Positions 1 to 34,953 of a stretch of DNA of 34,953 bases are shown piece by piece. The stretch is taken from IMG/VR virus record IMGVR_UViG_3300026518_000033, positions 1-34,953 of that record; one strand, written 5' to 3'. Origin of the DNA: a virus. The notes beneath the pieces were generated by a model, which did no database searches, was not told the origin of the DNA, and saw nothing but the letters and a program-made list of their open reading frames with translations. A program made the position numbers and the translations under genes. How positions within the stretch are numbered: position 1 is the stretch's first letter; each line of letters starts with the position of its first letter.

Positions 1-791
1 GGAAAATCACTTACAATACAGAATTTTTCATGCATGACTCTGAATCCACCATGTATAGCGGCTTGTTCCCAATATTTATAGGGTTCAAATTCAGGAAGAT
101 CAAGACCGATAATATCTCTCATAGCTGTTATATAACAATCATAGGATGACCACATATTACCGCCTTGATATAATATAGACCCTTTATTTGCACAATCTAT
201 ACCGAATTGACCAGCTATGGCATAACATGCATCATGGGTGGCTCTAAGAGTGGCATCACTGACATCATCATCAGTGGCATCATCAGTGGCATCATAGGTG
301 GCTGCATCAGTGGCATCATCAGTGGCTGCATAAGTGGCACTATAAGTGGCATCGTAAATGGCTGCAAGAGTGGCTCTACGAGTGGCTCTACGAGTGGCAA
401 CCTCAGTGGCATCGTAAATGGCTCTATCAGTTGCAACATTAGTGGCATTGTAAATGGCTCTACGAGTGGCATCATCAGTGGCATCATAGGTGGCTGCATC
501 AGTGGCTCTACGAGTGGCATCATCAATATTATGTGATTTATTATACCATATAGCTGCAGCAGCTCCATATGCGTATTTCATCACCAATGGAGAAGGAACA
601 ATAACCACGATTGGTTCTTCCAATCCAGAAACTCGATATAATTGATGAATGGCGTCTGTAATCGCATCTTTATCAATATGATCGGTTTTCATAGCATTAT
701 CGATCCATTTTTGAGAATGGATTTTCATTTTTGCCAATTCTTGATCGGTTACTCCACCCGATGCTTTAGTTTTGGATCGTATAATTGTCAT
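1..791 (-). CDS. DUF6745-like repeat protein, partial (runs off left edge)
   Basis: The reading frame is open from the ATG at 789-791 to the window edge, about 263 residues, with no stop, so the C-terminus lies outside. The start is chosen over an in-frame ATG at 801-803 because AGGA sits 8 bases before it. The first ~75 residues are mixed alpha/beta. Next come 25 tetrapeptides of the form A-T-x-x or A-I-x-x, then a non-repetitive tail with several aromatics (GGNMWSSYD, YKYWEQAA, GGFRVMHEKFCIVSDFP). This plan, a tetrad repeat followed by a G-Q/N-x..W..YD segment and a W..P/H-E-x-x-C-x-V-S motif, matches my memory of DUF6745 proteins found in bacteria and phages. The biochemical function of that family is not known to me. 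It is the last gene of the leftward set visible here. Confidence 0.6.
   Translation of the reverse strand, partial: MTIIRSKTKASGGVTDQELAKMKIHSQKWIDNAMKTDHIDKDAITDAIHQLYRVSGLEEPIVVIVPSPLVMKYAYGAAAAIWYNKSHNIDDATRRATDAATYDATDDATRRAIYNATNVATDRAIYDATEVATRRATRRATLAAIYDATYSATYAATDDATDAATYDATDDATDDDVSDATLRATHDACYAIAGQFGIDCANKGSILYQGGNMWSSYDCYITAMRDIIGLDLPEFEPYKYWEQAAIHGGFRVMHEKFCIVSDF
219..518 (-). repeat. 25-unit, 12-bp tandem repeat inside the DUF6745-like gene
   Basis: On the minus strand the unit is GCC-ACT-NNN-NNN, coding A-T-x-x, with some units reading A-I-x-x and a few degenerate ones (DVSD, ACYA). The first two codons are almost invariant while the last two vary among RR, DD, YD, DA, YN, EV and others. 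Conservation is on codons of this frame, so this is a protein repeat and not a nucleotide satellite. A 4-residue period close to the alpha-helical pitch would put the Ala/Thr pairs on one helix face. Confidence 0.9.
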
Positions 792-861
792 CGAGTTCCT
801 CATATGATTTGAAATGGGTATCTATTTTGGATAATGGACACAAATGAATAATTGGACGGAT

Positions 862-1515
862 TCAGTTAATCTTGGTGGACCCTTTATGTGTAGGTGTTAA
901 TGATTGTTCAGAACCGGATAATTCTTCCATAAATTCTTCAATACTGATTTCCTCAATAGACCCATCATCGGTGACAGACACTACTCTAACTATGTCATCA
1001 TCGCTGTCATCATCGCTGTCACCATCTTTGTTTGGATTGTTCTGAATCATATACAATAGGTCAGCATACGTGTGAGTTCCATCATGAACTTTTTTTCGTG
1101 CATCGGCCCATTGGATGTATGCCATCACTTGGTGTCTACAACCCTCACACATAATATGTGTATCATTGTCCAGATTGTATGCAGTATATGGTTCTTCGTG
1201 GATATTTGCTGCAATATCCGATGATGGAATATCCACCACAAAGGTATCTATATCATATTGTTGGGTTATGATCTTCCATGCCTCAATTACTACTGCCACC
1301 GATGGACCCTCTAGTGGCCCACCAAAGTGTGCAGCTATTACGGCTCGTGCATTCAACTCATCAGTATCAAGACAATCCAATTTTATAAACTCTTCATACG
1401 CAGTGCGTTTGGCATCACCATATGCCCGAGTAAGTTCCATTTGTTCACTATTAACAACCCCGCTGATGATAGATTCAGGAATCTTATATACGATGTTATT
1501 TTCGATAATGATCAT
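862..1515 (-). CDS. Hypothetical protein with acidic C-terminal tail
   Basis: This encodes 217 residues and starts at an ATG preceded by GGAG at 9 bases. I do not recognise the family. The first ~150 residues look globular, with a C-x-x-C pair (MCEGCRHQ, near residue 123) that could bind a metal or be incidental. After that comes a strongly acidic stretch (GDSDDDSDDD, near residue 165) and a Glu-rich helix-like segment (SIEEISIEEFMEEL). It lies 35 bases downstream of the RuvC-like gene, so it probably shares that transcript. No membrane segment or signal peptide is visible. The acidic tail could be a DNA-mimic or a protein-binding tail, but that is a guess from composition only. Confidence 0.7.
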   Translation of the reverse strand: MIIIENNIVYKIPESIISGVVNSEQMELTRAYGDAKRTAYEEFIKLDCLDTDELNARAVIAAHFGGPLEGPSVAVVIEAWKIITQQYDIDTFVVDIPSSDIAANIHEEPYTAYNLDNDTHIMCEGCRHQVMAYIQWADARKKVHDGTHTYADLLYMIQNNPNKDGDSDDDSDDDIVRVVSVTDDGSIEEISIEEFMEELSGSEQSLTPTHKGSTKIN

Positions 1516-1550
1516 TTGGGATACTCCGTTTGGTAAATTACTGGAGTATT

Positions 1551-2051
1551 CTATGAAAACAAATCCTGATTGTCAAGCCCATATTTAGCAATTAATGATG
1601 CTTCTGCCACACCATCATGCTTCTTCAACCTAAATGATGTCTTAGCATGATCCGGCCATAATTCACGGGCTAAATCCAGACTGGGCAATTTATCAGCACT
1701 GCCTATGAGGTCATGGTGTTTCTTCCACGATTGGGGAGTGGGGTTGATGAATGGGATTCCTAGTGCGGCGAGGATTCCCCGATATTCCCCCAGTCCTGTG
1801 CCGAATCGAAACATGCTTGTCACCCCCTGTGAGCTTCGGGCCGATACTTTCTCTAATGCACCACACTCGGGGTTATATTGTTTGAGTATTTCGACTATCG
1901 CTGGGAGGTCCATAATATTACGAGTGGACTTCTTACCTTTCCTGAGATACGGCTCAGTCACAACAGGGACCATTGATGCATAGATTAGTTTATCATCGTC
2001 AATGATGGCAATACCACCCTTAAGACCTGGATCGATTCCGACAATTCTCAT
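1551..2051 (-). CDS. RuvC-type Holliday junction resolvase
   Basis: This encodes 166 residues from the ATG at 2051, with GGGA 8 bases upstream. An in-frame ATG at 2081 lies in the late-promoter hairpin and has no Shine-Dalgarno. The protein begins RIVGIDPGLKGG, the RuvC strand-1 motif with the first catalytic Asp, and has GALEKVSA with the catalytic Glu near residue 69. It ends with KKHDGVAEASLIA, carrying the last acidic residue of the RNase H-like fold. QGVTSMFRFG matches the conserved helix after the Glu motif. The role by family is cleavage of branched DNA made during recombination-dependent replication, so that it can be packaged. T4 uses an unrelated endonuclease VII (gp49) for this. 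The upstream region suggests late-specific expression through a hairpin. Confidence 0.9.
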   Translation of the reverse strand: MRIVGIDPGLKGGIAIIDDDKLIYASMVPVVTEPYLRKGKKSTRNIMDLPAIVEILKQYNPECGALEKVSARSSQGVTSMFRFGTGLGEYRGILAALGIPFINPTPQSWKKHHDLIGSADKLPSLDLARELWPDHAKTSFRLKKHDGVAEASLIAKYGLDNQDLFS

Positions 2052-2089
2052 AAATATGATCCCATCTATTGATACAATCATATTTATGA
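2048..2089 (-). promoter_or_regulatory. Inverted repeat covering the ruvC-like start codon, with a late promoter in the left arm
   Basis: Bases 2048-2060 and 2077-2089 are perfect 13-base inverted repeats around a 16-base loop. On the minus-strand RNA the 5' arm contains CAUAAAUA and the 3' arm contains the AUG of the ruvC-like gene. Part of the GGGA Shine-Dalgarno lies at the loop edge. An RNA covering both arms would hide the start codon. An RNA begun 6-7 bases after the CATAAATA octamer would start in the loop and could not fold this way. The stem is AU-rich, so its stability is moderate. Confidence 0.55.
2081..2088 (-). promoter_or_regulatory. Putative gp55-type late promoter, CATAAATA
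   Basis: CATAAATA on the minus strand, one base from the T4 late promoter TATAAATA, ends 30 bases before the ruvC-like ATG. It is identical to the octamer upstream of the first baseplate gene at 9984. The expected start of transcription is near 2075. Confidence 0.55.
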
Positions 2090-2104
2090 TATGTTAATAT
2101 TCTA

Positions 2105-2383
2105 TTACACCAATTCTTCCATATCAACCACCAACTGAAGGATTTGGGTTTTGATACTTGCAGGAACCGTGGGAACCATGACCGGAGCATTTTGGATATT
2201 CATATCAATCGTATACGCACCCCACCGAAGTGATATCCCAGTTAGGGTAATGCTGATGACAACCCGTGGATTTGACAGGGCATAACTCTCAACTGTGAAA
2301 AGTCCCACACGTTTGATACTGCCGTAATGCCTAACGATGGATCGGCAATCATCCATGAATTGTTGCGGATTATAATATCTCAA
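2105..2383 (-). CDS. Hypothetical small protein, TTG start
   Basis: This encodes 92 residues. The first codon is TTG, preceded by GGAGG with a 5-base spacing, the best Shine-Dalgarno in this part of the window, and no nearby ATG competes. The sequence alternates hydrophobic residues in beta-like fashion (VVISITLTGISLRWGAYTID) and ends in an amphipathic helix (ILQLVVDMEELV). I do not recognise a family. It is the first gene after the strong sigma-70-like promoter at 2408-2436, so it is probably made early. The ruvC-like gene follows 53 bases later. Confidence 0.7.
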   Translation of the reverse strand: MRYYNPQQFMDDCRSIVRHYGSIKRVGLFTVESYALSNPRVVISITLTGISLRWGAYTIDMNIQNAPVMVPTVPASIKTQILQLVVDMEELV

Positions 2384-2407
2384 TGTAACCTCCGTTGGTA
2401 AAATTAT

Positions 2408-2436
2408 ATTATACCGACATTATGGTGGGGAGTCAA
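2408..2436 (-). promoter_or_regulatory. Sigma-70-type promoter, TTGACT-17-TATAAT
   Basis: On the minus strand TTGACT (2436-2431) and TATAAT (2413-2408) are separated by exactly 17 bases. That is 5/6 and 6/6 matches to the host housekeeping consensus. Transcription would start near 2401, giving an 18-base leader to the TTG-start gene at 2383. The -35 box overlaps the end of the upstream Cys-rich gene. Readthrough from here would carry the ruvC-like gene with its hairpin. Confidence 0.75.
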
Positions 2437-2795
2437 TGCTTTCCATAAAGTTCAGAATAGTCTTTAACCAAACGCCGCATGTCATCATATATGCTTATAC
2501 AATCAAACCCAAGTTCTAATAGTGAAAACATTAAATCCGCACATCGTTCACAATGGTAATGGGTTGCTCGGGGTGGACCATGCTCAGTATCCTCTCCATA
2601 GATGTTGATTTCAATTTGGTATTCTGGAACCTTATACCTTAAAAACTGCGCCACAACGTCCCCAATGCCGATTTTGTCATCGCATGATACACATTTTCTA
2701 GTCCGTTTAGTTTGTAGAGTAGAATAATCACTGGGCCAGTCCCATCGAATATCACCGGGTTCTAACTCATGGTAGCACGAACATGACAGACTCAT
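2433..2795 (-). CDS. Cys-rich, probably zinc-binding hypothetical protein
   Basis: This encodes 120 residues. It contains CSCYHE at the N-terminus, a C-V-S-C pair near residue 35 and an H-x-H-C-x-x-C motif near residue 79 (HYHCERCADL), a spacing typical of a zinc ribbon or treble clef. The core (YSTLQTKRTRKCVSC, KVPEYQIE, HCERCADLMFSLLELGF, YDDMRRLVKDY) resembles a family of small proteins common in phages and prophages, whose function I do not know. Its ATG overlaps the stop of the GNAT-like gene in ATGA, indicating translational coupling. Confidence 0.75.
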   Translation of the reverse strand: MSLSCSCYHELEPGDIRWDWPSDYSTLQTKRTRKCVSCDDKIGIGDVVAQFLRYKVPEYQIEINIYGEDTEHGPPRATHYHCERCADLMFSLLELGFDCISIYDDMRRLVKDYSELYGKH

Positions 2796-3301
2796 GATAT
2801 ATCCCTCAACCGTTGCTGGACCTCAGTGATGGTTGACTTATAGTGGTTCATTGCCACCCACACTTTGGTAACCCGATCATATGCCCCTCTTGGTTCACGC
2901 CCCCATGGGGTCCCTAGATAACGAATGCTGAAATTGTTTCCATGGTCGTTTGTAGATTGAACCCGCGATGCTAGATACTTCATGTTTGGGAGTTGTGTCA
3001 GCTTGCCTAGTGCTACTCCCATTAGATCACGTGCAATATCAGTCCTTCGGGGGGTTGGTAATACCCAGATACCAAAGGTGGCAGTATTGACTTCATGATC
3101 AAAATACAGCTTGATTATTCCGTTATGACTATCATCCATGAATACCATGCCGTCCCAGTCGGACTCTGGCATACTTATGGGGGTGTTATAACCAGCAATC
3201 CCCAAATACCGACTGACTGATGGAGAATTTACTGCATGGGTATACCACTCATCTAGTATTCCCGTGTCATCCGATGTCAATTGTGTAATATCATATAGCA
3301 T
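2792..3301 (-). CDS. GNAT-like N-acetyltransferase domain protein
   Basis: This encodes 169 residues, with AAGGA 8 bases before the ATG. The middle of the protein follows the GNAT order. A beta-strand FGIWVLP (about residues 75-83) is followed by a helix with R-R-x-D-I-A-R in place of the usual Q-x-x-G-x-G/A acetyl-CoA loop, and then strand YLASRVQSTN. The segment N-x-x-S-I-R-Y-L-G-T-P-W-G resembles the N-x-x-S-x-x-x-x-x-k-x-G-F motif, and a final strand VTKVWVAMN follows. The acetyl-CoA pyrophosphate loop is not canonical, so activity is uncertain. Substrate is unknown. Phage GNAT proteins have been linked to modification of host proteins or internal virion parts, but nothing here decides between these. 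Confidence 0.55.
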   Translation of the reverse strand: MLYDITQLTSDDTGILDEWYTHAVNSPSVSRYLGIAGYNTPISMPESDWDGMVFMDDSHNGIIKLYFDHEVNTATFGIWVLPTPRRTDIARDLMGVALGKLTQLPNMKYLASRVQSTNDHGNNFSIRYLGTPWGREPRGAYDRVTKVWVAMNHYKSTITEVQQRLRDIS

Positions 3302-3365
3302 CTAGTGATTCCTTATCAAGTTCTAATTTCTGGTGGGCATAATCAATCAATGTGGATTCGATCAT
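3291..3365 (-). CDS. Possible 24-residue mini-ORF linking two genes
   Basis: ATG at 3365-3363 overlaps the stop codon of the upstream gene (3364-3362). The frame runs 24 codons (MIESTLIDYAHQKLELDKES and four more) to a TGA at 3293-3291, which overlaps the start of the GNAT-like gene. It fills the only gap in this coupled stretch exactly. The peptide is a plausible amphipathic helix. Its own Shine-Dalgarno is weak, so it may serve as a coupling leader that carries ribosomes across, or it may be chance. Confidence 0.4.
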   Translation of the reverse strand: MIESTLIDYAHQKLELDKESLDAI

Positions 3366-3943
3366 GAGATATTACTTTCAGTAATATCCACCAACCTTGT
3401 CAATTGTGCATTATTGGCCAATGATGACATGAATGGGACCCATAGAGTTTCCCAAAAATTCTTAACCCATGGCTTGACCAGACTAAACCTAACATAATCA
3501 AAATTATCAAAACTTGGATCATTCCAGATAGTCGTGTCAAACTCTTGTTCATCATAAATCTCCATGATCGCTTCATAAGACGCTCGGGCCTCAGATGATG
3601 TAATATCATGGGATTTACGAGTATCTATAACACTTTTCGAGGCCCATTTAATGGCGCGGTCTCTATCCCATTCATGTAGTTGATCATATGTGAGAAATTT
3701 CCCCATAAAATATTCCATCTTGTCCGGTTGGTTGAGAAAATCGGCCCAACTGGTTGACCCAATGCTATTCCATTTGTATGACATACTGGTGAAGCTACTG
3801 GATACAATCACGTCAACCCAATGGTCATCTGGGCCATCATAATATTGAGTAATGCCACTAGTAATGATAAACGATGCCCACTCACCTTTATGGCGGATAT
3901 GGTATTGAGTTGGGTGCGATACTGTTATGTCAATGTCATTCAT
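3362..3943 (-). CDS. Hypothetical protein
   Basis: This encodes 193 residues from the ATG at 3943, which has AGGA 8 bases upstream. An ATG 9 bases earlier (3952) overlaps that AGGA and is less likely. It overlaps the end of the preceding endonuclease gene by 8 bases. The protein is rich in aromatic residues (WADFLNQPDKMEYF, VKPWVKNFWETLWVPFM), with no membrane-length hydrophobic run and no motif I recognise. Its place directly after a homing endonuclease gene suggests it may have been next to gp46-like before the endonuclease inserted, but that is inference. Confidence 0.65.
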   Translation of the reverse strand: MNDIDITVSHPTQYHIRHKGEWASFIITSGITQYYDGPDDHWVDVIVSSSFTSMSYKWNSIGSTSWADFLNQPDKMEYFMGKFLTYDQLHEWDRDRAIKWASKSVIDTRKSHDITSSEARASYEAIMEIYDEQEFDTTIWNDPSFDNFDYVRFSLVKPWVKNFWETLWVPFMSSLANNAQLTRLVDITESNIS

Positions 3944-5069
3944 CGGAGTCATCCTTTTTTTGCAATTTCCATACGGATTCCCACATTTCTATGTAATCGA
4001 AACCATGGCTGATAAAATCATTCTTCTTTGTTACAGTATTCTCGTATAGTTGTCCATAGGTGTTTTGGGTTGATGGGTTGACATCATCCGGATTATATAT
4101 TTTTGGATTCCCATGCCAATAATCCCCATGAAACTCATATACAGTATTGGTCTCTGGATCATATCCATCAACCACATACCGTCTATTGGTGATCAATCCA
4201 CCAACCTCCCTATGTGATGGATCATCTGGTATTCCCAACGAATTCAGCCATTCATTTGATGGCCTTGACACCAAGTGAGTGCATTTGGGACACCCACTAC
4301 CCCTAATATGGGCGTCCGGTGTTTGACTAAAAACTCCATGAGTGTGACATTCAATGTCAATATGGGTGTGGGCGTTCACATACTTATTATGGGGTGGATA
4401 CTGATATCCGTAATTGTGCATAATATTAGCCTTATTCACAAAATCTTCAAATGTGCTGCGTGATGCATTTCCGATCTTGGCACTACCACACTTGCCACAT
4501 CCATTACCTCCATAATGAGAATATGGCAGTTGCCAAAAGGGTCCGTGCGATGGACACACCATCTCGACTTTTGTCAAAGCATTGACGTATACTGTATGGG
4601 AGTAATCGTATGTATCCCCGTGGGTTTTGGTAGACTCACGGATAAAACTGTCAAGGTCATAAACCTTTCTGGAGCATTTTACACATCCATGCCCCTGTAA
4701 ATGCTTATTGGGGGTCTGAGCAAACTCACCATGATTTGGGCATACTATACTAACTGCTGTCAGGCTATCTTGGTAAACTACATTCGAGTAAGAATAATAG
4801 TGGTTATGAACAATATTAGCGGATGCTATGAATTGTTCATCGGTGTGGGTCCGGCTTATGCTACTCTGTATGTTTCTACATGATGGACATGGTATTTTCG
4901 CACGGAGATGTTGGTATGGGGTTTGTTCAAAATCTCCGTGCGTTGGACATCGTATGGTCATTTTGGTATCTATGTTCTCGTATACTGATTTAGTATACTG
5001 GTAGTTATCACCATGAATGACTCGTGCCCGTCTGATAAACTCGGGTAGAGCCAATCTGGTATTACTCAT
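3936..5069 (-). CDS. Free-standing homing-type endonuclease with four zinc-ribbon repeats
   Basis: This encodes 377 residues. The start is the ATG at 5069 with AGAGG 7 bases upstream. Upstream in-frame TTG and ATG codons are less well placed. The first ~265 residues are four ~60-residue repeats of the form F-I..A..H-G..Y-x-Y..V-Y..C-P-x-H-G-x-F-x-Q-x-P..H-L-x-G-x-G-C-x-x-C, each with a C-x-x-H and a C-x-x-C pair (DUF723-like zinc ribbon). The C-terminal ~100 residues carry DGYDPETNTVYEFHGDYWHG, an acidic, E-F-H-G-x-x-W-H-type core of the Vsr/PD-(D/E)XK nuclease superfamily. Such proteins in phages usually act as mobile endonucleases. It overlaps the gp46-like stop by 8 bases and has a paralogue at 8269-9159. 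Confidence 0.8.
   Translation of the reverse strand: MSNTRLALPEFIRRARVIHGDNYQYTKSVYENIDTKMTIRCPTHGDFEQTPYQHLRAKIPCPSCRNIQSSISRTHTDEQFIASANIVHNHYYSYSNVVYQDSLTAVSIVCPNHGEFAQTPNKHLQGHGCVKCSRKVYDLDSFIRESTKTHGDTYDYSHTVYVNALTKVEMVCPSHGPFWQLPYSHYGGNGCGKCGSAKIGNASRSTFEDFVNKANIMHNYGYQYPPHNKYVNAHTHIDIECHTHGVFSQTPDAHIRGSGCPKCTHLVSRPSNEWLNSLGIPDDPSHREVGGLITNRRYVVDGYDPETNTVYEFHGDYWHGNPKIYNPDDVNPSTQNTYGQLYENTVTKKNDFISHGFDYIEMWESVWKLQKKDDSDE
4020..4229. repeat. 210-bp near-identical patch, copy A
   Basis: This segment matches 8338-8547 with 6 mismatches in 210 bases (97%) in the same orientation and without gaps. It encodes the nuclease core of the endonuclease at 3936-5069. On both sides the identity drops abruptly to the level of diverged paralogues. 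Two of the gap-free runs exceed 55 bases. Confidence 0.95.
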
Positions 5070-6942
5070 AATCATCCTCTTCAATACGACTGATACGGTT
5101 TTTCAATTCGATCAGCATGACATCATCTATCTGATCAGCAATATCCATACGATGAGACACGAGTAGCACCCGTTTATCCTTATTCTTACATGTATCACGG
5201 AGTGCCTGCAGTGCCTGTTGCGCGCCCCTATTACAAATACCATTGTCTAACAACTCGTCGATACACAACAAGCTCAGGGGGTGATTGGTGGCCTCAAATA
5301 GGTCTTGGAAGGCTAAGTTCAACGATATGGTTACACGCTGTCGCTGCCCTTTTGATAAATTCCCCCAATCAAAATCCTCTCCAAAATCGGTAATGCTCAT
5401 GGTTAGATCGTTTTCGATTCTTACCTGAAATTGCAATTCCAAAATTGATAGATAATGTGCGATGCGATTATTCAACTGTGGTAGCCATCGGTCGATCACG
5501 GCCTTGCGGAGGAAGCTATCTTTGTTCTGTAAGAGATCAATGAGATAATTGAAATGGGCGATATTTTTTGACAAATCTTTCACTTCACTATCATCGATAT
5601 CCTCTAAGGCATTTTCCTTCATATCATGGATGGTATCACTGTGTGGATTTTCGTCCTGCTCCAGTTCTGTAAGTTTTTTCTCCATTTGATCCAAATTGGT
5701 ATTTGCCGCTTTAGCATCATCAATACTATCAAATATCAAATCAAATGTTGATAGTTCTGTCACTGTCTCTTCTAGTTCTGTCTCCTCTTGTTCTAATTGG
5801 CCTAGCTTATCTTCATGAACTGCAATTTCTGCAGAAGTGGCATTGATCAGGTCATTGGTCTCGTGGGGCACATTGGACAGTTCTTCAATTTCACCACTAA
5901 TCGATGCCATAAGCTCAGGATCAGCGACCCAATGTTGATGACAGGTGGGGCACTCGTTCTGGTCCAGCATTGATTGTTGATCGGTTAGGTCTACTAATCG
6001 TTTAGATGCCTCGTGAACCAACTTTTCTAGGTCTGATAGATCACGCTTGGACTGACGGAGTTCCAGATTTACGGCCCGCCGATTACTAGCATTTGCGGTA
6101 GTATCCTGCTCAACTTGATCTATCATCTCTAATATCTCAATCTGTTCAGCTACATCGACCCCTGACAGTGATTCAATTTGTTTGCGGAGATTATCCATAT
6201 CAGATTGGTGCTTATTTTCCCAAGCCGATTCCTTGGACTTGAGGTTATCTAACTGTTGGGTTACTCTTCTATTTGCTTGTCGGGTAGCCTCCACCGCAGA
6301 CTCCATCGCAATCAGGTCTTTTTTCAATTGCTTCCGGTCTTCACCGAGTTCCTTTGCCCGTGTGGTGAGTAGGTTCAACCCCATTAGGCGTTCAGCAATA
6401 GCCCGTTTCTCATCCTCTTTGAGTTTCATAAAGGGAATGGTTTCAGAGCTATTCACCATCAGATATTCAAACAACTTGATATCAAACCCAATAATCTCTT
6501 CAATATCCGCATTGGACTCAACCTTGTTTCGGCTAATATCATATACATAGGTTTTCCCATCACGGAGCATAAAATCATTCGTGTCATCTAGCTCTTTGCG
6601 GAATACCCTTAGTTTGGATGGGGACTCCCCCCGCTCAATTCGATATGCCCCAGACGGCGCATCTAGCTCTAGGACAGTAAGCATTCCCTGTCCCTTGCGG
6701 GCCATCTTATTGACTAGTTTGGAGTTACTGATCCCCCTCACGGTTTTCCCAAATAGGTTATATGATATGCCATCCAATATGGCACTCTTACCAGCACCAT
6801 TCCGTGACTCATCCCCGCCAGCATCGTGATTGAGACCCATCACCATGGTGATGTAGTTCCCTGTCAGATTGATCTCAGTCGGATTGGGACCGAATGATAG
6901 AAAATTTTTGATGATCAGTTTCTTGAACACAATGCCGTTCAT
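5062..6942 (-). CDS. 46: Rad50/SbcC-like recombination nuclease ATPase subunit (T4 gp46-like)
   Basis: This encodes 626 residues. The N-terminus is an ABC-type ATPase half with F-L-S-F-G and a P-loop ending NGAGKSA (K52). Long Glu/Lys-rich coiled-coil arms follow, with a zinc hook CPTC at residues 331-334. The C-terminal half has the signature LSKGQRQR, a Walker B LLCIDE near 560, and a VLLVSHR switch. With the gp47-like nuclease encoded just upstream (ATGA overlap) it should form the complex that resects DNA ends for recombination-dependent replication. It is slightly longer than T4 gp46 (560). The P-loop has an extra ~10 residues (HDAGGDESR) between G-x-N and N-G-x-G-K-S, predicted to bulge from the nucleotide site. 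Confidence 0.95.
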   Translation of the reverse strand: MNGIVFKKLIIKNFLSFGPNPTEINLTGNYITMVMGLNHDAGGDESRNGAGKSAILDGISYNLFGKTVRGISNSKLVNKMARKGQGMLTVLELDAPSGAYRIERGESPSKLRVFRKELDDTNDFMLRDGKTYVYDISRNKVESNADIEEIIGFDIKLFEYLMVNSSETIPFMKLKEDEKRAIAERLMGLNLLTTRAKELGEDRKQLKKDLIAMESAVEATRQANRRVTQQLDNLKSKESAWENKHQSDMDNLRKQIESLSGVDVAEQIEILEMIDQVEQDTTANASNRRAVNLELRQSKRDLSDLEKLVHEASKRLVDLTDQQSMLDQNECPTCHQHWVADPELMASISGEIEELSNVPHETNDLINATSAEIAVHEDKLGQLEQEETELEETVTELSTFDLIFDSIDDAKAANTNLDQMEKKLTELEQDENPHSDTIHDMKENALEDIDDSEVKDLSKNIAHFNYLIDLLQNKDSFLRKAVIDRWLPQLNNRIAHYLSILELQFQVRIENDLTMSITDFGEDFDWGNLSKGQRQRVTISLNLAFQDLFEATNHPLSLLCIDELLDNGICNRGAQQALQALRDTCKNKDKRVLLVSHRMDIADQIDDVMLIELKNRISRIEEDDYE

Positions 6943-7985
6943 TTGGTTTCTCCCATGAACAATGACACCAACAGTGATGGGTCAATATCTGATCCGTGTG
7001 GGTCAATCTGTAATAGGTGATCTGTGACGATCTCAGTCAGCGGCTTGCCATCCATATCCACCGCCTGTTTATCCTCAGTGTGTTCGCTAATTACTGATCC
7101 GGCATAAATGCGAGTTTCTCGAACCAATTCATTCAATTGATCACGAATCTCACTGATGTCTTCAAGTTCTAATGAGAGGTCATCCTTGATCTCCAAAATG
7201 CTTGACCCTCTGGTTACCTTACTGATGCCACCAGATTCCAGTAGATCGATAATCTCAGATGTGGAAAATCTCTGATATAATGGACCATCCGTGTAATTGA
7301 TAAATTCTGGCTCTCCCCCATATGGTAGTATCATCATACCACGGTCTTGATCACCTACATCATTAAAATCGTGACCAAATGGGCTTCCAATATACCAGAC
7401 TGGGACTTTATTTGAATTCACCTGCAATTGCCGTTTGTGGAAATGACCAGAGAAAATGTATTCCATACCAGATAGTTGATTAGCATTGAATTGACCACGG
7501 TCTGGCATTTGGATGGTGCTGTTCATGAGAAAATTCGGTAGTTCAAAATGACCGAAGAGATATTTGGCATCCATGTTGATGACATCTAAATACTCTGTTC
7601 CCACCAAAAACGGCACAAACCCTACCCCCTCAACCACAATAGGGTCATTATGCACAGTTACGTTATCCCAACAGTCGTAACCGGAGATACTAGTGATGTC
7701 TCTAGTGTGTCTATAAAACATATCATGGTTGCCAGGTATCATATACACCGGAGCGACCTGTCGTAGCATATCAACAACTCGGTTACCCACTGATAGTGTG
7801 TCTAGCCGCATACGTGACCGATTATCGAACAGGTCTCCGATGAAAATGATGGCATCTACATCAGCATTACGTGCTTGGTCACAGAACCATTGGGTATAAT
7901 CCAGACAGTCCTGATTGTGCACAGGGCTGTCTGAGTGTTTTCCTAGATGTAAGTCCCCGAATACCGCAGCTTTGTTGAACAGCAT
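6939..7985 (-). CDS. 47: Mre11/SbcD-like recombination nuclease (T4 gp47-like)
   Basis: This encodes 348 residues from the ATG at 7985, with GGAG 6 bases upstream. An in-frame TTG at 7997 has no such site. All calcineurin-type phosphoesterase motifs are present in order: GDLHLGKH, GDLFDNRSR, GNHDM, GHFE and SGHFHKRQ. These bind two metals for nuclease activity. The C-terminal ~100 residues are a helical cap that would contact the Rad50-like partner. Length matches T4 gp47 (339). It overlaps the gp46-like gene by 4 bases, so the two subunits are probably translated together. A possible sigma-70-type promoter lies just upstream. Confidence 0.95.
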   Translation of the reverse strand: MLFNKAAVFGDLHLGKHSDSPVHNQDCLDYTQWFCDQARNADVDAIIFIGDLFDNRSRMRLDTLSVGNRVVDMLRQVAPVYMIPGNHDMFYRHTRDITSISGYDCWDNVTVHNDPIVVEGVGFVPFLVGTEYLDVINMDAKYLFGHFELPNFLMNSTIQMPDRGQFNANQLSGMEYIFSGHFHKRQLQVNSNKVPVWYIGSPFGHDFNDVGDQDRGMMILPYGGEPEFINYTDGPLYQRFSTSEIIDLLESGGISKVTRGSSILEIKDDLSLELEDISEIRDQLNELVRETRIYAGSVISEHTEDKQAVDMDGKPLTEIVTDHLLQIDPHGSDIDPSLLVSLFMGETK

Positions 7986-8013
7986 TATTGTCTCCAAATC
8001 ATTTATTTTCTAT

Positions 8014-8042
8014 ATGATGATTGGAAACATTTAGATTGTCAA
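8014..8042 (-). promoter_or_regulatory. Possible sigma-70-type promoter for the 47-46 pair
   Basis: On the minus strand TTGACA (8042-8037), a perfect -35 box, is followed after 17 bases by CATCAT (8019-8014), a 4/6 match to the -10 box. It sits in the short gap before the gp47-like gene and would give a leader of about 22 bases. Confidence 0.4.
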
Positions 8043-8049
8043 CCATTAA

Positions 8050-8265
8050 TCAGTTATGAAATTTACTGATTTGATATTGCAACCATTCCATAGCTGGTGG
8101 AAGTATAATAAATTCCAATACCAATAGGGGCCATAATGTGATGACACCGAATGCCCAATACTTGTGTGTAGGATTCGTAATCGGTGATGTGGAAATGATA
8201 TAGATGGTCATTATGGTTGCCACCCAAACGCCCGAAAAGTATGCCCCTATTAAAATGTAAATCAT
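8050..8265 (-). CDS. Small membrane protein
   Basis: This encodes 71 residues with two hydrophobic segments, one at about residues 2-26 (ILIGAYFSGVWVATIMTIYI) and one at about 37-58 (YWAFGVITLWPLLVLEFIIL). They are separated by a short polar loop with TNPTHK. The C-terminal tail carries QYQISKFHN. It is probably an inner-membrane hairpin protein of unknown role. GGA precedes the ATG at a usable distance, and the gene starts 3 bases after the stop of the endonuclease upstream. An overlapping 79-residue frame on the same strand (8063-8302) was judged a shadow because it lacks a Shine-Dalgarno and coherent composition. Confidence 0.7.
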   Translation of the reverse strand: MIYILIGAYFSGVWVATIMTIYIISTSPITNPTHKYWAFGVITLWPLLVLEFIILPPAMEWLQYQISKFHN

Positions 8266-8268
8266 TTA

Positions 8269-9159
8269 TCATTCCTTGTGTTGTATCCAACCGGATTCCC
8301 AAATTTCATAATAATTATACCCCGCGTCCAAAAACGTATTCTTCTTTGTTACAGTATTCTCGTATAGTTGTCCATAGGTGTTTTGGGTTGATGGGTTAAT
8401 ATCCTCCGGATTATATATTTTTGGATTCCCATGCCAATAATCCCCATGAAACTCATATACAGTATTGGTCTCTGGATCATATCCATCAACCACATATCGT
8501 CTATTGGGGATCAGTCCACCAACCTCCCTATGTGATGGATCATCTGGCAAACCTAATGAATCCAACCATTGATCTGATAAAAACGAAATACGTTTTCCGC
8601 ATCTCGGACAACCATCTCCATTCAGATGATCATTAGGGCGTTGTAAAAAATCTCCATGGTCATCACAGGTTATCGGTAGTAACGAGGAGGATCGTGTATA
8701 TTCTACAAGATATCTATAACGATTTCCATGAATCTGGTTGGATTTTTTAACAAACTCATCATGAGTGATGGATACTCCACCGTTGCACTTGGAACATCCA
8801 TGCCCAGCTAGGTGATTATTTGGGGATTGCAGAAAATCTCCATGTATGTCACAGGTTATCGTAACAGGGGCGATAGCCGTTTTGTAGACGGTGTGATGGT
8901 ATGAATAACCTGATGAGTGAGCATGTTTAGCCTTTTTGGTAAACGATATGGTATCCGAAGGATAATTCTTCACACATCTAGGGCACCCATTACCGGTTAG
9001 ATGATTTGCTGGTCGTTGGGTAAATTCTCCATGAGTTGGACAAATGATGACAATCGGGGAGGTTGATGATTGGTAGTCAGATAATGAATAATCATACTTA
9101 TCCCCATGCGTTGAGATTGCCCTCGTGATAAATTCATCTGTTGTTAACTTTTTTGCCAT
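8269..9159 (-). CDS. Free-standing homing-type endonuclease with three zinc-ribbon repeats (paralogue)
   Basis: This encodes 296 residues. Three ~60-residue DUF723-like repeats, each with C-x-x-H and C-x-x-C (ICPTHGEF..GCPRC, TCDIHGDF..GCSKC, TCDDHGDF..GCPRC), precede the same Vsr/PD-(D/E)XK-type core (DGYDPETNTVYEFHGDYWHG) as the gene at 3936-5069. The repeat part is clearly diverged from that paralogue and one repeat shorter, while the nuclease core is almost the same at DNA level. The gene begins inside the end of the gp55-like gene (26-base overlap, different frame), so it sits between gp55-like and gp47-like. The start has only a weak Shine-Dalgarno. Confidence 0.8.
   Translation of the reverse strand: MAKKLTTDEFITRAISTHGDKYDYSLSDYQSSTSPIVIICPTHGEFTQRPANHLTGNGCPRCVKNYPSDTISFTKKAKHAHSSGYSYHHTVYKTAIAPVTITCDIHGDFLQSPNNHLAGHGCSKCNGGVSITHDEFVKKSNQIHGNRYRYLVEYTRSSSLLPITCDDHGDFLQRPNDHLNGDGCPRCGKRISFLSDQWLDSLGLPDDPSHREVGGLIPNRRYVVDGYDPETNTVYEFHGDYWHGNPKIYNPEDINPSTQNTYGQLYENTVTKKNTFLDAGYNYYEIWESGWIQHKE
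8338..8547. repeat. 210-bp near-identical patch, copy B
   Basis: This is the partner of 4020-4229, with 204 of 210 bases identical. It encodes the nuclease core of the second endonuclease. The mismatches fall in two clusters of three, around bases 60-70 and 165-180 of the patch. Confidence 0.95.
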
Positions 9160-9877
9160 TGACTTTCATAAACTCTTCGGTTTTCCTTGACAACCAATTT
9201 TTGTATTCCACATCATCCATCTTACTGATATCATCCTCTGGTATCACTTTAGGTTTTTTCCTACGACGACGAAGCATTGGATTTGATTCTATAGCTTTGG
9301 TTCCGTCAAGATCAATATCTAGTGAATTCCCCACATCTTCGTTTTGTCGCCCGTGTGAGGGTAACAGGTCTGTGTCAGACATCTCAATGATGGAGTCTCT
9401 GATCTTGCCCTGTTTCTTCTCATTACTGATATAGGTCAAGAAGATTCTCTTTGTAATTTGGGTATAATAGCTAAAGGGGTTTGGGTATTTTCCTGCTTTT
9501 TCACGATTAAATTTTAAAGCCACTCTGCATAGATTTAGGGTAGCATCAGACTGCATATCCTCGATCCACGTATATCCACGCCATCTCCAACTGGTGGCGT
9601 AATTATGGACCAATTCCATGATCATTTTTAATAGCGTAGGTGTTAGGCAATCTATGGCAGCGTTTTGGATAGCCGCATCAACGGCTTTTTCAAATTTGAT
9701 ATCATCATCTAATGAAACTGGTGTGGATGATGTGGAGTCTGCCATAGATTTGTTGCGTTCATCCGTCATCTGCTGCCGAATTTGATCAGCCCGAATTTTA
9801 TGGATTTCCTGACTTGCTACGATTTCTCGTAATAGGTTTGCGTTATTTACATAGTCTCTTGGTCGCTCAATTGCCAT
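9134..9877 (-). CDS. 55: Late-transcription sigma factor (T4 gp55-like)
   Basis: This encodes 247 residues. The centre (about residues 85-165) shows the phage late sigma pattern: helix YATSWRWRGYTWIEDMQSDA, then LNLCRVALKFNREKAGKYPNPFSYYTQITKRIFLTYI as in sigma region 2, then EKKQGKIRD. The FN-x-E..NP-F-x-Y-x-T-Q segment is characteristic of gp55. The N-terminal ~80 residues and the basic stretch RRRRKKPKV near 220 are extra relative to T4 gp55 (185 aa). By family it replaces sigma-70 on host RNA polymerase and directs it to TATAAATA-like late promoters. GAGG lies 9 bases before the ATG. It heads the leftward set, across the divergent gap from the baseplate genes. Confidence 0.9.
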   Translation of the reverse strand: MAIERPRDYVNNANLLREIVASQEIHKIRADQIRQQMTDERNKSMADSTSSTPVSLDDDIKFEKAVDAAIQNAAIDCLTPTLLKMIMELVHNYATSWRWRGYTWIEDMQSDATLNLCRVALKFNREKAGKYPNPFSYYTQITKRIFLTYISNEKKQGKIRDSIIEMSDTDLLPSHGRQNEDVGNSLDIDLDGTKAIESNPMLRRRRKKPKVIPEDDISKMDDVEYKNWLSRKTEEFMKVNGKKVNNR

Positions 9878-10016
9878 TAGTTATTGCCTCGTTGGTGGTA
9901 GTAATTATGATAGAATACTCTACATGTATACATCACCCATACATATAGTGGGGTTTCTTTCATCAAAAACAAGACCTAATGATCATAAATATGAGTAATC
10001 ATGTGAGGAAATATTG
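9878..10016. other. Divergent intergenic region between sigma factor and baseplate genes
   Basis: These 139 bases separate the leftward and rightward gene sets. They contain the gp55-like Shine-Dalgarno on the minus strand and a late-promoter octamer plus GAGG on the plus strand. No convincing sigma-70 promoter for the leftward set was found here. Expression of gp55-like may rely on a phage middle-type promoter that I cannot recognise. Confidence 0.7.
9984..9991 (+). promoter_or_regulatory. Putative late promoter CATAAATA
   Basis: The octamer ends 26 bases before the ATG of the first baseplate gene. It is one mismatch from the T4 late consensus and identical to the octamer upstream of the ruvC-like gene. 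Confidence 0.65.
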
Positions 10017-10802
10017 ATGGCTCGTGAATTTGTAGTAAGTGTCCCCCCGGATACGGTGTCCACGGGGGTGACAGGTGATGTTGCTCCAACCCCTATCCGT
10101 GAAGTGGTTTCGAATGGGGGTGCTGTATCAAATGTTGGGCAATCGACCACTAATGTAGGAACCAGTCATGCATTTGAGCAGGTGTTTGCTCGATTGGTGC
10201 CATTTCAGTTCCCTGATACCAATACTGGGGTATTGGCACCAATCATTCAGTCCGGTGGGTTGGTATTTCCATATAACCCATCGATCTCTGAGGGAGTCAG
10301 TGTTAAGTATGACAATATTGATCTCACGCATACTAATGAATCCTATTACACCTATAAGGGTACCGATAATATTCGAATTAGTGTATCGGACGCGGTGTGG
10401 ACCTGTGACACGTTTAATAATGCCATATATGCGTTGGCGGTTATCCACTTCTTTCGGGCATATTCGTTGATGGACTTTGGTAGATTTAAAACTGGTAGAC
10501 CGCCCAGTCCTATGTGGTGGTCTGCATATGGAAATCACGCATATAATCGGGTTCCTGTTCTTATGGAGAAGGCCGATTGGAGCTTTCCAAACGACGTGGA
10601 TTACGTTGGTATTCCCGATCCCGGAACTCCAGAGTATCAACAAGGGATGCTCCAGACCAATCGCAAATCAACGGGAAGTTATACATGGATTCCGATGAAA
10701 TTTACAGTAAGTAATATCAGCCTGATTACCCAGCATAGCCCAAAATATTGGGTGAATTTTAATTTACAGGATTTTTATAGTGGCAAGATGATTGCCCGAT
10801 AG
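10017..10802 (+). CDS. Baseplate tail-tube cap/junction protein (T4 gp48/gp54-like)
   Basis: This encodes 261 residues from the ATG at 10017 (GAGG 8 bases upstream). A TTG three bases earlier is not needed. The N-terminal ~45 residues are Ser/Thr/Gly/Val-rich and probably flexible. The C-terminal half contains SAYGNHAYNRVPVLMEKADW, then FPNDVDYVGIP, then WIPMKFTVSNISL and YWVNFNLQDFYSGKMI. This arrangement of a G-Y/N-x-V-P-V strand, P-N-D-V-D-Y and W-x-P is shared by the tube-like proteins gp48 and gp54, which cap the baseplate hub and start tube assembly. I cannot tell which of the two it is. It lies immediately before gp53-like in the baseplate block. Confidence 0.6.
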   Translation: MAREFVVSVPPDTVSTGVTGDVAPTPIREVVSNGGAVSNVGQSTTNVGTSHAFEQVFARLVPFQFPDTNTGVLAPIIQSGGLVFPYNPSISEGVSVKYDNIDLTHTNESYYTYKGTDNIRISVSDAVWTCDTFNNAIYALAVIHFFRAYSLMDFGRFKTGRPPSPMWWSAYGNHAYNRVPVLMEKADWSFPNDVDYVGIPDPGTPEYQQGMLQTNRKSTGSYTWIPMKFTVSNISLITQHSPKYWVNFNLQDFYSGKMIAR

Positions 10803-10828
10803 TGTCATAGTTTTTAACTTTACTGCTG

Positions 10829-10836
10829 CCTAAATA
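10829..10836 (+). promoter_or_regulatory. Putative late promoter CCTAAATA
   Basis: The octamer ends 26 bases before the gp53-like ATG. A second partial copy, CCTAAATG, follows at 10843-10850, and a similar CTAAATGAG follows the promoter at 17820, so the two leaders share a sequence. Confidence 0.65.
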
Positions 10837-10861
10837 TTAATACCTAAATGAGAAATGCAAT

Positions 10862-11170
10862 ATGCCCGTAGCCGGATACACTCCATCATATCAAAATGAA
10901 TCTCCGTATCGGGTTACTCCGATGTCCGGCAATTATATGCTGTATTACGTGCACAGGCCGATTGATCCACATAATGAGGATATCCTTGCAGTGATTGACG
11001 CCCAGTCGTATGTGGAACGCCCAGACCGTCTAGCACAGGACATGTATGGTGATCCTAATCTTTGGTGGGTGTTCGGGGTTCGGAATGGGTGGGAAGACCC
11101 AGTATATGATATGAAATTACACACCAGATTGTACGTCCCATCATTGAAGCACGTCAGGGGTATACTATGA
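10862..11170 (+). CDS. 53: Baseplate wedge protein (T4 gp53-like, LysM-like fold)
   Basis: This encodes 102 residues. The core VERPDRLAQDMYGDPNLWWVFGVRNGWEDPVYD with a final LYVPS is the gp53 pattern: an R-P-D-x-L-A-x-D-x-Y-G-D LysM-like helix-turn followed by L-W-W-x-x-x-x-x-N and D-P. T4 gp53 clamps neighbouring wedges around the hub. This protein is about half the length of T4 gp53 (196), so it is close to the bare LysM domain. It overlaps the next gene by 4 bases (ATGA). Confidence 0.85.
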   Translation: MPVAGYTPSYQNESPYRVTPMSGNYMLYYVHRPIDPHNEDILAVIDAQSYVERPDRLAQDMYGDPNLWWVFGVRNGWEDPVYDMKLHTRLYVPSLKHVRGIL

Positions 11171-13647
11171 GTTGTGACGGTCCTCATAATAATGGGCGTA
11201 ATAATCCATTTGCTACCACCCGTGGGGTGTCAGCCTGTGATTCCATTGGATGTAGGTTCACCAACGGTGCCCGTGCCGAATTGAGAAGTCGTGGGTTTTC
11301 TGATGCATATATCGACTCAATAAGTGTGGATAGATTTGCAGAATTTAATGCCGCATCTGAGGCTATACGGGGGGCGACCCCAAGGCAGGTCACTATACCC
11401 CCTGTCCGCCAGAGAACCAAGCAGGATGCAGTGGATTTGTTTAGGGCACAACTTAATTTAGATATGGCTAGGGGTAATGGAAGCACTTCATTTATTAACC
11501 GAAACCAAGCCATTCTTGATCAGGTCACGGCAGCAATGCCCGTGCCAGTCACTGTTGATGGCATCAATCTTATTGTAGGTGATAGTAGCGGTGACGTTCC
11601 AGAAAACCCTTTAAACTGCTACAGTGATGTGCAATATCACATAGCATTAACCATGATGAGTGAAGCTGCGGGGATTAGATACCAACAGGGAGAATCTAAT
11701 CAGTCCGGTATTAATATTGATCTTAACACATTGAAGGCCACCAATCGTAGTGACCAATCAATTACCTTGGCATCAACTGGTGAATCAGTCACCAATAACG
11801 TAGATACTGAGAAGTCAACCAAGCGGAATTATTACAATATTGTCAGTTTGATTGTGAAAAATATCACAGAACCATCACAGGCCAATCCGCTGATAAGCAC
11901 TATGTTGAGTATGAAGATGCAACTGGCCGAACCACAGGGGTTTAAGCTACACGAGGATATCAAAGCAATGGCCTGTGAATTGGGGTATGCGGACGTTAAT
12001 ACGGGGCGTATCCTTTACCGGGTGGACATCAGTTATTCTGGTTATGATGACACAGGGGAGTGGGTGGAACAAATTGATGTCAGTCAGGGACGAGGGGTGT
12101 CCACGATTAGTTCGATAATGAGTATCACTAATATGCAGGCAGAAGTCACTAGCAGTGGGACGCTATATGAGGTTGATTTAATGCCAGCAGGCCATTTTGC
12201 ATATCGACCAGAAGATTTCGTAATTGATGCAGGTGCGATTCACTCAGGTGGGACCTTTCGCGATTTTTTAACCAATTTTTCGAAGGCATTAGAGGTGACT
12301 AAAGAGGACCGCACCAATAATCAATTGATTCGCCATTATGAGTTCCATTGTCCTACCTTCCTATTGGATAGTGAGTTTGATATCAATTCCTTCTTCAGTC
12401 AGAATAAATTTATGTTTTCTGGTGACCCCGCCCATACTATCAGCACGGGGAGAAGTATTGATATTTTGACGGTAATTCAGGGGGCTATAGCAAATACCGT
12501 GATTGGGCAATACATGTTTAATGCTGACCAGAATAACGAGAATTTTAGCACCCCTAGGGTAGCATTTGGTATCCGGTTTAACACCATATATGGTGAGAAA
12601 GACCCATTGTTGTATGATTATAAAGAAATAACCCATCAGTATGTGATTGAGCCGTTTGTTACCTTCAAACAGGGACCAGTTGCGAAAGAGACCATGGCTG
12701 CATACGTGGACCCCCAGAACCAATTGATTAGAATACGAGAGATCATCCGCATGGGGATGCTTCGTCGCATCTACAATTATATCAATACAGAGGAAAACAC
12801 CGAGGTCATTAATTTTGATATCAAATTAAAAGCATTTTATTATAACACGTTGAATACGATCACCAATGATGCAGCCTCTAGTGGCATCAACCATAATGTA
12901 TCAGCATCAACTGCTATGTCATCAACAGCGGGTCAAAATGATCTATTTCGGGTATTATCGAAAAACCAGAATTTTCCACAGGTTGAAAACACAGTTAGGC
13001 GAATATTTGGGGACTATCGGTATGATGTTAACGCGGCTGCATCCGATGGATGTCATACGGGGGCAGCAAGACTCAATGGGGGGTTTAATGAAACCGCTGA
13101 TACTCAAAAATTTGGGGATACTACTACCTCCGCACAACAGCGTAGGGATGACTATGATCGCTATATGAAGGATTATTTGAGTCTGGATTTACTGAAATTG
13201 GAAAACATGCAGGTGCGTGGTGATCCCGTGTGGTTATTGAGTCCTTATGCAAATTTGGATATTGATCAGTTGGATACTATTAGTGATACAGAGGGGATTT
13301 CTTCCCACGCTGTGGGGCATATTATTAAGGCTCGACCCCGTATGGGACAGGTGATGTTTTTGAAAATGTTTGCTCCAGATCAGACCGATCAATTAAATCC
13401 AGATCGTAAACAGGGATCAAGCTATCCAAACATCATCGGGGGTTTTTATCAGATTACCAATGTCACATCCACATTCAAAGGGGGTAAGTTCACCCAAGCC
13501 CTAGAAGGTATAAAAATGAACCATTTGAATTATGTTGAAGATTTATTTGAACGATCTGCATCATATCAGCAGCCAGTGTCAGCCCCACGGGAACCCGTTG
13601 ATGAATCACTAACATCTGCAGTTAATAGGGCGGTGCTCAATGGTTAA
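11167..13647 (+). CDS. Baseplate hub protein (gp27-like role inferred)
   Basis: This encodes 826 residues, with AGGGG 6 bases before the ATG. No T4 protein is recognisable over its full length. Seen in the sequence are a Cys-containing N-terminus, a domain at about 290-420 (YRVDISYSGYDDTGEWVEQI, LYEVDLMPAGHFAYRP, GGTFRDFLTNFSKAL) and a C-terminal segment (GQVMFLKMF, GGFYQITNVTSTFKGGKFTQ, LEGIKMNHL). The last resembles the beta-barrel ends of phage hub proteins, where strands of the type F-x-G-G-x-F-x-Q-x-L-x-G are common. It lies between gp53-like and the spike and overlaps the spike gene by 8 bases, where a gp27-type hub partner would be expected. About twice the length of T4 gp27. Confidence 0.55.
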   Translation: MSCDGPHNNGRNNPFATTRGVSACDSIGCRFTNGARAELRSRGFSDAYIDSISVDRFAEFNAASEAIRGATPRQVTIPPVRQRTKQDAVDLFRAQLNLDMARGNGSTSFINRNQAILDQVTAAMPVPVTVDGINLIVGDSSGDVPENPLNCYSDVQYHIALTMMSEAAGIRYQQGESNQSGINIDLNTLKATNRSDQSITLASTGESVTNNVDTEKSTKRNYYNIVSLIVKNITEPSQANPLISTMLSMKMQLAEPQGFKLHEDIKAMACELGYADVNTGRILYRVDISYSGYDDTGEWVEQIDVSQGRGVSTISSIMSITNMQAEVTSSGTLYEVDLMPAGHFAYRPEDFVIDAGAIHSGGTFRDFLTNFSKALEVTKEDRTNNQLIRHYEFHCPTFLLDSEFDINSFFSQNKFMFSGDPAHTISTGRSIDILTVIQGAIANTVIGQYMFNADQNNENFSTPRVAFGIRFNTIYGEKDPLLYDYKEITHQYVIEPFVTFKQGPVAKETMAAYVDPQNQLIRIREIIRMGMLRRIYNYINTEENTEVINFDIKLKAFYYNTLNTITNDAASSGINHNVSASTAMSSTAGQNDLFRVLSKNQNFPQVENTVRRIFGDYRYDVNAAASDGCHTGAARLNGGFNETADTQKFGDTTTSAQQRRDDYDRYMKDYLSLDLLKLENMQVRGDPVWLLSPYANLDIDQLDTISDTEGISSHAVGHIIKARPRMGQVMFLKMFAPDQTDQLNPDRKQGSSYPNIIGGFYQITNVTSTFKGGKFTQALEGIKMNHLNYVEDLFERSASYQQPVSAPREPVDESLTSAVNRAVLNG

Positions 13648-16600
13648 TACTAATACTCCACGAGTGGATCAAGGTATCGGTAATAACGCACGGACCAATT
13701 GGTCTGGTAGTAATGATACCCCCACGCAGCAACAACAGCTTACTGGTTTTTATATCGGTCAGGTAATGGATGATCAGGATGATCAACGTATGGGGCGGGT
13801 GTGGGTTTATATCCAAGGGGTAAGTAACTCTAGGCTGGATGAAAACTCGATCCCGTCATATGGAGGAACCGCCCCTGATCGAATGACTACGGGTGGGTTG
13901 GATTATGATCAACGGCTCCGCAATGGGTGGTTATTAGTCTCCCCGATGACTCCATTTGCAGGATCGGATGATTACCGAAATGCGTCACGGCCTGATGGTT
14001 CCAGTTCCACCAATGGTGATGTCAACTCGTATGGGATGACAGCACAGCCTCGTAATGGTGATTTCATCGGGGTTATGTTTGCTTCGGGTGATCCTAATTC
14101 TGGATACTGGATGGGTATGGTGCCTAAACAGAATCGTAATGGGATGGTCCCAGGTGCACCAGGAACGCCTGCACAGGATATTAGTTCACGGGACCCCAAT
14201 GAGATCGTTCATCAGGTTCAGCCGACCGCTCCATTGCCTATATTGGATCGGGCACCATCAGATAGTGACCCGACTGGGTCTGATCCCCACGGTGCTACTG
14301 ATTTGGCAAGAAATATTGCACGGGCTGGAGTATCAGGTGATATCGCACGGGGTGCAGGAACCTCGGGGGTTCGGCGGGAATCCCCTTCATATGTCACTGG
14401 TATTAAAACTGGTGGATGGACCTATGACAGTGAGCAACACAATAGAGACACTAACGGTAACCAGTTTTCCGCCCGTATATCAGATTTATCTGCAGTTAAT
14501 ACTACGGGCCATCAATTTGTCATGGATGACCACCCCGACCACCAATTGATGCGTTTTCGAACATCTAATGGTGCACAAATATTATTACATGATTCCGGTG
14601 ATAACCCATTCATTTATATTCAAAGTGGTTCAGGAAACTCATGGGTTGAGATTTCGGATTCCGGTGATGTGTCAATATATGCCAAAGGGGGTTTCCATGT
14701 CCACTCAGAAGGTGATTATAACCTAACGGTTGATGGTGATATGAATGTTGAAGTGAAGGGTAAGTCAACAACTCGTATTACTGGGGACCATTCGGTTGGG
14801 GTGTCTGGAAACTCGAACACTGCCGTGGCTGGATCATTGACCGTGGGTGTAGATGGTGATTATGATATTGATATTGGGACCAATAGTAGAACCACTTATA
14901 ATGGTGATTTAGACCTGCGGGTGGGTAACAACTGGCATAATGCGATTGGTGGGTCATGGAATACCACCACGGAGAGTGCATGTCGGTTCCAGTCTGCTGG
15001 GGATATGGAGATCGATGCTCAGAGTGATCTTCGAATGGCGGTTGGTGGTGATTTATTTCAAGATGCTGGGGGTAAAATCCAAACAATCAGTGGTGGAGAT
15101 ATTGGATTACAATCCGGTGGAGCGTTTGGTATCCTGTCTGGGGACAAAATAGTGATTAATTCCGGTGCAACCACAGACATAAAGTCGGGAGATACAATCG
15201 ATATCGAATCTGGTGCAGCCATGAGCATCCTCGGTGGTGGTAATATTGATGTAGACGGTCCTAAGATTAATCTCAACGGTGGTGGGGCATCTGGTGCAGC
15301 CACTATGGACCCCGTCAGCGTGGCAGTGATCGGAGACTTTGTAACCCCTGATGCTGCTAATGCACCAGTGCTACCTGATACCCATTCTACTCCATCAGCA
15401 CCTACTCAGACACAGGCTATAGCCAATGAGCAACCGGCGATGCAGGATAGTGTGGCTCCGGTTGTTCCACAGCATCAACCGTGGGCTGGTCGGAGCGGAA
15501 TCGGAAATACTGTGGGTACTACTGGACTAGTATCACATGAGCCTAAATGTGATGGTGTTATGCCTAGGAACGGGAATACATCTTGCAACCGTGGTGATAT
15601 ATTTTCCAATCTCCGTAATGGGGCAGGGTCATTATCAGCGTTACGGCCAGACCACATCGTGGGGGGGTTAACTTCATTCTTGGGTCAATTACCTACATTT
15701 GGTGCAGCGTCCCCGTATACGGGAGCTAGTCAGGGAGAGGCCCCTCAACATAGATCAATTAGATTGGCCCATTGGAATGAAACACATCTACCTGACAGTC
15801 TAAGTCCATCTACTAGTATTATCAATTATATTAAGTCACAGGCTACCATGTTATTGACTCCTAAACTCAATGCTATGCGAACCGCATATACGGTAGGGTA
15901 TGGTAAAGTCTTACAAGTTGGGGATATAATTGGTGACAATACCGTGGGTAATGAATTGATGAACAGTATCAATTCATTTTCCAACGATATACAAAAATCT
16001 ATATCCATTACTCAAAGTGAAGCTGAAGGGTTCTTACATACGGAATTAAACGGGGTCCAAACATGGATTGAAGTCAATTTTCCGGACATTGAGTTTACCC
16101 AATCCCAGTATGATGCATTAACCAGTTTTGTCCATCATGTCACCATAGAACAGTTAGAAGTATCATTGCTGGGCAAGGAGTTGATAGCAAGCCTTCAACA
16201 GGGGGTATTTGGCAAAGTTCAAGAGATCATGTATCAATTCGCACATATTGGTGGTGCTGTTGACTGTTCAGTGTTGGCGCGTAGACGAACAGAAGTGGCC
16301 GGATTTAGTCACATCCCTGATCGTGATGGAGTGGTGGCACAGAACCTCACGTATTCCCCTAGTGGACAAACTGTGAGTATTGCCGGATTTGATATACCTA
16401 CAGAGGTATTCAATGCTATATGTAATGCACAGAAGAATTTGGCCCCTCAATTACCGGATGGATATTTATTAACTATTTGCTCAATCGAATCTGGTTTTAA
16501 TCCCGCAGCCAAAGCATCAACTTCATCAGCAGCGGGTTTATTTCAGTTCACTATTGATACTGGTTCACGTTACGGCTTAGATGCTGATCGAGGACCAACC

Positions 16601-17425
16601 TCCAATGTTTACGATATTGTGGCGAATGCTGATGCTGGGGCCAGTTTCAACATTGATAATTACAATGTGATGGTTGCCGCTGGTCTACCAACTCCTAATC
16701 CGACTGATATCTATATGGCCCATTTTTTGGGGGTTGGGCGATCCGGTGAGGGAGGAGCAATCGGGTTTATTGAGGCCAAGAATGCAACACCAGATCATTA
16801 TCCTGCATTGAATCCATCATTCCGTCGTGCTGCTGGTGCTAACAAGAATATCTTTTATAAACACGGGGATGTCAACACACCCAGAACCTATCTTGAGACA
16901 TATAATGTGATGGGTAAGAAGGTTCAGAAGCGCACTCCATATTTTGCAGGCGCATGTGGGGGGCAGGGTAATATACCACCACAGGTTGGAACACTGCCTG
17001 CTGGGTCAGGTGGTACAGGATTGGTCACTTGGGTTCCAGGTGCTAGAACTCCTGATTTCACCAATGTGGGGTCCATTCGGGCAATTGTCGAAACTGCTGC
17101 TAGTCAGGCCGGAATTAATCAATTAGCATTCAATAGTGGTTATCGCGATCCTGCTACGAATAGTAGGGTTGGTGGTGCCCGTAACTCACAACACCTATAT
17201 GGGAAAGCGTTGGATATACACATCGGTGATATGACCGTAGCACAGAAGCGATCATTTGCCGAACGGCTCATCCAAAATGGGGTTACCGGCTTTGGTATAG
17301 GGACAAATACCTATCATGTAGATAATAGGGCAGCACCACGGGTTACTTGGAAATATCGTGGCGGTAATGCCTATGTGGTTGATATATTACGTCAATATGG
17401 GTTCCGTGGAAGCGGTGTAGCATAA
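13640..17425 (+). CDS. 5: Baseplate central spike with GH24-like, lytic transglycosylase and M15 peptidase domains (gp5-like)
   Basis: This encodes 1261 residues. Domains in order: an OB-fold at about 30-165 (LTGFYIGQVMDDQDDQRMGRVWVYI..GDFIGVMF), and a VgrG/gp5-type beta-helix needle at about 290-550 with short repeats such as V-x-G-D-x-x-x-x-V-x-G. A GH24 lysozyme-like region follows at about 728-890 (YTVGYG, ITQSEAEGFLHTEL, SQYDALTSF, RRRTEV). A GH23-type transglycosylase follows at about 926-1090 (SIESGFNP with E950, then AAGLFQFT). Last is an M15-type DD-peptidase at about 1120-1255 (SGYRDP, SQHLYGKALD with H1185 and D1192, YHVD with H1226). It should pierce the outer membrane and open peptidoglycan. 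The GH24 part lacks a visible catalytic acid. T4 gp5 has only a lysozyme domain, placed before the needle. Confidence 0.9.
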   Translation: MVNTNTPRVDQGIGNNARTNWSGSNDTPTQQQQLTGFYIGQVMDDQDDQRMGRVWVYIQGVSNSRLDENSIPSYGGTAPDRMTTGGLDYDQRLRNGWLLVSPMTPFAGSDDYRNASRPDGSSSTNGDVNSYGMTAQPRNGDFIGVMFASGDPNSGYWMGMVPKQNRNGMVPGAPGTPAQDISSRDPNEIVHQVQPTAPLPILDRAPSDSDPTGSDPHGATDLARNIARAGVSGDIARGAGTSGVRRESPSYVTGIKTGGWTYDSEQHNRDTNGNQFSARISDLSAVNTTGHQFVMDDHPDHQLMRFRTSNGAQILLHDSGDNPFIYIQSGSGNSWVEISDSGDVSIYAKGGFHVHSEGDYNLTVDGDMNVEVKGKSTTRITGDHSVGVSGNSNTAVAGSLTVGVDGDYDIDIGTNSRTTYNGDLDLRVGNNWHNAIGGSWNTTTESACRFQSAGDMEIDAQSDLRMAVGGDLFQDAGGKIQTISGGDIGLQSGGAFGILSGDKIVINSGATTDIKSGDTIDIESGAAMSILGGGNIDVDGPKINLNGGGASGAATMDPVSVAVIGDFVTPDAANAPVLPDTHSTPSAPTQTQAIANEQPAMQDSVAPVVPQHQPWAGRSGIGNTVGTTGLVSHEPKCDGVMPRNGNTSCNRGDIFSNLRNGAGSLSALRPDHIVGGLTSFLGQLPTFGAASPYTGASQGEAPQHRSIRLAHWNETHLPDSLSPSTSIINYIKSQATMLLTPKLNAMRTAYTVGYGKVLQVGDIIGDNTVGNELMNSINSFSNDIQKSISITQSEAEGFLHTELNGVQTWIEVNFPDIEFTQSQYDALTSFVHHVTIEQLEVSLLGKELIASLQQGVFGKVQEIMYQFAHIGGAVDCSVLARRRTEVAGFSHIPDRDGVVAQNLTYSPSGQTVSIAGFDIPTEVFNAICNAQKNLAPQLPDGYLLTICSIESGFNPAAKASTSSAAGLFQFTIDTGSRYGLDADRGPTSNVYDIVANADAGASFNIDNYNVMVAAGLPTPNPTDIYMAHFLGVGRSGEGGAIGFIEAKNATPDHYPALNPSFRRAAGANKNIFYKHGDVNTPRTYLETYNVMGKKVQKRTPYFAGACGGQGNIPPQVGTLPAGSGGTGLVTWVPGARTPDFTNVGSIRAIVETAASQAGINQLAFNSGYRDPATNSRVGGARNSQHLYGKALDIHIGDMTVAQKRSFAERLIQNGVTGFGIGTNTYHVDNRAAPRVTWKYRGGNAYVVDILRQYGFRGSGVA

Positions 17426-17436
17426 AGGGGGCTGTC

Positions 17437-17802
17437 ATGGCACAAGCATTATATAGGGGCTACTCATCAGTGGCAAACAAACAGATATCCACAAGTCTAT
17501 TTGATCTTGAATTGGTGGTGCAGGATTTATTGAACCACTTTAACACCCGTATTGGTGAACGTGTGGGAAGACCGAACTATGGGTCCATCATCTGGGACTT
17601 ACTGTTTGACCCCAGTGATTCGCGGACTGAAGCGTTGGTTGTTCAGGATGCCCAGCGGATCATACAAGACGAACCACGGGTCGAACTATTGGAATTATTG
17701 CCGAATATATCGATTGATACTCATACTGTTGAGTTAAAGATTCGTCTCAAATTGGTTGAGCGAGGTGATGAGGGGTGGTTCACGGCAGTATTCAAACAAT
17801 GA
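17437..17802 (+). CDS. 25: Baseplate wedge protein (T4 gp25-like)
   Basis: This encodes 121 residues. After a short N-terminus the protein has DLELVVQDLLNHFNTRIGERVGRPNYGS and IWDLLFDP, the highly conserved gp25 motifs, with the R-P-x-Y-G-S turn and W-D-L-L-F-x-P. The C-terminal half is a two-stranded VELKIRLKLV..GWFTAVF sheet. Gp25 joins the (gp6)2-gp7 wedge core to the sheath-initiating ring, and it is also conserved in type VI secretion (TssE). Length is close to T4 gp25 (132). AAGGGGG precedes the ATG. It is 11 bases after the spike gene. Confidence 0.93.
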   Translation: MAQALYRGYSSVANKQISTSLFDLELVVQDLLNHFNTRIGERVGRPNYGSIIWDLLFDPSDSRTEALVVQDAQRIIQDEPRVELLELLPNISIDTHTVELKIRLKLVERGDEGWFTAVFKQ

Positions 17803-17819
17803 AGTGTGGATAATTGATA

Positions 17820-17827
17820 CCTAAATA
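17820..17827 (+). promoter_or_regulatory. Putative late promoter CCTAAATA
   Basis: The octamer ends 29 bases before the gp6-like ATG in the 53-base gap after gp25-like. CTAAATGAG follows at 17837-17845, as in the leader of gp53-like. Confidence 0.65.
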
Positions 17828-17855
17828 CTACTATAACTAAATGAGTGTATAGCCA

Positions 17856-20800
17856 ATGTCAGTAATTGCCCGCCAGAATACAATGTTTGTTGCCGAAGAT
17901 TGGACCAGAGTGTATGAAGCTCTTGAAAACGTAGATTTTCGTGCGTATGATTATGACAATCTAGTGCAGGCTATGTATCGTTATTTGCAGGCCAATTATG
18001 CAGAGCAATATAACGATTGGGTCTCATCTAGCGAATTTGTGACAAAAATCGAGATACTGGCATGGCTTTCTCAAAATATTGCATTCCGGGTAGATTTGAA
18101 TACCCGTGAGAATTTTTTAGCTACAGCAGAACGCCGTGATAGTTTAATCCGACTGGCCCAAAATATCGGGTATAAGATGAACCGTGTTCGGTCGGCCACC
18201 GGTATGCTGAAGCTGAAATCTATTCGTACTGATCAGGACATGACGGATTCTAGTGGTGTGAATATCAAAAATAAGACTATAGTGTGGAATGACCCCCGCG
18301 ATGCTGATTGGTTTGAACGATTTGTCTTGATCCTCAATAATGCTTTTATCAAACGCACTCAATTCGGGTCTCCCCTATCGAAGAATATGACTGCTGGATC
18401 ACGCATTGAACAGTATGTGTTCGATAGTGCTGCGCCGATTAGTGGTGCGTATAGATTCAATAAAACAGTCAATGGGGTAAACATTCCGTTTGATATGTAT
18501 AATGGGAAGCTAGATGATGTCAATGGGATCATCAATGAAATTCCACCCAACCCTGCCAACGCATTTAACATCTTTTACCTACTGGACGGACAGGGATTCA
18601 ACAGTCCTAGAAGCGGGTTCTTTCTACCGTTTGTGCAAGGTAACCTGAGCTTCCAAGATGAGTCCTTTACCAACCCAGAGGTCTTACGGACTGTTGATTT
18701 GACTGCTACAAATATCAATAATGATGATTTCTTCATACAACAGTTGGATGCAGTTGGTGGGGTTGTGGAAGATTGGACGCAAGTTGATACCACGTTCGGT
18801 GAAGGTGTTAGCTTCAACACCCTTTCTGGCAAACTGAAGAATATTTACGAGGTTGATACCTTACTGAATGATGCAGTTCGTGTTAAATTTGGAGACGGGA
18901 CCTTCGGGCGTATCCCATCGGGCCGCTTCAGATTTTGGTATCGTACTGCTAACCCAACACCAACACTAATTGATCCATCAGCGATTCAAAACCAAACATT
19001 GACAATTCCATACGTTAGTGGTGATCAGTTATATCACCTGACTATGACATACTCATTGGAGGAAACGGTATCCAACGGGGCGATAACCGAGTCCAATTTT
19101 GATATCCGCACCCGCGCTGGTAAGGTTTTCTATACTCAGAACCGTATGATTACTGCACAGGACTACAATAATTTTTATCTAAAAGACAATTCTATCCAGA
19201 AGGTCAAGACCGTAAATCGTAGTTTTGTTGGACAATCTCGGTATTCCAGATTGACTGACACTACTGGGTTGTATCAGAATATCAAACATGTGGCCGAGGA
19301 TGGCCGATTGTATCAGGATGACACTAAATCAGTGTCTGACTATCGAGTAGACACCTATTCGGTGGATAAGCTCATTGCAAAAGTGATTCGTCCGTTGATC
19401 AGGCAGGCCGATAAAAACGCCCTATATTTTAACCAATATCCAGAGATTGCACTAACAGGTAATTATAAATGGACCCAAACCTCAGAAGTGGCAGGTCAAT
19501 CTAGGGGTAATATTACTGCTGGCGGTGTTGCACAGGTGGCTGGGAGCACCGCTACTAATGACTTAAAATATGTCACCGCCGATAGTGTTATACGGTTTGA
19601 TACCCCGACTGGGGAAACCATTACGGTTGATCGGGTCATTGAAACAGGTAATGCCCCAAACGGAATTATACTCAGAGGGACCACGACGTCTGCGCGGGTC
19701 ATCAATAGCGTATTTCCTGCAATGAGGAATAGCTTTACGGACCCCGAATCGATTGATCTAAAAAACCGACTGGCCAGTCATGTTGATTTCGGTATTGGGT
19801 GGAATCAATCTACCCAATCATGGGTATTCATTGATGCTCCAAATCTTGACAAGACCTCTACATTTAGTATTGCCACGCAAGGTGACACCAGCGGAAGTGG
19901 CAAAGATGCAGCATGGATGATACTGGTGGAATTCCTACCTAATGTTTCAACCGACACGTGGCGAATTTCTGATCGGGGCATGAGTCTGTTCTTTGAATCT
20001 GCCAGAGAAGTAGACTTCGTGTTTGCTAATTCGGAATCTATCATCGATCCAGAATCGGGCAAATCGGTTAGGGATAGCATTATCCTGTTGCCGTCTAATG
20101 AATCCCGTAACAGTTTATTCCGAAGAGGTCTATCTGATCTGGGTGCTGGTTCATGTAATATGGACGCATATTCGTTCATCGCAGATGGTAGTAACGATTT
20201 TGTCACCCCACAGGTCCCGTTAGACGCTGCTACAACGGTGGTGTTGCTCAACGGGGTGTATCAGGTAATTAACGTGGACTACACCATAGTTCCAGCGATT
20301 TCCGGCTACTCGGTGCACTTCACTAATGCTCCTGCCGTTGGGGACACCGTATTGATATACTATCAAAGCCAATTCGTCAATGGTAGTCAATCTGTGAAAT
20401 ACATGATCGCGGATGGGGTGTCTCTGGAATATGATCTTGGGGTCCAGAGAGTGAATGCGGTTAATGTTGTTGCGTTTCTGGATGGTATACAACAAGCCTC
20501 CAATATTGATTTCGGGGTGGGTGATATTAATGGTAGCAGCACCATTATCTTTAACCAACTCATCCCCGCTGGTGTGGCAATAACTGTATATGTGATCCAT
20601 GACATTGATAACAATGTGATCTTGAAATCTAATTTTGTTGGAGACTCTTCTACTCAATTGTACACAGTTCCTTCCATTAATCAGACCAATGATACGGTCT
20701 TGGTGGCACTGGACGGGGTAGTCTCTTCATCTATAAATTATGCTATCAGTAGTGACGCCACCAATACCCGTATCACTTTTAATACTGCCCCACCAACGGA

Positions 20801-22241
20801 TGTGCATATCAGAATAATCACGGTAGTGAATCAATCCCAGACCCAGTCAAACCAATATCAATGGGTTGGTGATGATAGTACCAATTTGTTTGTGATGAAT
20901 AATAACCATAATGTCCCAAGTAGTGGTGCTGGATTGATGGTGACGATTGATGGGGTTCTACAGGATGGTCCGTGGTCACCAACCCCACAGTGGACTATAA
21001 CCGGCAACAATAGTATTATCTTTGCCACCCCTCCCGTCGCTGGGGAACAGATTAACGCATTTTATATAACCGGAACCTCCGGTATCGTGTGTATAACCTC
21101 CCCAACTGATCTGATTGCGGCCAGCCAGTCTGCACAATCAACTGCGCCACCACCAATTGATATAAAATCCGGTCTGATGCACTTCTTTGGTCAAAAGGTT
21201 GAGTTTACCCCTAGTGGGGTAATTCGGCACGTTGATGGGTATGTCAATAAGAATGGCCTCATGGTCAACCCTGTTGATGCAAACCGCGATGGCACGTTTG
21301 ACTCACCATTCATTTTCCGAAATCTGGTCATACAGGATGGTATCACCGATCTGGTCCTATGGGAGAAGGTTCAAGAATTTGGGTTTAATGTATGGAGTCC
21401 GATTAGTAAACGCACCACCCCTCGTGGAACGTATGGAATTTCCTCAGTTGTGGGAAATCCTAGTGCTGGGGACAGTTATGACCCCAATATTACTGCTAGT
21501 GGTTCAATACATTATGATGTGACTAGTTCTAAATGGTTGGTGGCTGACGCTGTTACATCAAGTTGGATACTGGCACCAGATCAAACAAAATATCGTGCAT
21601 TAATTGGTAGAGATGACCTATCGTTCATGTGGACTCATTACGCACCAGAAGCAAATCGTATTGATCCATCAAAGTCCAATATTATGAACGTTTATTTGTT
21701 GACCACGGGGTATAATACGGCGTATCGAAATTGGTTGACGCGCAATGGAAATAGTGCAGACGAACCAATAGCTGAAACATCAGAACAGTTGCGCATTCAA
21801 TATGTCAGCTATAATGATTTCAAACCCATCAGTGATGCGATTATATATTACCCCAGTAGGTATAAACCCCTGTTTGGTAAACAGGCCGTTGCAGAGTTAC
21901 AAGCCACATTTAAAATCATCCAGACCGCAGGGTCAACGCTATCAGAATCTGATCTTAAACTCAAAGTGTTATCTGCGATTGACACATATTTCAGCGTGGA
22001 TCGGTGGGAATTCGGCGAAAAATTCTATTTCACCGAATTGGTGGCATTCGTGCATGCACGGGTGGCACCTGATTTGCAATCGATGGTTATTGTTCCCAAA
22101 ACCACTAATCAGGCGTTTGGTAGATTATTTCAGGTTCGTGCCGAACCCGATGAGTTGTTTATATCCGCTGCTAGTCCAGAAGATATCCAAGTGGTTAAAT
22201 TTTTTACGGATGCAGAACTGCGTGTGGGGACATTAGTTTAA
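17856..22241 (+). CDS. 6: Baseplate wedge protein (T4 gp6/gpJ-like), enlarged by beta-module repeats
   Basis: This encodes 1461 residues, more than twice T4 gp6 (660). The N-terminus (WTRVYEALENVDFRAYDYDN, then EFVTKIEILAWLSQNIAFRVDLNTRENFL, AERRDSLIRLAQNIGY) and a central RAGKVFYTQNRMITAQDYNNFYL segment are typical of gp6/gpJ wedge proteins. So is the C-terminus (AIDTYFSVDRWEFGEKFYFTE, LQSMVIVPK, FGRLFQVRAEPDELF). Four tandem beta-rich modules are inserted at about residues 767-1075. Gp6 dimers make the ring that drives baseplate expansion. The Shine-Dalgarno is weak (TGAG), which is odd for such a protein, but the start is the only plausible one downstream of the late promoter. Confidence 0.85.
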   Translation: MSVIARQNTMFVAEDWTRVYEALENVDFRAYDYDNLVQAMYRYLQANYAEQYNDWVSSSEFVTKIEILAWLSQNIAFRVDLNTRENFLATAERRDSLIRLAQNIGYKMNRVRSATGMLKLKSIRTDQDMTDSSGVNIKNKTIVWNDPRDADWFERFVLILNNAFIKRTQFGSPLSKNMTAGSRIEQYVFDSAAPISGAYRFNKTVNGVNIPFDMYNGKLDDVNGIINEIPPNPANAFNIFYLLDGQGFNSPRSGFFLPFVQGNLSFQDESFTNPEVLRTVDLTATNINNDDFFIQQLDAVGGVVEDWTQVDTTFGEGVSFNTLSGKLKNIYEVDTLLNDAVRVKFGDGTFGRIPSGRFRFWYRTANPTPTLIDPSAIQNQTLTIPYVSGDQLYHLTMTYSLEETVSNGAITESNFDIRTRAGKVFYTQNRMITAQDYNNFYLKDNSIQKVKTVNRSFVGQSRYSRLTDTTGLYQNIKHVAEDGRLYQDDTKSVSDYRVDTYSVDKLIAKVIRPLIRQADKNALYFNQYPEIALTGNYKWTQTSEVAGQSRGNITAGGVAQVAGSTATNDLKYVTADSVIRFDTPTGETITVDRVIETGNAPNGIILRGTTTSARVINSVFPAMRNSFTDPESIDLKNRLASHVDFGIGWNQSTQSWVFIDAPNLDKTSTFSIATQGDTSGSGKDAAWMILVEFLPNVSTDTWRISDRGMSLFFESAREVDFVFANSESIIDPESGKSVRDSIILLPSNESRNSLFRRGLSDLGAGSCNMDAYSFIADGSNDFVTPQVPLDAATTVVLLNGVYQVINVDYTIVPAISGYSVHFTNAPAVGDTVLIYYQSQFVNGSQSVKYMIADGVSLEYDLGVQRVNAVNVVAFLDGIQQASNIDFGVGDINGSSTIIFNQLIPAGVAITVYVIHDIDNNVILKSNFVGDSSTQLYTVPSINQTNDTVLVALDGVVSSSINYAISSDATNTRITFNTAPPTDVHIRIITVVNQSQTQSNQYQWVGDDSTNLFVMNNNHNVPSSGAGLMVTIDGVLQDGPWSPTPQWTITGNNSIIFATPPVAGEQINAFYITGTSGIVCITSPTDLIAASQSAQSTAPPPIDIKSGLMHFFGQKVEFTPSGVIRHVDGYVNKNGLMVNPVDANRDGTFDSPFIFRNLVIQDGITDLVLWEKVQEFGFNVWSPISKRTTPRGTYGISSVVGNPSAGDSYDPNITASGSIHYDVTSSKWLVADAVTSSWILAPDQTKYRALIGRDDLSFMWTHYAPEANRIDPSKSNIMNVYLLTTGYNTAYRNWLTRNGNSADEPIAETSEQLRIQYVSYNDFKPISDAIIYYPSRYKPLFGKQAVAELQATFKIIQTAGSTLSESDLKLKVLSAIDTYFSVDRWEFGEKFYFTELVAFVHARVAPDLQSMVIVPKTTNQAFGRLFQVRAEPDELFISAASPEDIQVVKFFTDAELRVGTLV
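20155..21080 (+). repeat. Four tandem beta-rich protein modules in gp6-like gene
   Basis: Four ~75-residue units follow the pattern F-x-(A/G)-D-(G/S)-x-x-x-x-(F/Y)....V-x-V-x-L-(D/N)-G-V-x-Q....D-Y-x-(I/V)....I-x-F-x-x-(A/P)-P-x-x-(G/D)-x-x-(I/V)-x-(I/V). Approximate starts are at 20155, 20378, 20608 and 20836. They are diverged at DNA level, so they are old duplications. Related units occur in the gp7-like and fibre genes. Confidence 0.8.
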
Positions 22242-22263
22242 CTCCTACACTGGAATTACAAAC

Positions 22264-22303
22264 TGATCTCACCTAAATATTAATAATAATTTAGGTGAGA
22301 TCA
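22264..22303 (+). promoter_or_regulatory. Perfect 15-bp inverted repeat masking the gp7-like Shine-Dalgarno
   Basis: Arms 22264-22278 and 22289-22303 are perfectly complementary around a 10-base loop. The 3' arm contains AGGTGA, 7 bases before the ATG at 22306. The 5' arm contains TCACCT, the same bases as the 16S rRNA anti-Shine-Dalgarno region, and most of the late promoter CCTAAATA. In an RNA reading through from gp6-like, the ribosome site would be fully paired. An RNA initiated from the promoter would start in the loop and leave the site free. It has no U-tract, so it does not look like a terminator. Confidence 0.7.
22272..22279 (+). promoter_or_regulatory. Putative late promoter CCTAAATA inside the hairpin left arm
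   Basis: The octamer ends 27 bases before the ATG of the 3106-residue gene. By analogy with T4 late promoters transcription would start near 22285, inside the loop of the inverted repeat. Confidence 0.65.
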
Positions 22304-22305
22304 AT

Positions 22306-25300
22306 ATGCCCCAATCAAGACGTGCTTATAATAGACTTCCTTCATATCTTCAGACCGATCAGAACAATAGGGAAACCTATATCACCGATGATGTCATGTT
22401 TGAACCTGAGCGGGCTGGGTTTGTCAGTGGGTATATCGGAAACACTGATAAGCTAACCGCTACTGATATGGAGCGCCATCCCAAGATATACGAAACATCG
22501 GCGGAACGGCAGAAATACCAATTATCATTGGGTGCGGTAATGGTTGATCCCGATACTGAGTTACGGTCTGGCGGTGCGTTTTACGATGACATCGTTGGGC
22601 AATTAGCAGCCAACGGTGGTATTGTTGATAACCCAAATAGACTTTTTGAGACTCCATTCTATACATGGACTCCGCCTATTGATTATGACAAGCATATAAA
22701 TTTCTCCCGTTATCATTGGGTCGGGGCTGGTAATGCTGAGGTAAATGGCGAATACATTGCCAAGGAACCACAGGGATCACAGACCAAATTATGGGAAGTG
22801 GTTAATGGGGCATTAATAGTCCATGATGTGTTAATCTCACAGTCAGCGCCCATAGCCCCCAGTGGTGGCCAGTTGTGGGAAAATTCATCCGACACGAATC
22901 GCAAGATATCAAAATGGGATGGCAGTAATTGGTCTATTGTGACATATTATCCTGTAGATGATGTCCCTGTGAGTTTGACTAATTACTCCAATGGGGATTA
23001 TCTCTATATTGCACGGACTGGCCCTGCATATAATAGACCACTGGTATGGAAATACTCCACTGCTGCAGGTCGTTGGGTATCACAGTCGGTGGTGGTTGGT
23101 CCAACACCGGATGTTCCGTCTGAAGGAATGGTGTGGGAAAATTCATCCGTATCTCCTGATCGCCCATTACTGGTGTATCAGAATGGGGGGTTTGTGCCAT
23201 TGTTGTGGAGTTCCATGAATGGGCCATCAGGAACCCCCTCAGTGGTGACCATAGGGTATGATGCACGATCTATCGCTGATATCCCAGATGGGTGGTCTAC
23301 GGGCAACTGGTGGCGGCATTACGACGATCTATCTCCTGTTGATCGATCATCGTTGTTGGTGGGCGATCAAGCTATTCGCCCTATTGTGGAATTCTGGGCA
23401 GGTATCAAAGGAGTCTCGGGGGATACCAAGATTGCACGTAATGGATTTCCTAAATTTGACACATATGGGTATAATTTAACATCATCACTGATCGAACCCA
23501 TCGGAACCACAGGGACTACCGTTTTTCAATATCAGGTCGGGAGCGGTAGTGATGATAAAGTGTTGGGGTTCCCAGTAGTGTTCAATGCATCTGGGGAGAT
23601 TCAATTCGAAGTGACCCTTGAAACGGATACCATCGCTGGTGTAACTGGTTATCGGTATTTTAAAGACGTCTTTACTGGTTTAACCCATGGTATATGGCAG
23701 AAGGCCAAAGGACTTACCAGCCAGCAGATAGATTCAAATGGATTGGCAGAAGTTCCTATTAATATTACTGCCAATGCCGACCACGCCACCCTAACGGTAG
23801 CTTCGAGAAGCCGCATACTACCTCATATGTCGGGCGTGATAAATTCACAGATGACATCAGCAGGTAATCCAGTGGGGCTGAATAATTATCGGTGGTCTGA
23901 TAAAGACCAGTCGGTCGGTGGGACCATCATTGATTGTGAAAAGTCCCTACTTAGAATACTTGCAACACTCCAACGTGACGACTTAGACATACCAACGGTT
24001 ATTCGGTCGATGGCCAGAGATTATACCCGTGTGATGTTTAAGTTCACCAATAGGATGAATCAATTGTGGGATGATCTGGTGATATCATCCCCGTCTGATA
24101 CTCTATTGGTTACCCCTGTGGAAGCCGTTGATATCATCCTCACCGAATTGTTTGTTGGTCGTAACGAGGATTTCCCTTACTATTATTCCGATATGGGGAA
24201 TTATGTGGAGACCCAGATATCAGGTGGTGTGGCAGTAAACATCTCTACTACCCCAAAACCTATTTTTATCCCACCTAGTCCATCAAGAATTGGCGCAAGT
24301 CCAGTTTATAAACCGGAGACCTTCATTGATCCAGATGGAATAACGAAGCTGCGCGGTCATGATGGGTCCACACTTGCTGCATATGGGGATGATCGGGATT
24401 CTATATGGCTCGAACTGCATACCCGTATCTATAATAAGGTGCCTGATTATTATAAAGTGGAAACCAGCGGGTTTAGTGCATCACATACTGGTTCTAACTT
24501 CCAATTATCCAAACTGTATGGAAACTCCACCCCACCCACCGCTGCTACTGTGGCCGATGTGGTGGTCGACCACACGGTAATAACTCCTCCTGCAGGCACG
24601 GTGCTGTTAGACACATCTAGGGCCGTGTTGGCCTATTATGATGGGACCAATTATAAGACCTCTCCGATATTGGTAGATGATCGATTCAAAAATACCACCG
24701 ATGGGGAATATTATTTTTATAATGGATTTTCTGTTGTTAAAGTGAATCGGTTTGAACGGCCATATAGTTTCGATTATACCACCGAAAACTTTAATCACAT
24801 CATGCGTAGAGAATTTGAGCGATGGGCCGTCACCCAAAATGCTGATTTTTTAACCAATTCGTCCTATGACGTGAATGATCCGTTCACTTGGAATTATCGA
24901 TCCGCAGGAATTGAAGGTCATTATATGGGAATTTACCATCGCGTATATCGGACCATTCGGCCACATTCCCATCCGTGGGAAATTGTTGGTTATGCTGCAC
25001 AGCCCGACTGGTGGACTACCCAATATCCTCCAACCAGTGTGAGTGGTGACGGGACCCCTAGATACTCAAATACCCATACTATGTGGAGTGACCTACAGGC
25101 TGGTAAATATGCAGTAGGTAAACAATCTGGCCAATATCGGATGATGGCACCTATTCCGGTGGATGCAGTTGGTAACTTATTGGACCCAATTGGTGCTGGA
25201 ATTGTAAATGAAGATCACTTAGTTCCTAATCGCCGTGATGACTCTTGGAGTTATGCAGACGGGGCATCCGTAGAGCAACAATTTAGAGATAGCACCGATT

Positions 25301-28300
25301 ATCCATTTGCGGTGGCATTAGCTGGGTATTTGATGAAACCTGCGCAATTCGTTGATACTGTATGGTCAGAATTATATATCGACATTGGTGAGCAACCCAC
25401 AGATGCCCTGTATAACGCCCCACATGTCGTTCATAGGGATACCCTCACAAGACCGTCATTATCGGCACTGACGGTCCATTTAGAGCCTGTGGGTGGGGTA
25501 ACTACCCAACGGGTCGGCCTTAATGCATGGATATCCGAATATACCCGCTCGTTGGGTAATGATGTATCTACTAATTTTGGTAAAACGATGAGGGGGACTG
25601 AGGTTTCACTGGGGTGGAAATGTGCGGGATACGTGAATAGCAAACGCACGGACATTCGGACTCTCAGCGGGATCAAAATTCCCTTTGAGGATGTTCATAC
25701 TTTATTGCACCGATCCCGTCCCACTAAAGAGTTTTTTGGTTCTGGTGTATTGGTGGCCCGCGATGGGACAGGATATAGGGTATTTGGATTTGACCTATTT
25801 GACCCATACTTTGAAATTGATAAACCTGTGGTGCCCATCGCGGGTGGTCAGGTAGAATTGAAAGAGCCTATTACTGCTACAGCAGATCAGCACAGTTTTG
25901 TGGTCACTCAGTTTAAAATCCCCCATAATGTCCAATCCAACGATACTGCCAGTGTGTCCATACTGATCAACGGATTGAAGATTAATCCCCAGCACATAAC
26001 AATCACCTCATCAACTACATTTGATTTGGAATCTATAGTTGCGGTTAATGCAGGAGATATTATCACCCCAGTAGTATTGACTACCCAATCGTCCCCATCA
26101 ACGCGGGTCAAGCAATTTCGAGTAAACGGGGTGAGCTTCCCGTATGTTGATGCTGGCCAAGGGGTAGTTCAGAGAATCGAGTATGGTCGATATTATGAAA
26201 CATCAACCGATGTCATCAACTTTATGCTGGCCTACGGACGACACCTGACGTCTCAGGGGTGGGTGTTTGATACTCTAGTATCCGCTGGGTCCGTAAGGGA
26301 CTGGCTGTATGGTGCTAAAATATTTGCCACTTGGGTATTGGAGAATACGAAAAATCCAAATCAGGGTGATTTCTACTTTAGTCCTTTTGAGACCAAGGCT
26401 AAATTTACTTCACAGTTTGGGCAAGTTCTGAACGTGGAGGCACTTCAGAATGGTGCATATGGGATTGTGGATAGTGGTGCAAACCCAATTGATCCAGAGT
26501 CAGTATTTACTTCACGAATTGACAATGAATTGACAATGACCACCGATGGGAGTGTTGGTGTATACGGGGTGCGGTTGTTGGTGGTGACCGACCAACATGT
26601 AGTATTTTTGTCCAACGTGACGAAATTTAATGATCTCATGTATGACCCATTGGTGGCACTATTCCATGACACTCTTCGGGTTGACACATACCGAAGTCTG
26701 AATTGGGATGGTCGATTGGTGGCTGATGGGTTCGTTATCAATAACGGCGGGGTGTTGCCGAATTTTGAAAAACAGGCTAAAGACTTTACTCGGTATTATG
26801 ATACCTCCAATCCGGTGGATGACCCCCTTCATCGGGATCAAGCCCGTGAACTGTATGGGTGGTATCCGAATGATGAATGGGTAGCCCCTGATGGCCATAA
26901 AGTCCCCATGATGGGTGCCATTGGCGCTGATGAACGATCAGGTTTTAATTATCATCGGGGAATGCTAAACAGTAAAGGCACAATTCGTCCCTTAATCGCG
27001 TTCTCACAAGGAACCCGCACGGGCACCGATAATATCTTCATCACTGAGGATTGGGCATGGCGGTGGTGTGAATATGGTGATACCCGTCATAGCATCGTCC
27101 AATTCAAGGTGAATAAACACGACTTTTTGAATAAGCGACAGATTATAGAATTCAATGCGGTTGATAACCCAAATGATGACGTATTGCAGATTCCCGTATT
27201 TGATCGAAACTCACCCAATGATCCTAGGTGGGTGATCCCCCCAATTTCAACGGATAGTGGAAATAACCAATACCCGTATTTGCTACCAATCACTAATGGT
27301 GCCCTTGGTCCCAACTTGGGTATACTATCGATTAAAATGATTGATCTGGATACGGGGTTTGTCGTATCTAGGGCGTTTATCAACGATCCCACCAGTGGTG
27401 ATCAATTTATAAATCCGATAGCCACTGCTACCATTGATCATGCTACCCCGTCTGATCCAGCGCGATACACTGATGGGGTTGGTGCAGGTTATTCGGATGG
27501 CAATCGTTGGGGTGCTGAGCAGGTTGGCCAGCGGTGGTGGGATCAGACCCGTAATAATCCGATGGACGGTAGGGCACATCTTCCCGATTATCACGCTGTT
27601 GCAACCAGTTGGGGACAACAGGCGTATTATCCCTCAACCGTTGTGCGGGTTAACGATCTAGTAACTGTGACAACTATGGACACCAATGGACTACCAGTTC
27701 CACATGGGTTGACTACTGGTGATGTTGTTGAAATTAGCGGTGCGAACCAACCAGAGTATAATTCGGAAGTCGCTGTCACTGTTACAAGCGGTAGTGAATT
27801 TACCTACACTATATCCTCTACCCCAACAACTCCAGCCACGGGCGGGGTGATTGTCAAAACAGGTTTCATAGACGTATTCGAATGGGTTCGGTCATTGTTG
27901 ACTCCGACAAAGCTATTGAACTGTAATATTCCAACCACTATAGGTGGCGTAACCCCTACGGGGGTAAATCCGTCCACCAATGGTCCCACTCCCGATGGGG
28001 TGCCCATTAACGGGGTTGACACCAGCTATGTGACCGTCATGGAACCAAACGCCAATGGCGTCAATGTTCCCGTGTATTACTATTGGGTGAAAAATAAATC
28101 AACCCCTCCGGCCAAAACCGTTGATAACCCAACCCCACTAACGGTGATAGAGCTGGCCAATATGATGGAGGCCCCCGCTAACAGCAATACCCCATGGGCG
28201 GCGATTGTTGATGATAATCATTTAATCCTCTACGCTGGAAATGTGGTTATTGAGGATAACTATGCTATTGAGATAGAATATGATCAACGGGTTTTGGACA

Positions 28301-31300
28301 ATCATGCTGAATGGTTATTAGTTGCTGAAGGAGATAAATTCAATCCATTACCGACCCCTATAGGGGATAAGATAACCGACTCACTGGCAGGTGTTGATGC
28401 ATATGGTAGTGTGGTACCATCGCCATTACTAGCCATTACTGAAAAATATGGCACTGATACATTTCCCCCACAAACCTTGTTCTCAGATAGACTATCGGCC
28501 CTACAGGTGTTTGTGGATGCGGTTAATCAGTTGACCGCTGCTCAGAGTCTCAATACGATCCTTGACCTAACTACGGTATTCCCATTGTCTGATGAAGGTA
28601 ATTATTGGAAACGAGCATCATATCTGGACGTAGCTTACGTGGGTGTAACAGTCACCGATACAGTGGCTAATAACACTGTTAGGGACAATCGATTGGCTGC
28701 TAAGCATTATGTGAATGGTGATTTAGTCAAAGTGCTACAGTCCTCAAACATCGATCTATGGTCGGGTGGGGTCACGGCCACTACATATGCCCTCGTCAAC
28801 GGGACATTTATGGAGGTAGGTGTTGATAATGCCACGTTAGCTCTTACGCTGAACGCTACACATGATGGATCCACTATTCGTAATGTCATTACAAAGGTAT
28901 ACTCGGTGTTGTCCAAGGCTGATCAGAACACTGTAGCATTTGCTGTATTGTACGAGATGTTGAGGCAACACCCAAACGCTGACTGGTTTATTAAAACCTC
29001 GTATATGGATTTGCAGGTATTTGACACAGTGACCAAATCACCGTTTGTAAGACCGAACGAAACCGATGCCATAGTGGCAAATGCGCTAGATACTAAACCA
29101 TACCGGACGAAGCTGCGTAGTCAAATATATACCCATTCTATTGACTCAGTGGATGCTGCAAATGTGCAGATAATTGATACGGTTGATCAGAAGGTGACCA
29201 TATTGCTGGATCGATTGGCGTGTAGTGTGGATGATGATGGGGGTTGGGATACAGAACCGTGGGATGAGCTAGAGGATAGGTGGGATTTCCCATTCTGGGA
29301 TTGGGCCAACCAAGGGTTGGATGAATGGATTTCGTTGGGAGTCCAAACAGGTGGAACCGCAAATACCCGATATACATTTATTAGCCGGTTTGATCCTACC
29401 AGATATTCCCATCGTATCATTATGAGGGACAATGGGACCCCCGTGAATATGACAGACATTGGCCATGTCGTTCGTTTTATCAAATTGCACACCTCGGTGA
29501 TTGCTGAGTTTAATGCCCCGCTTGGGAGCAATATCACAATCGAGCTGGAACAGACTAGAGCATTTTATATTGGCGGGGTGCCAACACTGGGTGATACTCT
29601 TGCTAATTCTTCGTTCACTGTGACTCCAAGTAGCTTTAAGCATCATGTGGTTCGGCAGATGGAAATGGGCCTATATGCACCATTCGCATCTATGGACGAG
29701 TGTTATACAACTCCTGCTACTAACCCACAGGAGCGGGTGTCCGATGATATTATTGACTCAGTGTCAATTAAGGTTTCGACCGAATGGACCCCTTCATATG
29801 CGGGATGGGATACTACTCCGTGGGATGCAACAGCTTGGGATATGCCACCAATCAACGATGGTCCCCGCAGCTTCTACATACTGGCCGGTAATGAGCCTGT
29901 CATCCCTGCTGGACCAGCCGTGTTCATGACTAGTGAACCCGTAGTGGTGAGCAATACTCATTACGTCACTAGACAGAATTCATTACCAATCTCTCGCGTT
30001 GATCTAAATGGGACTCAACTGGTTGAGGGGGTAGATTATGTCCAGTCCTCGGTTACTCCACGGGTTGTTGAGTTTCTCACCCATCCCGATTCAGTATATC
30101 ACGCCGATGGTGCCACAACCACATTTAGTCTGGCTAATCCATCAGTGAATAAAGTGATGCTGAATAATGTGTTGATGACTAGTGGGGTCCATTATACCAT
30201 TAGTGGTAATACACTGACGTGGTTACAATTTCCACCAACCGTTTCCTCCTTAAAATTTACCCCCCTAGGGGTGTATTATATGGGTGACAATGCTACAGTG
30301 TCATTTAACAGTAATCATCCTACTAATAGTGTATCTGCGAATAATGCTTTCGTGTGGAAGAACGCCACATTACAGATACCGTCAACCGATTATACGGCCA
30401 ATGCAACGAACAGTAACATCGATTTCGTAGCACCGCCGTTTAACACCGATGGGATTAGTATTTTTTCCTTGGGTAATGGATTTGGAAATTCATCATCGCT
30501 GTTTAATGCATATAACCTAGTAGGGGATGGTGTGACTACAAGCTACCCCGTTGGGGATAATGCCAACAATGTGACAGCCTTTGTATTTGTTAATGGGATA
30601 TATCAGGTATTGGGGGCTGACTATACCATTCCTGTGCAGGGGACTATACAATTTACTACGCCTCCCCCAAATGGTGATCTAATCCATGTGAGGGTGCTAC
30701 CACCAACCTCGTATACCGCCTATAACATTGATCATGTCCAGTTTAACGCATCAGGTGGGCCGGTCGATACTATTGTAGGTATTGCAGATGCCAGTCCCGA
30801 TAACATGATGTTATTCCGTGGTGGTAATATACAAAATGGATATTCTGCCACGCAGGTCGATTATACTATCACGGCTGGTAATCCTAATACGATTAACTGG
30901 TCGGTGCCACCGACGGCTGGGACCCCTATTAGTGTTCGTATTATACGGAGTGTCACTGTTGGACAAACCACTATCATCCATGTGTCCCCAAGTGCAGGGG
31001 GTGTGGTGACTGTGAGTTACAATCCAATATTGACGGCTGGTGACACCGTAGACTTTTATCATAATCAATTTCCTATTGGTAGTCTGCACAATGTGAACGT
31101 GTCATCTGTTCCTACCACTTATGACATAATCAATGGTGTGTTGATCATGGATAATCCAGTATTGAATGGGTTTATTAATGTCAATTATCTCGGAACCCGT
31201 TTTGGGCCTAATCCAACTGATCTATTAGTGTGTATGCCACATATCGTTGATCGTGCTCTCGCTGATCATCTACTATACGATGGAGTATTGGGCTATGAGA

Positions 31301-31626
31301 GTAACAGACGCATTGGGGTTAGAGTATTGGATACCACCAATAGTCTGATATATAGCTGGGATGGCACAGGATGGGTGGATACCGGTGTGGTATTGGCTGC
31401 GTTGGATCAAATAATGGTATTAGAGGATTCACAGATTCTGGAGTATTCTGGGACTATATTTAATGTAGTTTACTCTGTAGGAACCAGTTTCACAAATCCG
31501 CCATTGCTACAATATCCAAATAGTGGTATTGGTGTAGTATCTGGGGGGTATGCGTTGGGGCAATTACCAAATGCTGCTACGGACTTCCCTGATGCCTATC
31601 AGATATGGCAACATCTGTGTGGATGA
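22306..31626 (+). CDS. Giant baseplate wedge protein (gp7-like by position)
   Basis: This encodes 3106 residues, about three times T4 gp7 (1032). The assignment rests on its place directly after gp6-like, and I see no decisive gp7 motif. The N-terminus (YNRLPSYLQTDQNNRETY) is followed by two W-E-N-S-S boxes near residues 182 and 268 (P-x-x-P-S-x-G-x-x-W-E-N-S). A long region of structural-protein character follows. A beta-module lies at about 1185-1265, a V-T-V-T-T..H-G-L-T-T-G-D-V-V-E-I-S-G module at about 1783-1853, and two Trp-Asp-rich motifs (GWDTEPWD near 2311 and GWDTTPWD near 2500). At least four beta-modules lie at about 2595-2884. Initiation appears controlled by the hairpin upstream. 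It could instead be a composite wedge-fibre protein. Confidence 0.6.
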   Translation: MPQSRRAYNRLPSYLQTDQNNRETYITDDVMFEPERAGFVSGYIGNTDKLTATDMERHPKIYETSAERQKYQLSLGAVMVDPDTELRSGGAFYDDIVGQLAANGGIVDNPNRLFETPFYTWTPPIDYDKHINFSRYHWVGAGNAEVNGEYIAKEPQGSQTKLWEVVNGALIVHDVLISQSAPIAPSGGQLWENSSDTNRKISKWDGSNWSIVTYYPVDDVPVSLTNYSNGDYLYIARTGPAYNRPLVWKYSTAAGRWVSQSVVVGPTPDVPSEGMVWENSSVSPDRPLLVYQNGGFVPLLWSSMNGPSGTPSVVTIGYDARSIADIPDGWSTGNWWRHYDDLSPVDRSSLLVGDQAIRPIVEFWAGIKGVSGDTKIARNGFPKFDTYGYNLTSSLIEPIGTTGTTVFQYQVGSGSDDKVLGFPVVFNASGEIQFEVTLETDTIAGVTGYRYFKDVFTGLTHGIWQKAKGLTSQQIDSNGLAEVPINITANADHATLTVASRSRILPHMSGVINSQMTSAGNPVGLNNYRWSDKDQSVGGTIIDCEKSLLRILATLQRDDLDIPTVIRSMARDYTRVMFKFTNRMNQLWDDLVISSPSDTLLVTPVEAVDIILTELFVGRNEDFPYYYSDMGNYVETQISGGVAVNISTTPKPIFIPPSPSRIGASPVYKPETFIDPDGITKLRGHDGSTLAAYGDDRDSIWLELHTRIYNKVPDYYKVETSGFSASHTGSNFQLSKLYGNSTPPTAATVADVVVDHTVITPPAGTVLLDTSRAVLAYYDGTNYKTSPILVDDRFKNTTDGEYYFYNGFSVVKVNRFERPYSFDYTTENFNHIMRREFERWAVTQNADFLTNSSYDVNDPFTWNYRSAGIEGHYMGIYHRVYRTIRPHSHPWEIVGYAAQPDWWTTQYPPTSVSGDGTPRYSNTHTMWSDLQAGKYAVGKQSGQYRMMAPIPVDAVGNLLDPIGAGIVNEDHLVPNRRDDSWSYADGASVEQQFRDSTDYPFAVALAGYLMKPAQFVDTVWSELYIDIGEQPTDALYNAPHVVHRDTLTRPSLSALTVHLEPVGGVTTQRVGLNAWISEYTRSLGNDVSTNFGKTMRGTEVSLGWKCAGYVNSKRTDIRTLSGIKIPFEDVHTLLHRSRPTKEFFGSGVLVARDGTGYRVFGFDLFDPYFEIDKPVVPIAGGQVELKEPITATADQHSFVVTQFKIPHNVQSNDTASVSILINGLKINPQHITITSSTTFDLESIVAVNAGDIITPVVLTTQSSPSTRVKQFRVNGVSFPYVDAGQGVVQRIEYGRYYETSTDVINFMLAYGRHLTSQGWVFDTLVSAGSVRDWLYGAKIFATWVLENTKNPNQGDFYFSPFETKAKFTSQFGQVLNVEALQNGAYGIVDSGANPIDPESVFTSRIDNELTMTTDGSVGVYGVRLLVVTDQHVVFLSNVTKFNDLMYDPLVALFHDTLRVDTYRSLNWDGRLVADGFVINNGGVLPNFEKQAKDFTRYYDTSNPVDDPLHRDQARELYGWYPNDEWVAPDGHKVPMMGAIGADERSGFNYHRGMLNSKGTIRPLIAFSQGTRTGTDNIFITEDWAWRWCEYGDTRHSIVQFKVNKHDFLNKRQIIEFNAVDNPNDDVLQIPVFDRNSPNDPRWVIPPISTDSGNNQYPYLLPITNGALGPNLGILSIKMIDLDTGFVVSRAFINDPTSGDQFINPIATATIDHATPSDPARYTDGVGAGYSDGNRWGAEQVGQRWWDQTRNNPMDGRAHLPDYHAVATSWGQQAYYPSTVVRVNDLVTVTTMDTNGLPVPHGLTTGDVVEISGANQPEYNSEVAVTVTSGSEFTYTISSTPTTPATGGVIVKTGFIDVFEWVRSLLTPTKLLNCNIPTTIGGVTPTGVNPSTNGPTPDGVPINGVDTSYVTVMEPNANGVNVPVYYYWVKNKSTPPAKTVDNPTPLTVIELANMMEAPANSNTPWAAIVDDNHLILYAGNVVIEDNYAIEIEYDQRVLDNHAEWLLVAEGDKFNPLPTPIGDKITDSLAGVDAYGSVVPSPLLAITEKYGTDTFPPQTLFSDRLSALQVFVDAVNQLTAAQSLNTILDLTTVFPLSDEGNYWKRASYLDVAYVGVTVTDTVANNTVRDNRLAAKHYVNGDLVKVLQSSNIDLWSGGVTATTYALVNGTFMEVGVDNATLALTLNATHDGSTIRNVITKVYSVLSKADQNTVAFAVLYEMLRQHPNADWFIKTSYMDLQVFDTVTKSPFVRPNETDAIVANALDTKPYRTKLRSQIYTHSIDSVDAANVQIIDTVDQKVTILLDRLACSVDDDGGWDTEPWDELEDRWDFPFWDWANQGLDEWISLGVQTGGTANTRYTFISRFDPTRYSHRIIMRDNGTPVNMTDIGHVVRFIKLHTSVIAEFNAPLGSNITIELEQTRAFYIGGVPTLGDTLANSSFTVTPSSFKHHVVRQMEMGLYAPFASMDECYTTPATNPQERVSDDIIDSVSIKVSTEWTPSYAGWDTTPWDATAWDMPPINDGPRSFYILAGNEPVIPAGPAVFMTSEPVVVSNTHYVTRQNSLPISRVDLNGTQLVEGVDYVQSSVTPRVVEFLTHPDSVYHADGATTTFSLANPSVNKVMLNNVLMTSGVHYTISGNTLTWLQFPPTVSSLKFTPLGVYYMGDNATVSFNSNHPTNSVSANNAFVWKNATLQIPSTDYTANATNSNIDFVAPPFNTDGISIFSLGNGFGNSSSLFNAYNLVGDGVTTSYPVGDNANNVTAFVFVNGIYQVLGADYTIPVQGTIQFTTPPPNGDLIHVRVLPPTSYTAYNIDHVQFNASGGPVDTIVGIADASPDNMMLFRGGNIQNGYSATQVDYTITAGNPNTINWSVPPTAGTPISVRIIRSVTVGQTTIIHVSPSAGGVVTVSYNPILTAGDTVDFYHNQFPIGSLHNVNVSSVPTTYDIINGVLIMDNPVLNGFINVNYLGTRFGPNPTDLLVCMPHIVDRALADHLLYDGVLGYESNRRIGVRVLDTTNSLIYSWDGTGWVDTGVVLAALDQIMVLEDSQILEYSGTIFNVVYSVGTSFTNPPLLQYPNSGIGVVSGGYALGQLPNAATDFPDAYQIWQHLCG
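30090..30955 (+). repeat. Beta-rich protein modules in the gp7-like gene
   Basis: At least four consecutive units occur, starting near 30090, 30272, 30510 and 30721. They share G-D-(G/N)-x-(T/V)-x-x-(F/Y), (V/M)-x-V-N-x-x-(Y/L)-x-x, (A/V)-D-Y-T-I and I-x-F-x-x-P-P-x-x-G elements with those in gp6-like. A further, more diverged unit lies at about 25860-26100. Confidence 0.7.
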
Positions 31627-31654
31627 GTTACACTTTAAATGATATACGGACACG

Positions 31655-31662
31655 CCTAAATA
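31655..31662 (+). promoter_or_regulatory. Putative late promoter CCTAAATA
   Basis: The octamer ends 20 bases before the ATG at 31682, with GAAGGGA between. It is in the 55-base gap after the giant gene. Confidence 0.65.
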
Positions 31663-31681
31663 CGACAGAAGGGAATTGCAT

Positions 31682-32278
31682 ATGAGTAGTCTATCAGACC
31701 AAGTCGGGGTGGGCCTTGAGGGACACCTACAAATTGTCGGGTACGATGGGGGATCATCTACCCCCATTGAATTACTGAATAAGCGGAATGCGATCCATAG
31801 GGAGCATGCATCTGTGCTGATTGCAGCAGCACTGGCTAACCGGTCCACAAATGGATCGATATTCTCAATGCATTTTGGGACAGGTGGGGCAACTGTTGAC
31901 CCTTTAGGTAATATCACCTATGCCAGTCCTAATATTACAGGTGCTGCAGATTTGAATGTCCCCGTATATTTTGAGGTGGTGGATGATAACAATGGCGCAC
32001 CATCGGGTAATCAAATGGCTGTCAAACACGTCAACGGGACCCTATTCAGTGATATCGAAATCAGATGCGTGATTGATAAGACCGAACCGTTTGGGCAATC
32101 TGCCACAGATAACGTAGGGGGTAGTAATATTAATAGCTCGCCATTCGTGTTTGACGAAATCGGATTGAAGACCGAATCTGGTTTGCTGTTTTCCCATGTT
32201 ATTTTCTCACCCATAGAGAAAAGTTCTAATCGAGTCATCGAGATCATTTATACGATCCGAATTACGGTGAATCCATAA
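31682..32278 (+). CDS. Uncharacterised structural protein
   Basis: This encodes 198 residues from the ATG at 31682 with GAAGGGA upstream. A TTG two codons earlier is not needed. The protein has HLQIVGYD near the start, a helix LLNKRNAIHREHASVLIAAALAN, and then beta-rich sequence with FSMHFGTGG, ADLNVPVYFEVVDD and a final RVIEIIYTIRITV strand. The K-R-N-A-x-H-x-x-H-A helix and the later strands resemble small virion proteins of other large phages, but I cannot name the family. T4 has gp8 at this position, and no clear relationship is visible. With its own late promoter it is probably an abundant baseplate or tail component. Confidence 0.65.
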   Translation: MSSLSDQVGVGLEGHLQIVGYDGGSSTPIELLNKRNAIHREHASVLIAAALANRSTNGSIFSMHFGTGGATVDPLGNITYASPNITGAADLNVPVYFEVVDDNNGAPSGNQMAVKHVNGTLFSDIEIRCVIDKTEPFGQSATDNVGGSNINSSPFVFDEIGLKTESGLLFSHVIFSPIEKSSNRVIEIIYTIRITVNP

Positions 32279-32281
32279 TAG

Positions 32282-32289
32282 CCTAAATA
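32282..32289 (+). promoter_or_regulatory. Putative late promoter CCTAAATA
   Basis: The octamer ends 22 bases before the ATG at 32311, with AAGGA in between. It is 4 bases after the stop of the preceding gene and probably also serves the two fibre genes downstream, which have no octamer of their own. Confidence 0.65.
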
Positions 32290-32310
32290 CCATTACTAAG
32301 GAAATTATAC

Positions 32311-32958
32311 ATGCCTTCATATACGATCTCAAATACTGCTGGTGCTGTTGTGGCAACGATTCCCGTAGCGTCCACTACCGGAAACACCTTTCCCATTGAA
32401 TTGGTCGGCCAGGGTATTTCCCTATATGGCCCAACGATAGCTACTACCCAATACCGATTGTTGGAGAATTTTTCAAATTCATCTGCTCCCACCAATCCGG
32501 TCACTGGCATGCTATGGCATAATCCGGTGTCCGATGACATTAGCTACTATACTGGCAGTGCATTTGTCCCACTGGGGAGTCCGACCACTAATAGTAGCGC
32601 AGTATTTTCCATGTTGCCAACTGCCACAAATGTTGATTTATCAGCAACGGGTAGTACCGCCGTCTTCACGGACCCCAATGACGGTTCATCATACCACGTC
32701 ACTGCAATGCTGTTGGTGGTTAATGGGTCCCCAACTGCCACAGGTCCTGCACTGGTGAACCTGTATGTAACATCATCCGAGGATGTGATGGAAAATGTTA
32801 ACGTGAATTTGTCGAGTGGTAGCCAGCATGGGTATTATGTAGTGCAGGGGACCACACATGTAGTAACTGGTGGGTCTACAGTGAATATTGAAGTTACGAG
32901 TGCCGCAACAGGTGGATCATTGAATGTTGATGTATACCTGTTTGGTCTTAAGACGTAA
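32311..32958 (+). CDS. Tail-fibre-type structural protein
   Basis: This encodes 215 residues. The N-terminal half has FPIELVGQGISLYGPTIA and then YRLLENFSNSSAPTNPVTGMLWHN. This Y-G..x-x-L-L-E-N-F-(S/A)-N..A-P-x-N-P-V-x-G-x-L-W-x-(N/D) arrangement is widespread in fibre and appendage proteins of large phages, where it seems to be an N-terminal virion-attachment region. The C-terminal half (about 100-215) is Ser/Thr/Val-rich and beta-like (VTAMLLVVNG, VNLYVTSSEDV, GYYVVQGTTHVVTGGSTVNI), ending in LNVDVYLFGLKT. There is no coiled coil or chaperone motif. It precedes a second fibre gene by 12 bases. Confidence 0.7.
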   Translation: MPSYTISNTAGAVVATIPVASTTGNTFPIELVGQGISLYGPTIATTQYRLLENFSNSSAPTNPVTGMLWHNPVSDDISYYTGSAFVPLGSPTTNSSAVFSMLPTATNVDLSATGSTAVFTDPNDGSSYHVTAMLLVVNGSPTATGPALVNLYVTSSEDVMENVNVNLSSGSQHGYYVVQGTTHVVTGGSTVNIEVTSAATGGSLNVDVYLFGLKT

Positions 32959-32970
32959 GGAACTGCGATA

Positions 32971-34527
32971 ATGGCACGATCATTTGTCCCATATGGACAA
33001 CTAGCGAATGGCAACTATGGGATCAATATCGACCCAACAACCAGATATCCACTGGCATCTGCTATTGAAATTTTACCGTCATTGCCAGCCTTATCCAGCA
33101 CGGATAACTATGATGGTCGTATAGTGTTTAATCTGACCAATTCCGGTATATACAAATATACGAACACACCGGTGGCCCAATGGGTGGAACTGGGTGGAGT
33201 TCCCGCCTCAGTCGGTAATGCGGCTGGTAATCCGCCTACGGTCCCTACTCCAACATTAGGGGAATTGTATTGGGATTTAGACACTCAGGTGTTATTCACT
33301 TGGGATGGCACCGTGTGGCAGGCATCCGGTGGTCGATATGCAGCACAGGTGATTGAAAATTCATATATTGGTGATGGCGCAACAACTGGGTATCCATCAG
33401 GGTCTCCAGTTGCGATTTCAGCCGAATATGTTGAAATTTATCTTGATGGTGTTAGACAGGCCCCAGTATTGGATTACACTTTGGTGGGCACAGTGGTCAG
33501 CTTTATCAATGCCCCTGCCACAGGGGTTAGGGTATTCGTCCGATCATTAGTGAGTAATGTGCTGGCACAGACTGCACAAGTGTCTCGTGCTCAATATACG
33601 GCTGTGGGAGGGGATACCACATTCACTACAGGTGTTACTGGTTCTGATCCAGCAGGCGTCTTTGTTTACGTGAATGGTCAACTTAAATTTGAGGGAACCG
33701 ACTATACATTGGTGCAGCAAGATGTATCGATTGCGTCATTGGTCAAAACCAGCCCCACGGTTGGATTAGTTACAACCAATGCAACTCACAACCTATCCAT
33801 TGGTAATCCAATCACATTACTCGGATTTGTTGAAACAGAATATAACAATCAGAATTTTACAGTGGCCACAACCCCATCAGCTACTACGTTTGAGATTACA
33901 TTGAATCCAGCAGATGCTGCATCGGGCACCCCTAATCCGGTAGCAACATTTAGTCCCGCATATGTGAATGATTCGGTAGTGTTTTCATCACCATTCATTG
34001 GTGGTGAAAAAGTGGATATTCGCAGTTTGCGGAACATCCTACTATCAGCGGCTACTGGTGAAATCAATACACTGGCCAGTTTGGGAACCGGTGTATCATT
34101 GGTAGGCCCTAAAGTCGGATATGTATTACAGAGTAAATCATTAACGGCTGGTGCAAACGTGACGATTACCGATCTTGGTAATACTGTTGAAATAGCATCA
34201 AGCACCGGTCAGGGGTTTGAGGATCGTGTTGGCATTAATGCAACCTCGTATACTGTTGGTGCAAATGTGAGCTATGTAGGGGTTCGGAATACGACCCTTC
34301 CTGTGACGGTCAGTCTCAGTGGAATTCTAGCTAATGCAGCAAATTCTGGACGTAAGGTCACGATTAAGGATGAATCCGGTGGGGCAGGCACTACAGCCAT
34401 CACAGTGTCCGCCGGTGGCCTAAACATTGATGGGACGGCCACCCCATATATGATTAACACCAATTATGGATCGGTGACATTAGTTTTCGATGGCAATGAT
34501 TGGTATATCACTGCAATAAAATTATAA
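32971..34527 (+). CDS. Tail fibre protein with shared beta-modules
   Basis: This encodes 518 residues, with AAGGA 9 bases before the ATG. The first ~115 residues end in a box P-T-P-T-L-G-E-L-Y-W-D..L-F-T-W-D-G-T-V-W-Q-A. A beta-module follows at about 128-193 (YIGDGATTGYPSG, VEIYLDGVRQAPVLDYTLVG, APATGVRVFVRSL). A second at about 205-352 is split by an inserted V-T-T-N-A-T-H-N-L-S-I-G-N-P-I-T-L-L-G-F domain. The rest is beta-rich with a C-terminal TLVFDGNDWYITAIKL, a common end for trimeric fibre heads. Host range is probably influenced here. The order of modules suggests assembly by domain shuffling. Confidence 0.75.
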   Translation: MARSFVPYGQLANGNYGINIDPTTRYPLASAIEILPSLPALSSTDNYDGRIVFNLTNSGIYKYTNTPVAQWVELGGVPASVGNAAGNPPTVPTPTLGELYWDLDTQVLFTWDGTVWQASGGRYAAQVIENSYIGDGATTGYPSGSPVAISAEYVEIYLDGVRQAPVLDYTLVGTVVSFINAPATGVRVFVRSLVSNVLAQTAQVSRAQYTAVGGDTTFTTGVTGSDPAGVFVYVNGQLKFEGTDYTLVQQDVSIASLVKTSPTVGLVTTNATHNLSIGNPITLLGFVETEYNNQNFTVATTPSATTFEITLNPADAASGTPNPVATFSPAYVNDSVVFSSPFIGGEKVDIRSLRNILLSAATGEINTLASLGTGVSLVGPKVGYVLQSKSLTAGANVTITDLGNTVEIASSTGQGFEDRVGINATSYTVGANVSYVGVRNTTLPVTVSLSGILANAANSGRKVTIKDESGGAGTTAITVSAGGLNIDGTATPYMINTNYGSVTLVFDGNDWYITAIKL

Positions 34528-34556
34528 CCGCATACGAGTGATGTAGGGAGAATAAA

Positions 34557-34953
34557 ATGACTACTAAAGCCACAAGAGACGTAATTGATCTAGCAACTAG
34601 ACCAGTCACAGATATCGTGATTGACGGCACCGGTGTGACAAGCATCGATAGCACTCCGATTGGTGCAACTACCCCTGATACGGGCAAATTTACCTCCGTG
34701 ACGGCCCCCAATCTAACCATTAGCACATTGGCGGATTTTACCGGAGCCACGGTGGTCGGGCTAACTACTGCAACAACCAATCTGGTCACTGATCTATCAC
34801 CCCAATTGGGAAATACCTTGGATGCGAATGGTCACTCAGTGTATTGGTCCAAAGGTGCTGATGTAGCAAGTGCCTCTATACTGGCAATTACCCCCACGGG
34901 TAATAGTTTTACGGTATTGGGGAATGCTGCGATCAGCCGGATTGAGCCTGTGG
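34557..34953 (+). CDS. Tail-fibre-like protein, partial (runs off right edge)
   Basis: ATG at 34557 follows GTAGGGAG at a normal distance and the frame is open to the window end, 132 residues. The N-terminus (TTKATRDVIDLATRPVTDIVIDG) and then IDSTPIGATTPDTGKFTSVTAPNL are typical of phage fibre and neck-appendage proteins, in which P-I-G-x-x-x-P-x-x-x-x-F-T-x-V is a frequent short motif. Val/Thr/Leu-rich beta-like sequence continues to the edge (SPQLGNTLDANGHSVYW). The gene starts 30 bases after the previous fibre gene. No late octamer precedes it. Confidence 0.75.
   Translation, partial: MTTKATRDVIDLATRPVTDIVIDGTGVTSIDSTPIGATTPDTGKFTSVTAPNLTISTLADFTGATVVGLTTATTNLVTDLSPQLGNTLDANGHSVYWSKGADVASASILAITPTGNSFTVLGNAAISRIEPV

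Follow-up and report, generated by a model that had tools for sequence, protein, structure and literature searches.

The ruvC-like gene described here is most probably a late-gated gene within an early/middle operon, its translation predicted to be governed by a late promoter that lies inside a hairpin masking the start of the gene. The gene is found in a virus record of 34,953 bases, the whole stretch of DNA analysed and referred to below as the window, which is a piece of a T4-superfamily jumbo phage with a gp55-type late sigma factor. RNAs begun upstream, either at a sigma-70-like promoter (2436-2408) or by read-through from gp55-gp47-gp46, would carry both arms of the hairpin and shut both the SD and the AUG. 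Once the gp55-type sigma factor is made, polymerase would start at the late octamer within the hairpin; the late RNA would begin in the loop, without the 5' arm, and its initiation region would be open. The phage would thus make its resolvase late, at the stage when branched DNA has to be trimmed before it is packaged, and do without it early, when cleavage of the intermediates of recombination and replication would cause damage. We infer the actual RNA 5' ends, the difference in translation, and the biological reason for the gating from the sequence.

The mechanism itself is already known from the T4 genes e, soc, 49, and I-TevI; what is new is that a different lineage has it fixed on a non-homologous resolvase. 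A literature search conducted mostly outside subscription journals found no description of such a hairpin switch in these jumbo phages or on any gene of the RuvC type.

Genomic setting of ruvC

The named phages nearest to the window are the jumbo myophages RaK2, GAP32, PA5oct, Atu_ph07, Phosso, and XaC1, with identities of 32-36% for gp6 and about 36% for gp47. The minus strand of the window carries gp46, gp47, and the gp55-type late sigma factor, and a divergent virion operon is composed of gp53-gp5-gp25-gp6 (Table 1). Because ruvC lies on the gp46 strand, early/middle read-through would be expected to reach the resolvase, as at T4 gene 49, and a lock on the long RNAs would then make sense. 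Two related homing-endonuclease-like ORFs of the DUF723/zinc-finger type (3936-5084 and 8269-9159), very similar in their C-terminal parts, adjoin gp46 and gp55. Both strands of a repetitive tract close to the contig end (207-568) carry ORFs of low-complexity repeats (SGIISG..., MPLMQP...).

Table 1. Features of the ruvC region and of the other loci discussed, with positions in the window.
Feature	Position	Strand	Remarks
RuvC/MOC1-like Holliday junction resolvase, 166 aa	1551..2051	-	phrog_1770 8e-29; MOC1 chains 7e-11
Hairpin 3' arm, holding AUG (2051-2049)	2048..2060	-	inverted repeat and fold
SD-like GAUGGG	2061..2066	-	partly paired in long RNA (inner helix)
Predicted late transcription start, hairpin loop	2075..2075	-	inferred by T4 spacing rule
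Hairpin 5' arm	2077..2089	-	only in RNAs begun upstream
Late-promoter octamer CATAAATA	2081..2088	-	within 5' arm, 37 nt ahead of ATG
92-aa ORF, family unknown	2105..2383	-	between sigma-70-like promoter and ruvC
Sigma-70-like promoter TTGACT-17-TATAAT	2408..2436	-	11/12 matches; ORF-free gap
gp46 recombination nuclease	5062-6942	-	upstream of ruvC, same strand
gp47 recombination nuclease	6939-7997	-	upstream of ruvC, same strand
gp55-type late sigma factor	9134..9877	-	phrog_234, 1e-23
CATAAATA, reference late promoter of the window phage	9984..9991	+	33 nt ahead of ATG 10017
Second hairpin, 15-bp perfect stem, octamer CCTAAATA (22272-22279)	22264..22303	+	before 3106-aa virion gene (ATG 22306)

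The sigma-70-type promoter that the initial annotation had reading toward ruvC is present, and it is presumed to be the early/middle start of the long leader RNA. Sites of the same quality (11/12 matches) number seven in the window, against 1.2 expected; all lie on the minus strand, two of them inside the related homing-endonuclease-like ORFs. No sigma-70-like promoter was found near ruvC in two related lineages (L244 and L247). Downstream of the promoter, the stop codon of the 92-aa ORF is 15 nt ahead of the hairpin 5' arm. The leaders at 2402-2380 and 1537-1515, both of which follow sigma-70-like promoters, have TTTACCAA(A)CGGAG in common, which is possibly a shared early/middle leader motif.

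The resolvase

The product of ruvC is, as judged from its sequence matches, a RuvC/MOC1-type resolvase, in the same protein family as the RuvC/MOC1-like phage resolvases of phrog_1770 and the MOC1 structures. The profile of the RuvC clade matches MOC1 chains with values as low as 7e-20 (plant MOC1 structures, e.g., 6kvn and 8kfr), and the RuvC acidic residues D7, E67, D146, and E150 are invariant among the seven clade sequences. The window protein matches RuvC-like families only, with no match to the EndoVII (gp49) family. An alternative start at the in-frame AUG at 2081, which would add 10 residues, was set aside, as it is without an SD and lies inside the 5' arm.

The late-promoter motif

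The window contains three copies of the octamer CATAAATA (2081 on the minus strand, 2049 and 9984 on the plus strand), against 2.99 expected. This is chance level, so that the position of the octamer counts rather than its number, and the number was dropped as support. The copy at 9984 precedes the first rightward virion gene, and relatives have the motif in the same position. In GAP32, PA5oct, Phosso, RaK2, XaC1, and Atu_ph07, ATAAATA lies 24-65 nt ahead of virion and other genes, and never ahead of gp55, gp47, or gp46. The same motif has been described ahead of the structural genes of CBB and GAP32 (PMC5259590), and it is also the one found before the structural genes of the window's gp55-encoding relatives.

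Within the closer clade of the window the motif is widened to NNTAAATA, which is the late-promoter motif of these relatives. Of 54 genes in G001, 8 have GTAAATA ahead of them (0.14 expected); TAAATA stands ahead of 11 of 67 in G019 (0.45 expected), and in both genomes TCTAAATA is found ahead of the major head protein gene. The dominant form in G001 (L035, L200-L202) is NGTAAATA, and G019 (L207, L240-L242) has a mixture of NATAAATA, NCTAAATA, and NGTAAATA; this drift perhaps reflects a changed specificity of gp55.

The hairpin and the two leader RNAs

The core of the initial annotation at ruvC, namely the inverted repeat and the octamer together with the sigma-70-like promoter, was recovered in the sequence. 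The 13-base perfect repeat has arms that are 100% complementary across a 16-nt spacer, and it is the sole inverted repeat of at least 12 nt within 1900-2600. In ten dinucleotide shuffles of the whole 35 kb, repeats of at least 12 bp numbered 0.1 per window, and none reached 13 bp. The 48-nt hairpin RNA (2092-2045) has a folding energy of -20.5 kcal/mol (z = -6.65), and none of 200 shuffles was equally stable. The minus strand ahead of ruvC reads ...ACATATCATAAATATGATTGTATCAATAGATGGGATCATATTTATGAGAATTGTC..., and the AUG pairs, as had been claimed, with the CAU of the octamer.

In T4, the late octamer occupies -13 to -6. By this rule, the late start is predicted at 2075, downstream of the 5' arm (2089-2077), and moving it by 2 nt leaves the outcome unchanged. 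Folding predictions for the long RNA have the SD and/or the AUG masked. The initial annotation had suggested a comparison of the free energies of the two leaders, and the result is in line with it: opening the initiation region would cost 17.5-17.7 kcal/mol in the long RNA versus 8.0 kcal/mol in the late RNA. At 8.0 kcal/mol, the late RNA is still partly closed, because GGGAUC can pair with a downstream GAUCC.

The location of the stem-loop between genes is also what a transcription terminator or attenuator acting against early read-through would have. There is no U-run after the hairpin, however, a terminator scan was negative at the site, and the stem covers the SD/AUG in every lineage, all of which make termination a highly improbable function.

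Conservation in related lineages

Related lineages were sought by scans with RuvC and with the aligned gp46 proteins of the clade. Scans with gp47 and gp46/gp6 returned mostly distant relatives, and it was the clade-specific gp46 alignment that succeeded. Among GTDB contigs, gp46 had no match and RuvC had three, all outside the clade. A weak RuvC match in G003 (L196) was set aside as a different, distant protein without an octamer.

Seven lineages, including the window, have ruvC downstream of gp55-gp47-gp46 on the same strand. In the six further lineages RuvC is 45-61% identical to that of the window and lies 0.2-3 kb downstream of gp46; in L246 it follows gp46 by 213 nt, with no ORF between. 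A late octamer is found 22-37 nt ahead of ruvC in six of the seven lineages (the window, L244/L245, L246, L247, L207, and L249), whose RuvC proteins are 48-61% identical to that of the window; in the five other than the window it is NNTAAATA, at 22-31 nt. All six octamer-bearing lineages have the octamer inside a predicted hairpin over the SD and/or AUG that RNAs begun at the octamer would no longer form, and z for the leader region ranges from -1.9 to -4.8.

The predicted costs of opening the long and late RNAs are 14.9 and 2.6 kcal/mol in L247 (...gaaccCCGTGGGGGATTAAATATCCCCGCGaggttcacATG), 19.4 and 4.5 in L249 (AATAAATAcctttctacaatgagaggtgtttATG), 15.6 and 2.5 in L207 (...cgcccctgcTCTAAATAcggcagaggtgacatATG), 9.3 and 2.2 in L244, and 7.2 and 1.6 in L246. 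The octamer of L249 pairs with the AUG, as in the window. The start codon of L244 ruvC is ambiguous, since an upstream in-frame ATG would leave the late RNA nearly leaderless. The exception is L035/L208, with RuvC 45% identical. Its ruvC leader has only GATAAGTA, one mismatch from NNTAAATA, and the structure whose loop contains this sequence is weak (z -1.66).

Among the ruvC leaders of the clade, conservation is limited to the TAAATA core and the ATG; the remainder does not align, and the flanks around the octamer are for the most part no more alike than shuffled sequence. The pairing thus appears to have been kept while the sequence of the stem turned over. This bears out the suggestion that the arms might covary in related phages, in that octamer and hairpin are present in six lineages with stems largely unrelated in sequence. 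An octamer retained without the pairing was seen at a control virion gene and at no ruvC gene.

The same comparison bears on whether the repeat acts in DNA, as a binding site for a repressor or resolvase or as two convergent late promoters, rather than as an RNA switch. In the window each arm is nearly palindromic, and CATAAATA is present on both strands. The other lineages have different stems and mostly no second octamer, so that there is no shared operator or convergent promoter, and convergent late promoters on both strands were rejected as not kept in relatives. What persists is the pairing of the SD/AUG, and a DNA-level dyad is very unlikely.

Controls and other hairpin-led genes

The six ruvC leaders have a larger long-minus-late difference than 324 other late-octamer genes from T4-superfamily loci (p = 6e-7, phylogeny ignored) and than 50 late-octamer genes of their own clade (p = 6e-5, phylogeny ignored), the gene starts of the control set having been called automatically. 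The 13-bp helix between octamer and initiation region is the lone outlier among 228 genes, the next being 8; helix lengths of the other genes resemble those of mismatched octamer/gene pairs, which rarely exceed 8. It is conceivable that the match between an AT-rich octamer and an AT-rich start region is accidental and has no function, as CATAAATA is naturally complementary to UAUUUAUG and octamers are no more numerous in the window than expected by chance. The unmatched length of the helix, the comparison with the 324 genes, and the occurrence of differing, partly GC-rich stems in six lineages all stand against such a by-product, which is hardly tenable.

On 22 contigs without detected gp55, several of which are near-duplicates, no octamer was found 18-60 nt ahead of the starts of RuvC relatives; one of them (L217) has an octamer match 11 nt from the ruvC start. 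The leaders of RuvC/MOC1-like resolvases in phages without detected gp55 are, unlike that of the window, without the late octamer. Overlap between ruvC and the stop of the preceding gene is seen in several named phages.

Some other late genes have stems as strong as that of ruvC. A second hairpin in the window ends 2 nt short of the ATG of the 3106-aa virion gene (Table 1), with opening costs of 21.9 (long) and 2.6 (late), and the orthologue in L253 has a stronger one (25.1/2.1). The octamer of this giant gene is kept in all five clade loci besides the window. The strong hairpin is restricted to the window and L253 (two of five lineages); that of L117 is modest, and there is no long/late difference in L240 or in L201 = L243, which represent two distinct leaders. 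A scan of viral contigs for the exact hairpin pattern yielded 12 loci, some of them due to chance and none a further RuvC. Two of these, in marine T4-like contigs (L018:2167-2208 and L024:6471-6512), are the same late gene with the same hairpin design: the gene follows tail-fibre-like genes and encodes 116 aa of unknown family, and at the gene start CATAAATATG pairs with CATATTTATG.

These genes suggest a broader reading, that translation is gated by promoter in general. Only RNAs begun at the late promoter of the resolvase gene would allow its translation, regardless of when upstream transcription takes place, and early/late gating would be one use of a wider insulation device. The design recurs at the 3106-aa virion gene and its L253 counterpart, both after other late genes, and in the tail-fibre operon of L018/L024, where an ORF starts at the 3' arm. 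The virion-gene hairpin is nevertheless strong in two of five lineages versus all six octamer-bearing lineages at ruvC, and ruvC is the one that is downstream of early/middle genes. General promoter gating is therefore the less likely account, though not a negligible one, and late gating of ruvC within an early/middle operon is preferred. Of the initial description of the switch as early-off and late-on, the difference between the leader forms stands in the folding predictions; the early-off part may be one case of a wider own-promoter rule, because a similar hairpin precedes a purely late virion gene.

Comparison with T4 and exchange of the resolvase

In T4 gene 49, which encodes endonuclease VII, the start is masked by a hairpin in early RNA and a late promoter lies inside it (Barth et al. 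1988, as cited in PMC2988022 and PMC3014915). Late promoters likewise drop the 5' strand of a masking stem in T4 e, soc, 49, I-TevI, and segB and in Aeh1 mobE (PMC3014915, PMC2988022). The same computation gives opening costs of 15.4 (long) and 3.6 (late) kcal/mol for gene 49 and 16.4 and 4.0 kcal/mol for e. It finds no long/late difference for soc, and because of this miss the opening cost is an imperfect predictor.

Gene 49 and the ruvC of the window both encode Holliday junction resolvases, both are downstream of early/middle genes, and both have the octamer in the 5' arm, beginning exactly 37 nt ahead of the ATG. They differ in that EndoVII and RuvC/MOC1 are unrelated families, in stem sequence, and in flanking genes, and in the window it is the AUG that the octamer pairs with. 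Experiments underlie the T4 switch, whereas that of ruvC is predicted from sequence. With e, soc, I-TevI, segB, and Aeh1 mobE, the likeness is a late RNA without the 5' strand of the stem masking the SD/AUG; these genes belong to other genomes and serve in lysis, in the capsid, or as homing endonucleases. The parallel drawn by the initial annotation with gene 49 thus holds for the costs and the octamer distance, which are similar, but the arrangement is not special to gene 49, being found also in e, soc, I-TevI, segB, and mobE (PMC3014915, PMC2988022). Its larger proposal, the same regulatory solution on a non-homologous resolvase, is supported by the predicted leader energies and by conservation in six lineages.

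In other jumbo phages, the gene adjoining gp46 encodes different resolvases on the opposite strand: EndoVII in GAP32, RaK2, and XaC1 (phrog_423 in GAP32) and a RusA-like enzyme in PA5oct and Phosso. Early read-through would not reach a resolvase in that orientation. The EndoVII leaders of GAP32, RaK2, and XaC1 are, unlike that of the window, without an exact ATAAATA. Across L029, L030, L031, L033, L034, and the window, the locus beside gp46 displays non-homologous replacement among EndoVII, RusA-like, and RuvC/MOC1-like resolvases, with a change of strand in the RuvC clade relative to related jumbo phages.

In the RusA-like gene of Phosso (L031:24941-25530), CATAAATA is 41 nt ahead of the ATG and forms 8 bp with UAUUUAUG, which adjoins the SD. 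This may be a related leader in a third family of resolvases; the opening difference does not stand out (4.2 kcal/mol, rank 46 of 228), and the late strand carries the gene. Atu_ph07 contains a RusA-like Holliday junction resolvase ORF (L028:19016-19513, phrog_244), not so annotated in its record, with TATAAATA about 41 nt ahead of the ATG. No octamer was found near the gp46-strand RusA genes of L039, L049, L055, L068, L075, and L102.

Implications for the T4 superfamily

The case is a candidate for regulatory convergence, with the T4 switch on endonuclease VII and that of a jumbo-phage clade on a MOC1-like RuvC. A generalization that we advance tentatively, as plausible but somewhat more doubtful than not, is that late gating of the resolvase in the T4 superfamily may be a selected requirement that tracks the activity rather than the gene family. 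The switch would then re-evolve on exchanged resolvases (EndoVII, RuvC/MOC1, and perhaps RusA) wherever they are downstream of early genes, with stems turning over freely. Operon position alone does not give the timing of a resolvase, which calls for caution. Because the switch is recognisable by its structure despite near-complete turnover of sequence, it can be searched for in metagenomic phages, and the case makes it testable why an early resolvase would be costly.

Follow-up and report, generated by a model that had tools for sequence, protein, structure and literature searches.

The junction between the gp6-like and gp7-like genes of this large phage, represented by a genome fragment, raises the question of which transcripts the giant gp7-like protein is translated from, given that its ribosome-binding site is part of a perfect hairpin with a late promoter in the left arm. 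The window, that is, the whole stretch of 34,953 nucleotides analysed here (IMG/VR record IMGVR_UViG_3300026518_000033), carries the following features at this locus.

17820..17827, + strand: CCTAAATA, an octamer resembling a late promoter, ahead of the gp6-like gene; T4-type by sequence only; possible read-through source
17856..22241, + strand: gp6-like gene for a baseplate wedge protein of 1461 aa (E 1.6e-267 to PHROG 10646, baseplate wedge subunit)
22264-22278, + strand: left (5') arm of the stem, anti-Shine-Dalgarno, TGATCTCACCTAAAT
22272-22279, + strand: late-promoter octamer CCTAAATA; inferred transcript start ~22285
22279-22288, + strand: loop, 10 bases
22289-22303, + strand: right (3') arm of the stem, ATTTAGGTGAGATCA
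22293-22298, + strand: Shine-Dalgarno (SD) AGGTGA, within the right arm, 7 nt before the ATG at 22306
22306..31626, + strand: gene for the giant gp7-like protein of 3106 aa, virion structural / baseplate (PHROG 10938; position after gp6)

The two genes lie on the same strand with a gap of 64 nt, and there is no overlapping or near-abutting stop and start of the kind that would allow T4-type translational coupling. The gp7-like assignment comes from the first 1333 aa, which match the PHROG 10938 virion structural protein (E 7.5e-127), and from gene order, gp7 likewise following gp6 in T4, Atu_ph07, PA5oct and RaK2. A Pfam search of seven window proteins gave no matches, and scanning genome contigs with an alignment of gp7 brought up no relative.

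The initial annotation had described a perfect 15-bp stem with a 10-base loop hiding AGGTGA and a late promoter in the 5' arm, and the sequence bears out both: Watson-Crick pairs are present at 15/15 positions (local segment, -20.9 kcal/mol), and 7/8 bases of the octamer are inside the left arm, the octamer ending one base beyond it. The span first given for the hairpin (22241-22310) also covers the end of the gp6 stop plus unpaired flank. With arms allowed up to 60 nt apart, no other inverted repeat detected in the window is as long as this stem. Since a perfect stem of at least 15 bp (loop 3-40) arose in 2/60 dinucleotide shuffles of the whole 35 kb, length by itself makes the stem only moderately unusual. 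The 57-nt hairpin segment is more stable than its own shuffles by 8 s.d., with 0/1000 equally stable, and when upstream sequence was shuffled and the real downstream sequence kept, occlusion of the SD and start was as high in 1/200 and 0/60 cases. The stem begins 22 nt past the gp6-like stop and is thus probably out of reach of a ribosome terminating there. An Rfam search of 22100-22500 returned nothing at gathering score, the only models being two microRNA ones far below threshold. Exact copies of the stem (TCACCTAAATA..TTTAGGTGA) were found in three stretches of viral contigs, none with a long ORF starting just past the stem; two of these matches (L102 and L103) apparently represent one coding sequence that continues across the repeat, and they and the third (L104) were judged unrelated.

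We computed what the hairpin does to the ribosome site on long and short transcripts. Because the octamer overlies the left arm's 3' end, a transcript starting from it would be without that arm, and any start from 22280 onward leaves it out. With 20-150 nt of downstream context, opening positions -16..+3 costs 19.3-20.5 kcal/mol on read-through RNA and 1.7-3.5 kcal/mol on RNA starting at 22280-22287. On the long RNA the computed probability of an unpaired SD is at most 0.001, so that pairing is near-certain, and the stem is on average 94% paired in up to 900 nt of context. By the same method, the computed occlusion value (dd) is 19.2 at the gp7-like leader and 13.8-14.1 in the T4 controls e, 49 and I-TevII; occlusion here is as strong as in those controls. 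The earlier proposal that ribosomes load only on transcripts from the gene's own promoter therefore holds in silico as far as the SD is paired on the long RNA and cheaply freed on the short one, and from this we infer the loading itself.

Such leaders have precedents. In T4 e, soc, 49, I-TevI/II/III and segB, and in Aeh1 mobE, the SD and/or the start is sequestered on long transcripts (PMC3014915 section 29; PMC2988022 section 12), and in leaders of the T4 e type and of Aeh1 mobE a T4-type late promoter lies within or next to the 5' arm, which lets late transcripts escape (PMC3014915; PMC2988022). The gp7-like leader is like those of the T4 e type in that the SD is paired on long RNA, with a computed occlusion of the same size. 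It is unlike them in that the CCT of its promoter, CCTAAATA, pairs with the AGG of the SD, and the long transcripts probably differ as well: in T4 e-type cases they are early or middle, whereas the upstream gp6-like gene of the window has a late-type promoter of its own. We believe that the mechanism is most likely the T4 design of a late promoter inside an SD-hairpin, and that it probably serves as a read-through filter, making gp7-like translation dependent on the gene's own late promoter. Polymerase from the gp6 promoter (17820) would run beyond the gp6 stop and transcribe both arms; on this read-through mRNA the stem would form and bury AGGTGA, keeping ribosomes off the gp7-like gene. Polymerase carrying the phage late sigma factor would start at ~22285 from CCTAAATA and yield an mRNA without the left arm and with a free SD, so that the giant protein would be made only from own-late-promoter mRNA. 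The expected reader of the CCTAAATA promoters is encoded in the window:

9134..9877, - strand: gp55-like late sigma factor (PHROG 234 and 12791)

A stem between two genes could instead be an intrinsic terminator or a stabiliser of the gp6 mRNA 3' end, and in XaC1, BF, 121Q and RaK2 a GC-rich hairpin does lie between gp6 and the gp7 late promoter. At this junction, however, the terminator scan found none, ATATGCCCC follows the stem with no T run on either strand, and the stem covers the SD and the promoter instead of preceding them. Termination by the stem, which the initial annotation had named as an outcome that would speak against its reading, thus finds no counterpart here, and we consider this explanation very improbable, although the stem may have some stabilising effect on mRNA after cleavage. 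Equally, a 15-bp perfect inverted repeat spanning a promoter might act as a palindromic DNA operator at which a regulator shuts off the late promoter, for which the T4 I-TevI autorepressor, acting at its own promoter, is a precedent (PMC2988022). Against such an operator, half-sites elsewhere are scattered and carry one mismatch (7 matches with at most one mismatch, both arms included, vs 2.97 expected), and the right arm coincides precisely with a well-spaced SD, a placement for which a DNA operator has no need; we give this reading hardly any credence.

If the hairpin is a read-through filter, the next question is which transcripts it would hold back. The T4 use is one of timing, as in e, 49 and I-TevI, where early or middle transcripts entering the gene stay untranslated before the late phase; it is documented (PMC3014915 section 29; PMC2988022 section 12), and the ruvC-like gene of the window, counterpart of T4 gene 49, has a hairpin too.

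2048..2089, - strand: 13-bp inverted repeat over the ATG of the RuvC-like resolvase (PHROG 1770 / 159), start at 2051

In that leader CATAAATA (2088-2081, - strand) sits in the left arm of the inverted repeat, and from an internal ATG the gene has a dd of 14.7 with 0/200 shuffles as high, so that this second instance, already claimed in the initial annotation, is confirmed as the second strong case in the window. For the gp7-like gene, however, the five + genes from 10862 to the gp6-like gene all have baseplate or virion functions, and CCTAAATA promoters stand before the first one and before the gp6-like gene. CCTAAATA occurs five times in the window (1.45 expected), always on the + strand and just upstream of a + gene. 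Sigma-70-like sites are no commoner in 17300-22700 than chance predicts (12 vs 14.6 expected), although an earlier promoter of another type may exist. Together, the virion genes upstream, the CCTAAATA of the gp6-like gene and the chance level of sigma-70-like sites point to a late-late use, and hence to a variant of the T4 design; timing in the T4 manner appears unlikely. Among seven NNTAAATA leaders scored in the window, only the gp7-like one joins a dd of at least 10 with a passed shuffle test; the leader of ORF 862-1515 had 0/60 shuffles as high, but a dd of 2.6.

Within the clade, the octamer is a constant feature of the junction. The NNTAAATA octamer precedes gp7 in 13/13 clade records, window included; in each of the 13 distinct clade leaders other than the window's own, it is no more than 100 nt from gp7. 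The nearest relatives (G008 and G009) keep the gp7 promoter and have no stem; the stem is therefore lineage-specific, and the clade does not need it. It is in no close homologue. Occlusion of gp7 passes the shuffle test in only 4/13 clade records: in G004 and G010 it is weak or depends on the assumed start site, and in G015 it involves a different, unrelated SD-stem (2/200 shuffles). In G005 and G006, scored with 70 nt upstream, an apparent long-range SD-occluding pairing with a competing hairpin was not significant (56 and 28 of 200 shuffles). Outside the clade, RaK2, 121Q, BF and XaC1 likewise have gp7 split from gp6 and under its own NATAAATA promoter, but the GC-rich hairpin upstream of it is terminator-like (three of the four count as terminators by our rule) and not an SD-stem; gp7 is not occluded there, 58-86 of 100 shuffles being as high. 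In other phages gp7 overlaps or is at most 30 nt from the preceding gene in 32/51 distinct leaders, and the T4 genes 6 and 7 share 4 nt (83060-83063). There are thus three solutions to this junction: overlapping or close genes in T4 and most distant relatives; a terminator-like hairpin plus late promoter in RaK2-like phages; and, in the window's clade, an own late promoter, sometimes joined by an SD-stem. The initial annotation had suggested that the hairpin sets a gp6:gp7 protein ratio of 2:1 by denying gp7 the gp6 transcripts, and the T4 tail does hold 12 gp6 and 6 gp7 (PMC3004832 Table 1). T4, however, reaches 12:6 with its overlapping genes and without a late-promoter octamer in the 100 nt that precede gene 7, so that the ratio does not need the device; the close spacing in other phages and the stemless near relatives argue the same way, and the suggestion is unsupported and, in our judgement, very improbable.

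Nor is the design new at baseplate genes, as had been supposed. T4 genes 25 and 26 are listed as RBS-sequestered (PMC2988022 section 12), but the structure at gene 25, unlike the stem here, is described as aiding initiation through a shorter SD-AUG spacing (PMC3014915). Like the gp7-like gene, these are baseplate genes with RNA structure at the ribosome site, and by our computation T4 53, 26 and 51 have weaker versions of the late-promoter SD-hairpin. Work by Gruidl et al. in 1991 is said to be the reference behind genes 25 and 26. A literature search for a prior description returned T4 reviews, with no jumbo-phage or gp7 case among the matches listed. What differs is the setting: here the filter would separate one late gene from the next.

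A filter against read-through predicts that occlusion is commoner after a same-direction gene, and this held in two sets. In the group, with the window left out, strong occlusion was found at 18/99 genes with a same-direction upstream gene vs 3/60 others (p 0.013), and four other phages repeated the bias at the same thresholds (13/194 vs 0/77, p 0.012). Genes without the octamer in the replication set had the same bias (16/357 vs 1/167, p 0.012). Late genes were enriched for strong occlusion in the first set (22/166 vs 9/188 genes without octamer, p 0.004) but not in the replication (13/271 vs 17/524, p 0.18), and late-specific enrichment was dropped; the effect is thus not specific to late promoters. 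A strict count of perfect stems of at least 8 pairs did not separate late from control genes (11/168 vs 10/200) and was above chance only against permuted upstreams (mean 4.2, largest 7, 20 rounds), so we make no claim that perfect stems mark late genes.

More tentatively, T4-related giant phages may repeatedly have placed promoters inside the left arms of SD-hairpins so that, between neighbouring transcription units in general, late-late ones included, only mRNA made from a gene's own promoter is translated. Such a device could take the place of a terminator where operons meet and be quickly gained and lost, a transcribed promoter of the CCTAAATA type being itself an anti-Shine-Dalgarno. If true, the read-through filter would widen the use of a T4 timing device to the insulation of neighbouring late virion genes from one another, and gene order alone would be insufficient to tell which giant-phage genes share a translated mRNA. 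A high opening cost on the long RNA and a low one on the short RNA would then be a computable signature of promoter-gated translation in unannotated phages.

The junction between the gp6-like and gp7-like genes lies in the window, which is one whole IMG/VR record of 34,953 bases, with these features:

9134-9877, minus strand: gp55-like late sigma factor gene (PHROG match)
10862-22241, plus strand: baseplate and virion protein genes, the gp6-like gene last (PHROG matches)
17856-22241, plus strand: gp6-like wedge gene (PHROG 10646, E 1.6e-267)
22264-22278, plus strand: left arm of the stem, TGATCTCACCTAAAT
22289-22303, plus strand: right arm of the stem, ATTTAGGTGAGATCA
22306-31626, plus strand: gp7-like gene, 3106 residues, of which 1-1333 match PHROG 10938, virion structural protein (E 7.5e-127)

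The 64-nt gap holds the perfect stem (15/15 pairs) and 10-nt loop described in the initial annotation, which is confirmed here: AGGTGA is within the right arm, 7 nt from the gp7-like ATG, and the late-promoter octamer CCTAAATA (22272-22279) has seven of its eight bases inside the left arm. CCTAAATA occurs five times in the window, always on the plus strand and directly 5' of a plus-strand gene, and NNTAAATA octamers were likewise in excess before genes, in forward versus reversed form 63 versus 18 times in the related viral record G003, 57 versus 24 in G004 and 7 versus 0 in the window. Late promoters of the NATAAATA type are given for T4 and S-PM2 in PMC2984593, and ATAAATA is proposed as late promoter of jumbo phage CBB in PMC5259590. 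At 10829-10860 and 17820-17850 in the window an octamer has CTAAATGAG some nucleotides 3' of it, and the gp7 leaders of XaC1, BF and 121Q (L021-L023) have CAAATGA some nucleotides after the octamer; a shared downstream element is possible.

With 20-150 nt of downstream sequence, opening positions -16 to +3 was computed to cost 19.3-20.5 kcal/mol in RNA read through from gp6 versus 1.7-3.5 kcal/mol in RNA from 22280, 22282, 22285 or 22287; in the short RNA the Shine-Dalgarno (SD) is sometimes paired in the computed ensemble, via weak coding-region pairs that open cheaply. Read-through RNA would thus contain both arms, form the stem and bury the SD, and RNA begun at the gene's own late promoter would lack the left arm and expose the SD at little cost. 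Since the stem begins 22 nt past the gp6 stop, a ribosome terminating there probably leaves it unmelted. An intrinsic terminator scan at the junction found none, which argues against the stem ending transcription. These costs and the scan favor the proposal that ribosomes load only on own-promoter transcripts, which is likely as a prediction.

Perfect stems of at least 15 bp appeared somewhere in 2/60 whole-window shuffles, and stem length by itself is rare only to a moderate degree; none of 1000 shuffles of the 57-nt stem segment was as stable (z -8). Keeping the real SD/start region and shuffling only the sequence 5' of the inferred start is a more telling test, and here the gp7 occlusion was matched by 1/200 shuffles in one run and 0/60 in another.

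Related junctions came from viral scans with gp6 (L001-L011) and the gp7 N-terminus (L025-L037) as queries and from an alignment scan (best 80 of 254, 78 loci). The comparison used 83 of 86 loci (L200, L248 and L019 lacked an available gp7 start beside their match) and, after L196 was dropped for having no start, comprised 51 distinct leaders besides the window. Among these, with alignment-scan relatives being the best 80 of 254, gp7 overlapped or lay within 30 nt of the preceding gene in 32 (29 without octamer), and the 13 leaders of the window's clade (44-58% identity) all had NNTAAATA within 100 nt. XaC1, BF, 121Q and RaK2 differ: the genes are about 80 nt apart, and a GC-rich hairpin in the gap, counted as a terminator by our rule in three of the four, precedes NATAAATA. 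There are therefore two designs, overlapping or close genes and gp7 set apart with an NNTAAATA of its own (this clade, 13/13, and RaK2-like phages), L195 and L198 being assigned to neither group. The octamer in all 13 leaders, with close or overlapping genes in most of the others, makes this splitting-off a clade feature, to which the SD-stem, judged from the leaders, is an addition. Occlusion was matched by at most 2/200 shuffles in four of 13 clade records including the window (window 1, G010 1, G004 2, G015 2), whose pairings had no common sequence by eye. In G004 most of the left arm falls between the octamer and the presumed start, and in G010 the arms pair weakly, which leaves G015, with CCTAAATA between arms of 10 Watson-Crick pairs, as the sole clear second gp7 case. 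In G008 and G009, the closest relatives, CCTAAATA occupies the same position and such a stem is absent (20/200 and 111/200). The gp7 leaders at L028 (upstream of 6001), L037 (upstream of 4081) and L089 (upstream of 5703, minus strand) carry CCATTTGAACTTAT, whose alternative pairing partners are the gp7 start region itself and a near-copy of that region close by, and look like a switch between two hairpins.

A second instance, at the ruvC-like gene, was upheld:

2048-2089, minus strand: 13-bp inverted repeat of the RuvC-like gene, CATAAATA in the left arm and an internal ATG (2051) in the right

The start that gives the longer ORF (2081) overlaps the promoter, and its use is improbable. Six orthologues were examined, four with a scorable octamer, and shuffles as high numbered 0/200 (window), 0/200 (G002), 1/200 (G004) and 16/200 (G009); G003 and G014 had no octamer at the required distance. 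The low counts in the first three indicate that the stem is more regular here than at gp7. T4 gene 49, to which this gene corresponds, is among the known SD-hairpin genes. At the ruvC-like gene of G003 (L048, 12488, plus strand), TCTAAATA lies inside an ACCGGT..ACCGGT repeat with its end 5 nt upstream of the ATG, and the late transcript might thus be nearly leaderless.

For a wider survey, with mechanical gene calls and start choices, strong occlusion was defined as dd (opening cost in the long minus the short RNA) of at least 10 and at most 3/60 shuffles as high. It was found at 22 of 168 octamer-preceded genes in the window and 11 related records, after a same-direction gene in 19/105 versus 3/61 otherwise (166 with a neighbor; p 0.011), or 18/99 versus 3/60 with the window left out (p 0.013). 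With thresholds fixed, G014, PA5oct and parts of Atu_ph07 and RaK2 gave 13/194 versus 0/77 (p 0.012). Octamer-free controls showed no directional bias in the first set (4/87 versus 5/101) and a bias in the second (16/357 versus 1/167, p 0.012). Late genes exceeded controls in the first set (22/166 versus 9/188, p 0.004) and not in the second (13/271 versus 17/524, p 0.18), and a late-specific reading was rejected on both these counts. On balance, SD-stems tend to follow same-direction neighbors irrespective of promoter type, which is what a read-through filter would be expected to give. Ten of the 22 occluded genes were scanned and three matched PHROGs (tail-sheath stabiliser, terminase large subunit, portal protein); the genes before them (seven upstream genes scanned) encode a tRNA-His guanylyltransferase, an unmatched protein and a peptidase/endolysin-like protein, so these are not proven late-late cases. 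Two G004 genes without TAAATA (L066, 7349, minus strand; L075, 11578, plus strand) have strong SD-stems with, by eye, a sigma-70-like -35 element before the left arm, and the same filter may thus serve other promoters.

This architecture is described for T4 e, soc, 49, I-TevI and others (PMC3014915 section 29; PMC2988022 section 12), and leader structure reportedly lowers translation of e about 100-fold (PMC3014915 section 29). By our method dd was 13.8, 14.1 and 14.0 for e, 49 and I-TevII versus 19.2 at the window's gp7-like gene. The initial annotation had seen no description of it for baseplate genes, but T4 25 and 26 are already listed (PMC2988022 section 12). Moreover, among 24 T4 starts examined, weaker occlusion was computed for the late-promoter leaders (in L105, T4 77000-117000) of 53 (dd 7.5, 0/100), 24 (8.7, 0/100), 51 (8.3, 2/100) and 26 (7.6, 3/100), and baseplate use is therefore not peculiar to the window phage; 53, 24 and 51 are absent from the gene lists in those two sections. 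The suggestion that the stem sets a 2:1 gp6:gp7 ratio is unsupported and not needed, because T4, with 12 gp6 and 6 gp7 per tail in Table 1 of PMC3004832, attains these numbers from genes overlapping at 83060-83063. All such T4 genes are late genes on transcripts also encoding early and middle products (PMC2988022 section 12), whereas in the window the preceding gene, gp6, has its own late-type promoter upstream. The predicted escape of own-promoter RNA from the SD-stem is likely and belongs to a known kind, of which use between two late genes would be a plausible variant.
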